Below are positions 1-64,000 of a stretch of 64,000 bases of DNA, piece after piece. Under the pieces are notes generated by a model that saw nothing but the letters and a program-made list of their open reading frames with translations, was not told the DNA's origin and ran no database searches. Both the position numbers and the translations under genes were made by a program. The stretch is taken from assembly GCA_003194525.1 (NCBI GenBank), contig NBIV01000287.1, forward strand, positions 1-64,000, written 5' to 3'. The first letter of the stretch is position 1. The number at the start of each line of letters is the position of its first letter. The DNA is from Gracilariopsis chorda. Lineage: Eukaryota > Rhodophyta > Florideophyceae > Gracilariales > Gracilariaceae.

Positions 1-2782
1 CGCAAAGGGTATCTGTGCGCCCCCGTTAAGACGGGCACGAATCTGGGCACAGAAAGGATCCTGCTGTTGTTCACGGATCATTTCCTCAGGGGATATGGGA
101 ACAACCTGGTCATCCGGAGGATCCGTAGGGTTTGCAGCCAGAATATCGTCACAGATGTCATCCCCATTCACGTCTGGGTCGTCTCCTTCCGTTCCCTCCG
201 GGGATTGTGCCATGAAAACATGGTATTTCCAGATCGTCGACCGGTTCGGTTTCCGCTGATGTTCCTAAGCGCGATAGGGCGTCAGCCTGAGTATTCAGGG
301 ATCCCTTCTTGTAGAGGACATCAAATGTAAATTCCGAGAGTCGGAGACGCCAACGCATGAGGCGGCCCGACGGTTCTCGAATTTCGAGTAGCCAACGGAG
401 AGCCGAGTGATCGGTGTGAACCTTGAAATGGTTACCCATAAGGTATGGGCGAAGCGTTGCCAACGCCCAAACAACAGCAAGACACTCCTTCTCGGACACC
501 GAGTAGTTGCGCTCGTGAACGTTCAACGAACGTGACCAATATCCGATCGGATGTCTTTCTCCTTCTTCCGTGACTTGAAACAACGCACAACCCACCTGGT
601 GGGCACTTGAGTCAGTATCCACTTCGAAGGGTAAGTCCGGGTGCGGTAAGGCCAGAACTGGCGGGGACGTTACAGCGTCGACAAGAGACGAGAATGCTGA
701 CGACTCAGCCTCGTCAAAGACGTCCAGTTCGGTGGGTTGTCCTTTCCGGAGGAGTGCGTTAAGCGGTGCTGACAAGTCGGCGAAGTTCGGGACGAATCGG
801 CGATATACATTGCAAAGTCCTAGGAAGGATCGAAGCTCCGTTTGATTAGTCGGATGTTTCGCCTCTCGAAGTGATTTCACTCTTGCTTCATCGATTGAAA
901 GCTGTCCGGGGCGGATGATGTGCCCCAGATATTTTACCGAATCGGCGCAGAACTCACACTTTCCCAGCTTCAGGGTGATGCCTGCGTTGCGGAGCACTGT
1001 CAAGACTTCCCGGACATGGGACAGGTGATCGTCCAAGTTATTGGAGAACACTATAATGTCGTCCAAGTATACCAGACAGCTGGTCCATTTGAACCTCGCC
1101 AAGAGGATATCGATTGCCCGTTGGAATGTAGCTGGGGCATTCGTTAGTCCAAACGGCATTCGCTTAAAGCGATATAGTCCTTGATGGCACACAAACGCGG
1201 TCTTATCACGATCTTCTTTCCTAATAGGGACCTGCCAGTATCCCGAATTGGCATCGAGGGTAGTGAACACCGTTGCGCTCCCCAGGGAGTCAATGTACTC
1301 GTCCATTCGTGGAATCGGATAGACGTCCTTGACAGTAACCGCATTCAGGCGGCGGTAATCCACACAGAAACGCCATGATCCATCGGCTTTCGGAACAAGG
1401 ACAACAGGAGAAGCCCAAGGGGATTGTGCTGCTTCGATAACTCCAGCTCGCAGCATCTTCTCCACCTGAGATTTCTCTTCCCCCCTTGCTTTAGGGCCTG
1501 CCCGATACGGGTGCTGTGCAATAGGCCGTGTATCCGGCAACAAATCAATCCGATGTTCGGTTACCCCTATCGTCCCCAGGGAACCGTCCCACATGGCGGT
1601 AAAGTCCCTGAGCATGTCACGAAACTTCTCACGATGAGATTCATTAATGTGATCCAGGTCCAACTTATCCAAAGCCTGTTCTGGGTCTAACGCAGTATCT
1701 GCCGATGCTGAAGTCGTGCTCTTCTGAGCTTCTTCGACAGTCGAATCTGAACTTTCCCGGGCGGAATCCAACGGAACGAACGGGACCTCCTCCCCCTCCT
1801 TAGGGTCTTGTATTCCGAGAACGTCGGATATCGGAATCTTTGTAGGAAGGATAGCCAACGGATGCGGAAGCATGTTGCCCAGGACCTGGTTTTTAACCAA
1901 CCACTGAGTGGTAGTTCCGAGGTTAGCAACGAGAACCTTAAAGGGTTTGTCCGGCTCGACGGATACGATCCCATTTGCTAATGCGAGACGGCGCTGTTCG
2001 TAGAGCGAGGGGAGCGGTTGAACAACCTGCAACCCGTGGTGTTTGGATGTTACTGAGAACCACACCTGAGATTCCTTCGGGATCGAAACTGGTTCCGCGA
2101 CGCGAATCTTCGTAGATGCTCGATCCACATTGGACGCTTCCTGAGCAGCAGGTAAAGGTACCCGTTTACGGGAGGCGTGTCGCAAGGGCTTCCGTACAAT
2201 CGGGATGGTCGAACCGTTGGCCAATTCTACGGATCTGGAGCGAGGGCGGATAGCTTCCACGAAGCGGTCACAGAAATCACAACCGAGGATGACCGGTGCA
2301 GCAAGAGAATCGCATACGATGAAGTCCAACTTCACCACGTAGGTGCCTAGTCTGAGTACCAGAGGAATTGTTCCAAGAGTCTGGAGCGGGTTGTTATTAG
2401 CGTCCGCCAGATCCAGACTTGGACCAATTCGAATGCATTTCCGCATGGTGGGTGGAATAATCCCGATATTGATCAGGTTCGGAGCGGCACCTGTATCCAG
2501 GACAGATAACTGACGAACCATGAACTGGTTAGAGAGACCGAGGTCACTATAAACTTTATAGTTCCTCTTGGCCATTACCAAAACTCGATCCGGGATGCGG
2601 AGGTTACGGGACCGTATCCACGGACGACGCAGAGCCACTAAGTGGTCCGAGCTCACGTCTTCTTGAGCCAGTTTCCTCGTAAGGATTTTGGCAGGGGAGC
2701 GAAGCGGTGGCGCCTCAGGCGTCTTCAACTTCGGCTTGGAAGACACCCCTCCCGTGGGGGAGACTCCCAAGATTAGTTTTTC
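1..2782 (-). pseudogene. pol: E1 pol: protease, RT, RNase H, start of integrase; frameshifted
   Basis: Continuous reading frame from the gag stop to 158, with retropepsin (VLDTGAAPN, near residue 92), reverse transcriptase (WRFCVDYRRLN, FGLTNAPATFQ, catalytic VYLDDIIVF) and RNase H (EVDTDSSAHQVG, SEKECLAVV, HTDHSALRW). At about 217-222 a run of four T (minus strand) replaces the three found in E2 at the same codon (PCFM). This extra base throws the frame into a short tail ending at 158. In the corrected frame, homology to E2 (ISPEEMIREQ, IRARLNGG) continues to base 1. There is no ATG at the frame start; the frame is open back into gag and is -1 relative to it, so a Gag-Pol fusion by frameshifting is the likely mode of expression. 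The integrase core is outside the window. Confidence 0.92.
2773..2782 (-). promoter_or_regulatory. Candidate -1 frameshift site at E1 gag/pol junction
   Basis: On the minus strand the last gag codons read AAA AAC TAA, preceded by G (heptamer GAAAAAC, 2782-2776). Pol is open in the -1 frame through this point (GAA AAA CTA ATC). The first slip position is G rather than A, so the heptamer is a near-canonical X XXY YYZ site. The same layout occurs in E2 and, in canonical form, in E6. Confidence 0.55.
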
Positions 2783-4815
2783 GGGACCGAATCGACCGCT
2801 GGGTGCGGCTGAGCCCGTTCCGAAAGGTTAGGGTTGTTACCGTTCGCGGTTTTCGCGGCTTCTCGAGCTTGAGCATTGTGGACCGCAGCCTTTGCGTCTT
2901 CATACGAATTACTCGGGACACGAGCCTTATGCTCCGGTGGGAGATTCTCATAATTTCCCACGATCTTCCACATCTCGCAAATGGGGAGGGTACACTGCGA
3001 CGCAGTATGACCTTCAAGGTAACAAATGTAGCAAATCAGCGGGGCTGAACGTGTTCCGGTGGCGTGGGACATCATTCCGCGGTGCTGAGGGTGTTGTGGT
3101 TGGAATGCTAGTTGCTTCGGGTTGGACCATCCCGGGCGGGAGTGTCTTGTGGCGCTCGACGCGTAGGCTAGCGGGGCTGGGGGAACCCGACCGGGGTTTG
3201 CGTAAAAGGCCGGATCTACCACGGGGGGTGTAACCGTGGACGGCAGTTCCGAGGTTGCCAACGACTGTTCAAGACTGCCAAGATACTGGATGTTATCCGC
3301 AAATCCGGAAGGTGGTCCCGGGTTAGGGAGAGATGCCGAGGAAGCCTCGTTCTCGACGAAGAGAGCCTTCGACGACCGACGCCTCGGGTCTCTCGCTCTG
3401 AGGGTGTCACCCTCAGCCTGCGCGTACTGGACCAGTTCCAGATACGTCGCCTTGCGCTTCTCTTCCCTGTAGCGGGACACCAGTGCCCTGATACCAGGAT
3501 CTAAACCATCCACCAGCATGGAGCAACGCTCAAAAGCGGTAAACACATTTCCACAACGATGAAACGCTTTATTCAAGCGAGTTGAATACGACGTTTCCGT
3601 TTCACCAGGCTTCTGTTTCGTATCGCGAACCGCCACGATGGCTTGACTGATTGCAGTTCCCGTCGCGTACGACCTGAGCAGGTAGTGTACAGCCTCGGGC
3701 CAGCACGTAACACCTCCTTCTGAGGCCCTGGACGAACCCCTGACCGAGTTGTACTGATCTTCAGCCATTCCTGAAAGAAAGTAGGGCAACGCAACGTATG
3801 CCTGCGCCTCACTCATTTCGAGTACGTCTGCTTCCTGCACAAAGCGGGCCAGAAAATCCAACACGAGGATCGGATCTTCACCGGAGAACTTCTGCTTAAG
3901 CATCGTCACATTCATACGACGTATGAGATCCTTCACCCGACCGGTGTCTCTCGAACTTCGAGTGCCCGAAGAGTCTTCCAATCGGTAATAACGATAGGAC
4001 AACAGCTTCCTGTAAAGGGGATTCGTCGGTTTCAATTCCTTCAAGCCGACATGACGGCGACCTTTCTCCCGCGCACGGATTGCTCCATGGGAGGTGTAGG
4101 TAGCCCTCGAACTAGGTTCTTCTCCGCGACGGCGGCCTCTCCCTTCACGCGATGATCTCGAAGACGAGCTACTCGAACTTGTTTCCGAGTCGGAACTTGG
4201 CGAAACTTCATAACGATGAACTCTCTTTCCAGGGTGACGGGGGAGGTGACTGGAGCGGTGTTGGGTTGAGATGACCTTCACTTCCTCCTGTCTCGGAGCG
4301 TTCAGGTCTTCTCTGAGCAACGCTTCCAGCGTGTCCATACGTCCGGTTACCCGCATCATATGGGTTTTAACTTCCTCCACGAACTCCCGATATCCTTCTA
4401 CGAAGGCAGCCGGAGTACCCAGACACTCCAGAATGGAATTCACATCAGCTCTCAGGAGACGAATATCTCCCGAATAATCCCGAGCCAGGGAGTCACTCCA
4501 TCGCCGTTCCAACTCGGTAACTTGCTGCGAGAGGGAGGCGTGGGCCACATTGGCAATGTCGATTCTCGACTCGAGGAGATGGTACTTAGGCGACCCGGGT
4601 CTCGGGGGGACAGCCGACGGCGTTTCGACCACCGGAGGTGGCGTAGTGGCCACAGCTGTCACGGCTCGAGGCACCGAGGTTGCCGATGGGATTCCTTGGG
4701 ATTCCAGACCGACGGCATTGGTAAGTAGTTGTTCCGGAACGGACCTTCGTGATCTCGCCGCTGCGGCGTTCCGTTGCGGACCATTCCTAGGGGAACTCGG
4801 AGCTGTGGGTAGCAT
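2773..4815 (-). CDS. gag: E1 Gag polyprotein (680 aa)
   Basis: Starts at ATG 4815, 150 nt inside the 5' LTR. Order: variable N-terminus with a VVETPSAV motif shared with E3, a coiled-coil-like helical segment (about residues 75-165), a Ser/Arg-rich linker (about 205-245), then the conserved retrotransposon-gag core (LKELKPTNPLYRKLLSYRYY; GEDPILVLDFLARF; AEDQYNSVRGSSRASEGG; ETETSYSTRLNKAFHRCGN). A CCHC zinc knuckle (CYICYLEGHTASQC, residue 595 on, spacing CX2CX4HX4C) lies near the C-terminus. The protein should form the particle and bind element RNA. The reading frame is intact and ends with TAA directly after an A-rich heptamer. It corresponds to the 664-aa Gag of E2. Confidence 0.93.
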   Translation of the reverse strand: MLPTAPSSPRNGPQRNAAAARSRRSVPEQLLTNAVGLESQGIPSATSVPRAVTAVATTPPPVVETPSAVPPRPGSPKYHLLESRIDIANVAHASLSQQVTELERRWSDSLARDYSGDIRLLRADVNSILECLGTPAAFVEGYREFVEEVKTHMMRVTGRMDTLEALLREDLNAPRQEEVKVISTQHRSSHLPRHPGKRVHRYEVSPSSDSETSSSSSSSRSSREGRGRRRGEEPSSRATYTSHGAIRAREKGRRHVGLKELKPTNPLYRKLLSYRYYRLEDSSGTRSSRDTGRVKDLIRRMNVTMLKQKFSGEDPILVLDFLARFVQEADVLEMSEAQAYVALPYFLSGMAEDQYNSVRGSSRASEGGVTCWPEAVHYLLRSYATGTAISQAIVAVRDTKQKPGETETSYSTRLNKAFHRCGNVFTAFERCSMLVDGLDPGIRALVSRYREEKRKATYLELVQYAQAEGDTLRARDPRRRSSKALFVENEASSASLPNPGPPSGFADNIQYLGSLEQSLATSELPSTVTPPVVDPAFYANPGRVPPAPLAYASSATRHSRPGWSNPKQLAFQPQHPQHRGMMSHATGTRSAPLICYICYLEGHTASQCTLPICEMWKIVGNYENLPPEHKARVPSNSYEDAKAAVHNAQAREAAKTANGNNPNLSERAQPHPAVDSVPKN

Positions 4816-4944
4816 ACTGCAGATAGCCGTCCACGGCTTACTTCACCAGTCCCACGGCTTGGGAATCTCAACGAATGAGCAAAAAGAGATAAAAGGGAAA
4901 AGGGGAAGCGGACTTCCGACAGGCCGGATTGAAAGCCAAACCCG

Positions 4945-4962
4945 TTCTAGGTCGGGAGACCA
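4945..4962 (-). other. E1 primer-binding site
   Basis: Two bases inside the 5' LTR the minus strand reads TGGTCTCCCGACCTAGAA, i.e. TGG (pairing with tRNA CCA) followed by a would-be acceptor/T-stem complement. The site is identical in E3 (28316-28299) and nearly identical in E2 (45178-45161), which is what a functional primer site predicts. I could not name the tRNA. Confidence 0.7.
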
Positions 4963-4964
4963 CT

Positions 4965-5877
4965 TGTGGTGCAATCCCGGTGTGGGAAAGGCACCCAAGG
5001 CAGCTCGAAGCCTTGCTCTCTTGGAGAGGTAGGCCCAGCTGGGTAGAGCCCTCCGTGTCCCGTATGACGGGTGTAACTCCGTCGGGAGCCTGGATGTACC
5101 TCGGAGGTTTAGGGGTTAGAACGGGTCGGAACCACGGCTGGTCCGGAAGTAGCCTGCGAACAGTGGAACAAAAGAGGGAAAGGGACCACCCGACGGGGGC
5201 GTGCGGAAAGCGGGAACAGACCCCGGAGGGGGGTGCCGATACACACACACGAACACGCACCGCGCGGCGGTTAGGGGATATGAGGGGAAGGGATGGTCTC
5301 ACGGTCTCACGACACACGTCGGTAATATCAATACCCAAAACTGGGGCGGAGATAGGGCCTGTACGGGCGGTCACACGACAACAACGAATACCACGAGTGG
5401 TCACAACCCACTGGGTACGACGAGCACGGTCTCCTCGGTGGTGCGAGTCGGGTGAAACTATCGGGCAAGCGGTGTACCTCCGCGAGGAGTTAGACACTTC
5501 GCATGGCGAATAGAGTCAGAGCCGAACTCTTGTTACTTTTCTTGGTGAGCTCGCCGCCGTGCGGCCGACGCTCAAGTACTAGCTCAGTGCAGTACAGTAG
5601 GTAGCGCACTAGCCTAAGTAAAATTAACCCCTAAACTATACTAAAATAAGTAGCCGTTTTGGGCCTCCTGGCCGGGGCTGTAGCCACGTGTCCACCACCC
5701 TTGCCAGGCAAGTACCACAAAATATGAATGTTCCCATAACCACCCTGGGTAACCCGACCGCTAATTAGCCCGGCAAACGGGGGCTAAAATTCATGCATCC
5801 CGCTTCATCGCTCGCACCGAGTACACCTCAGATATGAGTTTCACCATCGCCCGTACGCGGGAATGTATTGCACTACA
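4965..5877 (-). repeat. E1 5' LTR (about 913 bp)
   Basis: On the plus strand it begins TGTGGTGCAATCCC and ends TTGCACTACA, imperfect inverted termini matching the other LTRs of this lineage (E2 TGTGGTGCAA...TTGCACTTCA). It is bounded on the inside by the primer-binding site. The second copy lies outside the window, so the outer end is inferred from the shared terminal motif. Confidence 0.8.
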
Positions 5878-5907
5878 GACCTAACCCATACACTGAAGTC
5901 GTGTATT

Positions 5908-6186
5908 CATAATGTGTTTCAAGCTAATATTGTCAAACTTCACCGATAAAGCCAGTAAATTCGTCCTGGGCCGGCTCATCCAACCCCAGTAACATTGAAG
6001 GATGGGAGAGAAGAGCATGAAGTAGAATGTATCGTCAACCACAGAAAAAAGACCAGACGATTTGAATTTCTTTTTAAATGGCTTGGTCATGAAAACACTT
6101 GGATGAAAGAGAAAGACCTCATGAGCTGCAAAGCAATTCTCCAACAGTATAGGAAGACAAACAGAATCCGACTGAGGAGAAAGTAA
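5908..6186 (+). pseudogene. Chromovirus integrase tail with chromodomain, decayed
   Basis: One frame reads a typical integrase C-terminal linker (HNVFQANIVKLH, compare the usual VFHVSLL-type motif), two in-frame TAA codons, then a chromodomain (EVECIVNHRKK, FEFLFKWLGHENTW, followed by a helical tail to QQYRK). Of the aromatic cage positions, the second Trp-region aromatic after KW is His. The upstream part of this element is missing because E1's LTR starts 30 bp away; it may lie on the other side of E1, outside the window. Chromodomains in such elements direct integration to marked chromatin. The reading frame is broken and not functional. Confidence 0.8.
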
Positions 6187-7429
6187 GCATTCCAGTATCA
6201 ACTACCCCTCACTATGAATCAGAAAACCGATATCCATGGCGCGATAGAGTTCTACAACAATATCCACCTCGGTGGAAGATCACTATAATTGGGTGGTTGA
6301 AATCACTAGCATTGACGCAGTTAGGATAGGATTTTGCTGGGCACCCTGTCATATATCTTTTTCATTTGCTCAACATTATAGACCCTTCTACAACAACGAA
6401 AACGACATACTTCAGCACCAACTTTTCTTCAACTACAATGATGGATTTCTCACGATTTTAGACGATACCTTGAAATGAATCTTTTCTACTACATGGTGGC
6501 ACGTAACGGACACCTCACTGCTGAGCGAAAGTCTACAGAGACTTGGTGAGATCGTCAATTGCTTGGAAGATGGAAGTCAAGTCATGTTCACCGTGAAGCC
6601 TAACTCTCAACAAAACCTGACCCCAGTTCGTCCGAAATCTGCATTTGTGCTATTCTAATGAAATCTTTGTTTCAATTACTTACGAGCTGGGTCGACTCTA
6701 CTGCTCGGAGTGAGTGATGTTAGATTTAGTTATAATTTACCTTTTTCTGAGCATAGTTAGCTCCAGCATCAGTTCTAACGTGTCTACTTTTCTTGGTTTC
6801 ATTCTACTCAAACTCCTGAAGAGATTTGTGTCCCATTTGAAATGTGTACCTGGCCTCAAACCCGAGTTCACATCTTGTTTAAAATACTGTCATTATGAAA
6901 CGACAACTTGCTTTAGTCAGAGAAGTTCGGGCCCACCAGATGGACAAATTTGGCTCCGAAGTGCACCTCGCCTACTACGAACAACGTTTAATGGCACCTC
7001 ACATGGGACAGCAATGATCAGAAAGCCATGAAGAATTCCCTGATGATCCGTGCCAAGTCACTGTGGGCACCATGGGCTCATGCCAGATCATCAGGACCCT
7101 ACTTGTCACTGATCCTTTCCAAGTCATAGAACAAGTCATTAGCGCTGGTGGAATTCGCCAAGTCATCAAACAACTAGATCTGGCTCTAAAACTGGTAAAG
7201 GACCCATATATGGAGGGCAAAGAGAAGATCAAGCATAATGCGATTAGACCCGGACGATACCTCATGGATTGTGGCACTGATAGAACTAGGCTAGAACCTC
7301 TACATAAACCTAGATGTATGCTCCGAACTTGAACTCGGATCATCACCATCGGCTTCCATCCATTTCAACCATTTCACCTCTGTTCTTAACAGCGTGGCGA
7401 TTGAGAAACATGGTCCAAAGATCCAAGCA
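6187..7429. other. Decayed region, no gene recognised
   Basis: Short open stretches only. A coherent-looking plus-strand piece (about 6520-6657, translation rich in Leu, Glu and Val) and another at 7063-7332 may be fragments of retroelement polyprotein, since they lie between a chromodomain tail and an integrase remnant on the same strand. No diagnostic motif was found. Confidence 0.4.
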
Positions 7430-8364
7430 GCCATCAAAAGGAATTCAAAGAAGTTCGTGGACTGGGATGGTAAGCTCTTCAGATGCACAGGGACAAGCTT
7501 GGTACTAGTTCCAATACAAGTTGATCGACCCTGATTTATTCGAACGTTCCATGACGACATAGGCATTGGGATATGGCACGGAGAAAGTCGTTTATGCAAG
7601 ATCGCTTCTGGTGGAGCACGATGCTATCAGACATTGCCGACTATGTACACAGCCAAAATAGCTGTCAGTAAGCGGCAACTCTTGTGAAATATTAGTCTAA
7701 ACCGAGGCTACCCTTAACCCAACTAAATCAAACTTTTATGGTAAGCTTCGCCAGCCCGTTACCAACCAAGAACTCGGGCAAGTGGTTCCCAATAACCAGA
7801 GTTCAACATCCAACTAGTTGGCTACTTGAAATAGCCAGCGAAACATTGATGGCGACAGTCGTTCTTCAGTTTGTAAAAAATAAAATCATACAACCTTTCC
7901 GATACTCTAACACGATGGTTTCAGACAATGCTACAGCCTTCCTGGGTAGTCCAATTCATAATGTTATGAAGATAAAAGGGATCACCCGGAAATCTGTCCA
8001 GCTCTATGCTTCCAGGTCAAATAGAGGTGCGAAAAGAATGGTTGGTACCATCAAACACAGCATAACCAAACTGATTTCTGACAGGAGCTCAGACTCGGAC
8101 CGCGAGCCGGACAAAGTGCTCTTTGGATATCGCCAACGCAAACTCAGCTGTGACTACTCACTCTTTGAATTGATATGTGAAATGCACTCTCGGATGCACC
8201 ATTTGAACCACGAATCCCTCACTACAAACGCCACCATCTACAACTGTCTACTTGAGAATTTGGTGTGTTCTGCTCACCAAGCCTGCATAATTAAGCACCT
8301 AATAGTCACAGTAACCCCAGATACGCCCAAAAATTTACAGGAGGCAATGAGGTGTTTGTTATAG
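7430..8364 (+). pseudogene. Ty3-like integrase remnant
   Basis: Pieces in shifted frames: a pre-integrase strand (FVDWDGKLFRC), the zinc-binding region (FHDDIGIGIWHG, then DRFWWSTMLSDIADYVHSQNSC, in which the first Cys of the usual pair is lost), and the core from about 7738: MVSDNATAFLG contains the second catalytic Asp, and SNRGAKRMVGTIKHSI is the third catalytic segment, where the expected Glu is Lys. LFGYRQRKLSCDYSLFEL matches the conserved segment after the core. Several stops and frameshifts plus the Glu-to-Lys change mean it is dead. The following open stretch (8352-8717) may be its C-terminal extension but has no recognised motif. Confidence 0.78.
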
Positions 8365-9159
8365 AAGGAAAAGCTCTGAACTGCAGTGCTAAATGGAGAC
8401 TGCTCAAATCCAGATACTATGTTCCACGCAGAGTTACTCGCGCGAACCATCCGTTCCATATCTTAGTCTCGCCAAATCGAAGATATAGCAGGAAACCAAT
8501 TCATCCTAGAAGTCTGAACCTTTTTTACCGCAGGCCAGGCCATCTATGCCCCAAGACAGTCAGGATTATCGCCAAGCATGAAACTCAAGGTGAATCTAGC
8601 AATGTCGAACAACTGGACACTATCACAGTCTTCCCGTTTATGGTAGACTACAAAATTTTTGACATAGAGGATAGACCTCACAATCTCGTCGTGGCTGGGC
8701 GTCGTACATTTCTGTGACTTGCAGACTTACGAAAATTTCCGACCGTACGGGAGAAAATCACCTGGACATCTACAACAGATGGGGCGGGGACAAGTCTTTA
8801 TACAACAGTATGAACCTGATACCAACCATATGATGATTCCATTTCCGTTTCGGTATCAGCTGATCTCGCCTGAACTTCAGTACCCACACTGATGAACTAT
8901 GCTCAAAACTATAACCTACGAAGAAGATAACCCTATAGAAGGATACGTTTTTACCTGCATACTATGCTAAATCCCACATTGTATCTGGCACATTCTGGGA
9001 AACTGTATAGTAACTACTGGTGGAAATCAATACTACCGGAAGACTTCAGGCTCCAGGCGAATCGATCGCTGAGTGGGAGAGTGTCAGGAAATCCCCCCTC
9101 TCAAACTCTAAGTGTTAAAGACGAGAGGAGAATTCCATATGAGATATGTTAACGTGGAA

Positions 9160-9230
9160 GTATGCCCTTGCCATGATAGCAGGGCATGCCTCCAAAATTT
9201 ACATGCTCTTCCATCATGGAAAGGGCATGC
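9160..9230. repeat. Imperfect hairpin, 20-nt arms
   Basis: Arms at 9160-9179 and 9212-9230 are complementary at about 17 of 20 positions (ATGCCCTTNCCATGAT core) around a loop of about 32 nt that itself repeats GGGCATGC. It could be a small-RNA-type foldback or a remnant of a terminal inverted repeat; no further evidence. Confidence 0.5.
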
Positions 9231-9631
9231 TCACTCCTAAATATGCATGCCGCCCGCTTGTCCGTACGCCATCCGCGCCGCCACGCAACCAAGCGCACCA
9301 CCATCCGCCGCCAACGCCGTTGCGTAGCCTGGCGCCTTTAGCGCGTCGCAGTAACTGCACATGCCGCTGCCAATGCCGCCGACCTCCCAGCTTTAATCCT
9401 GCGCTGCTCGTCGGCTCCGTCTCCATTCTCCTGGTGCACCTGCAAACGTCGCGTCGCCCGCGGTGTCGTCCGCTCAAAGGCACAAAAAGAAATACCCTAC
9501 GAGGTATAATACTTTTTGCCAAACTGGTCCGTCATCGCAAGGATGTGTCCCATAACAGGGTATTATGGGTTTTTACTTAGACCTAGTATGCAGAACAAGG
9601 GGGTATGCAAATAGAACAATTGTGTTTAAAA

Positions 9632-9665
9632 GCCCGAGTTCGGCGGCCTCCAAGCCAACTCGGGC
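9632..9665. repeat. Perfect 9-bp inverted repeat
   Basis: GCCCGAGTT (9632-9640) and AACTCGGGC (9657-9665) are separated by 16 nt. It lies a few bases after a TTTAAAA stretch (9625-9631), so it might sit near a transcription start, but this is unsupported. Confidence 0.45.
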
Positions 9666-10084
9666 CAGACCACTTCTCCTCTCTTTGGCAACCCTCACCT
9701 TCTCTTAGAGCAGTCTGTTCCTCCCTGCCATCAACCACACTCTTCACCACTCACCCCTTTACGTGTTGCGGCTCGGTCTCCCGCATCTTCCTACGTGATT
9801 GTACTACATGGCCTTTGTTTAGGACCGTCTTGTGTAGCACAGTACACTTCGGCCACGTACTAGACCTAAGGTTTTGGTCGAATGTGTTGACCATTGTGCT
9901 ATATTAGAAGTGGACATCAACAGTACGCTAGATCTAAGGTTTTGATCGCGCAGGTTATCCGGTGGTCTAGTCTCTTTGCTACATTAACCCGGACTTTACT
10001 GCTCGTTGTGTTGTATGGTTATTGCCGGGTTTCCTTTCTACCTTTCATCTTGGTTCTTGGTCGCAGTTTGTGCCTACTTACTAC

Positions 10085-11480
10085 ATTGGCATTGCACGCC
10101 TGTGTTGGTACTATCGAGCTACGAACCCATTTCTTGCCCTCTTCTAGCTAAGAAGAGGGCAAATTAAGGACTGTCGTTGTCTGGTGTCGTTTCCTCGTGC
10201 AAAATGACACTCACAAGATGCGATCTCATTTCTCTAGAACTAATCCCCTCTCGCCACTTCCACTACCACCGGCGCCATCGCAGCCTGCCCCCACCAAGCC
10301 ACCGGCGCTCGTTGCTGAGTCACCCACCAACGCCGCACTTCGCGTCGTCACGAAGCTGATCGTGTTTCACCCACCAGCATGCGCCAATTTAATCCTCGCG
10401 GGCGCCCTACCGCTCCTTGCTGCTGCCAATGTAGCTGCACCGTCCTTCTCTCCGACAACTTGCAAAAGACCGCTCCCCCACTGCAGAACCACTTTGCAGC
10501 TGGCTTGCTTGCCATCCGTGGCCTGTGTTCGCTCCCCAACTTTCGTTCCCAACTAGTCGACAGCGCTGCCTAGCCGTTTTCGCTCTCTGTCCTTGCTGCC
10601 CCACCCGGTCCAGACCTTCCTACGTCTCACCTTCCCCCCTCAGAGTGCTGCGTCGCCACAGGTTCAACTCACGCCCCCTGATGCTACCATTGTTGCTGCC
10701 ACTGGTTATTGGCTATAAAAGGGCAGAAATGCATGAACCCTCATTTTCTAAACGAATGTCTAAAACAGACAAGAGGAATAGGATGAGAGAAATATTCTTC
10801 AAGTATTGGCAGTTCAACGAAATAATCAACTAGTGAAAAAGCCAACGCACATGAAAATTATGCGCCTGAGCTATCAGATCATCCATTTTTAGAAGGATCT
10901 CCTTCACAGTGGTCGTTTTCTCAGCGTTGCAACTTAGAACGGTCTTCTCCGTTTAGAAATTCCCACGTTCTCCTAGATTTTCCTGCTCCTCCTTGCTTCA
11001 AAACTATTCTACCTCAATTTGTGTCCATATTGGTGCAAAAAAGTCTTTTGCACATCTTAAGTGAATTTGCTGTCTCGGTGTTTTGAAGACCTCACTCAAC
11101 TTGCTCACCACCACAACATATCGTGAGCTGGATCTTTGGTTTTCGTCAGGCACGTTATAAGATTATGAGTTAGCTGGTGTTGTTTTGGACTTGACGTTCG
11201 GTTTGCAATGTCGGGGTTACCACTGCTCTTTCTACCCAAGCTTGTCGTTTTTGCCTTAGTGGGGTTGTTAGCTTTAGGGTTATCATTAGTATTCTGTTAC
11301 ACAAAGTCTGAATTGCTATGGGCCTTACCAAGACTTGGAAGTTGCTTTCATCTGTTTTTCATCTTTTCGTATTGGCATTTCACGTCAATGCTGGTACTCT
11401 CGGGCTACGAATCTATTCTGATCTACTCTCCGGCAAAGAAGCGTACAAAAAGGACTGTTTTCGTCCGGTGTCGTGAAAGC
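10085..11480 (+). repeat. Diverged duplicated block, two copies
   Basis: The stretch near 10085-10205 (ATTGGCATTGCACG, then TGGTACTATCGAGCTACGAA, then AAGGACTGTCG...GGTGTCGT) recurs in the same order near 11375-11480 (ATTGGCATTTCACG, TGGTACTCTCGGGCTACGAA, AAGGACTGTTT...GGTGTCGT). Identity looks like roughly 70 percent by eye. It may be two copies of an old LTR or other repeat flanking 1.2 kb of degraded sequence. Confidence 0.4.
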
Positions 11481-11759
11481 CTGCAAGTATCTATGCTCTT
11501 TTCCCGCATTGGCTTCTACGGTGTTACACGTGGCCACCAAGTAACTTTCCACGTTCGATAGACCTTGCCGGCCGGAGACAGGGTAAGCTATCTTGCCCGA
11601 TTTTGTTCGTACGGAAGCTAACCCTTACCTAGGACTCGAGAGATGAAAGAGTTGCCAAGCACCGTTTCAAGCCGTGCTTGTTACGAAGGTTAGCTGCTAT
11701 CTATAGGGACCTTTACGATGCATAACGGCAGTTTCAAGGTGTTGCGCGGATCGTCTCTT

Positions 11760-14168
11760 CTACAACGCTGTAGTCATGTTGTTTCTCGCTATTCTGCTGT
11801 ACACTGTGGCATAGTCGGAAGCCCATTGAAGATCTTCTGCCCAGTGAGCAAGAGCATGGCGCAACTTCGTTGTTATCAATGCCGTGCTTATGTTTGCTTC
11901 TCTTCTCTTCCTTGCAAAAAGGCTTGTTATGTCTAGTTGCCTTGCAGGTGAACTCTCAGCACCTTCACAGCATCCCTTGTGGCAGGCAGTTTTCATGAGT
12001 TGCGTTTGAAGAGATATGCTGCTCTTAATTATTCCCTGCAACTTGTCAACAAATTTCCCCTTCGACTTGACTCCGCGCTTCACCTCGTGAGATTGGGGGG
12101 CTCCTGCGCTTCCCTCTGTTGCACTTTTCTTAATATCGTAAATAGACGACATATTTCCTGCGTAATACATAGTGACTCCATCTTGAGCATTTGCAAAGCA
12201 TATGACGTCAGAAAATTCGACCAAGCTTCTGATGCTTTCACTTGTAGTTGTGTCAAAGAACCTTAGAATGAGCTTCTGTCCTGCAGCACTTGACGTAACA
12301 CCGGCAGGTTCCAATCCACTGTTAATCGAAAGGAAATGGAATACAGTTTTCTTTGATGCATTGTTGGAAGTGTTTTTTGTAATAGACTCCTTGTAGGCCT
12401 CCAGAACGTATTTCAACATATGACTGACAAAGCCATTTCCAACATAAAGCAGAACAAAGGCTTCTGATTCGATTCCAAGCTTTACTCTCTCTTCCTTCCG
12501 AAAGACTTTGCGAACGAAAGCCAGTTTCTTTGTACTGCTCGCCAGAGGATGTACAACTATTCGGTCTGGAGTGAACCCGTGTTTGGCTAGCCGACTTTTC
12601 ATAGCCGACGTTGGTACTACAAGATAGTCGATATAGGATTCAAAATTTCCAAAAAATGACATAAACCCTTTTTGAATCCATTCGAGATCACCGTCATCTA
12701 CGAACGCCGCCAGTACGACGTCCTTCAGCTGCACGGATAACCATGGGACAGTTAGGTATCCTATCTGCGATCGGTCCAATAGAACAATTTTCGCATTCCG
12801 ACTTTCAATAATGTACTTGAAAAACCTTGGAGAGTCAACCAAACGCATCAGATACGGTAGAACAAAAATATCAGTTGTATAGTGCTCTAGAACTGGTCTC
12901 AAATCTGTGCTACTTGTTTTTGACGAAGTGCAGACCACGGTCACGCTACGTCCTTCCGCCACTAGCGTCCTGACAAGATCGACGTACATAACATTTTTCT
13001 CAGTAACAGAAAAGGAATCCATTACAAGCAGAATTCCTCGCTCAGATGTCAGAAAGTTTTTGAAAGAGAAAATCGATTTTATCTCCTCATCCTCAGTGAA
13101 AAGATTTGGCGCCAGAGCCGGGAATGGTGTGAGAAGGGGTTCATACTTTTGTTGAATCAGCAAAGTTGCTTTTTCATTTTCTGCGTACAAAAGTGGCCAT
13201 TTGGTTTCTCGTAAACGTGTGGGGTTTTGTCTGTACCAATGCATAACTTCTGGAACTGTCGATCCCCATTTTCCGTGGGCTGCAAGACATAACAAAAATT
13301 CCCAATCCTCCATCCCTCCATTGAATTCGCTTTCGAATTTGCAGTTACTTTCGAAGAGAGCACTTGAGCGGACAACGTATCCGTTTGTTAAAGTATTAGA
13401 GTATAAGTTCCCTGCGCCATTATGAAACCCCCGCCACCATGTATAGTTTCGCTCTCCGAATCCCGTACTGTAAAACCCACACATGTGAATGTTTGTAGAC
13501 GACTCCAACATGAGAACACATTTCTCGTATCCAGTCAGCTCGAACAGATCATCGTCATCTATGAACGCAAAGTACTTGGTTGGGTTTTTCCTAAGGTATT
13601 CCAGACCGGCTTGTCTACAGTGAGATACGCCTTCATTATCAGTGTTATTAACAATAATTATTCTTTGGTCGTCCATTTTCGCTTGCCTCAAACGATCCAA
13701 ACTTTGTACAGAATCAGAATGATCATCAACAATAACCCATCTCAGAGATCGGAGACTTTGTTCACGTATCACTGTTGCCGTCTCGTGAAACACTTCCTTG
13801 GTATTGTGGGTAGCTGTCAGAACGGTTAGAATTGGGTCACTGTCTTCTTCCCCTTGAGTATATGCCTGTTTAGCTCGCAAAGAATACTGTTGGTCTGGTC
13901 GCGATGGGCTTATGGGTGTGCGACTGTAGTCAATCTCTGAGTTTGGGATACCCAAAGAATATAAATGATCAACAATGCAACCTTTAGATTCTACCATTTT
14001 GTCTTTGGTAGGATTGTGCGCCGCTCTACGCGCCAAAATATAGACTGCGCATATAGTCCCAAACATAAGAAACGCATGTCTGATGTATCTTTCGTCACGA
14101 AAATATTGGAAACCATGTTTTCTTCGGCCCATCAACTTCAACTTCGAAGCCTGGTAGCGACTTGTCAT
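11760..14168 (-). CDS. Two-domain glycosyltransferase (GT2 + GT-B), type II membrane protein, 802 aa
   Basis: I start at ATG 14168; the frame is open 11 codons further but without ATG. An N-terminal membrane anchor (about residues 32-47, FLMFGTICAVYILA) follows a basic cytosolic stretch, the layout of a Golgi type II enzyme. Residues about 110-330 form a GT-A family 2 domain: LTVLTATHN, VIVDDHSDS (148-149 DD), a FIDDDDLF metal/donor site (204-207) and the GGMEDWEF acceptor/base motif (ED 287-288). Residues about 375-600 look like a GT-B glycosyltransferase: GILLVMDSF, VTVVCTSS, FVVP-type turns (YLVVPTSAMKSRL) and VLLYVGNGF. The C-terminal 200 residues are not recognised. Specificity cannot be read from the sequence. 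Intronless. Divergent from the pyruvyltransferase fusion gene, with 642 bp between start codons. Confidence 0.85.
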   Translation of the reverse strand: MTSRYQASKLKLMGRRKHGFQYFRDERYIRHAFLMFGTICAVYILARRAAHNPTKDKMVESKGCIVDHLYSLGIPNSEIDYSRTPISPSRPDQQYSLRAKQAYTQGEEDSDPILTVLTATHNTKEVFHETATVIREQSLRSLRWVIVDDHSDSVQSLDRLRQAKMDDQRIIIVNNTDNEGVSHCRQAGLEYLRKNPTKYFAFIDDDDLFELTGYEKCVLMLESSTNIHMCGFYSTGFGERNYTWWRGFHNGAGNLYSNTLTNGYVVRSSALFESNCKFESEFNGGMEDWEFLLCLAAHGKWGSTVPEVMHWYRQNPTRLRETKWPLLYAENEKATLLIQQKYEPLLTPFPALAPNLFTEDEEIKSIFSFKNFLTSERGILLVMDSFSVTEKNVMYVDLVRTLVAEGRSVTVVCTSSKTSSTDLRPVLEHYTTDIFVLPYLMRLVDSPRFFKYIIESRNAKIVLLDRSQIGYLTVPWLSVQLKDVVLAAFVDDGDLEWIQKGFMSFFGNFESYIDYLVVPTSAMKSRLAKHGFTPDRIVVHPLASSTKKLAFVRKVFRKEERVKLGIESEAFVLLYVGNGFVSHMLKYVLEAYKESITKNTSNNASKKTVFHFLSINSGLEPAGVTSSAAGQKLILRFFDTTTSESIRSLVEFSDVICFANAQDGVTMYYAGNMSSIYDIKKSATEGSAGAPQSHEVKRGVKSKGKFVDKLQGIIKSSISLQTQLMKTACHKGCCEGAESSPARQLDITSLFARKRREANISTALITTKLRHALAHWAEDLQWASDYATVYSRIARNNMTTAL

Positions 14169-14810
14169 TGCAGCTAATAATTTACGAAATTTCAGACTCA
14201 AACCCGTGGCGGACTACGTAGATAGGAGATTGTTGATCGTAACTGTCCCATTGTTGAAACCTTCCGGTTCGTTCACTAGACCCCTTTACAGTTTACAATT
14301 TGTCAACTTCAAAGAAATAGATATGTACTGGCCACTTAGATCATATTATATGTTTATTTTAATGAAATGGTAAATCAACATTTTAGGTTATTTAATACGG
14401 TACAGAAACCCCGCAAAGATTGTTTTAATTTAAGAACGAGGATTCAGATTGGCACTGCAAGTCAAATAATAATATCATGGTACAGTCTGTCCTGCCTTCT
14501 TATTAATCAACGTCCAGAATAAGATCATCTATTTAGATAATAACCGTTCTGACCTGTTGTCAGAGTCGGCCATCCGGCCATTTGTTTTGAATTGTGCTAT
14601 TTCCTGCCTATTTATACTGTGCCCCGTGCCAGCCTGACAGCCGCGGAGGTTTCGAGTTGAATGTTTGATTCCAATACTTTGCCGCTCTGAACTACAAAAA
14701 TTGCACTCATCTTGCGATCATTATCAAAACATTTGATACGATATCAATCCTTGGCGTATTCGCTATTGAAGAAATCTACTTCTTTGACCTATTCCTGGGA
14801 ATCCGAAAAG
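14169..14810. promoter_or_regulatory. Divergent intergenic region between two glycan genes
   Basis: The 642 bp between the ATGs of two divergently transcribed genes must hold both promoters. It is AT-rich in the middle (14290-14530). A TATTTATACTGTG stretch near 14606-14620 (plus strand) could serve the rightward gene. No other element is recognised. Shared control of the two genes is plausible but unproven. Confidence 0.5.
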
Positions 14811-17165
14811 ATGGAGAGCATTAACTCTCGGCAATCAAACTTGGGTTTAGACCCTAAAAATATTTCTGTTCTGTTTTCTCTTGGGTTTGTCTGGTGGGCC
14901 GGAAACAATCTATATGCTCTTGATGCTCATGCTCTGTTTCAAAAATTTCCGTCCAAGTTCTTGTTCGTAGATTTAGCCTTTGCACAAATCCTTCTCGGCA
15001 TAGTAATGTCTTTGACTATACCAACTGAGTCTCTTTTACTTTTCACCAAGAGTGGCAGTGATGCACTTGCAGAGCAAAAATCTGGACTTCTGACCATTCC
15101 AAACTTAAAGCGTGCGGCGTTGTTACTTGCTATTGGATTCTTTCACATTACTGGAACAGTGTTAACTAACTCGTCATACAAGCTTTTAGGTTCCACCTCT
15201 ACTCTCGTTTGGAAACTCACAGAGCCACTTGCTGCAATGGTTTTAAAGCGTTTTATTCTAGGTGAAAACACGTCCTTTCTTTCGTTTACGGGGATGGCTC
15301 TTGTGCTAGGTGGTGTTCTTCTATTTTCAAAACACACACTGGTTTTTGCCACTGCGTCACCAATCGTGATCGCTAACCTGTGTTTTCCACTCAGAAACAT
15401 CCTCACGAAGCGAGATCAAGCACAGAGCCAGTACATTAATACAAAAGAGAGGTTCCTTCTTATTCAACTATACAGTCTACCATTTTGTTTGGTCGCTTTA
15501 TTGTATAAATACATTATGGTTGGCACAGATACGGATTCTTTCCAATCCATTCTGAGTAATGCAGTGCTATTCAATTCCTACCAGTTTGCCAGCATAGCTT
15601 TGCTAGAAAGGATGGACGCACTCACGCACTCACTTGCTAATACTCTGAAGCGATTCACGGGAATCATCCTCTCAGCCATTGTCATTGGTGATTCATTTGT
15701 GACTTCTCATATCATAGCACTCATAATGGCGGCTTTGGGATTCCCAATATACGTGTTAGGGAAGGAAAGCGATGATAAAAGGAGAAAGAACATGAGGATC
15801 AAGCTGTTCTCTATTCTTAAAGTCATGGTTTTCATAATAATTGCGGCCTTCTCAGCAAGCAGTGCATTTTGGAAAGCAACAGGTATTACTAATCCAAAGC
15901 TGAGCCAGAAAGAAGACCTTGCTCTCAGAGAAAGATCTCCCTCAGAGGAATTTCGTCTTGAAACACCAATGTCAGCTGATTCAGCGTTCGCAATTCAAAG
16001 AGACTCGGCTGAATTCCAGTCAGCGCGGAAACAACATGCAATCCTCATCCTTGAGCGTTATGTTGGAAAAAAAATTTCGTACAGTTCGTACGAAGAAGCA
16101 CTAGCAGACGCTGGCGATAACCATGGGAATCTGGTGTGGGTCTATGCTGCTCTACAACGTTTGATAGACTTCTCTGGCTCACTGATTTGCGAAACAACAA
16201 AGGAGGAATGCGTCAGGAACAGTACTTTTGCTGGTCGGCGTTTTGTCCATTACAGACCAACAGCCAATTTGCTAAATACGAGGAGAGCTTTTGCATATGA
16301 CGATGTGCGTGATGTTTTACAAAGCGGTGATGTCTATCTTTACGTGGGAATAGGGATACAGTACTTGTTCAGAGATACTGTAAAATGGGATGATCTAAGC
16401 CCTGGGACAAAAATAGAAACATCGGTCGACACGGTTCAGTATCCTGCAGATACTTACATGTTTTTGAACTTAATGCAGAAACATCGCAATCCAATGCTTG
16501 TAAGAGGGGATTTCACATTAAGAACTAATCAAAATGCAGGTTATCACTACGGCGTATCAACGGGGTGCCCAAGTCTATTCATAAATCAAGCTGTACGGGC
16601 TGGTCGTTTATTGCAAAGGAAGTACGACGCTCTAAAATCGCGAGTCGGGGATCTCAGCTTAAAAATTGCTATCAACTACAAAGCAAATGCTAATATTTCA
16701 TCCTTTCTCTTGGATGTTTTGAATAGATATGAAAACAGTCTCATCTATGCGCAAGACGTGGAAGATTACGGTAAGCTTCAACAGATGGGGGTACCATTTG
16801 ACCGAACACGTCTCTTTTCGGATGTTGAGGAGTGGATGCAAAGTCTAAGTGAAATGGATGTTGCATTTGGTGTTCGCATCCACGGGAACATGGCAGCGCT
16901 AGGCACCGGGACCCCTGCACTTGTGATTGCCATGGATCATCGCGTACTCGAATTGACGGAACGAATGCGTGTGCCTTACGTGACAACTTATGACGTCCGA
17001 CTAGTCAATGGTGTTGATGTCGCAAGCTTGGTATCAGAAGTGGGGTTCAACGGAGAAGAGTTTGATCGCAATAGATGCGTGACTGCACGGCTATACGAAG
17101 AACAAATGGCAAAGTATGGAATGGAAGTACACTCTACGTTAAGACGTATATCAAGTATTTGTTGA
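14811..17165 (+). CDS. TPT-type transporter fused to polysaccharide pyruvyltransferase, 784 aa
   Basis: I start at ATG 14811; the frame is open back to 14712 without ATG. Residues about 20-355 form a multi-pass transporter of the triose-phosphate translocator/nucleotide-sugar transporter class. Seen: SLGFVWWAGNNLY in the first helix, VWKLTEP (K135) where the family has the KxxEP motif, LRNILTKRD, and SLANTLKRFTGIILSAIVIGD (K280, R281), a TPT-family signature; these Lys/Lys-Arg positions bind the substrate phosphate in the known TPT structure. Residues about 430-780 match the polysaccharide pyruvyltransferase family: GDNHGNLVWVY, MLVRGDFTLR, YGVSTGCPSLFIN, and the hallmark FGVRIHGNMAALGTGTPALVI (R689-G692). 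That family transfers pyruvate from PEP to sugars as a ketal. The fusion suggests a Golgi protein that imports PEP and uses it in the lumen. Substrate is inferred; a nucleotide-sugar carrier remains possible. A final hydrophobic helix (about 337-352) links the domains. Confidence 0.88.
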   Translation: MESINSRQSNLGLDPKNISVLFSLGFVWWAGNNLYALDAHALFQKFPSKFLFVDLAFAQILLGIVMSLTIPTESLLLFTKSGSDALAEQKSGLLTIPNLKRAALLLAIGFFHITGTVLTNSSYKLLGSTSTLVWKLTEPLAAMVLKRFILGENTSFLSFTGMALVLGGVLLFSKHTLVFATASPIVIANLCFPLRNILTKRDQAQSQYINTKERFLLIQLYSLPFCLVALLYKYIMVGTDTDSFQSILSNAVLFNSYQFASIALLERMDALTHSLANTLKRFTGIILSAIVIGDSFVTSHIIALIMAALGFPIYVLGKESDDKRRKNMRIKLFSILKVMVFIIIAAFSASSAFWKATGITNPKLSQKEDLALRERSPSEEFRLETPMSADSAFAIQRDSAEFQSARKQHAILILERYVGKKISYSSYEEALADAGDNHGNLVWVYAALQRLIDFSGSLICETTKEECVRNSTFAGRRFVHYRPTANLLNTRRAFAYDDVRDVLQSGDVYLYVGIGIQYLFRDTVKWDDLSPGTKIETSVDTVQYPADTYMFLNLMQKHRNPMLVRGDFTLRTNQNAGYHYGVSTGCPSLFINQAVRAGRLLQRKYDALKSRVGDLSLKIAINYKANANISSFLLDVLNRYENSLIYAQDVEDYGKLQQMGVPFDRTRLFSDVEEWMQSLSEMDVAFGVRIHGNMAALGTGTPALVIAMDHRVLELTERMRVPYVTTYDVRLVNGVDVASLVSEVGFNGEEFDRNRCVTARLYEEQMAKYGMEVHSTLRRISSIC

Positions 17166-18173
17166 AGGAGGCTGTGAGAGACTCCGTGCTCCCAAAATCA
17201 AACATTAAAATCAACAGCGATTGTGATGTTTGCATAGGGAGAAAGATGCGGGACCTGACCATTTTCTATTTAAAGCTATACAAAAAGGGCGTTGACCATT
17301 CTTTTTCCAAAATGAAGGTTTAGAAAAGTAGGATTTCATTTTAGATACTGATGGTTGCCAGAATTTTTCTTGGGCTTAGTTGCATTGTCGCTGCGTCGCA
17401 ATACTTGCGACCGCCGCGACGACCGCCGCGAAACCCGAAGAACATCATGGTAACTTACGTATGGTGGAGCGGAATTACCCTTCTCTCAAATCTTCGCGCT
17501 GTTTTACAGGCGGTGCATACGTATTGCACAAAAAGCAAACTTGCGTTACTCTGCGCTCTAAGATGGAAATCTTATTTCCAATAGAATTCGTAATCAACAG
17601 ACAACAATAGTTTTTATCTTCCTGCATTTTACAACAGCTCCCTGTGATAAATTTTGGATAAGACTAATGTAATCTGTAGCTCAGTTAGGATTTGTGATAT
17701 CTACCAAGTTCCTCTGTCAACTCTGTCCGGACTAGCCTTTTATATATGTGCTGCGCGTGATATCAGAAACATAAGGTGACTAGCTTTTACGGCTTTTCTA
17801 AATCTGTAGATACTGTGCACTGTAGACGTCAACATTCATTTCTACTAAGGGTAGTGAAAATTTGTGTAGCAGTTCATGCTCGTCCTCTTCTTGTTCTCGA
17901 CCAGAAGGCGTATAAAGAATTTCTTGTTTTTCAAAAGTCCGCGGAAGAACATAAGACAAAGTATAAAAATAAAACTTGTACAATAACGCAGAAAAATACG
18001 TATAAGAGAATAATTTAAGGAGATGGTTTAAGGAGATGGTTTAAGGAGATGGTTTAAGGAGATGGTTTAAAATTTTGCGTACCGCATACACCTTAATACG
18101 CACTGAACATCACTCCCTGCCAAGTCTCCTTTTCATGACCCAAAGCCGTAGAATGATTCACTCTTCTAGATAA
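17166..18173. other. Intergenic region between fusion gene and third glycan gene
   Basis: No gene recognised. AT-rich, with small open frames only, and a four-copy tandem repeat at 18017-18068 about 105 bp before the next ATG. An AATAAA-type signal (AAAAATAAAAC near 17964-17974) is present, but its use as a polyadenylation site is unproven. Confidence 0.5.
18017..18068. repeat. 13-bp tandem repeat, 4 exact copies
   Basis: The unit AAGGAGATGGTTT occurs four times head to tail with no mismatch. It ends about 105 bp upstream of the ATG of the GT2-GT32-like gene, within likely promoter distance. Confidence 0.92.
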
Positions 18174-21100
18174 ATGCATGAAAAGCAACTCTCCTACATC
18201 GGTTCATTGCCACTCTTTGTGAGACGGTTCTCATTGCTTTTAGACCGATATTTCCGGAAACATGGATGGTCTCCGACCTCGAATTATAAGTTCTTTAGAC
18301 AGCGCATATTGAAATGGAGCCGCTGTTTAGCTGCTTTGTGGATTCTGTTATACATTGGATCCCAGCTGCACGCGACAAGACACAACCCGCAGTATGCCTT
18401 TTACTATAATCCAGATATTGACTACTCGTCAAAGTTTTCGTCTGAGCGTCATTCGGTTCACGGTTCCCCAGAAGCATTGTTCACCTTCATAATACCATGT
18501 TTCAAGCAAGTAGACTTCTTGAAGCAGTCTATAGATAGTATTGCGTTCCAAAAATGGTTTCGGAAATCAAATAATAGGCTTCGTACTGATGTACAAATCA
18601 TTGTTGTCTTCGACGAGCCACAAACAGAGCAACTCATGAGCTTTTGCACAGATTATATGAACAGGATGAGCAGTAATCCATCCCGAATGCGGTTAGAGTT
18701 TAAGTTTATATTTAAAAGGAATGGGGGTCTTGCAGATGCTCGAAATGCGGGCTTTCAGCATAGCATTGGCAAATGGATTATTACTTTAGATGCAGATGAT
18801 ACGATATTGAAGAACTTCTTTCTTAAGTTCGAAAGGATTATTTCAGATCATGATATCTCTAATCAACCTCTCAGTAACGCACTAGATCATGTGAGCATCA
18901 TAGCTCCTTCTTTGCTTATTGGAAATACGGTATGGCCAAATGAAGATCTCAAGACAACAAATGTTCTGTATCAGAACTTGTTTCACTGTTCAGTCATAAT
19001 TAACAGAAGCTTCTTGGCTAGTTTCTGGGGCAAGGATAAGTACTGCCAATGGTGGCAGGAACCGTACTTTTTCTTTGGGTGGGAGGACTGGAACTTTTGG
19101 ATGCGCAGCAGACTGCACATAGAGCACGTTCTATACATCAAGCAACCGTGGGTCTTCTATTCCAACGGACAAATGCACCGACTATGCGTTGAGCACAGAG
19201 CGTATTGCCTTGCACTGTTTCGAGTTGCTAACTCCGATTTCTACAGTCAGACTAAAATATGGGAGGAAATGCGTATTCTCGTTACAGACAGCGCCGGAAG
19301 GGCGTTTGAAGCACACCCCCGGTGGAACAACACATTAGAGAAATATGGAGATTCCTTTCCAGTTCTTCTGGTTTGGGCGTCCCTATTTTCACTCCGACAG
19401 AACAAAACTCGGCAAGCTCTGAAGCAATACGTGCAACTTTTAAGTACGCACAAGGCAGATGACCATGACCTTATTGAAACATACGGGAGATTCTTACATT
19501 CACACATTATTCAGAACTCGCCGAGAACCGTACTGGAGTCTATAGTGTACCAGAAGATGAGAGAAACGCTGTTTTCTAAGGGGTCGAGAATTTTGTTCTG
19601 TGTACCAGAAGACACTCAGCCGTCAGTACTGGAACAATTCTTGCAGAGGATTCCACAACTTCAGATTCCTGAGGCTAACAATAGGGTGACAGTCATGGTT
19701 CAGAATCAGTCTCACTCTTCGCCAGGGCCATCTTATCGAGTTGATATATATGACTTGGACGTGAATTCAGAAGCTATAGAGAGGAAAGTATCGATTTCGC
19801 TCAGCGAGTTTGGAGCTTTGTTTTCTATCCTTCACACATCCCGAGTAGGCTTCGTCAGTACAAGCATGACTCGCATTTTACTCGAAAACAGAAAGGAGAA
19901 TTTCATTCCAGACAATGAGATATATCGCATATCCAAGGGGCAATGGGTTAAATTTGGTTCAGACGATCTTATTGTAGGGTGGAAAGCACGAACAATGATG
20001 CGAGCTTTGGCTCTAAGCCGTAAAGAAATTCCAAAAGCTGAATTACTGAATTATATACAGCATGACAGTTGTAGCGATCTCTTTGGAAACAGAATAGACA
20101 CCAATTTTTGTCATTCTTTGCTCATTTTGTACGACGCTCATGATTATTCCATACCCGAGATCATCGAAGCAGTTCTCTCGATTTCCACGCATGTACCGAA
20201 AACAGGCATCTTCTTTGAAAAGGAGCACTTCCAAAACGAATATGGACCTCTAGTAAGACACAGACGAATATTGAGAGCATTCGTTAACAGCGGGTTCGTG
20301 CCGAGGCAGAAACTATCTGAACTCCGTATCAGTCCTTTAGAAAATGTATTCTTCTGGTGGACTTCAATGCTTCTCGTTGAACAATCTTTCGACTTTGAAA
20401 AAAGGGTACTTGAATCGCGAACAAATTCTATTCATAAATTTCTTTCGAGAAATGCTTGGACAAAAACAGAATCATGTAGCGAAAAATTCGTAAGCAGAAG
20501 ACCCCAAGGGGAGCTAATACATTTTGCGTTTTCAGCTCCTGTCAGTGATGATCTGAAAATGTTTTCAATCACTGCCGTTGGAAGCGCTCTGCACTTTCAT
20601 TCAAAAGCGCGTTTGATGGTCCATACAGATTCTGTTGAGATTCGGGAAGCCGTTAGAGCAGCTTTAAATCATGAGCACAGGAAAAGAGTTATCTTCTCCC
20701 CAATATGCGATACATTTCTCTCTTCACTTCATCCCTCGAAGTCCATTCAAGAGTTTATCCATAATCACGAGCATCATGATTTGTTTGCTTCTCATAGAAA
20801 ACACTTGTATAAGTATCTGGTTCTCTACTTTTTGGGTGGGCTCTATGCTGACGAGGGTGTTATATTCTTAAAGAGCAGTACGGCTCTTCGTAATTTCGTT
20901 GTCGGAGAATCTCTTAAAAATGTGAAGGGAACAATCATGAAATTCGACCGGTGGCATAAGTTCAGTGCTGACTTGTTGGACAGCTTTCAAGATCTTTTGG
21001 TACTAAACGATACCAATGGAGCTGGAAGTACCCTTCTGCATACTTTCCTAGAAACTGGGAGCACCTCTGTTCGCCTTCTACCCCCGAGAAGCTTCTATCC

Positions 21101-21323
21101 AATTTCTCAGACGAATTGCTCGAAGTATTTTTTGGACAAAATTTCAAGGTTACAATTTGACAGAGTAACAAAAAAATCATTCGGAATACACATGACGAAG
21201 GACATGTTAAGTGAGGCCACTATAGAAGGAGCGATAGTGAGAAAGCATTCTGTGCTAGGACGACTTTCTGACTGTGCTGGGTGTCGCTCAACTCTTAGCT
21301 ATTGCCCACTGCAAACTGTTTGA
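18174..21323 (+). CDS. Two-domain glycosyltransferase (GT2 + GT32/Gb3-synthase-like), 1049 aa
   Basis: ATG 18174 directly follows an in-frame stop. Basic N-terminus, membrane anchor about residues 50-64 (RCLAALWILLYIGS), then a family 2 domain (about 100-345): FTFIIPCFKQ, IIVVFDEPQ, RNGGLADARNAGF, ITLDADDT (DxD 206-208) and FFGWEDWNFW (acceptor ED motif near 304). Residues 450-775 are not recognised. The C-terminal 270 residues resemble DXD-containing GT32/alpha-1,4-glycosyltransferases: KARLMVHTD, HLYKYLVLYFLGGLYADEGVIFLKS, and PPRSFYPIS plus FGIHMTKDM, as in the Gb3-synthase C-terminal region. The expected D-x-D in GGxYxDxD is D-E-G here (D893), so the metal site is altered; this domain may be impaired or use another ligand. 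A Golgi type II enzyme of glycan assembly, same strand as the pyruvyltransferase fusion, intronless. Confidence 0.83.
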   Translation: MHEKQLSYIGSLPLFVRRFSLLLDRYFRKHGWSPTSNYKFFRQRILKWSRCLAALWILLYIGSQLHATRHNPQYAFYYNPDIDYSSKFSSERHSVHGSPEALFTFIIPCFKQVDFLKQSIDSIAFQKWFRKSNNRLRTDVQIIVVFDEPQTEQLMSFCTDYMNRMSSNPSRMRLEFKFIFKRNGGLADARNAGFQHSIGKWIITLDADDTILKNFFLKFERIISDHDISNQPLSNALDHVSIIAPSLLIGNTVWPNEDLKTTNVLYQNLFHCSVIINRSFLASFWGKDKYCQWWQEPYFFFGWEDWNFWMRSRLHIEHVLYIKQPWVFYSNGQMHRLCVEHRAYCLALFRVANSDFYSQTKIWEEMRILVTDSAGRAFEAHPRWNNTLEKYGDSFPVLLVWASLFSLRQNKTRQALKQYVQLLSTHKADDHDLIETYGRFLHSHIIQNSPRTVLESIVYQKMRETLFSKGSRILFCVPEDTQPSVLEQFLQRIPQLQIPEANNRVTVMVQNQSHSSPGPSYRVDIYDLDVNSEAIERKVSISLSEFGALFSILHTSRVGFVSTSMTRILLENRKENFIPDNEIYRISKGQWVKFGSDDLIVGWKARTMMRALALSRKEIPKAELLNYIQHDSCSDLFGNRIDTNFCHSLLILYDAHDYSIPEIIEAVLSISTHVPKTGIFFEKEHFQNEYGPLVRHRRILRAFVNSGFVPRQKLSELRISPLENVFFWWTSMLLVEQSFDFEKRVLESRTNSIHKFLSRNAWTKTESCSEKFVSRRPQGELIHFAFSAPVSDDLKMFSITAVGSALHFHSKARLMVHTDSVEIREAVRAALNHEHRKRVIFSPICDTFLSSLHPSKSIQEFIHNHEHHDLFASHRKHLYKYLVLYFLGGLYADEGVIFLKSSTALRNFVVGESLKNVKGTIMKFDRWHKFSADLLDSFQDLLVLNDTNGAGSTLLHTFLETGSTSVRLLPPRSFYPISQTNCSKYFLDKISRLQFDRVTKKSFGIHMTKDMLSEATIEGAIVRKHSVLGRLSDCAGCRSTLSYCPLQTV

Positions 21324-22329
21324 CAATCGACGGAGGTCAGGCTGATAGAATGGAGGTCTGCTAGTTCAGTTTGGTGGAAGGTCGGCAGATTCTATACGAA
21401 CCAATTGACAGATCATGGGCTTTCATAGAAGAAGATGAGTCAGAATATGGAAGAACTAAGAAGAATAATCGGCACCTCTAAATTGACATCCACATGCAGC
21501 TCTTATGTGAACAGTAGGTGCTTACCCTCATCTGAGAGATACCGGGACCAGCTTTAGTATGTTGGAAACGGAACGTGAGTCGATTGCTGTTTCTCTCAGA
21601 ACTTGTAGCAAACGCGTGCGTTAGCCTCCATCCTTTCAAGCGTTTAGTACTTCAGTTGTAGCTCTAGTGGCAGAAACATTATATGACGGGGACTAGAAGT
21701 TCGTGCCACCATTCGTATTCGGAAGCTCACCACTGTCAAGTTGGTACAAAAAGGCATCCGCCATTGTAGCTACGTCATTCGACACTTTGATAGGGCTTAG
21801 GGGCATTCCATGAGTTGACGAAATTCTGAACTCGAAATCACAGCCGAATTTAACTGTCAGCTTCTTGAACAGTAATGCTTCTGGTAAACGACGCCTGTAT
21901 ATCAACCTTATGAGGTTGCAGAAGGCATGCAACTCTGTTGGGTTCACGTCGTCAACACTTGCGGCGACTACGAACCTCACACTCCCTCGGCCTTATCAAC
22001 ATTTTCTTTACCATACGGCTGCTTGTTTATTTCCGATACAGCAAAGGCTGCGACCTATAGGACTCTATCTGGATGCACTTCAGTCCCGTCTAACACTCTC
22101 TGACACCATCAAGGGCCGCCCTAGACGACAATAATATGAAGATAACAAACATCTTGTACTCTTGTATCTCTTACACTTATGGGACACAGAGCATTCCAGT
22201 AAAATTATCCAAAAAGTCATTTTTCGTCCACCAATTTCTAAAATTTACCACATTGGAAGCATTTTTTACTTTGCGTTCAACCGAATGTACCGCGTCGCAA
22301 AGTTTTAGTTTGGCTTACTTTCTTCGAGT
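21324..22329. other. Intergenic region, no gene recognised
   Basis: Holds only short open frames, the longest on the minus strand at 21693-21980 (95 codons, no known motif). The right end may contain the unrecognisable N-terminus of the transposase remnant that starts near 22330. Confidence 0.5.
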
Positions 22330-23151
22330 TTGCGCCAGCAGTTGCAAAGAAAGCAACGCAAAACTTTTCATGGAGCTGCTACAGTAAGCATCAAAGTTAT
22401 TCTTTTCGCCACTCTACGAATTCTGCCCGGAGGAAGCTATTTGGACATTGGATGGCCGTACGGCATAGAAACTAAAACTCTCTATTCTATATTTGAGGAA
22501 ACACTGTTCGCTCTCAAGAACTGTCTACCTCCAATACGCTTCTCACACTCCGAACGAGAATAAAAAGTGAATGCTAACATGTTCTGCATACAGCGAAATA
22601 GTCTTCTTTGCGGCATAACTGCAGCTTTAGATGGAATTGCCTTCGAAGTTCAGAAACCTGGTCTCCGTGCGGCTCCTGTCCCATGCAAATTCTACAATCG
22701 AAAAGGATTTTTTGCGTTATGTCTACAGGCCGCCGTACAGGGAGTCTATCGGTTTTGCTTTGTCTAAGTCACACAATCTAGAGGAACTAGTGAGGTGACA
22801 GCTATTTCTGCAACGAAACTTTATCAATTGCTGAAGGGTTGTACTCTACCGAATTGGGCTGCAATCGTCGCTGATGGTGCGTACACCAACGAGGGTGGAG
22901 TTCTTTCACCGTACGCTTAAAAGCGGTTGACGCAGAAGTAAGACACTTCTAACGCGTACTATGTCTCTTGTAGCACCATAGTGGAACAGGCTTTCGGTAT
23001 GTTTCCCAGCAAACTCGGTGTGTTTTGGTCTGCAATAAGGCATACCTTGAGAAAAGACCCTCTGATCATCTGGGTGGCATGCCAGCTGCATAAGTTCATT
23101 ATTGATAATGCATATGATGCTCTTTTTGACAATATCCCAAGCCACGAATAA
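22330..23151 (+). pseudogene. PIF/Harbinger-type DDE transposase remnant
   Basis: A single reading frame with four internal stops (22561, 22765, 22918, 22939) gives, in order: ATLRILPGGSYLDIGWPYGI (helix-turn-helix-like segment), ITAALDGIAFEVQKPG with the first catalytic Asp, YNRKGFFALCLQAAV, AAIVADGAYTNEGGVLSPYA with the second Asp, and STIVEQAFGMFPSKLGVFW with the catalytic Glu, then IIWVACQLHKFII. This is the order of the DDE_Tnp_4 family. Catalytic residues survive but stops make it inactive. No terminal inverted repeats or target duplication were found by eye. Confidence 0.87.
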
Positions 23152-23523
23152 AACCATGTACATGGGGCTCCAGTTGTCCATTTTCAAGATGTAATTCACA
23201 TGGAACGTAACAGCTTCAGGTCTCTAAATCGGTTTCGTCAATCTTCAACGCTTCGTGACAATGTTGCTGAAAAACTGCACGGAATGGAGTTCTAATGACA
23301 AAGAACAACAGTCTCGTTAATAACGCAGCAGGGATACTCGAAACATGCACGTGCGTAAAATCATAGTTAGAGCGCCATGAGAACCACGTCGAGCAGTTCC
23401 AGCTAGCGGTTGCGTGCGTGCCCATCTGCAGTTGATTTTCTCTGAGACTCGTTCATGAGACCTAGTGTTTTTCGGCGTGACTATTAGGAAGACTCTTCTC
23501 CGAACAAAATCATTCTGCATTTA
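23152..23523. other. Short gap between transposase and helicase remnants
   Basis: No gene recognised. The last 40 bases may belong to the helicase pseudogene, because the frame that enters its Walker A region ([18 protein letters not shown]) is open from about 23480. Confidence 0.5.
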
Positions 23524-25416
23524 GGGAAGCGTAAATCAACACAGATCCCGCAGTATTTGATTGAGGAAGGTTTCGGCTCAGTTGTTTGCATACAGCCTCG
23601 TTGTGTCGCCACTATGTCTGTTGCCGCTCGTGTAGCGTATGAAATGCGCGTCAAACTCGGCAACGAATTTGGCTATTCGATACGCTTTGAAGATTGTACC
23701 TCAGAGGAGACTGTCATAAAGTATTTCACTGATATTATGTTACTGCGTGAAGTCTTGTCTGAGCCAGATCTTAAAGCCTGTGATGTTATTCTAGTTGACG
23801 AGGTCCCTGAGCGGTCTATGAGTACTGAAATCGTTATAGGACTCATTAAGGATATCGCTGGCTTTCAAGGTGATGATGTGCGAGTTATATTGTGTTCAGG
23901 AACTATGGATAACGAGAAATTCTCTTCGTACTTTGATGATGCGCCGATATATACAGTTCCCGGTCGTCGCTATGATGTTGACATATATTAAAAATTGACC
24001 CCGGAGCCGGAATTTGTTGAAGCCAGCTGTGTTAGCGTTTTGCAGACCGATGCGTCGCAACCCGCGGGTGATATTCTTGTTTTCCTCACTTGACCAGAAG
24101 AAATTGAAGCCACTGAAGAGATTCTACGAGAACGCACCAGAGGGTTGGGATCCAAACTGGGAGAGCTCAGAATTACTCCAATATATGCTACGCTACCTTC
24201 TGAAATGCAAGCCAAGATCTTTGAGCCAACCCCAGAAGGCGCATGCAAAGTCGTGCTTGCAACCAATATGTCAGAGACGTCCGTTACCATTCCGGGCATT
24301 GTATACGTCATTGATCCTGGTTATTGCAAGCAGAAATAGTATAACGCGAAGAAAGGTATGGAACTTCTGCTCGTCGTTCCGGTTTCAAAGGCTGGTACAA
24401 AGCAACGTGCAGGACGCGCAGGACGAAAACAAGCTGGTAATTGCTTCGCAGGACAAACACAACCTGGTAAATGCTTCCGATTGTATACTAAATGGTCGTA
24501 TATGAATAAAATGGAAGAAGACACTGTACCAGACCTGTTGAGAACAAACCTGAGTCAGGTCGTGCTACTTCTCCTGTCGCTCGGAATCGACAACTTGATC
24601 AATCTTGACTTATCGATGCACCTATGCCGGAGGCTCTCTTGCGTTCACTGGAGCATCTGTACGCAGTTGTTGCTCTGAACGACAAGGGAAAACCGACAAA
24701 GGTAGGGGGCAGAATGGCGGAGCTACCCCTTGGACAAATGATGGCCACGACGCTACTTGCAAGTGAGAAGTACAAGTGTTCAGAGGAAGTCACCGTCATC
24801 TGTTCCATGCTCAGCGGCAACAACGCTGTATTCTACCGTCCAAAGCAAAATAAGATGATGGCAGACGTGGCACAAACTGCGTTTGCGAGGGGAGGCGGCA
24901 GGGATCACATGACTTTGTTACGTTGTTATGCACAATGGCGCAATGCTGCGTTCTCTAATCAGTGGTGCTATGAGCATTTTGTGCAAACCAGAACAATGAA
25001 GTGAGCACGCAATGTGTACGAGCAATTAGATGCTTTGGTAAAGCGGGTAGAAATCGATAGCCACTCTGTCGAAACTGGTGGCAAAATGCCCATCTTGAAA
25101 TCGCTAACGGCTGGTTTTTTACAACGCATGTCGCTTGCAGAAGAATAATCACTACAGAACCCTACAAAATCCGCATACGGTTCAAATACATCCCTCAAGC
25201 TGCTTTGCAAATGAGGAGATCAGGCCTAGATGGTTGATCTATCACGAAATTCTGTTCACGACCAAGGAGTTCACCAGACAAGTGTTTGACATCGAAGGCA
25301 ATTGGTTGCATGAGGCCACGTCGCACTTTCACAAAGCGGAAGATGTATTAGAAGAGTTAAAACGCAAGATGCCAAAGGTACTGGGCAAAGCTGGTGCAAA
25401 AGTAAGAGAAGCGTAA
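23524..25416 (+). pseudogene. DEAH-box RNA helicase pseudogene, DHX16/Prp2-like
   Basis: Covers the conserved core to the C-terminus of a spliceosomal DHX16/Prp2-type helicase. Motif I is damaged ([13 protein letters not shown] for GETGSGKST...), Ia follows ([17 protein letters not shown]), the DEAH box reads DEVP, motif III SAT reads SGT, motif V is [13 protein letters not shown] and motif [13 protein letters not shown]. The C-terminal region matches Prp2-type proteins (RPRWLIYHEILFTTKEFTRQV, KKMP-type tail). Stops at 23989, 24091, 24337 and 25002, and frameshifts near 24615 and 25140, break it. A 30-bp tandem duplication (24418-24447 and 24448-24477) adds ten codons after motif VI. The N-terminal half of the usual protein is absent. 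It is a decayed extra copy; a working gene is expected elsewhere. Confidence 0.92.
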
Positions 25417-25867
25417 GCTTGAACAAAGTCCAAACACAATTAAAAACCGCGTCATGGAACACCCTTAAATGACGCCATTGGTTGCAGATTCTTGACCGAA
25501 ACCGTCAACAGACTCTGCATGTAGGACAGGCGATTCTCGATTCCATTAACGTGTTTCTTTTGCATGGTGTTTTCATTGATCCGTGCGTTGAGCTTGCCTT
25601 CATATTCAGCGGCAATGACTTTTCTTCTGTTATCAGGTACCGAAGTCATTTCCAAGACAGCCCAGTAGCATGGAGTCAGCCTATCTTGTCAGATCCGAGT
25701 TAGACATGACTTGTACGTTCAATACTAACGGTCAGGTACCTTAGCAAAGCCACTGACCAAGGGGCACGTAGCTTAGCACAGCTACGTACTCAAGCGCCCA
25801 AGTAAAGGCAAGACTCTGATGGAGGAGCGGATCATCAGAGATTATTGTGCCGTCCTCTTTTGTTGCG
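25417..25867. other. Gap with small palindrome
   Basis: No gene recognised. ACGTAGCT (25766-25773) and AGCTACGT (25780-25787) form a perfect 8-bp hairpin with a 6-nt loop. Confidence 0.5.
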
Positions 25868-26430
25868 CTACGTTACGCTGTGAGCTGTTACACTTCTTAC
25901 AGGAGACAGATTGGCACTTTCCCTGTTCTGCTGTTTCCGCCAAAGAATGCGTTCCTCATCCGTCAACTCAGGATTCTTGCGTTTTCCTCCCATTTTCTTC
26001 TTCAGTGGTGCCTGTGGTACAGCTTGTTTGGCCCACAGAGCAAGGGGAAGTTGCACTCTTGGAAAGCCGAACATACGATTTCCCATAGACGGCGAGGTGA
26101 GCTGCGGCGCCGAGACGATTCTAGTCGCTTGTCTTTGTGACAAATTTTGTGCTGCGGACGAAGCTGCAGATGACGAAGGTTTTGGCATTTACTACTGATA
26201 GTGGGGCAGTGATTGTGGTCGCTGACGAGTGAACTGATGGGGAAGTAGGCATATCCGACCAAGCGGCTATGCTTGCACGAAGGGCATGTGCAGGCTGCGT
26301 GTTCGAAGGCACGACAGAAGGCTGAGTGGCAGTAGTAGGAGAATAATGTTGATGTACAACAGTGGAAGTGCAAGTTGACAGTTTAGGTGGCTGCGAACGT
26401 GGCGGAAACTGCAACACGTTTTGCGCTTTT
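25868..26430 (-). pseudogene. Ser/Thr/Pro-rich protein remnant with bZIP-like basic region
   Basis: On the minus strand a low-complexity Ser/Thr/Pro/Gln-rich frame (26430 to about 26190) continues, after one frame change near 26190, into an ATG-led frame (26188-25868). This ends KKKMGGKRKNPELTDEERILWRKQQNRESAN (residue run broken here at the hinge), resembling the linker and first half of a bZIP basic region (NRESA). The expected following Arg residues and leucine zipper are missing: the frame runs to a stop 14 codons later. A GTAAGA at the hinge could be a splice donor, but no zipper was found after it. Upstream it runs into the E3 gag remnant. Confidence 0.35.
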
Positions 26431-26479
26431 GCAACGGAAGATGCAGACGGCATCATCTTGGTGCAACCAGGATCACTGT

Positions 26480-28069
26480 TAGCACTGGACAGATGAGTAG
26501 AAGGAGTTGAGTGACAGGATGAGTGAAAAGGTGGAGTGGGTTGAGGGGTTGGATTCGATGTTGACGGAAGACCCGTAGTTCCCAACGAGTCTGGGTCACT
26601 TCCTGCAAAATGGATGTTATCATTATCTCCGACTGCAGTTTTATTACGCAGTAGCGATAAAGATGATGATCCTTCAACGTGAAGAGCTCTTGACGGTAGA
26701 GTTTTCGACCAATGTCGAGCACGATAGGTATCTCCCTCGGCTTGGGCATATTGAACCAATTGAAGGCAGGTAATTGTCCGTTTCTCTTCGCAATGGCGAG
26801 CAACCAGGGCTCTGGTGGAAGCGTCCAGACCATCAAATAACCTGGTGCAGCGTTCCTGAGCGGGCTAAATGTTACCACACCGGTAAAACGGCTTATTCCA
26901 GCGTGGTGAATAAACCTTTTCAGCTTCTCCAGGCTTCTGCCTTCTACCAGGCAGAGCGAATGTGGCTTAATGTATCGCATAACCAGCTGCCTAAGACTTA
27001 AGTGCTTTCGGCCGACAGCTCCAGGCTCTGAGGCACGGGAAGATCCACATACGGATGTAATTTGATCTTCAGACATACCGGTTAGAAAGTACGGTAGAGC
27101 GATTTACGCTTGTGCTTCACTAATTACCAGTATATTAGCCTCCTGAACGAACTTCGGGAGGAAGTCAAGAACCAAGATTGGGTCCTCACCTGAGAACCGT
27201 TTCTGTAAGGTGGTACTCATTCTTTTGATGTAGTCTTCAACTTTTCCAGTTCCCCGTGACGATCGATCATTCGATGAATCGCTGAGGCGATAATATTGAT
27301 ACGATAACAGCTTCCTGTAAAGAGGACTCGTAGATTTTAACTCTTTGAGTCCCAGATGGCACCACCCTTTTTCGCGAGAGCAAAATAACTCCTTGAGTAA
27401 GGTATGCAGCCTTTGAGCGTGACGCTCTAGATCGTCGACGATCAAAATCCGAAACTGAGGAATCCGACGAGGAAACACTCGACGGGCTATCAGAATCAGA
27501 CCCTGACGTGTAACCGAACGGTGAATCGAACCAACCGGGGCATTTTCATCGGAAATACCCGCGTCCACGCCCTCATCCATACGAATTATTTCCTCCAGAA
27601 TATCCAAACGAGAATGGATTTGAGTTACTGTTTCACGAACGTCTTCGTTAAATACATGATAACCCTTGATAAACGATTCGAGTGTATCAAGATGTTCCAA
27701 ATTGGAATTCACCTCCTGTCTCAATCGACGTAAATCGGAAGAGATATCCCGAACTTGTGCATCGTTAACCTTACGAAGTAGCTCAGTAATACTCTCCAAG
27801 AGTTTCACATGTGTCGCAGCAGCAATGTCCATATGGGAGTCAAATCGAGATAACGCCGTTGCAACTTTGCGACCTAGGACAACCGCAGACGGTGTCTCAA
27901 CCACAGCTCGGTTAACCACAGCGACTTCTCGCACACCCGAAGCAACAGAGGGTGCTCTCCGAACATCCGGAACGACCTCATCAGTAGGTGAATTCTCTGC
28001 AGCAGAACCACGCCAACGCAAAGCAGCGCCTGAATAACCTGCGCGAGAACCCTTGGAGGGTGGTGGCAT
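26480..28069 (-). pseudogene. gag: E3 gag, decayed
   Basis: From ATG 28069 the frame matches E1 Gag through VVETPSAV, LKELKSTSPLYRKLLSYQYYRL, RFSGEDPILVLDFLPKF and ISEAQA. There a codon that is TAC in E1 has become TAA (at about 27104). The same frame continues with ALPYFLTGMSEDQ and CGSSRASE, after which frameshifts set in. A later frame (from 26759) resumes with MVQYAQAEGDTYRAR. The zinc knuckle is not found. Non-functional. Confidence 0.85.
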
Positions 28070-28298
28070 TTCACAACTAGCCAACCAATCCACTCAGGAT
28101 ACTGAAGAGCTCGATCAGAAAATATCCGCAGAGCGGAACAGACAAACAAGTAAAACGAAGCAAACCTAAACCGAGGTCACTCCGCAACGATACATCGGTC
28201 CAACTGATAACCTGTTCTTCACTTTCTACGTGAGTCTTACTACCAGGAAACACACCAGAAATGGTATCAGCCTGAAACAACCAATCCAGGTTAGACCG

Positions 28299-28316
28299 TT
28301 CTAGGTCGGGAGACCA
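28299..28316 (-). other. E3 primer-binding site
   Basis: Minus strand TGGTCTCCCGACCTAGAA two bases inside the LTR, identical to E1 over 18 bases, although the rest of E3 has diverged. Confidence 0.7.
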
Positions 28317-28318
28317 CT

Positions 28319-29228
28319 TGTAGTGCAAAGCCCTGGAATGGGTGACACTCAAGGATATCCCAGTCTCTGTCTTCTTGGGAGGTAGACTCAGCGGCTGAGC
28401 CCTCTTTCTACATGGGTTTCGGGTGTAAGACCGACCGTAGCTCGGGAATACCACGGAGGTAAAGAGGAAACGGTAAAACCGGGAAACGGTGGAACACGCG
28501 TACGGGGGACCAGTGCGAACCCAGAAAAGGGGGCTATCTACAGACATAGCCGAACCAACCGACAGGTCGTGTGGACAGCGGGAGCAGACCCTAAAGTGGG
28601 TGGAAAAGCAATAAGAAACAACAAAACGATACCCAACACAGGTTCGATATCTGTAAAACAGAGAAAACAGAAGTCACACGACAATTAGTGAACACAGTAT
28701 ATCTGTAGTCGTACCGAGCGAGTATATAGTACAAACCGATTGCGGTGACCCTCCGGGTGGAGAAGTGCACGCTGCAAAGGCAATTCAATCTAGAACGGCA
28801 CCCTTCAGGTCAAACTGAACACTTCTGTCCGACCGAAGACTCGAGTTGACTTTACTTAGTGCTGGCGACAGTGAGTCCACGCTCACCTCAGTAGGTACAC
28901 TAAAGAAATAAATAGTATTAAATAACTAACATAGTACACACCTCCTCAGATCCACACACGTGGCCAGACCAGTGTCAGACACCCTGAGGGGTCGTCCGAA
29001 GTAAAACATAACATCACAGCATGGTAATATAGCACAAGCACACACGCGTCCATCATTCTGCAATCCATTCCAGATTCCTAATTCCCTAGGTGAACTTTCA
29101 CACACTAAACCATCCACTTGGTACCACTCCACGTGCGTCAAACTCATATACCGTAAAGCCATTGCAGCGACCACGTCATACTCTTATGAGTCGCATCCAC
29201 TCGGATATTACGCAAACGCGTTGCTACA
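28319..29228 (-). repeat. E3 5' LTR (about 910 bp)
   Basis: Plus-strand start TGTAGTGCAAAGCC is clear and follows the primer site. The other end is placed at TTGCTACA (29221-29228), a two-base-shortened form of the TTGCACTACA end of E1; the resulting length nearly equals E1's 913 bp. The outer boundary is less certain. Confidence 0.6.
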
Positions 29229-29371
29229 CAATCATTGAGACCATGCTCCTCGCGCGGGAGCGAACTTTCTAGAATGGCGTGGCCGGCAATGAGAATGCTG
29301 GAAATGGGTGGTTGTGGCAGGGGGTGGGCAGTTTTGAAAGGAGGTCATTCTCCGGTGCAAAAACAGCGGGG

Positions 29372-31521
29372 CGGTCTGGTAGTAAGCGAGTGTGCAAGTT
29401 GTTCTGGGGTAACGGAATCGTGCTTTGCATCGTCAGAATGGTGTGGTGGCGGCTCCTCGGAAGCAGCAGTAGCACACAGAGCGAACGTAGACTTTATTAT
29501 GTTTGGAAAGCGTTCTACGTCGGTGTAAGCGGAGTGTGGAGTGGCGGCTTTGGTCTTTGGGTCCGGACTGGATGAGTCTATGAGGTTTAGAGGATAGTTT
29601 GGGTGGGTGTATGCTTCGGCAATGTTGGTGTAAAGAAGCGTTGCATCAGGGTCTAGAACGACGTTGGAGAAGAACCAGCGTACTCCAGAGGTGCGTTAAT
29701 CGGGAAGTGCCGTGGAGATGGAGGCAATTGGTGCGTTGGGTGCGACGTGTAACCATCCAGATTGCGCATTAAACGTTCTAAACTTCCATGCAACACCTTC
29801 TTCTCCTGTTCACACGAAATATTTGTTAGAATGTCCTTAACTTTCAGAATAGCCTCCAATGTAGCCTTGGTGCTGGGAGCATGGGCTTCAACCGTTTCAA
29901 ACCTAACTTTATCACGCTCCACCTTCTCCAGTTCCCGCGCAACATGTTCGTCACGTGACGTAAGTACAGCAGCCAAACATTACAATCCCAGAGAAGCAAT
30001 GCGGCTGATGTCAGGTCTTCCGCGTTTTGATCTAGACTTTCAAACTGCCGGAGATCCAAAGCCATACTGTGAAAGTTCTACACCAACTCCAGCTTCCTGT
30101 TTGAAATCACTTCGCAGCGCTCGAGTAGAAAGCAGTTCCATAATTAGATGTAAACGAAGAAAACAAAAAGCATACATAATATAGATCAAACCGTCTGTTG
30201 AGCTAACAAACGCTTCAGGATCTCCCTGACCTGATGCTTCGTACTTTGTTGCAAATGTTCCGTATAGACTTTTGAACGCCACATACTTGCGTTGGAGAAT
30301 ACCACCATCACATAAATGGCTACAAATTACCAGATTGATTGAACATCTTTCATCGCTCGTCACACGTCCACTTACTACAGAGATCTGCTCTTGCCGTAAA
30401 TCGGGATCTTTGAATAGTGAAGCAGTTGGTTCAGACTATGGGTCTTCCCTTTGCTTGTCGAGCTCTATTCTTTTCAGTCAATCCATGAGCGTTTCCCGAA
30501 CGGAAGCCATACGAGCATCTACTAAAACATGCAGTAGTGCATAGAACTCTACCGCCTCAAACGGTAGTCTACTCTGAAATTGAGAAACACAAGCGGAACT
30601 TTCAGCACCAGGCGGTGGTTCTCCAATAACGATTTCAGCATCAACGAAAACAGGTATACCGCCCTTGACCCATACCACTTCCCCATGGTCGTGAGCACTG
30701 CGCTGGACTCGTACAGTTGTGTTTCGTAGTTCATTAACAAATGCACAACAAAAGCTACTAGTGTCTGCATAACCATCAATTATCTTACAAACTGTCGATA
30801 AGCTAACCTTTCTTTGTAACCTTTTCGTTGCTAGAACTTTGGGCTTAGTAGCCAGTTTGGCGTTCTGTGCACCTACACTATTCAAACATTTGAGGAAAAG
30901 CTTGCAATGCTCGTTATCAAAGTGGCATTGGTCTAGAATTTGGATGCCATGCTCTACACTTTTCGGTATTGTTGTCGACTGTTCTGCGATGTCGGTTTCC
31001 TGCCCAGTACTTGCTGCCTTGTCAGTACTCGCTTGATTTTCAGGTCTCTGTTGCCGTCATCTTGAGCGACAGTTGTACTTAAACGCACGTGCGCTGGTGG
31101 GGAAAACGGGTTCATGTTCCCGCATGTTATGAAGAACGTGGCATTCACTATGGTAGACAATTCGGAACACGGTTTCCGTTTTGTGGGGACTGCAAGAGCT
31201 GGTGGGTTGCAGCTAGAAGCGGAAACTGGTAGCGAATGTATGCAATGTGTGATATTCTGATTGGGTATCTACAGATTCCACGATTTCGAACTTCGATTTC
31301 GTCAACTCATGGAACGCCCCTTACACCGGCCTGACAGAACATCCAGTCAACAATACCTCTTTTAATGACGGTACTGAAGTGAGACGCATAAAAACAAAGC
31401 CATCGTGTTTTTGGCCTCGCAGCACCGGAAACTTGAGATGCCCTTTCAAGAAATCTTTTAAGACCTCGTTGGAACGCTCGATATCTATGGTACTTTTCTT
31501 TTTGGTATCATTATCAAACAA
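29372..31521 (-). pseudogene. Unrecognised protein-coding remnant
   Basis: From 31521 to 29653 one minus-strand frame reads as protein-like sequence interrupted by only seven stops (near 31321, 31213, 31057, 30478, 30424, 30040, 29977) over about 620 codons. A shifted frame continues it for 97 more open codons (about 29662-29372). Segments include HGIQILDQCHFDNEHCKLFL, DGYADTSSFCCAFVNELRN and KVKDILTNISCEQEKK. I recognise no family. The E3 LTR ends about 140 bp from its 3' side. It could be an old host gene or the large ORF of an unfamiliar transposon. Confidence 0.55.
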
Positions 31522-34343
31522 AAGGTTGTGTTCGTTCTACGGGCGATAATGACCATCAATACTGAGGTATATATGCATTTCGTCAATACCCAAATGCCGC
31601 AGTGTAACGACAACTGTTTTTGACTATGCAATACAACCTTTTCGCATTTGGACAAATTAAAACAGACACATTTGCATGTAATGGAAATGTTTCTACCAAA
31701 CATTTGACTTCAGTTGCCACATTTACCGTCTCATTGACTACTTTGTTCCATTGGTAACATAATCTTGTCAATAACGTCAAACTTACCGCATAACTCAAAG
31801 CATACGTTCTTAGTTTGCGCAAAACTTTAAAAAAAGGGAAGGGACACGTTTTCAAAGCAACAATAACATGCCATTGGGTGAATCACATTTGATACTGGTC
31901 AAGAGTCTCTGCAAAAATTCTAACCCCATTGCAGGCAGCACAAATCGGTTACCACTACCTGACAAAGATCCAAAAGCGGGAACAGGGAATTAATTATGAA
32001 AAACGATGCCAAATATACTATTGGGCCAGCAAAAGCCTAACATCCAGCACATTTTTTGAGGGAAATATTACTTCAAAGGCGCAACACAACCTACTGTTTT
32101 TAGTACACAGGAGCAGTCAGCCCAATTTCTATATTTTTATCCCGGAAGTACTTCCTGAATCGAGACCTTCTTTACCGTACAAGGCAAACAAACGTCTGGA
32201 GGAAGTTGAAAATGAATTGAGTAGAAATATGTCTGACGGTCGTGAAAATGCCATTTCAGTGGCAGTAGCTAAAGCACCGATGACCAGATAGAAATAAATA
32301 AAAACGAAAAGACTCGGTAGCTAATGCTAGAGAACTAGCCACCACGAATGACCAAATAATGGGTTTTAAAGCATAATGTACGCACAAGAGTTATGGAAAC
32401 CTCACAAAAGAAGACAAGTAGTTTGCGACGCCACCTGAAACAGAAAAATAAAAGAAAATCCTAGGCTAGGCATTTGCGGACAACACACTTGACACCAGCA
32501 TCAGTCCCCTAGATTCTAGACGTAACCGATAAGTCGGCACACTTAGGCATTAGAAAGAACGTCTTACAAAATTCAGGAAAACAGCTTAACAAAGAAGAAA
32601 AATCAAAAGAATTCTTGCTTAATCATCCTTAGGCTCCAGGCGTGAGAAACGAAAATGGTTTGATCTGATACTACTGAAAACAGAAGAGCATGTCAAAACC
32701 ATGGTGGCCGCTCTGAGCTCAGAAACGTCTGAAGGCATGGTAGTAAAAATGCCCACAGTAAATGCTCACAATAACCGCAGATAAGCCTCAGAATACAATG
32801 AGAGAAGAAGCCCTCCCGGCAGGAGTGTGCGGGCATGAGCTCTTTCACCTAATTTATTCTTTTCTTAGGTATACGGAAAGAAAAAATTAATCTTAAGAAG
32901 GACAAAAACAAACGGCCCGTTTGCCGGAACGAACGAAAATCACATATTTTAGTAAGATACTATATTTGAAGAAGTCCGTATTTCTTTCGTTGACAGTCCT
33001 GAAAGCTTATGTTTGATGAAAATAGCAAAACTTCAACATATGATGGTCATAGTTATTTATCGAACTACTTCGTTTCAAAACAAAATGATACTCTGCTACC
33101 TGGGCTTCGCGAGAAAAACTGAAAGAAATATGAAAAAAAGCCAGTGATGTAAGGCCTGTATTAGAACTTTTGAAATACGCAAAACATTGGGCTAATTGGA
33201 ATGAGAGTTTATTGAAGAATTCGGTAGCTGCACGGAGATAACACCCAATGCTTCTTCAAGTGTGCACAGAGTAAGGCATTGGCTGACAAGCATAGTGCTT
33301 TGTGTATACAAATTTATATGATACGTTTTCATGAGTGCGGGTTTGGCAAGAAAACCATTCCTGAAAGTATCGTTGCTGGACGACGGCGAACTTTGGTTGC
33401 AGTGTGCGAACGTTCACTCAGACGAAAGTCATGGGTAGCGAAAAAGGGCCGTGCGGAAAGCCGAAAGATACGCGGCGGTTTAAGTGTTGGTTTTTGAGCC
33501 AGCGTGGAAAACTGCAACACTGAGACAAACAGCTATCTGCTGGCAAAGCAAAGAGTAACCAATATGGTAAAAAAAGTGTACATTGGACAAACACACCTGG
33601 TTAGACAGGTCAGCGATTTTTGTTAATACTGATCAACCCAGTATAGCGAGACCGAAAGCAGTGCAACTGTGGAAAGGAGTCAGTCACTTTACGCAGGCGA
33701 TAAACTCAGACCTAATTAACATCTTAACTATACTTCACGGTGAAATGGTGGGGACGTCTTCCCGTTTGTACAGTGGGGTCATAATAAAACTACGAAAACT
33801 ACTACTGTAGTGTGACACACTTATGGTCCAAACGATTGTGCCAATGAGAGGCATGGCTGGCCTCGGCGCAACACGACACGTATGAATCATGCCAGCCATG
33901 AATAATGTCCATACGCTTCCGACGCGTCCCCCTAATCCAGATCTCATAGACATCACCCGTGAAGGCTCCACAAATACCAAATAGAACTTATATCAGAAGT
34001 CACCCAACATTTCCAAAGTTTCGCTCATACCTGACTTAAACCGATGCGATACCACTTCGGTACTGAATCATTCTTGATCCACCTCGCCTAAAGGGCATGC
34101 ACATGCGCATTGCTCTAAAATCAGTTCCTGCAGTATTTCATTGATTTCAAGTTTACTTAATGCTTTGAAACAGCATAGAACTTGTAAAACGCAAGATCAG
34201 CACGTGCCAAGTAATTGGAGACACTTTATGGAGTAGGAGGGCAAGCAAATGATTTATTCATTCGTGTGGTCTGCAGAACGACGATGTCATCGGCACCTGT
34301 CAGCCAAGAACACTATTGAGCTAGTCGACGGTGGTGTGGTTCG
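31522..34343. other. AT-rich intergenic region, no gene recognised
   Basis: About 2.8 kb. The longest open frame is 31929-32291 plus (about 120 codons, no motif). Frames at 33279-33497 and 33583-33810 show no family features. No repeats of note were seen by eye. Confidence 0.5.
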
Positions 34344-35168
34344 TGTGGTGCAATGCCCCAAAGGAGAAAAACACCGAAAGACGTTCGGGATCTTCCTCTC
34401 ACGAGGTGAACCCAGTTGGGTAGAGCCCTCCCAGAGGTTTCACGGCGAAGCCGGTTTGTAAGACCAGGGACACCTGTCGCGACTCGCGCAGGGAGGTGAA
34501 GGCGAAGAATTGGTATCCGCGTGAGCGGGGTGTGGTCCTCACTAGAGGTATGTTTCCACGTAAGTGGGGGTGTGTTAGCGGATGCGCACACGAGGGCCGC
34601 GGATAGCGGGAGGTGCTACCCTAAAAAGGGGAAAAAGGAAGGGCGAAGAGGAGAAAAAGAGGGCGAAGTGAGTCGCGAGAGCGACGGGGACGAACGGCGA
34701 TGCCGGTAACAATATCCCTATACAGGGCGAAACACCAATGCAATTGGAACCATTATACTTCCAGTGATGGGTCCCTTTAGATGTGCAAGGGGGTTAGATG
34801 TCCCGTGGTTTACGGCGTTTCCCTCCAAAGAGAAGTAGAGTACGCGCGCAAGCGGCAACAACTAGAGCCAATTCCCCAGGTTGGGGTCCCTTGTTGGGGA
34901 ATGTTTACTGGTGCGACGGCAGTGCGCCGTCGCACTAAGTACTAGCTTCCCAGAAATGGGTGTGAATATAATAAATAATATTAACTAAAATACTCCATAT
35001 TTCGTGGCAACATCCAGTACTGTGGCCAACCGCCAATTGACCCAAAACCGTGTCCCACGTGTCCATATCCACCATAGTGGGGCGTAGTTCATATACACAC
35101 TACACAAACGATAATATCGGGAAAGCGTTCAAGTACCAAGAATCCCTCCCTGAGGGCGTTGCACTTCA
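34344..35168 (-). repeat. E2 3' LTR (825 bp)
   Basis: Plus-strand TGTGGTGCAATGCC...GGGCGTTGCACTTCA. It is 18 bp longer than the 5' LTR, mainly through an extra purine-rich stretch (near 34643-34665). Contains a strong stem-loop at 34911-34935. Confidence 0.95.
34911..34935. repeat. 10-bp perfect stem-loop in E2 LTR
   Basis: GTGCGACGGC and GCCGTCGCAC pair perfectly around a 5-nt loop. The 5' LTR copy (near 45732-45756) has changes in the right arm, and the inverted solo LTR keeps the stem (near 46321-46347). It may be a transcription terminator/polyadenylation or RNA structural element of the LTR. Confidence 0.75.
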
Positions 35169-35184
35169 TATCCCCCCCCCTAAG
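35169..35184 (-). other. E2 polypurine tract
   Basis: Directly inside the 3' LTR the minus strand reads AGGGGGGGGGATA then the LTR end TGAAGTGC. A purine run at this place is the expected plus-strand DNA primer. Confidence 0.75.
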
Positions 35185-35225
35185 ACGGGAAAACGACCGC
35201 GGACGCGGAGGATTCCCAGACGAAA

Positions 35226-36734
35226 ATGGGTGATAAAAGCGCGTGCTCTGTCTCCTGTTCTCTGGTAAATCCCTTTGCACCAGAGTCATCGAGCGCACAA
35301 ACAACAACAACAGCCACCCTCCAAAAGGGAAAAATGAACAACGACAACAATATCAACAACCACAGCCAACCTCCGAGACTTCTCAGGCGATACACTACCG
35401 GTTTCCGGTCAGTTCCCCTGCCTCAGGGCGATCGACATCCGGTACAACCGGGGAATATGGCTGCTGCAGCCGACCATCCCTTCGCACTACCACCTTCGGT
35501 GGTGTCCTCCGGAACCACTCTGGTGTCCAACTGGCTCAACCCGATGATTCGGAATCACGCGTCGCGCCTGCGTCTTGCCCTTTGGTTCCACCCGGTCGCT
35601 GTCCTCAATGAGGGATTGGTCACCGCTTATGCGGATGGCTCAGACACCCTTCCGGGGGATCTGCCCAGAGCAGTCACCACGTCGTGGGATTGGCGTCACC
35701 GGATTGCGATTCCGCGTCACCACCTCCGAAGAAATTCGGGCGAGACCGTCGCTGCGGCACAGACCGCGTTGACGCGCACGGCGTATCAACGGCAGAGCCG
35801 GGCTCCATTCGATGTACCGGTCCCACCGGAGTTTGGCTTCGACTTTAGCTACTTCCGCACTCGCGGGGAGATTGGGTACGGCGAGAACCTGTTCCGCCTC
35901 GAGACCCTCGCTTGGAGGAACTTCACGGCAACGCGGCAGGAAGCCCTTTGCTGGGAGCGACCGATTATTCGGGCGGAGTTCAGGTACCTTCCCCGGCAAT
36001 ACCGGTCCAACTTTCTCCAAAACTTCATCCGCTACGAGCGGCGTTGGCGATCCCGATTCGGGTATTTTATCCCGTATCAGAACGTGGAGATAGAGCGGAT
36101 TGCGCCGCCTCACCGACTAGGTATGTATGTAGCACTCCCCGAGTGGTGGCGCTTCCATGAAGCCTGCCGGGGGTGCCACATAGAACTCCCGCCGGTACTT
36201 ACGTACCTCGGTTCGCTGCTCATGCAGGATCCCCGGTCGGGGTTGTGGTCCGTAGTGGTTACGGAGTGGGCGGCCCGCAGTGCGGCTTATACCCTCAACG
36301 AGGCGTACGACCAGTATCGTCTCTGGTTCCTTCAACCGCTTGTGCGGGCAGCGATCCGAAACCTGGATCTTAGCATCACCCTTGGGGGCCAGGTCAACAA
36401 TGAAGAGGTCCTCCAATTACTTGGGTACATCGACAGCGTCAGCTGGAGTGAGGTCCAGCTGGAGCAAAGCGGTCGTCTGGATGGCGGTAGCGGTAACACC
36501 GGTGGTCCGGGACTCGGTAGAAACACCGCCCTTGCGGGGGATTTTATCGCCTTCGACCCCTGGGAGTTCCGGGAAATTTCCTCTGAGGAGGCGCGCGTGC
36601 TTCGCGATACGCCCCGGCATGTGCCAGAAGACCACCCGGTGGGGTACGTCGATTCTGACGACTACTACCGCGCATACGGCGGGGATGACCCAATGGTCGA
36701 TAACGAACCGGAAGAACCTGGGAGATGGACGTAA
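35226..36734 (+). CDS. Antisense ORF of E2, 502 aa, unknown
   Basis: Intact ORF on the strand opposite to gag-pol, starting 58 bp inside the 3' LTR, so the LTR read in the opposite direction lies where its promoter would be. The product has an Asn/Gln/Ser/Thr-rich N-terminus and a long aromatic- and Arg-rich body (FDFSYFRTRGEIGYG, RYERRWRSRFGYFIPYQN, LPEWWRFHEACRGCHIELP), with an acidic C-terminus. No membrane segment or signal peptide is evident. No family recognised. The intactness over 1.5 kb and codon-like composition argue against chance. Antisense accessory ORFs are known from some plant Ty3/gypsy elements and from HTLV-1 (HBZ); no sequence relation is claimed. Confidence 0.7.
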   Translation: MGDKSACSVSCSLVNPFAPESSSAQTTTTATLQKGKMNNDNNINNHSQPPRLLRRYTTGFRSVPLPQGDRHPVQPGNMAAAADHPFALPPSVVSSGTTLVSNWLNPMIRNHASRLRLALWFHPVAVLNEGLVTAYADGSDTLPGDLPRAVTTSWDWRHRIAIPRHHLRRNSGETVAAAQTALTRTAYQRQSRAPFDVPVPPEFGFDFSYFRTRGEIGYGENLFRLETLAWRNFTATRQEALCWERPIIRAEFRYLPRQYRSNFLQNFIRYERRWRSRFGYFIPYQNVEIERIAPPHRLGMYVALPEWWRFHEACRGCHIELPPVLTYLGSLLMQDPRSGLWSVVVTEWAARSAAYTLNEAYDQYRLWFLQPLVRAAIRNLDLSITLGGQVNNEEVLQLLGYIDSVSWSEVQLEQSGRLDGGSGNTGGPGLGRNTALAGDFIAFDPWEFREISSEEARVLRDTPRHVPEDHPVGYVDSDDYYRAYGGDDPMVDNEPEEPGRWT

Positions 36735-37030
36735 AGGAAACCGGCGCTAGCGCAGAAGCTTTCCCGGAGGGGGTATCTCCAGCCGAGCCGGCTGCTGACC
36801 TTTCGGCGGCAAGTGCCGGACCTTCTATCCCCAGCGGGGTGACGGCGAATGAAAACGAAATCATCGCACGTTTCCTCCGGGGTGCCGGTCTTAGCGCTGC
36901 CGAGGTATCGGGGATGTCACCACCATGGCGGACGCGTTGGCGTACCGCCTTGCTGGGGGTTACGCCCCGGACGATGGGGGTGAGTGAAACCTCTAGTCCA
37001 GTTTCCTGGTTCTTCTTTCCCTGGCTATGA
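36725..37030 (+). CDS. Second antisense ORF of E2, 101 aa, unknown
   Basis: Its ATG lies inside the last codons of the 502-aa ORF (ATGGACGTAA holds both the start and the upstream stop), a 10-nt overlap suggesting coupled expression or a -1/+2 continuation. Ala/Ser/Pro-rich, with IIARFLRGAGLSAAEVSG followed by WRTRWRTALLG. No family recognised; could be the C-terminal part of the larger product joined by frameshifting. Confidence 0.45.
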   Translation: MDVKETGASAEAFPEGVSPAEPAADLSAASAGPSIPSGVTANENEIIARFLRGAGLSAAEVSGMSPPWRTRWRTALLGVTPRTMGVSETSSPVSWFFFPWL

Positions 37031-37079
37031 CAGTTAGTGTAGTGTAGTATTGTGGAGAGCTAGCTGCTCCCTTGAATAA

Positions 37080-38420
37080 ACTTTCCCGTTTAGAACGGTG
37101 CTTCTCGGTTGAGTTCCCCGTCTTCGACGGACCTTGCCTTGTTATCCTTTCCTTTCGCTCTCCGCTCGCGCGGCAACGTTACCCAACTTGGGCATTAACC
37201 AGCGTGGCTGGGGCTGCAGTTCCCGTTTAACGGTGGTATCGCAGGACCTGCGACCGTGGCAGGTGTTCAATTGGCTCCCACGTATCCCCACTGGGGTCGT
37301 ACCCGTACCAGCGGACGCGGTATTGTAGAATACCATCCTGGTCCCAGGTGTGTCCGACAAGTCGGTCTACTACGAACTCTCGTTCGTAGACCTGCCGGCC
37401 GTGCCGGGTGGTGGTTGTACTTCCTTGCGGGGGCTGCCCACTGTGCGGTATAATGTCCCTTAGCATGGTGTTCGGCGATAACTCTGGCGTTGCCGTGCGC
37501 TGTGAAAGCGGCCGCTGCTCATTCGGGAAGATATCCCTCAAGAGGGTGTGTGGTGCCACGGTTTTCACCCGCAAGTCATTCCCCATTGGGGCATGTTCAT
37601 TTCCGCTTTCGCGGTATTGCGGGCGAACCGCCAGTCGGCGGGGGACTTGGGCTCCGCCTTTGCGGTTGAGCTCACGAACAGCGAGTTTGCAGGAAGATGA
37701 CCGCTCCTGCAGGATCGGCATTTCCACAATCCCCTGGGGGGTCCCGTGCGACACGGTGATTGGGTGGCAAACCGCCTCCCTGCCATGCGCACGAGCGCTC
37801 TGCACCATACGTTCCGGCGATGCCGTGGTGTCCCCGGCTACTGACGGGTTGCCTGGGGCTAACTCCGGTACACCGGTATTTTGGTCAAATTCCCCTTTGG
37901 GGCGTGCCGGGCAGGTGCCGAGGACACCCTTTTCAGGGGAATTGCTGCTAAGCGCGGTGCACCATCTCCATGAGGAGGACCAGCGTCCGGTACGACCGGT
38001 TTCGAGCGTGCGATGGCGCGCGTTTTTCCTGAGGTCCTCGGTTCTTCGCCACAGCGTTGCGGGGGTTGGCGCAAATTATTCCCCGTAGCGGGGGCTTCGA
38101 TTCCGTCAACGACGGGAGGCGTTTCCGGTGCTTGCGAGCCAGGGCTTAAAGCTTTGACTGCGGCTTGGCTGCCTTTTCCCCAGGTTGGGTGTGGGGATTT
38201 CCCAGCGGCGCTGGTGTATCTGGGCGCCTCTTCTCCGCAGGGCGCGGGTTTGATCCACCTGATTGAACCGCTTCCGCGGGGACTTCCGCCAACGGCGGCT
38301 TCGAGGCATCGCCCTGCTCAGGGGATTAGGGGCAATCGTCACCATACTCCCCTATCGGGGATCCTTCCCTGACAGGGGTGTGTGGTAGTTGCGCTTCAAC
38401 TTCCCGTGTAGCACGGTATA
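37080..38420. repeat. Cluster of 13-nt CC...GG mini-hairpins in E2
   Basis: At least eight 13-mers with a perfect 5-bp stem and 3-nt loop, all beginning CC and ending GG: 37086-37098, 37118-37130, 37744-37756, 37987-37999, 38081-38093, 38103-38115, 38286-38298, 38404-38416 (for example CCGTCAACGACGG, CCGTGTAGCACGG). Many more with 4-bp stems lie between. Further 13-mers occur in gag and in the antisense ORF. Confidence 0.8.
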
Positions 38421-38735
38421 TTTTCCGCGTTTGTGGCGATGCCTCCGGGGATGGATCGGGCGAATGCCCTTCCTCTGCTGCGGTATTGGAGTGAGGCTTC
38501 TCGTTTTCCCGGGACAAACGTCGTATTTGCCGCCTTTGCGGGGCCTGCGCGTCTGGTTTCTGTTGCACAGCACTGCCCGGGAACGGGGGATTAGTGTCGC
38601 GTGACATACTCCGTGCTCCACGGTCAGTGTTCCGTATGTTACGGTGTGTTTCCCGTTGCAACGGCGATATCGTTCCTCGAAAACGAGTGTTCTCCTCCCC
38701 CTCCTTAGACGGACCGGCGGGATAAGGGATAACAT
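37227..38735 (-). pseudogene. E2 chromodomain frame downstream of pol, with stops
   Basis: One minus-strand frame runs from about 38735 to 37227 with three stops (38352, 38106, about 38075). Its last open part (37808-37227, 193 aa, ATG start) ends in a chromodomain (YEREFVVDRLVGHTW, QYRVRWYGYDPSGDTWEP, residues 141-193) keeping cage aromatics Y141, W167 and Y170. The upstream part is Arg/Pro-rich without motif. In most chromoviruses the chromodomain is the C-terminus of Pol; here it is about 1 kb downstream and in a different frame from pol. The 193-aa ORF could be expressed by itself; the longer frame looks decayed. Confidence 0.75.
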
Positions 38736-38829
38736 TCCCAGCCTGGCGGGTATAGATGCGCGCCAGTGGGGCAGACGTGGTAGGGGCGGGCGCTGAAGGG
38801 CCCGAATTACCCGGCTGAGCCGGTGAGTC

Positions 38830-41800
38830 TTACAGAGTCGGTAGGTCTGAGAGTCCCCGGCTGGGGTGTGGTAGTACCGTAGGTTTAGTACTCCCGGATG
38901 GTTCCAGTGTTGCAGAGTCCGTAGAAACGGGGTTGCCTGGATCCAGGACTACCTCTGACGAGGGAGGAGGGGCAAGGACAACACGATCACGGGAAATCCG
39001 TTCGTGCGTGTCGCCCATCTCTACCACGACAGTGTCGGTGTTAACAGAGATGACCTTGAAGGGTCCACCCGCCACAGGCGAGAGTTTGTGACGCTTCTCC
39101 CGTTCCGGGTTGTAGTACTCCTTCCTGATGAAGACGTAGTTATTTGCCCGAATCGGGGGGGTCTTTCCTCGCAAGCGAGCGTCAAAATCCCGCTTGTCAG
39201 CGGCTTGGGCCCGTGCCATAGACTTCCGCGCAGCGGGGACCAGCTTGGAAACCCATTGCTTCCATTGCTGCCGGTAGATACCCACAGATGGGAAATTGTC
39301 CAAGGTAGCTTGGGGTTCCAGCGCCACAGGCGGGGGTGTTCTAGATAGAACCAACTCGAATGGCGAAACTCCGGTAGTCCGGTGTACCTGCGTATTGTAA
39401 GCGTAGGCTACCGCATCAGCGTAGAGATCCCAATTCGTTGGGTGGTCAGCGACGTAGGAACGTAACGCCGCGAGTAACGTCCGGTTAAACCGTTCAACTT
39501 GCCCATTACACTGGGTGTGGTAGGTAGTCGTGAACAAGTTCTTGACATCCAGGATGCGACAATCATCCTGGAAGAACTTGCTCACGAACTCCTTCCCGTT
39601 GTCGGAGAGCACCTCCACAGGGGGACCGTAGACAAAAATCCAGTGCGTCACCAGAGCCTGGGCCACCGTGAGAGCGGTTATCCTCCGAAGAGGTACAGTC
39701 CGTACCAGCTTAGAAAAGCGGTCGTTGATGACAAGTAGAAACTTGTTTCCACGTTTTGTGGTGAGTAGTGGTCCGAGAAGATCAATTGCGATAAACTCGA
39801 ATGGCGCCCTTGCGGGGAATAGTTTCATCTTCTTCGCATTTTTGCGGAGTTTGACGCGATTCTTCGCGCATTCGCTACAAAACCGCACAGTTGCGTAGCA
39901 CTCCACCGCCATTGCGGGCCAATAGAAATCCCTTCGCAGGGTTAGGTAGAGTTTCCTCCCACCTGGGTGACCTCCAATGGGGGCGTAGTGTGATAGATGT
40001 AACACCCGCGATTGCAGGGAATGTGGTACCACAATCTGTGGGCGGGCTTCGACCTTTCTTACGAGGTAGCCTTTGTCGTTTACCCCGAAAGGGAGATCTT
40101 CACCACCGTTGATACGGGCACGAATTCTCGTACAGGATGGGTCGCCGAATTGTTCTCGGATCATTTCTTCCGGTGATACCGGTACAAAGTTTCCCGGTAA
40201 CGGGTTCTCAGATTTATCTCGCGATGCGAGTAGTTCGTCAAAATCAGCATCCTCGTCCCAGGTTTCTGGCCTAGCCTCGACGGCATGTTCCGGATCATCC
40301 GAATCTATAGCCATGAAGCATGGGACTTCATCATCCTCCGTTGGGAGTGCTTCCCCACTTGTGGGTAACCGCGATAAAGCGTCGGCCTGAGTGTTCTGCG
40401 CGCCCTTTTTATAAATGACTTGAAAGTCATATTCCGCGAGGCGGAGTCTCCAGCGCATGAGGCGTCCCGACGGGTCGGAGATATTCATCAACCCCCTCAA
40501 TGAGGAATGATCCGTGTACACGGCGAAGTGAATTCCCATAAGGTAGGGGCGCAGAGTGGTCATCCCCCATACGACGGCGAGGCACTCTTTCTCCGATACG
40601 GAGTAGTTCCGCTCATGAACATTGAGCGAACGTGACCAATAACCAATTGGATGTCGTTCCCCCTCGGGGGTGGTTTGAAAAAGAGCACACCCGACTTTGT
40701 AGTCGCTCGAGTCCGTATCTACGGAGTATGGCAACCCAAGTTTTGGGAGATGTAGGATTGGTGCTGATGTGACAGCCTCCTTCAAGGAGTTAAAAGCTTC
40801 CGATTGCTCGGGCGTAAATGTTCCCAGTTTTGGGGGGTTCCCCTTTCGCAACGACGCGTTTAGGGGCGCCGCAGTATCCGAAAAGTTCGGGATAAACCGT
40901 CGATAGACGTTGACCAGCCCCCAAAAAGAGCGCAGTTCCGTTTGAGTACGGGGTTCTTTCGCCTCAACGAGGGATTTGACTCGAGCTTTCTCGATCGCTA
41001 ACCGTCCAGGACGGATAATGTGACCCAGATACTTCACAGTATCTGTGAAAAACTCGCATTTCCTCAACTTGAGGGTCATTCCCGCATCGCGGAGTACGGT
41101 CAGCACGTCTCGGACGTGAGTGAGATGGTCGTCCAACGAGTTGGAGAAGATGATAATATCATCAAGGTAGACCAGACAGCTCCGCCACTTAAAGCGGTTG
41201 AGTAGAATATCTACTGCACGCTGAAAGGTGGCGGGGGCGTTGGTTAACCCAAATGGCATCCGCTTGAAGCGGTACGTTCCTGCGTGGAAGGTGAATGCGG
41301 TTTTGTCGCGATCCTCCTGTCTGACAGGTACTTGCCAATATCCCCAATTGGCATCAAGGGCCGTGAACACGGTGGCGTCTCCAAGGGAGTCAATGCACTC
41401 GTCCATACGAGGGATAGGGTACGTGTCCCTAACGGTCACGGCATTGAGCCGGTGGTAGTCGACACAGAACCTCCAGGTTCCGTCGGCCTTTAAAGCCAGT
41501 ACAACTGGGGATGCCCAGGGTGATTGAGCGGGCTCAATCACACCTGCGCGGAGCATCTTGTCCACTAGGGACTGCTCCTCTTCCCGAGCTTTCGGACCTG
41601 CCCTGTAAGGGGGTTGTGCAACCGGTCGCGCGCCGGGGATTAAATCGATCCGGTGTTCCGTTGCATTAATCTCGCCAAGCGAGCCATCCCACATTGTGGT
41701 GAATTCCCGTAACATTGTACAGAGTTTGTCGCAGTGCGACTCTGGCACGTGGCTGAAGTCCAGCGCTTCAAGTGCCTTTTCCGGATCAATCCGGTCATTG

Positions 41801-43143
41801 CTCGATGGAGCATTGTCCTGTGGAACCGGTGTGGTTCGCAATTCCGAGTTACTCGGTGTGTTCGACGCTGAAGTAGCGGTTTCCTCCCCCTCCTTAGACT
41901 TGACGTCTTCGGACGGCGGGGCGAACTCCTCAGAAGAGGTGGTAACTCCGAGTACATCGGCGGCTGTCATCTTTGTTGGCAGCATTCCCATAGGATGGGG
42001 GGTTACACTCCCAATTACTTGGTGTTTCACCAGATACTGGGGGTGTTTGCCAAGGTTGGCAACCAATATCCGGAAAGGAACATCCGGGGAAATGGAGACA
42101 ATTCCATTAGCCAGCGCCAGCTGGGATTTCTCGTACAACGAGGCGAGGGGTTGTATAACCCGAAGACCGTGTTGACGGGAATTTACTTGCACCCAGACTT
42201 GGGACTCAGCCGGTATAGAAACCGAGGCAGCGACGCGGAGCTTGGTGGACTCGCGGGACGCGGGCGGTGGTTCCTGCGCAGCAGGGAGCGGAACTTGTTT
42301 CCGAGAGGACCGCTTTAGCGGGCGGGGAACAATCGGAACCGACGATCCGTCGTCAAGTTCTACACGCCTGAGGCGGGGCCTGATTGCGTCGACAAATCTG
42401 TCGCAGTAATCACATCCTAGTATGACTGGTGCTGCCAATGAACGGCAAACGATGAAGTCCAACTTCACCACAGAGGTACCAAGTCTCATGACGAGGTCCA
42501 CTGTGCCCACCGTTTGTAACGGATTGTTGTTCGCATCCGAAATGTCAGGGACCGCGTCAGAGCGGATACGCGACCGCACAAGCGGGGCTAACAATGATTC
42601 CACAACAAAGTTGGGGCCTGCACCTGTATCCAGGACGGTGAGAAACCTCACCATAAACTGGGGATCAAGGCCAAGGTCGGCATAGACCTTATAATTGCGT
42701 TTGGCCAAGACCAAGACTCTACAGGGAATCCGGGGATTTTTACTCCGTATCCACGGGCGACGCAACACACCGAGGTGCGCAGAGTCCACGTCAGCGGTGT
42801 CTTTCCTCGAGAGGACTTTCACCAGGGAGCGAGGCGAGGACGCCTCGGGCGCCAACAGCCTCGTTCTTGAGGGCGCCTCTCCCAAAGGGGAGACTCCCTC
42901 AGTTAGTTTTCGCCTTCGGCGGTGGGTTGGTTTCCTCGACAACGAGTGCTTCTTCCCGTTGACGGGGGTTTCTATCCGCATAAGCGGGGGTTGCAACGGA
43001 TGGTTGCATGATCTCCCGAATCGGGGTGTAGGAAGCTTGCCGCGCACGCGAGGTCTGTGGTAGGGCATGGGAAAAGTCCGTTTAAGCACGGAGGTAGAAA
43101 GCCGTCGGGACGGAACGTTTCTCCTCTGGAGTGAGGGCCTCAT
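38830..43143 (-). CDS. pol: E2 Pol polyprotein, 1437 aa, intact
   Basis: The open frame starts (ATG 43143) inside the end of gag and runs to TAA at 38830. Domains: retropepsin (LTVLDTGAGPN, D172; DFIVCRSLAAPVILGCD); RT about 500-690 (WRFCVDYHRLN, FGLTNAPATFQ, VYLDD 658-662); RNase H (SVDTDSS near 809-811, E853, TDHSS D878); integrase with H2C2 zinc site (HLSH, GGHPGG, CSEC about 1049-1092) and catalytic D1121 (AIDLLG), D1181 (LSDNGKEF) and E1217 (NGQVERFN). All catalytic residues are present, so the enzyme set looks functional. The first roughly 80 residues are Arg/Pro-rich and overlap what in E1 is the Gag tail, so the true Pol start may be a frameshift at 42906-42912. No chromodomain within this ORF. 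Confidence 0.95.
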   Translation of the reverse strand: MRPSLQRRNVPSRRLSTSVLKRTFPMPYHRPRVRGKLPTPRFGRSCNHPLQPPLMRIETPVNGKKHSLSRKPTHRRRRKLTEGVSPLGEAPSRTRLLAPEASSPRSLVKVLSRKDTADVDSAHLGVLRRPWIRSKNPRIPCRVLVLAKRNYKVYADLGLDPQFMVRFLTVLDTGAGPNFVVESLLAPLVRSRIRSDAVPDISDANNNPLQTVGTVDLVMRLGTSVVKLDFIVCRSLAAPVILGCDYCDRFVDAIRPRLRRVELDDGSSVPIVPRPLKRSSRKQVPLPAAQEPPPASRESTKLRVAASVSIPAESQVWVQVNSRQHGLRVIQPLASLYEKSQLALANGIVSISPDVPFRILVANLGKHPQYLVKHQVIGSVTPHPMGMLPTKMTAADVLGVTTSSEEFAPPSEDVKSKEGEETATSASNTPSNSELRTTPVPQDNAPSSNDRIDPEKALEALDFSHVPESHCDKLCTMLREFTTMWDGSLGEINATEHRIDLIPGARPVAQPPYRAGPKAREEEQSLVDKMLRAGVIEPAQSPWASPVVLALKADGTWRFCVDYHRLNAVTVRDTYPIPRMDECIDSLGDATVFTALDANWGYWQVPVRQEDRDKTAFTFHAGTYRFKRMPFGLTNAPATFQRAVDILLNRFKWRSCLVYLDDIIIFSNSLDDHLTHVRDVLTVLRDAGMTLKLRKCEFFTDTVKYLGHIIRPGRLAIEKARVKSLVEAKEPRTQTELRSFWGLVNVYRRFIPNFSDTAAPLNASLRKGNPPKLGTFTPEQSEAFNSLKEAVTSAPILHLPKLGLPYSVDTDSSDYKVGCALFQTTPEGERHPIGYWSRSLNVHERNYSVSEKECLAVVWGMTTLRPYLMGIHFAVYTDHSSLRGLMNISDPSGRLMRWRLRLAEYDFQVIYKKGAQNTQADALSRLPTSGEALPTEDDEVPCFMAIDSDDPEHAVEARPETWDEDADFDELLASRDKSENPLPGNFVPVSPEEMIREQFGDPSCTRIRARINGGEDLPFGVNDKGYLVRKVEARPQIVVPHSLQSRVLHLSHYAPIGGHPGGRKLYLTLRRDFYWPAMAVECYATVRFCSECAKNRVKLRKNAKKMKLFPARAPFEFIAIDLLGPLLTTKRGNKFLLVINDRFSKLVRTVPLRRITALTVAQALVTHWIFVYGPPVEVLSDNGKEFVSKFFQDDCRILDVKNLFTTTYHTQCNGQVERFNRTLLAALRSYVADHPTNWDLYADAVAYAYNTQVHRTTGVSPFELVLSRTPPPVALEPQATLDNFPSVGIYRQQWKQWVSKLVPAARKSMARAQAADKRDFDARLRGKTPPIRANNYVFIRKEYYNPEREKRHKLSPVAGGPFKVISVNTDTVVVEMGDTHERISRDRVVLAPPPSSEVVLDPGNPVSTDSATLEPSGSTKPTVLPHPSRGLSDLPTL
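42903..42912 (-). promoter_or_regulatory. Candidate frameshift site, E2 gag/pol junction
   Basis: Minus strand C GAA AAC TAA at the place that aligns with E1's G AAA AAC TAA; pol is in the -1 frame relative to this TAA. In E2 the current gag frame ends earlier (43082) in another frame, so an indel near the gag 3' end probably removed the original use of the site. Confidence 0.4.
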
Positions 43144-45076
43144 AATTTGCCACTACCTTGGCCATATCCTTCAGTGAACAAATACACTGAGGTGAGGTAT
43201 GGCCATGGGCATAGCACAGGTGGCAAATGAGAGCCAATACCGCGACACGCGGATTATTATTCCGAGTATCGGAGAAGCGAAACGCAGGGCGGGTGTCAGT
43301 CCATCCAGGCCGTTGATAACGGGATTGAGCGTTTGAAAACGGGAGTCGTTGGGGTTGAACCCGACTGTTACCACCGTACAAAACGGGGTCTTCTGTTCCC
43401 GTATCACGGGTCATCTTCGTCGTTGACGGTAAATCACTGGTGGGTATCGACACACCATCCTCCTGCACTAAATGCACGGTATCAAATCCCTGTCCAGGGT
43501 TCCCATCCGCGGTGAGCGGGAGTGAGGAAGCTTCGCTTTCTAGCAACAACGCCTTGGCGGATTTAGACCGATTGTTCGGAGTTCTTGCACGAAGTGCATC
43601 CTCTTCCACTCGGGCGTGTTGGACCAGCTCGAGATAGGTGATCCTCCGCTTCTCCTCCCGATGACGGGTAACTAAACTCCGGATTGCCGGGTCAAGACCA
43701 TCGATGAACATGGTACCGCGCTCCCCAGCGGGGTATACGTTACCACATCTGTGGAAAGCCTTGTTAAGGCGCACCGAGTAATCGGTCTCGGTCTCTCCAG
43801 CACGCTGGCGTGTATCTCGCAAAGCGAGGATAGCCTGCTGAATAGCGGTGTTTGTGGCGTAGGAGCGCAGTAAATACTGCACAGCCTCTGGCCAGCAAGT
43901 AACTCCTCCCTCGGAGGCACGAGAAGATCCTCTGACAGAGTTGTATTGGTCCTCCGCCATTCCCCGTAAGAAGTACGGTAAAGCCAAATAGGCTTGTCCC
44001 TCATTCATACCGAGGATATCGGCCTCCGCTACAAAGCGGGATAGAAAATCCAGTACTAGGACTGGGTCATCTCCAGTAAAATACTGGTTGCGGAGCGAGA
44101 GCTGCATTCGCTTAATGCATTCTCGCACCTTTCCCGTACCACGGGGCGTACGTCCAAGTGACGAGTCTTCGAGCCGGTAGTACCGGTATGATAAAAGCTT
44201 CCGGTATTCCGGGTTTGTCGGTTTCAATTCCCGAAGACCGGGGTGTCTTCTCCCCTTCTGGCGGGTTCGGACCACACCTTCAGTGGCCGATGACCGCTTC
44301 GAGCGAGAGGAGTAGCCTCGCTTCTCGTCCTCCGAGTCGGAGTCCGAGGAGCTCGAGCTAACCGAATGGTTTCGGGATGAGTCCGACGATGTCGAAGAAT
44401 CGGAGTCCGCATATTTTCGGTGGTGTTTCCGTCGATGACGGCGTTTCTTCTTCCCAGCAAGCTGGTCGTTGTGCGATGCCTCGTTTACCGGATCATCCGG
44501 GGATGGTTTGTACATGAGGACGAACTGCTCCAGCGTCTCCAGGCGGACACCAATCCGATCAAATCGGGCTTCAACTCCTTCGATGAAGGTGGCAGGTTGT
44601 CCCAAACTCTCCAACACGGAGTTGACGTCAGACCGTAAAATACGGAGTTCCTCGGCGACCTCCTTTACGGGGGTTGCCAAGACCACCTCTTGGAGGGATT
44701 TTAGTTCCCCTACAAGGGTTTCATGGGCGGTCCACAGAGCGCGGACCTGGGATTCCAGGGGAGTCCCCTGGGGGTTGTTATCACCCGTTCTACGGGGGCT
44801 TGAAGCCGCGACAGCGGGAGCAGGCCGGGGTGCCTGGGGCACTGCGGCAACAGCCGGAGTCGATGCTGCATTCCCCTGCGGGGGTGATAACGAGGGCAAA
44901 AGGAGGTTCCGGGGTTCCCGGTCGGGGGTATCATTCCGCGATGAAGCGGGGCCAGTACGGCTGGAACTTGTCCGTATAGGGATACGGGGTACGAACCGAA
45001 CTTCGGAAGTGTCCGCGTTGTCGCGGGAGCGACTACGCGTAACCACTGGCTCCGCTTCGGAGGGATTTCTCGACAT
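43082..45076 (-). CDS. gag: E2 Gag polyprotein, 664 aa
   Basis: ATG 45076, about 105 nt inside the 5' LTR. Same plan as E1 Gag: N-terminal variable part, Ser/Asp-rich linker (about 215-265), conserved core (LRELKPTNPEYRKLLSYRYY, DDPVLVLDFLSRF, AEDQYNSVRGSSRASEGG, ETETDYSVRLNKAFHRCGN) and CCHC knuckle CHLCYAHGHTSPQC (from residue 618). The C-terminus is about 40 residues shorter than in E1, ending at 43082 inside the region overlapped by the pol frame, which suggests a small indel near the 3' end. Otherwise intact. Confidence 0.92.
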   Translation of the reverse strand: MSRNPSEAEPVVTRSRSRDNADTSEVRFVPRIPIRTSSSRTGPASSRNDTPDREPRNLLLPSLSPPQGNAASTPAVAAVPQAPRPAPAVAASSPRRTGDNNPQGTPLESQVRALWTAHETLVGELKSLQEVVLATPVKEVAEELRILRSDVNSVLESLGQPATFIEGVEARFDRIGVRLETLEQFVLMYKPSPDDPVNEASHNDQLAGKKKRRHRRKHHRKYADSDSSTSSDSSRNHSVSSSSSDSDSEDEKRGYSSRSKRSSATEGVVRTRQKGRRHPGLRELKPTNPEYRKLLSYRYYRLEDSSLGRTPRGTGKVRECIKRMQLSLRNQYFTGDDPVLVLDFLSRFVAEADILGMNEGQAYLALPYFLRGMAEDQYNSVRGSSRASEGGVTCWPEAVQYLLRSYATNTAIQQAILALRDTRQRAGETETDYSVRLNKAFHRCGNVYPAGERGTMFIDGLDPAIRSLVTRHREEKRRITYLELVQHARVEEDALRARTPNNRSKSAKALLLESEASSLPLTADGNPGQGFDTVHLVQEDGVSIPTSDLPSTTKMTRDTGTEDPVLYGGNSRVQPQRLPFSNAQSRYQRPGWTDTRPAFRFSDTRNNNPRVAVLALICHLCYAHGHTSPQCICSLKDMAKVVANYEALTPEEKRSVPTAFYLRA

Positions 45077-45160
45077 GAGAAAATACCGTTACGACGGGAA
45101 ACGATCACGGAACGTCCGGTAAATAAAAACAAACCTCGTAAGAGGGAAAACAAACACCGA

Positions 45161-45178
45161 TTCTAAGTCGGGAGACCA
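45161..45178 (-). other. E2 primer-binding site
   Basis: Minus strand TGGTCTCCCGACTTAGAA, three bases inside the 5' LTR; one change relative to E1 and E3. Confidence 0.7.
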
Positions 45179-45181
45179 CTT

Positions 45182-45988
45182 TGTGGTGCAATGCCCCAAA
45201 GGGGAAAAACACCGAAAGACGTTCGGGATCTTCCTCTCACGAGGTTAGCCCAGTCGGGTAGAGCCCTCCCAGAGGTGTCACGGCGAAGCCGGTTTGTAAG
45301 ACCAGGGACACCTGTCGCGACTCGCGCAGGGAGGTGAAGGCGAAGAATCGGTATCCGCGTGAGCGGGGTGTGATCCTCAGTAGAGGTATGTTTCCACGTA
45401 AGTGGGGGTGTGTGAGCGGATGCGCACGCGAGGGCCGCGGATAGCGGGAGGTGCTACCCTAAAAAGGGGAAGAAGGAAGGGCGAAGTGGGTCGCGAGAGC
45501 GACGAACAGATACGGCAATGCCGGTGGACAGGACTCCCTATACAGGGCGAAACACCAATATGATTGGAACAATTATACTCCCAAGGATGGGCTTCTTTAG
45601 ATGTGCAAGGGGGTTAGATGTCCCGTGGTTTACGGCGTTTCCCTCCAAGGAGGAGTAGAGCACGCGCGCAAGCGGCAACAACTAGAGCCAATTCCCCAGG
45701 TTGGGGTCCCTTGTTGGGGAAGGTTTCCTGGTGCGACGGCAGTGCGCCGTCTTACTAAGTACTAGCTTCCCAGAAATGGGTGTGAAAATAATAAATAATA
45801 TTAACTAAAATACTCCACATTTCGTGGCAACATCCACTACTGTGGCCAACCGCCAATTGGCCCAAAACCGTGTCCCACGTGTCCATACCCACCATTGTGG
45901 GGCGTAGGTCATATACACACTACACAACCAATAATATCGGGAAAACGATCAAGTACCTAGAATCCCTCCCTGAGGGCGTTGCACTTCA
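45182..45988 (-). repeat. E2 5' LTR (807 bp)
   Basis: Direct copy of the LTR at 34344-35168. An inverted copy of the same LTR starts 101 bp to its right (46090), forming a large inverted repeat. Confidence 0.95.
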
Positions 45989-46089
45989 CGTGCCTATCGC
46001 CTCGCAGGCATTTACATAACGCTCTTTCCTCATTCCATTCCGCAACCCAACACAGAAACTTCTGCATTCATTTTTAAAACCCCTCCTTC

Positions 46090-47770
46090 TGAAGTGCAAC
46101 GCCTTCAGGGAGGGATTCTTGGTACTTGAATGCTTTCCCGATATTATCGGTTGTGTAGTGTATATATGAACTACGCCCGACAATTGTGGATATGGACACG
46201 TGGGACACGGTTTTGGGTCAATTGGCGGTTGGCCACAGTAGTGGATGTTGCCACGGAATGTGGAGTATTTTAGTTAATTTTATTTACTATTTTCACACCC
46301 CTTTCTGGGAAGCTAGTACTTAGTGCGACGGCGCACTGCCGTCGCACCAATAAACCTTCCCCAACAAGGGAACCCAACCTGGGGAATTGGCTCTAGTTGT
46401 TGCCGCTTCCGCGCGTTCTCAACTCCTCCTTGGAGGGAAACGCCGTGAGCCACGGGACCTCTAACACCCTTACACACCTAAAGAGACCCATCCCTGGGAG
46501 TATAATTGTTCCAATCACTTTGGTGTTCTGCCCTGTATAGGGAGTCCTGTCCACCGGCATTACCGTATTTGTTCGTCGCTCTCGCGACCCACTCTTCCTC
46601 CTTTCCCTTCACTCTTCCTCCTTTCCCCTTTTCAGGGTAGTACATCCCGCTACCCACGGCCCTCGTGTGCGCATCCGTCCACACAATGTAGTACAATGGC
46701 CCCTCAAAGGGATTCAACCGAAGTGGTTTTCCATATCCAACCCATTGGTAAGCCGTATTGTCATGGAGGAATATGAGTTGGCATGGGCCGATAGCCCATT
46801 AGAGGGATTTCCTTAGGAAGGGTAGGCAATCCCGCACACGTGTGCGGCGAGCCGCCGGACACAGTGGGTTCCATCTGAAGTGCCACAGGGCCCACGTGGA
46901 GTGCTGGTAACCGGGGTGCCGGATAGTAGATATTTTAGATAATTTCCGACTATAGCATTGTCGGCGAGCCTGTATAAGTAGCGGCCGGCGCTGCTACCCC
47001 CACACAGTAAAAGCAAACGAGGGACTTGGCTCTGAATACTTTTCCGCTGGTGAGCGGCTACGACGCCACTATAGGAGAGTGTCTCCACCGATCCCGGAGT
47101 ATTCATCCCCCTTGCACACCGAGGAGTCACTGCCCGTAGCATCCGGTATATTTATTATTTGTTGGTTATTCGTTCTACACTTTCAGACCACCCATACGGA
47201 TCTTTCGTCTCCGCCCTGTACGCCAGATTTCGCCCGTGGTCTCGGGATTCTTCGCCACTGTCACCGGCCGGCGCTCGCACACCAGCTTGCGCCGACCTTT
47301 CTCCTTTTTGTCCCAGGAGATCTGCCGTTTACACGGATTATTCCCAACTTCTGGGTTTACACCCCCGCCCACCGTCGGTACTGCCGGACCGGATCTCCCG
47401 GATTTACGCCCGGTTCACGCTGATCCCACCGGAGAGCTCAGTCTCTGAGTTACACTTCTTAACGGAGCAACGCTGAAGACCTTGACGTGTCTTTCCACCG
47501 TCGCGGCTGGTTCTCCTCGCTTTCGGAGATTGCACTACACACACCCCCACTTACGTGGAAACATACCTCTACTGAGGATCACGCTCCGCTCACACGGATA
47601 CCGATTCTTCGCCTTCATTTCCCTGCACAAGTCGGGACAGGTGTCCATGGTCTTACAAACCGGCTTCGCCGTGACACGCCTGGGAGGGCTCTACCTAACT
47701 GGGTTCACCTCGTGAGAGGAAGATCCCGAACGTGTTTCGGTGTTTTTCCCCTTTGGGGCATTGCACCACA
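46090..47770 (+). repeat. Solo LTR of E2 family in inverted orientation, split by insertion
   Basis: Sequence complementary to the E2 LTR runs 46090-46686 (TGAAGTGCAACGCC start) and resumes 47540-47770 (ending GGGGCATTGCACCACA). No internal element sequence follows. Flanks ccttc and ctttc match at four of five bases, a likely decayed target duplication. The middle is interrupted by another solo LTR. Confidence 0.85.
46687..47539 (-). repeat. Nested solo LTR, different subfamily (853 bp)
   Basis: Begins TGTAGTACAATGGCCCC and ends GATTGCACTACA, the terminal motifs of the E1/E2/E3 lineage, but its interior differs from the other LTRs. Flanked by cacaa and cacac (four of five match), within the CACACA stretch of the host LTR. 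Orientation is inferred from the TGTAGTACAATGGCCCC end, which resembles the plus-strand start of the E2 LTR. Confidence 0.75.
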
Positions 47771-49933
47771 CTTTCTGCTGTAAGTCCTACTTATGCCCTT
47801 TTTTTGTTTGTAGGCAAAAATTTCTCAAAACATTAAGGCACTGGGTTTTCATCTCCGCACTTTTAGTGCAAACCTTGGAAGAGGGGGGCACTCAAAATGT
47901 TTGAAACCCTGCTCCCTGTTTAGGTAGTGCAACTGGCAGAACCCTCCGAACCACACGGTTGGTGGGTGTGAGACTGACTGTGCCGTCGAAAATATCACGG
48001 ATTAGGGCGTTTGAGTCCCACAGTGCGTGAGGGTATGGTAAGTTTGGCGTGAAAGCTATAGACACTGAAGTCAAGAAAAGAAAAAGGGAAGCAGAAAAGG
48101 AAAGATTCCGTAAGCATGGCACTGTTCAGATCCTACAAGAAGGGTTCTTGTAGCCACAATACAGACGTAATAAAAAAGAAATAACCCCATAAAGTGGCGG
48201 TAGAATGTCCTAGATACACAGTAAAACCAAGAAACAGAACAAAGTAAATAAAGTGGTACATTTTGGACCAAACTGCTTGAATGACCCTGAGGTGTTGATA
48301 CTTCCGTGAAAAGCAGTGGTTCCTTCCGAGCAAGATAAGGAATCTCATGTAGGTGACAGGTATCAGGTCCGATACTCTGCAAACAGTAGTCCTCAAGGAT
48401 GAGCCTCAGTTACCTTTACTAGGAGGAGGTGATGGCGAGGAGTGATCATCTAGGTAGGCACGACCCCTGTGTCTGACACTAGGTTTTGCAGCGCACCACC
48501 CGTGGCACTTCCCAAATCGAGATGTGCACGAGCCTCCTCATCACGAAAAAAAATCTAGAAATCAAAAAAGAAAGTAGCATAAAATACTGTAAAAGTCCTA
48601 TGCAACCATCCATATAACCCGATATGTTCTGGGTTACCAGGTATTGGTACATGTTAAGCCCGCACCCGCAGCTGCGTGGCATCTTAGCAGGGACACTGCA
48701 TCTCATAACAAATCTTGCAATTACCAAACGGGTACATGCCTTATATGATCCTCATCTTTGCTAAGTCGCGACAAGTGCATGGCACTACACCACTTTGATC
48801 TTGCCCTTTCTCTTGCACTTGTGCAACGCCAACCGAACGGAGCCTTTCATAAACCGTTTCGGGTGTTTACATTGACTACTACTGTTAACCCTTTTGAACG
48901 TGTAAACTTATCGCTACCATAGTAGCGTTAAGATAAGGACTTTATTGGCAAACGAGTAGAACAATTGGTTGTCTGTTCGCCATGTATCGTCTTTGTTTAT
49001 CGCTATTATAATATCTTTAAGCAAAAAGTTGAACTAATTGGCTCTCACTTGACTTTATTTCGACTACTGCCAATTACAAGAGTGCTTATGGACCCTTCTA
49101 GGAGTCATAAAAAGCGTCATTTGAGGTGCACACCCGTGCTTCCGTACTATAAGCGCAGTGCTGGCCGCGTCGGCATGAAGCGCTTCCAAACTTCAAGTAA
49201 ACCGCCAAATAACATTGCCATTGTTTCTCTTGTGTTGACCTCCACTGCATATATGTCACCATCAGTGATGTTACACAGAATCTCAACGTATGTCAATCGA
49301 TTGCAGACTCACAAGTTCTTAATGAGGTATAGTGCAACTTTGAACAAGCAAGATATCTATACTAGAACGTTACGGATAACGAAGAATTTGTTTTCATGTG
49401 TAACACTGAAACTGGAGAGGCGGCACGATGGAAGGTCTGGCTGGTTCTGAGGAGAGAACGCCAGACTTCATCTCCTTTAATAGAGTCTAATGGCTACAAT
49501 CGATACATCTAGAAGATCCCGACACTACATTACGGGACACTAACGTCGGAGACAGAGCTTGTAGTCTGTCTTCGACTGAGCTCCGTGGCCCTACAGGTAC
49601 GTCTGTGCTACACTGCTTGGAACCACGAAGAGAGTAAGGTATATGATAGTGCACCGTACTGTGCACATTAGCGGAAACAAAGCAGATTGTATTTAGCAAG
49701 CCACAACTGATTCATGGTGCATACGCTCATGAGAAAGAAGTGGGTCTGTTTGGGATACTTTTGAATGGCATGTTTCTACAATGTGTTAGAGAATGGACAA
49801 AAAAGGAATCTTGAGAGGAGGACGGAGACACTGACCGCTCAGAATGGATTAATTACAAGCATAAATCGGCCGACAACTAGCGACATCATTACACAGACTT
49901 ACTCACCTTCGTGACTATTGTTGCTCATCAGAT
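47771..49933. other. Intergenic region, no gene recognised
   Basis: About 2.2 kb. Open frames at 48965-49450 (plus) and 48071-48396 (minus, hydrophobic) show no known motif. The end of this region (from about 49700) may hold the unrecognisable N-terminus of the piggyBac-like transposase. Confidence 0.5.
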
Positions 49934-50607
49934 ATGCTGGGAATTCTGTTTTTCCAGAAGACGATGGGAAGAGATAACTTTTTGAATATTCGAGCCACAC
50001 TCCGCTTATATCCGAGGTGCGACCCAAATATTGCTGTTCCCGACCCTTTGTGGCACAGTCGCCAGCTTTTCGAAACATATTGCTCGAAACGCCGCTACAA
50101 TGACGATCCCGGTTGGGGTGAGCTTAATTGATGAAAACGCAGTTCGATGTAAGGGTCAAGTATCCACGAGGTCCTACATCAAGTCAAACCCCGTTAAGTT
50201 CGGGGCTCGGTTCTGTGCAGGTGTTGGATGGTTGCACGTTTTTTCTACATAGCTTGGAGGATAATAGATCTGGAATTAAGACAGGTCAATCACCTGTGCA
50301 GCGATAAGAATATTTGTTCCGAAATCTCCGTGGGGCTGTCGACCGAAAAGTAGACCGATCTTTGGTACCAAAATCTAGTTTTTCAGCATTATGGTGCGCT
50401 AAAATGTCACACGAAACCTAATTGCATCCTAAACCTGATTATGGACGTCTAATGGTTATAGACAACTTCTACACGCGCCATGTTCTGGAAAGACAGTTCG
50501 CAGGGCTTAGCGACAGAGAGTGGAGAGTTCTCGGCACTGCCAGATTTACAAATATTGAGGGTTTGAAAACGCCCGCTCTCAGAGAGGCCATTGACAGTCT
50601 CAGACAT
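49934..50607 (+). pseudogene. piggyBac-like transposase, 5' part
   Basis: Three successive frames give the order of an algal/oomycete-type piggyBac (DDE_Tnp_1_7-like) transposase: QKTMGRDNFLNIRATLRLYP, then VGVSLIDENAVRCKGQ with a catalytic Asp and NPVKFGARF, then GRLMVIDNFYTRHVLERQF with a second Asp and VLGTARF. Two frameshifts and stops. It stops at 50607, where element E4 is inserted; the coding sequence resumes in the same frame at 60055 after the target duplication. Confidence 0.85.
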
Positions 50608-50835
50608 TGTAGTGGATGTGAATCATCCACCTAGGCAGCAAACCACTAACCAAAGAGCTGGCCACCCAGCCCTGAGTTGCAGACCCTCTTTTAGTAGAAT
50701 TGTAGGTTGATGTTTCCTGTTTGGGAAACTACAATAAAGTACATATACGCAGTCTTTTTGCCTTCGCAGTTAAACTGGAGGGCATCGAACTTCTTACCAC
50801 TCAGTACATCTCATCGCGCACTCCCCGCGCGCACA
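50608..50835 (+). repeat. E4 5' LTR (228 bp)
   Basis: TGTAGTGGATGTGAATC...CCGCGCGCACA. Opens with a 7-bp hairpin (GTGGATG/CATCCAC). The sequence just inside (GTGATCACTGCG) does not start with TGG, so no primer site is assigned. Confidence 0.95.
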
Positions 50836-50884
50836 GTGATCACTGCGATACTGCGGTTGTGTCGCATTTTGTTCTTTCAACACA

Positions 50885-51982
50885 ATGGCGTCCGCATCGA
50901 TGCCAAACGCGTCAATATGGACGCCCATCACAGATTCTGGAGAAGAAAGCTACATTCTCCAGCCACCTTTATCGGTTGCTTTCTCTGTCAATCACCCCCT
51001 TCTCTTGTCAACTACACCAAGATCCATTCGCATTTTTCTCCGACACTATGACCAATACGTCAAGGAGGTTACTACTCGTGCACTACAACTCACGATGGTA
51101 GATTCTACTACCATCGAGCCCGTGAGACCGGTCAATCTTTTGTACTGTGTAGATGCGGAATGGTTGGAATCGACCGTGGACCTAGAATATATTCCGGAGG
51201 TAAAGAAGATGGAAGATCTAACGGACGAAAAACTCTGAGCATACCTGGAAACAGAAGCGGAGGAAGACAAGGGCATGATCACCATCGCTTCAATCGACGC
51301 TATCATCAAACAGGAAGTCTATATGGACATGAGTGACACTTCCTCCCGTTCACGAATGAAGCATTTTTTTACCAACTACGTCTCGGCTCTACGTGGAAAT
51401 GGTCTGACATGGGTGATGAAAGAACATCCAAAACTCGCAGTCTCTCATCTTGTTAATGCTGTTAAGCCTAAACCACTCCAGCAGAGAGTGCAAACAGATC
51501 TCGAACTAGTCTACTCCTCCTTGAATAACGATTTCAAAGGATTCATGAAGCACGCTACAGCTGTTGCAGAGGCTTTTCAGATCATCGACAATGGACCTCC
51601 CACAAGAACCAAGTCTTCGAAGACCAGAAGCTCTACACAACCAACCCAGACTTCCAAACCGTCGAACAATGGAACCAATCAGTCAGCCAGTTCTGTTGCA
51701 TCGAATAGAAACGGTTCGCACAAAAACTCCTCACGCCGTCCACCCCCTTTCTGTCCCCATCCGCCATGCAAAGAAAAAGAAGAACGCCACTGGATCGACG
51801 ACTTCCAATCAGCAACTGAGAAAGACAAGGAAGATTTGAAAGCCGCAATCACAGCTAAGAAAGCAGCAGACGGTCCATCTCGATCTACTCGGTCGCAGAA
51901 AGCAAGAAGCAATCGTTCCAACGCGGTTACTGTTGGCCGCTTTCGCCCGACAGATGACTCTAAGATCTTTGTCACTTTATAG
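50885..51982 (+). pseudogene. gag: E4 gag, one in-frame TGA
   Basis: Starts ATG 50885. One frame of 365 codons to TAG 51980, interrupted only by TGA at 51236. Helical N-terminal part, then a low-complexity Ser/Thr/Asn-rich tail and a Cys/His motif (FCPHPPCKEKEERHWIDDF) like the unusual zinc knuckles of some protist retroelements, where the last Cys is Phe. The lone TGA in otherwise intact gag is either a decay mutation or a readthrough site. Confidence 0.75.
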
Positions 51983-53017
51983 AATGGAACAGATTTTCTG
52001 TACTCTAGTCGACGCTGCGACGACGGTAGTGACGACAGTATTGTGTCCTCGTCACTTGCAGAAGAAGCTACTGCAAAAGGAATTGGCTCCATGTCCCCTG
52101 TCCAGAAAGTGACGTTTTCGGTAACGCTGAAGAAGAAAGGCGCCAGTCTGGCAGAGCAGTTTACATTTTCGAGAGTTTGGATAGCACCACGCACAATTCT
52201 GCATCTTGCTTCTGGAAATCTCGCTCTAACAAACATATCCTTTCTCGTGGCAGACGCCGACCTTTCGTGTGAGGACTTGTTAATCGGGAGACCAGTACTC
52301 AAGCATCTGTGAGAGGATACATACACGCTACTGGACAACAACCAATTCGCGCTGAACGGTGCCAACCGCGAGGATGTTGGTAGTCCTACGGTCCCTCCTG
52401 CAACTGAATGTGTCGGCCGCCTCATTGTGGCACCCCTCAATCGCGAGTTTGCCACAGAGAACTCGGAATGCCCCCGCGTCAACTATCACACCGCTCGCCA
52501 AAACACTGATCCGTTCCCCGATCCATCGCTCCTCGATACGCTGGACTTTGTTCGACCCGCTCTTGGTAATCCCAGATCTCAGCCAGTCTTCTACGCGCAA
52601 GGTTCTACGATGGGCAGTCTGCTTCAGTATTTACTCTTACACATGTTTTCACATTAGTGGTTTGGGCAACGTCTGGCCGGATATGCTCGGGCGTTGGTGC
52701 GCTCCAGCATGCGTTGGTCGCCTCATCAGAATACCAGAACTACCCTCTTGGTCTTCCGAGAATTTCTCGTGGCCGTCGTCACAGGAGCTCGCCGATACTC
52801 AACAGAAGAACGAGGGCTCCCGCCCAAACAACCTCAAACAAGTGGAAGGATTATGGTGCACTTCCGAGAATGCAGTATGGATGTCGTATAGTTTTTGTAC
52901 CAAAGTGGTGCGCAAAATACCAGTTCGGTGTGCCACGTGGGTGATTGGACCAGGGCGGTATGTCCTAATATTTAACTTTAATTTTCAGAAATAGTTCTAA
53001 CTGTTAAGTACAGTACT
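51983..53017 (+). pseudogene. E4 protease region and unassigned pol
   Basis: Same frame as gag: RCDDGSDDSIVSSSLAEEAT matches the active-site loop of retroelement aspartic proteases (DSGSDDS type, with DDG here for DSG), and DLSCEDLLIGRPVLKHL is the conserved C-terminal protease strand. A TGA follows at 52310, and the frame stays protein-like to about 52657. Nothing resembling the RT palm (FGLxNAP, YxDD) follows. Confidence 0.7.
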
Positions 53018-53416
53018 GAGGTGCACCACTAGTGTCTACCGGACCGGTGCGCTGACCTCATATGACGTCAGCGCAACAGCACGCAAAATTAAAAAAAAAA
53101 TTGAAATCTGATCCGCATGGCCCCACATTTCAAATTTCGAACTTGAAACATGGCCAACCAGGTGGTCTTTAAAGTATAAGATCTGTAGAGGGGGCCATTG
53201 TGTACGAATGTTGTTGACGATAGTGCTTGATGTGACAGCTACAACTGTTGGTAGTGTGTTGTGGACATGGTTCAGCGCTGCCGGGGTAGAGGAAATCATG
53301 GAAAGATCAAAGTGAAAAAGTTTTAGGAAAAGTTTTAAGGTTTTGATAAGGTTCTAGAGTAATTTAAATTGACCTCATATGAGGTCGCTGTTAAGATAGA
53401 AACTAGGGTGTACCTC
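53018..53416. mobile_element. MITE-like element (399 bp)
   Basis: Ends are inverted: GAGGTGCACCACTAG at 53018 and CTAGGGTGTACCTC ending 53416 (about 16 of 19 positions). Both ends carry an inner GACCTCATATGA motif (53054-53065; perfect 16-bp palindrome GACCTCATATGAGGTC at 53371-53386). No coding capacity. No clear target duplication. Confidence 0.6.
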
Positions 53417-53962
53417 GGACGTGGCACATGTAGCGTGCCATATCCACGGGGATTTCAGCTAGCTCACCATTAAGGTGAGCGTTAGCCTCCTCCCCCTTCA
53501 AGGTAAATGGTACGCATCTTTTGGATAAATGTGATACCAAATGGTTTTTACAGTCAACGTTTTTGGTTATCTAAGATCTTATCAGGTATTAGTAGTCAAC
53601 CGGTCACGATGACTAGCGAATAACACGCTGGTAAACATAAGTAGCCGACTATCTTGCACGTCTATTGGTTGTTGCAGCCACAGACCCTACCGGTAGCCCT
53701 CTTTTCATCTTCTTGGTTGAGCCCATCCGGGGCTCCCTACAGCCGAGGTCCACACGAACTACCCATTTGGTCATTTACCGTGTTTGGTTATACCACAATG
53801 GATACCAAACGCCGCTGACAACCTCCAGCTTTGCCTGTGTATCATAGCGCATACTGGATCAGCAGTTCATCGTGTTAGGGATGCTACACTACGAGCTTTA
53901 GGCAAGAACTTCTTTTAGAAAACGATGAATCCGGAGGTCAACGCAATTGTGCGGTCATGCAT
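53417..53962 (+). pseudogene. E4 integrase zinc region, upstream of E5
   Basis: About 53417-53640 shows only a 7-bp hairpin (GCTCACC/GGTGAGC near 53462-53480). From about 53720 a frame reads PQWIPNAADNLQLCLCIIAHTGSAVHRVRDATLRALGKNFF (given here only as landmarks: IIAH, VHRVRDATLRAL, then a stop where Trp is usual), then NPEVNAIVRSC at the E5 junction, continuing CIHC after E5. This is the H2C2 zinc domain of a Ty3-type integrase. Confidence 0.7.
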
Positions 53963-54233
53963 TGTTGACTGGTTGGGTGACTCCGATCAGCTCTCTCAGC
54001 TGCAGAGACTCCTTTACTCTTTATACAGATTGTAACTGCGTAAAACCCTGCAAAAATCACAGTACGTATGTCTATTGTAGTCTAACGAGCATGGGACCAC
54101 AAACTCAAGATAGTATATCAATACGTAGGGTCCGACACCTCACAAGAGGTATCGGGCAAAGGGACTCACGTAACTACCTTACGTGATTCCTAGACCTGTA
54201 GATAATGGCATCACGATTGCGTGTTTCTCATCA
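53963..54233 (-). repeat. E5 3' LTR (271 bp)
   Basis: TGTTGACTGGTTGGG...TTTCTCATCA on the plus strand; matches 58346-58616. Confidence 0.95.
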
Positions 54234-57200
54234 CCCTTCCCATGCCATTCTTACTGCTGACCAGTCCAAACTTTGTCGACAATCGACGAAAGCGGTCCAC
54301 ACTCAGCGCTTTGGTGAATATATCTGCAAGCATTGCGTCAGTGGTGCAAAACTTCAAAATTGCCTCTTCTGATTCAATTGCCTGAACCACGAAATGATAT
54401 TCGAGCTCAATGTGTTTTGATCTTCGCGTTCCATGACTCCAATCCAGTACCCCTGTGTTGTCTTCATAAACAGTAGATAGAACTGCTTGGTCAAGCATAC
54501 AAATTTCACGCAGCAAGTTACGCGCCCATTTCACTTCCTTCAGACATTCACATAGAGAAACGTACTCCACTTCTGTGGTAGAGGTGGCAATACAGCTCTG
54601 CTTCAGTGTGCGCCAGCCTACTGCATTGCCTAGGACAACAAGACAAAAGCCACTTGTAGACTTCCTGTCCAAGTCATCCCCAGCCCAGTCGGCATCTGTA
54701 TAAGCCATCAAAAAATTCTCCATTCCATGCACTGGCCTTCTGTACCTAAGACATAAACTTCGAGTTCCGTCTAAGTACCTCAAAATCCTCTTGACTGCCT
54801 TCCAACGATATAATGTCGGTGTGGCCTGGGCGCGCGATAAGATGTTCACGGCAGCCCATATATCATGTCTCGTGCGCGTCGAGAGGTAGAGCAAAGAGCC
54901 GATAGCTTCCTGATACAATGTTTTCGATGTCATCGGTTCTGCGTTCAGTGCATCGGATGGCTTGTAGCTTGTTGTCATCGGTGTGGGGACAGGGCTCGAC
55001 TGTGACATATTAAACCTGTCCAGTATTCTTGCAACCATTGGCTGCTGGTGCAGAATGAGTCCTCCTACTTCCCTCTGTATGTAGAGACCAAGAAAACTGT
55101 TCGAGCAAAGCACTTCCTTCATTTCGAACTCTTTACCCAGTATCTTCTTAACATTCTTGATCAGGTTCGCACTATTGCCGATTAGCAGAAGGTCTTTCAC
55201 GTAGAGGAGAAGCCACAAGGTGCTGCCATCCTTCTTAATGTAGAAAAAACAAGGGTCAGAAAGGCATTGCTGAAATCCCAATGCCAGTAATCTCTGCGTG
55301 AACAATTGACTCCAGATCGAGTTGGACTGTTTGAGACCGTATATAGATCGGTTTAGCTTGAGGACTTCGTGCTCTGCCAGGCCTATATCTAATACAGATG
55401 GTGGAGCCATATAGACTTAGTTTGTATCATCGATAATCCCATTCAGGAAAGCACACTTGACGTCCAGTTGGTGTATCTCAAAGTTGTACACACATGCTAC
55501 CGCAAGGGCGATTCGGACTGTGGAAAAGTCAACGACAGGTGAGTATATGTTTTCCACATGGCCCTGTTGACATCCCTTGGCAACCAGCCGTGCTTTATAC
55601 CTTGATACTGTACCATCATCGTTCAACTTTGTCGCAAAGACGAGTTTAGATGCCAGGAATTGAGAATTCGGTGGCCTCTGTACCACATCCCATGTGTTCA
55701 TAGACCTGAGAGATGCTAGTTCTTCCTTGATTGCCCCTTCCCAATGTTCCCAGTGCCAGGATTTCCTGGCTTCATCGAGGTCTGCAGGTAATCTTGTTGG
55801 TTTCTGATCTAGGCTGACATGGCTGCTGTGTTGCGTATCTGAAAAACGTTCTGGAGGCTTTCTGCTTCGCTCGGGATAGCGTCTAATGGGATAGTGGGTA
55901 AGGAATTCCTGCATGCTGGAGGTAATTGAGCCACTTTCTGCATCTTCCACATTATCGGACTCGATGCCTTCATCTGAATTTGCTTCTGCGAGTAGTTCAT
56001 CAGAGCCCTTTGGGTTTCCAACTGAACCCACACGATCAACGGCGGTCTCATTAGCGCCATTATGCTCACTATCTTGCGCATCAGTGAGCACCTGGTCTTC
56101 ATCTAGGCCAAGGTCTGGTGCCGGGTTGCCTCCGAACTTATCCAGGGTATTCTCTCTTCCACTTTCTCTTCCCAAGGAAAATAAAAGCCTCCAAGGGAAG
56201 ACGTCTTCATTGATGGTCACATGTCTGGCAAACGTCACTTCTCTCCGTTCAATGTCATACACTCGGTAGTTTAGATGTGGCAGGGACCTGAGTAGAATCC
56301 CACGTGGTGCCTTCTTTTCCAGCTTCTTTCTCTTTGCAACATGTATCCAGACTTCACAGCCAAATGTCCTCAAGGACTCAAGGATTGGGACGGTTCCTGT
56401 GAGGACCAGATGTGTTGTCATGCCATTATTGGCGTCACAGCTGACGGTGTTCATTATCCTTGTAGCAGTGACAACAGCTTCTGCCCAGAACCTATGCGAA
56501 AGTCCAGCGTGGCGCAACATGGACCGTGCCATTTCCATCACTGAACGATTGAACCACTCAGCTACTCCGTTCTGTTGGGGATTATACGGGGCACTTGCTT
56601 CCCAATCTATGCCTTCAGTAGACAAGTACTTCCGCAGCGCAATATATTCTTTTGCATTGTCGGAGTAAACGAGTTTGATTTTCTTCTCAGCCTGCCTTTA
56701 AAACTTTGCTTGGAAGCATCTGAACTGCTGTGTGAGTTCCGATCGTCTACATAGAAGTCTAATGTTCTTGTATCTTGATATTTTGTCGATAAAAGAGACA
56801 AAGTACTTCTTTCCTCCAATACTCAGAGTACTGAAAGGACCACAAATGTCTAAGAATATGACATCTCCGACATTACAAGAGTCATTGGCGCTTCGGCTCG
56901 GCAGAGTACGGCGGACCATTTTGCCTTCTAGACATGGCGTGCAGCGTAATCCCGACTCTGGACCCTTTGTTAGGTCTAGCCCAATTACCGCAGTACTGTT
57001 GGACATTTGCCTTATCCGACTTCTGCCAATGTGGCCAAGTCTCTCGTGCCATAACTGGATACCCCTCGCATTTTGGGCTACGTACGCTCGTTCGCTGCTC
57101 AGGTGAGCATGGATTACATACATCCCTTCACAGGCCTCAGCTGTTACCTTCTTATTCCCCATCTCTATCGTGCATCCCGATGTATCAAATCGGATGCATT

Positions 57201-57588
57201 GTCCTATTGAAATTAGCTTTGAACACGAGATCAGATTGCAGTCCAGTTCATCGGCGAACAGCAGACCATCAAGTGTTAGATACGCAGTACGTCCTTGTGG
57301 TTGTATCACACTCAATACAACTCGTCCTTCACTCTTAGCTTGTACACGCCTTCCATCTCCAAGGGAAATGGTCCTAGGCTGTACTGGAATAAACGATTGC
57401 GATAGAGCTTGACTCCCAACCATATGGCACGTAGCACCTGAATCAATCAAGAAGCGATAACCTGGGTCTCTAAGAGCGAGGAGAGCACGATAAATGCTTT
57501 TGCCACTACCACCTTCTCTTTGATTTTGATTCCGTGAGCGGCAGTTGCGTTTATAATGGCCCTTCTTTCCGCACAGGAAACAACGGCC
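54211..57588 (-). pseudogene. pol: E5 pol: zinc knuckle, protease, integrase, copia RT, RNase H
   Basis: One frame throughout. Order: CCHC knuckle (CFLCGKKGHYKRNC), protease (LIDSGATCHMVG), GAG-pre-integrase (LWHERLGHIGRSRIRQM), integrase (FLDICGP, YSDNAKEY, PQQNGVAEWFNRS: D, D, E present), RT (WDVVQRPPN, KARLVAKG, LDVKCAFLNG, LNRSIYGLKQS), RNase H (YTDADWAGDDLDRKSTSG). The RT active site YVDD is YVKD, losing a catalytic Asp. TAA codons at 56698 and near 55414 add to the damage. The polyprotein is otherwise full length. Confidence 0.93.
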
Positions 57589-58258
57589 CTAGACTTTTGC
57601 TTTCAGGGCACGTTCGGTTTCTACATGTTCATCGGGTGGCACAGATGTTCCAGTTGTTGCCTCAATAGCTCGAGTGTCGTACTCCTGCAGGAGCCTCGCA
57701 GTAACCTTATCCCAAGTAAGTTCAGGGTCTGATATCGTTTGCAACGCAGATATCACAGGTCCAAACGCACTGTCACCCGTGGAGCCAAAGCTGGAGAAGA
57801 AGATGGCTATCTGCATGCTTTCGTCGAGAGAACTTCCCATCCCATCAAGACGAGCAAACACGGATTGCATCTCATCTACATAGTCAGACATGGGCTTGCC
57901 CTCGGTATAGCGGAATTGGTGTAGTCTGGTTTGAAGCTGTACTCTCCTTGCTGCGTTCTCAGTTGCATAACGCTCACAAAGTTTTCTGTACATAACGAAT
58001 GGGTTTTGTCTCTCCGAAGCAATTGCTCTCAACGGCTTGTCACCGAGAGACTGTACAAGGTAAACCTTCTTTCAATACTCTTTGCTTCATTTCCGTAGTA
58101 ATTGCATCAATACCTTCCATACCAATCACATCATCAACCACGACGTGAAGCAAATCCTTAGATTCTAACAGCGCTTCAATTTGCATGGTCCAAAGAGCAA
58201 AATCTTCATCCCGACGAGCAGAAAAGCGCGGAAGCTTTTTGTACGTGTCTTCTTCCAT
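57589..58258 (-). pseudogene. gag: E5 gag, frameshifted
   Basis: ATG 58258 starts MEEDTYKKLPRFSARRDEDFALW, typical of the copia Gag (UBN2/DUF4219-like) opening. The frame changes near 58035, then ENAARRVQLQTRLHQFRYTEG and MSDYVDEMQSVFARL continue the Gag to a TAG at 57589, just before the zinc knuckle. Confidence 0.88.
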
Positions 58259-58326
58259 TGTTAACGTGAGTAGAACAGTACTCAAGCGTTAGAAGCTCAG
58301 TGATGGTCGCCGGTAGCGGCTTTCTT

Positions 58327-58344
58327 TAGCCTGCGATGCTACCA
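58327..58344 (-). other. E5 primer-binding site
   Basis: Minus strand TGGTAGCATCGCAGG one base inside the 5' LTR. Its complement ends GATGCTACCA. Initiator-Met tRNA is a common copia primer and many such tRNAs end in CTACCA, so this is a guess at tRNA-iMet. Confidence 0.55.
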
Positions 58345-58345
58345 C

Positions 58346-58616
58346 TGTTGAGTGGTTGGGTGACTCCGATCAGCTCTCTCAGCGGCGGAGACTCTTTTAC
58401 TCTGTATATAGATTGTAACTGCGTAAAACCCTGCGAAAATCACAGTACGTATGTCTATTGTAGTCTAACGAGCAGGGGACCATAAACCCAAGATAGTATA
58501 TCAATACGTAGGGTCCGACACCTCACAAGAGGTATCGGGCAAAGGGACTCACGTAACTACCTTACGTGAGTCCTAGACCTGTAGGTAATGGCATCACGAT
58601 TGCGTGTTCCTCATCA
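58346..58616 (-). repeat. E5 5' LTR (271 bp)
   Basis: TGTTGAGTGGTTGGG...TTCCTCATCA; direct copy of 53963-54233. Confidence 0.95.
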
Positions 58617-59821
58617 TGCATTCACTGCATCGAGACATTAGGTGGACACAAGGTACCACGCCCATTTGGTCCAGCCGTTCATGGTACTGCGCCCAGCGAT
58701 CTGCTGCAGTTTGACTACATCGAGATTGGCCCAAGTCGAAACGGCCAAAAGAACATTCTGATGCGACGGGACGACCACTCTGACTATAACTGGTTCTTTG
58801 CGACACCAGGGACTGCAGCGAAGAATGCTCCTCTTGCAATCATTGACTGGTGTGCCACTTTTAACGTTCCAAAAGGCCTGATATCTGATGCACTAACGAA
58901 CTTTAAAAATGTAATTGTCCGATTGACACCAAAGGCTTACCTGTATCACACCATTTCACCCTCCCGTACACACCGTGGAGTAACGGTGCGGTTAAACGTC
59001 TTGGAAAAGAAGTGGTGAAGACCTTTCGCGCACCGGTTTTGGAATTGCAGCTCGATTTCAAAGACCGGACAGATCTATATCCCATCGTACAGAGTGTTTT
59101 GATCAATTCTCCATATCCAAGCCGAAATAACACTCCGCCCGTCACTGCCTTTCTCGTTATGGCTCCAACTCCTTCAATAACATCCTTTTTGCGCTTTTCT
59201 ACATGTACGCCGATGACCATCACAGAGGTCGAACTCAAGCGCAGTATCAACGTCACGAAGCTAAAGGAGCGAATCGCAGAATTGCATCCATTGGTTCACG
59301 ATGCTCTCCAGATCAACCGATCGCGCTCCCGCAGCCGGGCATCAAGAGGAAAACTACCGAATTTTGCTGCCGGAGATTTTGTTCTCGTTGCACGAAAAGA
59401 GTTTTCCAGCGGTGAGAAACTCGCACTTCGCTGACATTGACCTCGCCGTGTAGTAGCAGCAATTTTGGACTATGTTTTTCAAGTTGAAGATCTAAGGAAT
59501 GGAGTTGTAGAAGATATACATGGGACAAGATTGAAGTTCTACCACGACGCATCCTTGGACACAGAAGCAATAATGTCGCATGTGCTATCTTCAGAAACTT
59601 GCATGGCTGTTTCCCGCCTTCTAAAGCTTATCAAGGACAAAGAGAACTTGCTGGTACAAGTTCGTTGGAAGGGACTACCTAAATCAGAAGAAACTTTACA
59701 GCCGTTGGCGAGAATATTCGAAGACGTTCCAGGCATGGTTCGTAAGCTACTTCAACGCAAAAACATCCCAACCGAACTTGCTGCTCAAGCACGGAAGGAA
59801 CTTGGTCTTTGAGGAAAGGCG
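58617..59821 (+). pseudogene. E4 integrase core, C-terminus and chromodomain-like tail
   Basis: Continues after E5: CIHCIETLGGHKVPRPFG completes the zinc site, FDYIEIGPSRNGQ holds the first catalytic Asp and LISDALTNFKN the second; a frame change follows near 59010. Next frames give KERIAELHPLVHDALQINR and a C-terminal SH3-like piece (FAAGDFVLVARKEF), a stop near 59432, then 59465-59812 with a chromodomain-like module (AVSRLLKLIKDKENLLVQVRWKG, then helix). The cage aromatic after RWKG is Leu. The polypurine stretch GAGGAAAGGCG (59811-59821) abuts the 3' LTR. Confidence 0.8.
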
Positions 59822-60049
59822 TGTAGTGGATGTGAATCATCCACCTAGACAGCAAACCACCAACCAAAGAGCTGGTCACCCAGCCCTGGGTTGCAGACCC
59901 TCTTTTACTAGAATTATAGGTTGATTTTTCCTGTTTGGGAAACTACAATGGAGTACATATACGCAGTCTTTTTGCCTTCGCAGTAAAACCGGAGAGCATC
60001 GAACTTCTTACCACTCAGTACATCTCATCGCGCACTACCCGCGCGCACA
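59822..60049 (+). repeat. E4 3' LTR (228 bp)
   Basis: Direct copy of 50608-50835, followed by the GACAT duplication. Confidence 0.95.
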
Positions 60050-60622
60050 GACATGCACAACGCGGTGATTTACGTCTCATTCACGTGTATCAAGAGGACT
60101 TGAACCTAAACAGTGTAGCACCAGTAGCGGAGAAAACGGGTTTTGTCGTTTTCAAAGACCGATCCGTTGTGTCGTTTTGCACAAATGACTTAGGAGACAC
60201 CCCGAGACTACGCATCCATACTCCTGATGAGCACCCTAGTTTAGGTGTTCACGGGCTCGCGCCGTTGGAACGTTGGATTGGTAACGAGCCAGTGCGCCGC
60301 ACGACACTGAAAGTGCGCGCTGTCATCGTAGCGTACAACCTTTTCGTGGACGCAGTTGATCGCTTTAGTCAATTTCGTTCCACTCCAGCCACAATGAGAA
60401 AAGAAAAGCGTGTTTCCATAATTCTTCTAGCATTTATTATTGATACAAGCATCATCAATAAGCCTGCAGAGGGCCTTATCGATTTGGGTGTACTGAAGCA
60501 ACGAGTAATCCAACAACTGACATCAGATTATATCGAATATCAGCAGGATCGAGCTTCGCTGCGCTCTGTTTTACGGTCTGAACCTAGTAGCTCTGGTGTT
60601 CAGACAACCACGGAAAGCAGGG
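60050..60622 (+). pseudogene. piggyBac-like transposase, 3' part
   Basis: Resumes in the frame left at 50607. Contains GFVVFKDRSVVSFCTNDL (last catalytic Asp region), HGLAPLERWIGNE, and VIVAYNLFVDAVDRFSQFRST, the conserved DxxDRxxQ-type segment of this transposase class, then STPATMRKEKR. Open to 60622, where the LTR of E6 begins; the few codons read into the LTR are not original. So two different retroelements hit this one transposase copy. Confidence 0.87.
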
Positions 60623-60675
60623 TGTAACACAGAAGACAGCCTACAAGCCAAGTCACGCCTGAACACCGTGATCGG

Positions 60676-60774
60676 CTTGTAGCTGTCATGTTCGCAGACA
60701 GTAGCTAGCTTGTAGCTGTCATGTTCACAGACAGTAGCTAGCTTGTAGCTGTCATGGTCACAGACAGTATCTAG
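60676..60774 (+). repeat. 33-bp tandem repeat in E6 U3, three copies
   Basis: Unit CTTGTAGCTGTCATGTTCAC + AGACAGTAGCTAG repeats three times with 1-2 changes per copy, plus a partial fourth (TTTGTAGC). It sits 45 bp upstream of the TATA box, where enhancer repeats lie in LTRs. Confidence 0.9.
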
Positions 60775-60818
60775 TTTGTAGCGTAGTCATAGAAGTCTCC
60801 AGACTGCTACACGACCTG

Positions 60819-60825
60819 TATAAAA
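60819..60825 (+). promoter_or_regulatory. TATA box of E6 LTR
   Basis: TATAAAA, 75 bp before the LTR end and just downstream of the U3 repeats. Confidence 0.7.
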
Positions 60826-60895
60826 TGAGCGTCAACGGACCTTCCCCTTCATTGGGAGAAGGGCAGACCTTATTCACCATCACTTTATTACATTT

Positions 60896-60913
60896 GGTAG
60901 CATCTGCATTTCG
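60896..60913 (+). other. E6 primer-binding site
   Basis: TGGTAGCATCTGCATTTC, two bases after the LTR. Shares TGGTAGCATC with the E5 site, suggesting the same tRNA. Confidence 0.65.
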
Positions 60914-60954
60914 ATCCCCTCTCGTGCGCATTTTACAGTCCTGCTACGACCACG

Positions 60955-62187
60955 ATGCCCCCCGCAAGCGAGACCCGCTCCAGAGCACGCCTCAGAGCAC
61001 AGACAGCCAGCTCAACTTCCCGTACAGCAAATCCGTCGGCTCAAAACGGTGCAACCGGACATCAGCCACCTGCCGCTCTGTCCCCACTACACCAGCCGAC
61101 CGCCGAATTGCCGCATATGGATGACGCAGCTACCTCCCGTTCATCATCTCCGAGACCACAAGGAATACTTCCAACATCCCTTCTCGAAATGATCCAGCAG
61201 CAGCAAGCTTCATTGGATGCGTTAGCCGCCCAAGTGAGCTCCCTGACCGAGACGGTCGCAGCTGTTTCTCCCGCATCCGGGACTACAGTTCTTGCCACAC
61301 CCACCCGCCCTTTGGACAATGCTCCGGTGGACCCACCATCCCAGCACCAACCCGGAAGACCACCCCTTCTTTTGAACCTGTTGAAATCGTCAAACTTTGC
61401 CACTTATCATGGGAAGGAATCTGAACGGACTTCGGTCAAAGTTCGTTCCTTTATCTCAGGTATCAGAAAAGTGACAAACTTGTGCTCTAGCATTTCTGAC
61501 GCTCAAGAAGTTGACATTGCCGTCTGTTTATTACGTGACCACGCAGATCTGTGGTATGCTCGCGCAACTCGCGATGGCATTTCGTTCCCGAACCTCTCAG
61601 TTCTGCAAGACGCTATGCTAGCCGAGTTTGTGCCTGCAAACGAACGTGCAATGGCTCGTGTTGCTTTGATCCAACTGCGACTCAATGGTTCCATAGAGAG
61701 ACATATCGCGAGCTTTAGAGAACTGGTCGACATCTGTCACACCCCTGTGTCTGAGGCTTTTACGTTTATGCAGCTCTCGCTACCTCTGCTTTTCCGTAAG
61801 AAGTTATCCGAACGCTTTCCAGACGGTAATCCTATATCGATGTCTGAGGTTTACAACTATGTCCGGACGATCTATATCTCGGAGAAGTGGAACAATGCGA
61901 GCTCTTTCCAACCCATTCAATCCAAACGTTCTCACAAGAACAAGGAACCGTGGCAGAAAAACGCAAGTTCAAAGCATCCAGATCCGAGTCTGATCGGTAA
62001 GGATCCCGATGCTGTTTCTTGGGGACCCGCCGACGTACGAAACGCTGTCGAGAATGGTGTGTATCGCGCCAACGATCGCTGCATGAAATGTGGCAAGAAG
62101 CCTTGGAGCGACCCTCGTCACCCTTGCCGCAACATTGCAGCTGATTCCGCAGCCCAGCGCTCACCGAATCACAGGGCAAAAAACTAG
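60955..62187 (+). CDS. gag: E6 Gag, 410 aa
   Basis: ATG 60955 is the first in-frame ATG after the primer site. Ser/Ala-rich N-terminus, a short coiled coil (about residues 82-105, LEMIQQQQASLDALAAQVSSL), then a capsid-like retrotransposon-gag core (FATYHGKESERTSVKVRSFI, LLRDHADLWYA, VALIQLRLNGSIERHIASFREL). A C-terminal Cys/His motif CMKCGKKPWSDPRHPC (CX2CX9HX2C) replaces the usual knuckle. It ends GCA AAA AAC TAG, an exact slippery heptamer touching the stop. Intact. Confidence 0.92.
   Translation: MPPASETRSRARLRAQTASSTSRTANPSAQNGATGHQPPAALSPLHQPTAELPHMDDAATSRSSSPRPQGILPTSLLEMIQQQQASLDALAAQVSSLTETVAAVSPASGTTVLATPTRPLDNAPVDPPSQHQPGRPPLLLNLLKSSNFATYHGKESERTSVKVRSFISGIRKVTNLCSSISDAQEVDIAVCLLRDHADLWYARATRDGISFPNLSVLQDAMLAEFVPANERAMARVALIQLRLNGSIERHIASFRELVDICHTPVSEAFTFMQLSLPLLFRKKLSERFPDGNPISMSEVYNYVRTIYISEKWNNASSFQPIQSKRSHKNKEPWQKNASSKHPDPSLIGKDPDAVSWGPADVRNAVENGVYRANDRCMKCGKKPWSDPRHPCRNIAADSAAQRSPNHRAKN
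62178..62187 (+). promoter_or_regulatory. Programmed -1 frameshift site, E6 gag-pol
   Basis: A AAA AAC (62178-62184), a canonical X XXY YYZ heptamer known from retroviral gag-pro junctions, directly followed by the gag TAG. The -1 frame (AAA AAA CTA GGA) is open from here to the window end and encodes protease and RT. No ATG is needed for pol. A downstream stem-loop was not assessed. Confidence 0.8.
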
Positions 62188-64000
62188 GAACTTCGCACAC
62201 AAGTGCGACTCCAAGCAGTTCGACGGCTCCACCGAAGCTCTCAGCCATCGACACTGCTCCGAAGGGCGAAATGATCTACGAAGGTGCCTTAAATGGCCAT
62301 AAGGTTGCCTTCCACCTCGATACTGGAGCCTCCCACGCTTTCATGTCACTGAACTCGGCTCGTCTCTGCCAGCTTTCTCTCCGCGCTTCCGCATTCCCCT
62401 TTACTGAACTTGGCAACAATTCAACAGTTCCTATCTTCTTCGAGACACAAACGCACATCTCCCTCGGCGACTTGTCTATTCCAGTCTCGGTTTACGTTAT
62501 CGAGATGAATGACAAGGATAACAGTCTACCATTGGTAACTGTAGGTCGAGAATGGCTTCGTTCTGCTCGCCCGCACGTCGACTGGAAGACCTACAACCTT
62601 ACCGTACAGCGCACAAACGGTTCAAGGTTCAATGTTCTTCCTCGGCAACTGACGCCCTCCCAGGCCCGCGTGAAGAAGCCCACTATCTCAACTTTGTCCT
62701 ACAAACGCCTTCGTCGAATGGCAAAGAAGAAGGGATGCGAACTGTATGCTTTGCGCTTACGCCCGTCTTCTTCCGTCGACTGCCACCCTGAATTGGCCTC
62801 CATAGTCAACGAGTTCCGAGACGTCTTTAAAGAGGAACTACCGTATGATCTCCCTCCTCAGCGGGAACAGGACTTCGAGATCAACCTGAAACACGACCAG
62901 CCACCTCCCGTACGGCCGGTCATTCGGCTCTCAAACGAAGAGCTCAATCTTCTCCGCAACACATTGGAAGAGCTCCTCAGCAAAGGACTCATCCGCCCAT
63001 CTTCTTCTCCATTTGGAGCACCAGTTTTCTTCGTGAAGAAGAAGTCGGGACAGCTACGCATGGTCTGTGACTATAGAGGTCTCAACCGAATCACCATTCC
63101 GGACGCCACGCCTCTCCCTCTCATTGACGAAGCACTAGACCAGGTTGCCGGAGCGAAGATATTTACCCAGATAGACCTCGTGGGGGCCTATCATCAGATG
63201 CGAATTAAGGAAGAGGACTGCCACAAAACTGCCATTAGCACTCGCTTCGGCTCTTTTGAATGGCGAGTGCTCTGCTTTGGGCTTTGCAACGCCCCGGCCG
63301 CCTTCTCTCGCCTAATCGCCTCCGTTCTGAAACACCTCAATGGTCGCTGCCTCGTCCTGTATCTCGACGATATTTTGGTGTACAGCAGAACAATAGAGGA
63401 GCACAAAGATCACCTCCGAGAGGTTTTTGCCGCTCTAAAGAAACACCAACTATACGCTAAGCTCAGCAAGTGTGCGTTTGGTGTAACAGAAGTGGATTTA
63501 TTGGGCTTTCATGTTTCGGACAAGGGTGTTTCTACTCAGGAACGTCTAATTACATCTATCCGAGAATGGCCTACACCTACCACACTCCGCCATGTTCAGC
63601 AGTTTGTTGGCCTCGCTAACTTCTATCGTCGTTTCGTCAAAGGCTATGCTTCTAAACTACAGCCTATCACCGATGTCATCCGCAAACACGCGTTCGAGTG
63701 GTCTACAGAGCAAGACCGAGCTTTCGCCGAGATCAAAACTGCGTTGACCACTGCACCCGTTTTGGCTCACGCCGATCCGGATAAGTGCTTTGTTCTCGCC
63801 ACGGATGCATCGAAGTACGCTGTTGGAGCAACGCTTTCTCAAGACGGACACCCAATCGCATTCATGTCGCACCGCTTGTCGGCAACAGAATCGAACTGGG
63901 ATACCGGCGATCAGGAATTGCTGGCTGTGATGATTGCTTTACGAACTTGGGGCCCCTATCTTCGTGGAAGATATTTTACTCTTCTCACTGATCACGACCC
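62178..64000 (+). CDS. pol: E6 Pol, partial: protease, RT, RNase H start
   Basis: Frame -1 to gag, open for 607 codons to the window edge. First ATG is at 62271 but entry by frameshifting is more likely. Retropepsin AFHLDTGASHAFMS (Asp at 62319) with LPLVTVGREWL; RT with FFVKKKSGQLRMVCDYRGLN, FGLCNAPAAFSR and VLYLDDILVYS (YLDD at 63360-63371); tether QFVGLANFYRRFVKGY; RNase H FVLATDASKYAVGATL, TGDQELLAVMIAL and LTDHD at the edge. All visible catalytic residues are intact. Integrase lies outside. RT motifs are of the common gypsy type and clearly unlike E1/E2. Confidence 0.94.

Follow-up and report, generated by a model that had tools for sequence, protein, structure and literature searches.

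Within the window, the stretch of 64,000 nucleotides of DNA (contig NBIV01000287.1) from the florideophyte red alga Gracilariopsis chorda that was analysed, a single open frame runs without interruption on the forward strand from an ATG at 14811 to a stop codon at 17165 and encodes a protein of 784 aa (P0001). Its parts and its neighbours are listed in Table 1. Pfam matched TPT (PF03151) to residues 24-314 at 72.5 bits, above the cut-off of 30, and PS_pyruv_trans (PF04230) to residues 547-710 at 37.6 bits, above the cut-off of 25.3. An earlier sequence-only reading had described the locus as one ORF joining a TPT-family carrier, with K135 and K280/R281 at its phosphate site, to a pyruvyltransferase with an RIHG hallmark, and the analysis agreed on each count: the frame is open, both domains score above their cut-offs, RIHG is found at residues 689-692, and the three basic residues are matched by K, K and R in the plastid translocator 5y78.

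Table 1. Features of the fused gene and its neighbours (positions in the window; row counts refer to the fused protein and its homologues)
Feature	Position	Strand	Detail
Neighbour, 802 aa	11760..14168	-	GT2 domain and sub-threshold GT4-like match (Pfam)
Fused ORF	14811..17165	+	784 aa; carrier of the TPT family, then an additional TM helix and a pyruvyltransferase domain
Carrier half	14853..15767	+	residues 15-319; ten TM helices, drug/metabolite transporter fold
T119	15165..15167	+	phosphate-site threonine; T in 10/11, S in 1/11 rows covered
K135	15213..15215	+	phosphate-site lysine; kept in 11/11 rows covered
Y257	15579..15581	+	kept in 12/12 rows covered
K280-R281 dyad	15648..15653	+	kept in 13/13 rows
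Eleventh TM helix	15777..15881	+	residues 323-357; K/R cluster at start
Linker	15882..16022	+	residues 358-404, variable; pLDDT low at 357-382
Pyruvyltransferase domain	16023..17162	+	residues 405-784; GT-B type fold
R565	16503..16505	+	on arginine of CsaB-type protein (weak alignment); not in WcaK alignment
R689-I-H691	16875..16883	+	aligned to RLH motif (CsaB R306/H308)
R711	16941..16943	+	at CsaB K328 position, 22 residues past motif arginine in both
Neighbour, 1049 aa	18174..21323	+	GT2 and Gb3-synthase-like domain, another double enzyme (Pfam)

Both flanking genes encode glycosyltransferase-type proteins, each with one N-terminal hydrophobic stretch as judged by eye, and they fit a polysaccharide function; they are taken as context only. 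Large stretches of the window (158-4815, 38830-45076, 54211-57423 and 60955-63998) resemble LTR retrotransposons: inspection of the ORF lists by eye suggests gag/pol-type ORFs of Ty3/gypsy and copia type. Outside the window, seven of the eight ORFs of at least 250 aa on this contig were scanned: five were transposon- or helicase-type (some below cut-off) and two were without a match.

Occurrence and conservation of the fused gene

The fusion is real and conserved and is no artefact, because a second fused gene exists in the same genome and because the two halves are conserved while the linker between them drifts. The second gene (C154:55947-58343) is 50% identical over residues 16-784; no glycosyltransferase neighbourhood was seen around it, and it lies near starch-branching-type enzyme and mobile-element genes. 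The genome that was searched (91.3 Mb in 1081 contigs) contains at least two PF04230 matches, both inside TPT fusions. The Gracilariopsis chorda NCBI record P0003 is titled chloroplastic glucose-6-phosphate/phosphate translocator, a title that ignores the second domain. A whole-protein database search, which took in candidates between 0.55 and 1.75 times as long as the query and scored the 8000 that had most words in common with it, returned 12 other proteins, the paralogue of the window gene included. Pfam found both domains in 10 of the 12; P0012 ends inside the enzyme, and P0013 begins at the ninth carrier helix. P0027, from a separate search, is a further fusion as judged by its sequence.

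Transcript-type records exist for three fused homologues, namely P0005 and P0007 (Trinity transcripts) and P0006, which is found in the Agarophyton chilense genome and in GEZJ01004859, a transcript accession judging by its form. Two separate transcripts, the outcome that the sequence-only reading had named as fatal to it, are contradicted by these records of the fusion in other species, among which there are no long reads. Carrier, linker and enzyme identities were 73/24/79% between P0001 and P0002 and 92/55/89, 82/38/82, 57/19/50, 44/9/42 and 44/11/43% in five other homologue pairs, so that the halves are conserved about equally in all six pairs as the linker drifts. Chimaeras can arise in short-read transcript assemblies, but no specific support was found for an assembly or gene-model artefact that joined two genes, and the two fused genes in one genome, the other fused genome and transcript-type records and the drifting linker make such an artefact scarcely credible. 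The fusion was also said to be undescribed, and no description of it was found in the literature searched, which mostly did not extend to subscription papers.

Carrier half and membrane topology

The structure model shows ten carrier helices and an eleventh helix at 323-357; residues 357-382 are poorly predicted, whereas the enzyme domain is modelled with confidence. The full-model pTM is only 0.60, so the relative placement of the halves is not trustworthy. By structure comparison the ten-helix fold of the carrier half is like that of 5y78, to which it is 20% identical, and the T, K, Y and K-R set that we take to be the phosphate site of 5y78 is kept in the rows covered, with one S for T119. 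Unlike the plastid TPT, PPT and GPT proteins, the fused protein has an extra eleventh helix, a C-terminal enzyme and no long extension before TM1. TM1 starts at residue 15, and the 14 residues before it are no N-terminal extension of the kind that could hold a transit peptide; the TIGR00817 match begins at residue 95 in the paralogue L010, 331 in L011 and 80 in L012. The N-termini of P0007 and P0008 reach about 75 and 55 residues further upstream, and a targeting peptide is therefore possible in some homologues.

Among the 19 other TPT-family genes of the genome, only three plastid-type ones share the K-EP-KR pattern. In the tree, the carrier stands beside these three and outside the other 16, which are presumably mostly of nucleotide-sugar type. 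Its placement among the three is weakly supported (80/39, 75/12) and on a long stem (4.3-4.8), in a tree that includes no named PPT. The carrier profile scores L012 highest, which we take to be GPT-like, and not L011, which we take to be PPT-like (75.5 vs 54.6 bits), and L011 is without an equivalent of Y257. At 52.6-56.2 bits the carrier misses the TIGR00817 cut-off of 317.9, which the three plastid-type genes also miss at 253-292 bits. The phylogeny that the sequence-only reading had proposed as a check thus separated the carrier from the 16 other TPT-family genes and did not group it with the PPT-like gene over the other two. We infer PEP as the cargo; the sequence does not tell it apart from triose or hexose phosphate.

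Two further sets of TPT-family proteins were observed. L014 (C155:73529-74431) has the KR dyad with R replacing the phosphate-site lysine; it is, we assume, possibly a Sly41-like secretory-pathway carrier, and it is a candidate for a separate PEP or phosphate carrier. P0014-P0020 are stand-alone carriers, 38-40% identical to the carrier half of the window gene (BLAST), that form their own clade (97/100); they too have a hydrophobic stretch past the tenth helix, and their C-terminus comes 4 to 30 residues after that stretch.

The eleventh helix is a new finding that went unnoticed in the sequence-only reading. A hydrophobic 19-mer lies between the halves in 13 of 13 rows (P0001 and 12 homologues), with a mean hydropathy of at least 1.90, and in all 13 the 12 residues that precede it have a net charge of +3 to +5. 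When K and R were counted with the three truncated rows left out, the N-terminal side of the membrane had 10-18 and the other side 2-5 in 10 of 10 rows, and the loops were longer on the N-terminal side. Because of these positive-inside counts and the eleventh helix, the enzyme domain is predicted to be on the trans side of the membrane, which would be the lumen for a protein of the secretory pathway. The fused protein is probably located in the Golgi.

P0001 and all 9 other algal-type rows, a class set by sequence similarity and for most rows not by stated taxa, have cysteines at positions 460, 467, 756 and 784, which are absent from 15 of 15 bacterial rows and from P0037 and P0038; such a pattern would be expected of disulfides. 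An anchor-like N-terminal hydrophobic stretch was seen in 9 of the 11 stand-alone relatives of non-bacterial type (not in P0024 or P0035), and none was seen in the three bacterial stand-alone relatives scanned. The earlier suggestion that the fusion explains how a lumenal enzyme obtains PEP stands in part: the predicted topology puts the enzyme in the lumen, and PEP as cargo was not borne out by the tree or the profile. It is still the best explanation to hand, and the topology makes it stronger.

Enzyme half and its ancestry

All 27 rows of alignment A7 have R565, R689, H691 and R711, and the last three match the CsaB-type PEP-site positions R306, H308 and K328. R565 pairs with an arginine, presumably CsaB R148, when a CsaB-type protein is aligned by force and weakly; in the WcaK alignment it pairs with a glycine. 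The fused enzyme has the RxH motif and the K/R PEP-site position in common with CsaB and WcaK, but P0001 misses the curated cut-offs of both (TIGR03609, 20.3 bits vs 213.1; NF007452, 14.1 bits vs 399). To our knowledge, the known CsaB and WcaK proteins are without a membrane carrier. No equivalents of CsaB R207 or Pvg1p D106 were placed by the alignments used. PDB sequence searches with the pyruvyltransferase half found no pyruvyltransferase, and Foldseek gave none, Pvg1p included, among the 50 matches listed; 5ax7 was listed only by a second look with VIA-align, and Pvg1p and UDP-sugar 2-epimerases come out level in fold score. Identity to Pvg1p is 11% over 247 aligned residues, and bacterial proteins match far better by sequence. 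In CsaB, replacement of K328 by R left the enzyme active, according to the available text of PMC10435577. The residues kept support a preserved ketal-pyruvyltransferase PEP site in the enzyme half.

When the fused protein was compared with ORFs of at least 150 aa, 84 alignments were found in 68 of the 69 bacterial loci that a scan with the bacterial relatives of the enzyme half had returned, mostly Proteobacteria by their titles; the enzyme half has matches in these 68 loci. In the pyruvyltransferase tree, 27 non-bacterial rows lie on one side of a branch (100/100). The enzyme half is likely to be of bacterial ancestry and to have been fused afterwards to a host carrier. Fused and stand-alone proteins are mixed in both trees, with two changes for the fused group and a single change in 0% of bootstraps for the enzyme, and with two changes and a single change in 8% of bootstraps for the carrier; some of the rows counted as stand-alone may be truncated fusions or exons, as P0022 clearly is a truncated fusion.

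The transfer of a whole bacterial gene cluster was considered, since GT2- and GT4-type genes precede the enzyme relative in three of three bacterial loci whose neighbours were scanned with Pfam (L036, L058, L064, out of the 69), and since the algal neighbour at 11760-14168 has GT2 and GT4-like matches as well. It was rejected as unsupported: in the same set of ORFs, no more than 2 and 4 matches were obtained with the two algal neighbours, and these cover approximately the GT2 region. One of the matches (E 9e-5) is the GT2 gene of L036. In the Alteromonas locus L058:931-7098, two PF04230-type genes adjoin, of which the first scores slightly below the cut-off; a sulfotransferase-like gene and glycosyltransferases lie nearby.

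Proposed function and its alternatives

In Schizosaccharomyces pombe, Pet1p and Pet2p supply PEP to Pvg1p (PMC4872226 and PMC6801904, in the text available). The yeast thus has its enzyme and its transporters as individual proteins, whereas in Gracilariopsis chorda carrier and enzyme are joined in one chain. Our preferred reading, with a probability of about 0.6, is that the fused gene encodes a bifunctional Golgi membrane protein in which a PEP/phosphate exchanger is joined to a PEP-using ketal-pyruvyltransferase. The ten-helix N-terminal half would exchange cytosolic PEP for lumenal phosphate, the eleventh helix would bring the chain back to the lumen, and the C-terminal GT-B domain would move the pyruvyl group from PEP onto galactose of the growing agaran to form a ketal, with the phosphate released by the transfer going back out through the carrier half. 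The Golgi location, the agaran galactose acceptor and the direct coupling of the steps are what we infer.

The one reaction that we know of for the family of the attached enzyme uses up PEP and sets Pi free. PEP/phosphate translocators exchange PEP and phosphate. Import and transfer could run as one cycle because the enzyme frees Pi and the translocators swap PEP for Pi, and we put the chances at even that the two steps turn over one for one, with the freed Pi as counter-substrate and PEP pyruvylating galactans.

The same pairing of substrates bears on the possibility that the carrier transports a phosphate compound other than PEP (triose phosphate, hexose phosphate or just phosphate), that PEP enters through a separate transporter, and that the role of the fusion is in placement or in exporting Pi. 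The lack of resolution among the three plastid-type genes, the top score of the GPT-like paralogue and the presence of L014 as another KR-bearing TPT-family gene all favour it, but the reaction of the attached enzyme corresponds to the substrate pair of a PEP/Pi translocator and the homologues covered have retained the phosphate site, and we regard this possibility as unlikely. A loss of transport, with the carrier half retained as a membrane anchor or Golgi-retention module, would be in keeping with the stand-alone relatives, for most of which a single N-terminal TM anchor seems to be enough and could have been replaced by the fusion. An anchor has no need of K135, K280 and R281, which are invariant among rows down to about 40% identity, and in the six pairs the conservation of the carrier half roughly equals that of the enzyme (73/79, 92/89 and 82/82%, for example); this explanation is accordingly quite improbable.

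An equally slight chance is given to a C-terminal domain that is no pyruvyltransferase but a GT-B enzyme using a different donor. It would account for the tie between Pvg1p and the epimerases in fold score, the missed CsaB and WcaK cut-offs, the unmatched R565 in the WcaK alignment and acceptor-side residues that the alignment does not place. Against it, PF04230 scores above its cut-off, R565, R689, H691 and R711 are present throughout alignment A7, and an arginine at the K328 position is a change that CsaB tolerates.

The preferred reading of a PEP exchanger joined to a pyruvyltransferase can be set beside what is reported for red algae. In Gracilaria changii, the transcript of the polysaccharide pyruvyltransferase GC_3116 falls under sulfate deprivation (-2.04), and no pyruvyltransferase transcript was identified in sulfate-deprived G. 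salicornia; the available text of the paper (PMC5402284) makes no mention of a transporter domain in GC_3116. GC_3116 and the enzyme of the window probably belong to the same gene family. The genome paper for Gp. lemaneiformis states that pyruvyl transferases are needed for agar, and its section 10, in the text available, reports no such gene (PMC5970526). The statement of the sequence-only reading that red algal galactans carry pyruvate ketals holds for Gracilaria agars, where the ketals are on galactose (PMC7511586 and PMC10741836, as far as their text is available); for Gp. chorda itself, the literature searched yielded no report that its agar contains pyruvate.

In that literature, a lumenal PEP supply for polysaccharide pyruvylation is described for fission yeast only, and red algal galactan pyruvyltransferases appear as annotations only. 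Pyruvate ketals add charge to agar and carrageenan. A single gene with both functions would offer the chemistry of agar and carrageenan a defined target, and the fused protein would be a simple system for testing direct coupling between transport and glycan modification. If the proposed function is true, the protein would be a self-contained donor-supply enzyme in one polypeptide and a covalent version, for PEP, of the partnership between a nucleotide-sugar transporter and a glycosyltransferase.
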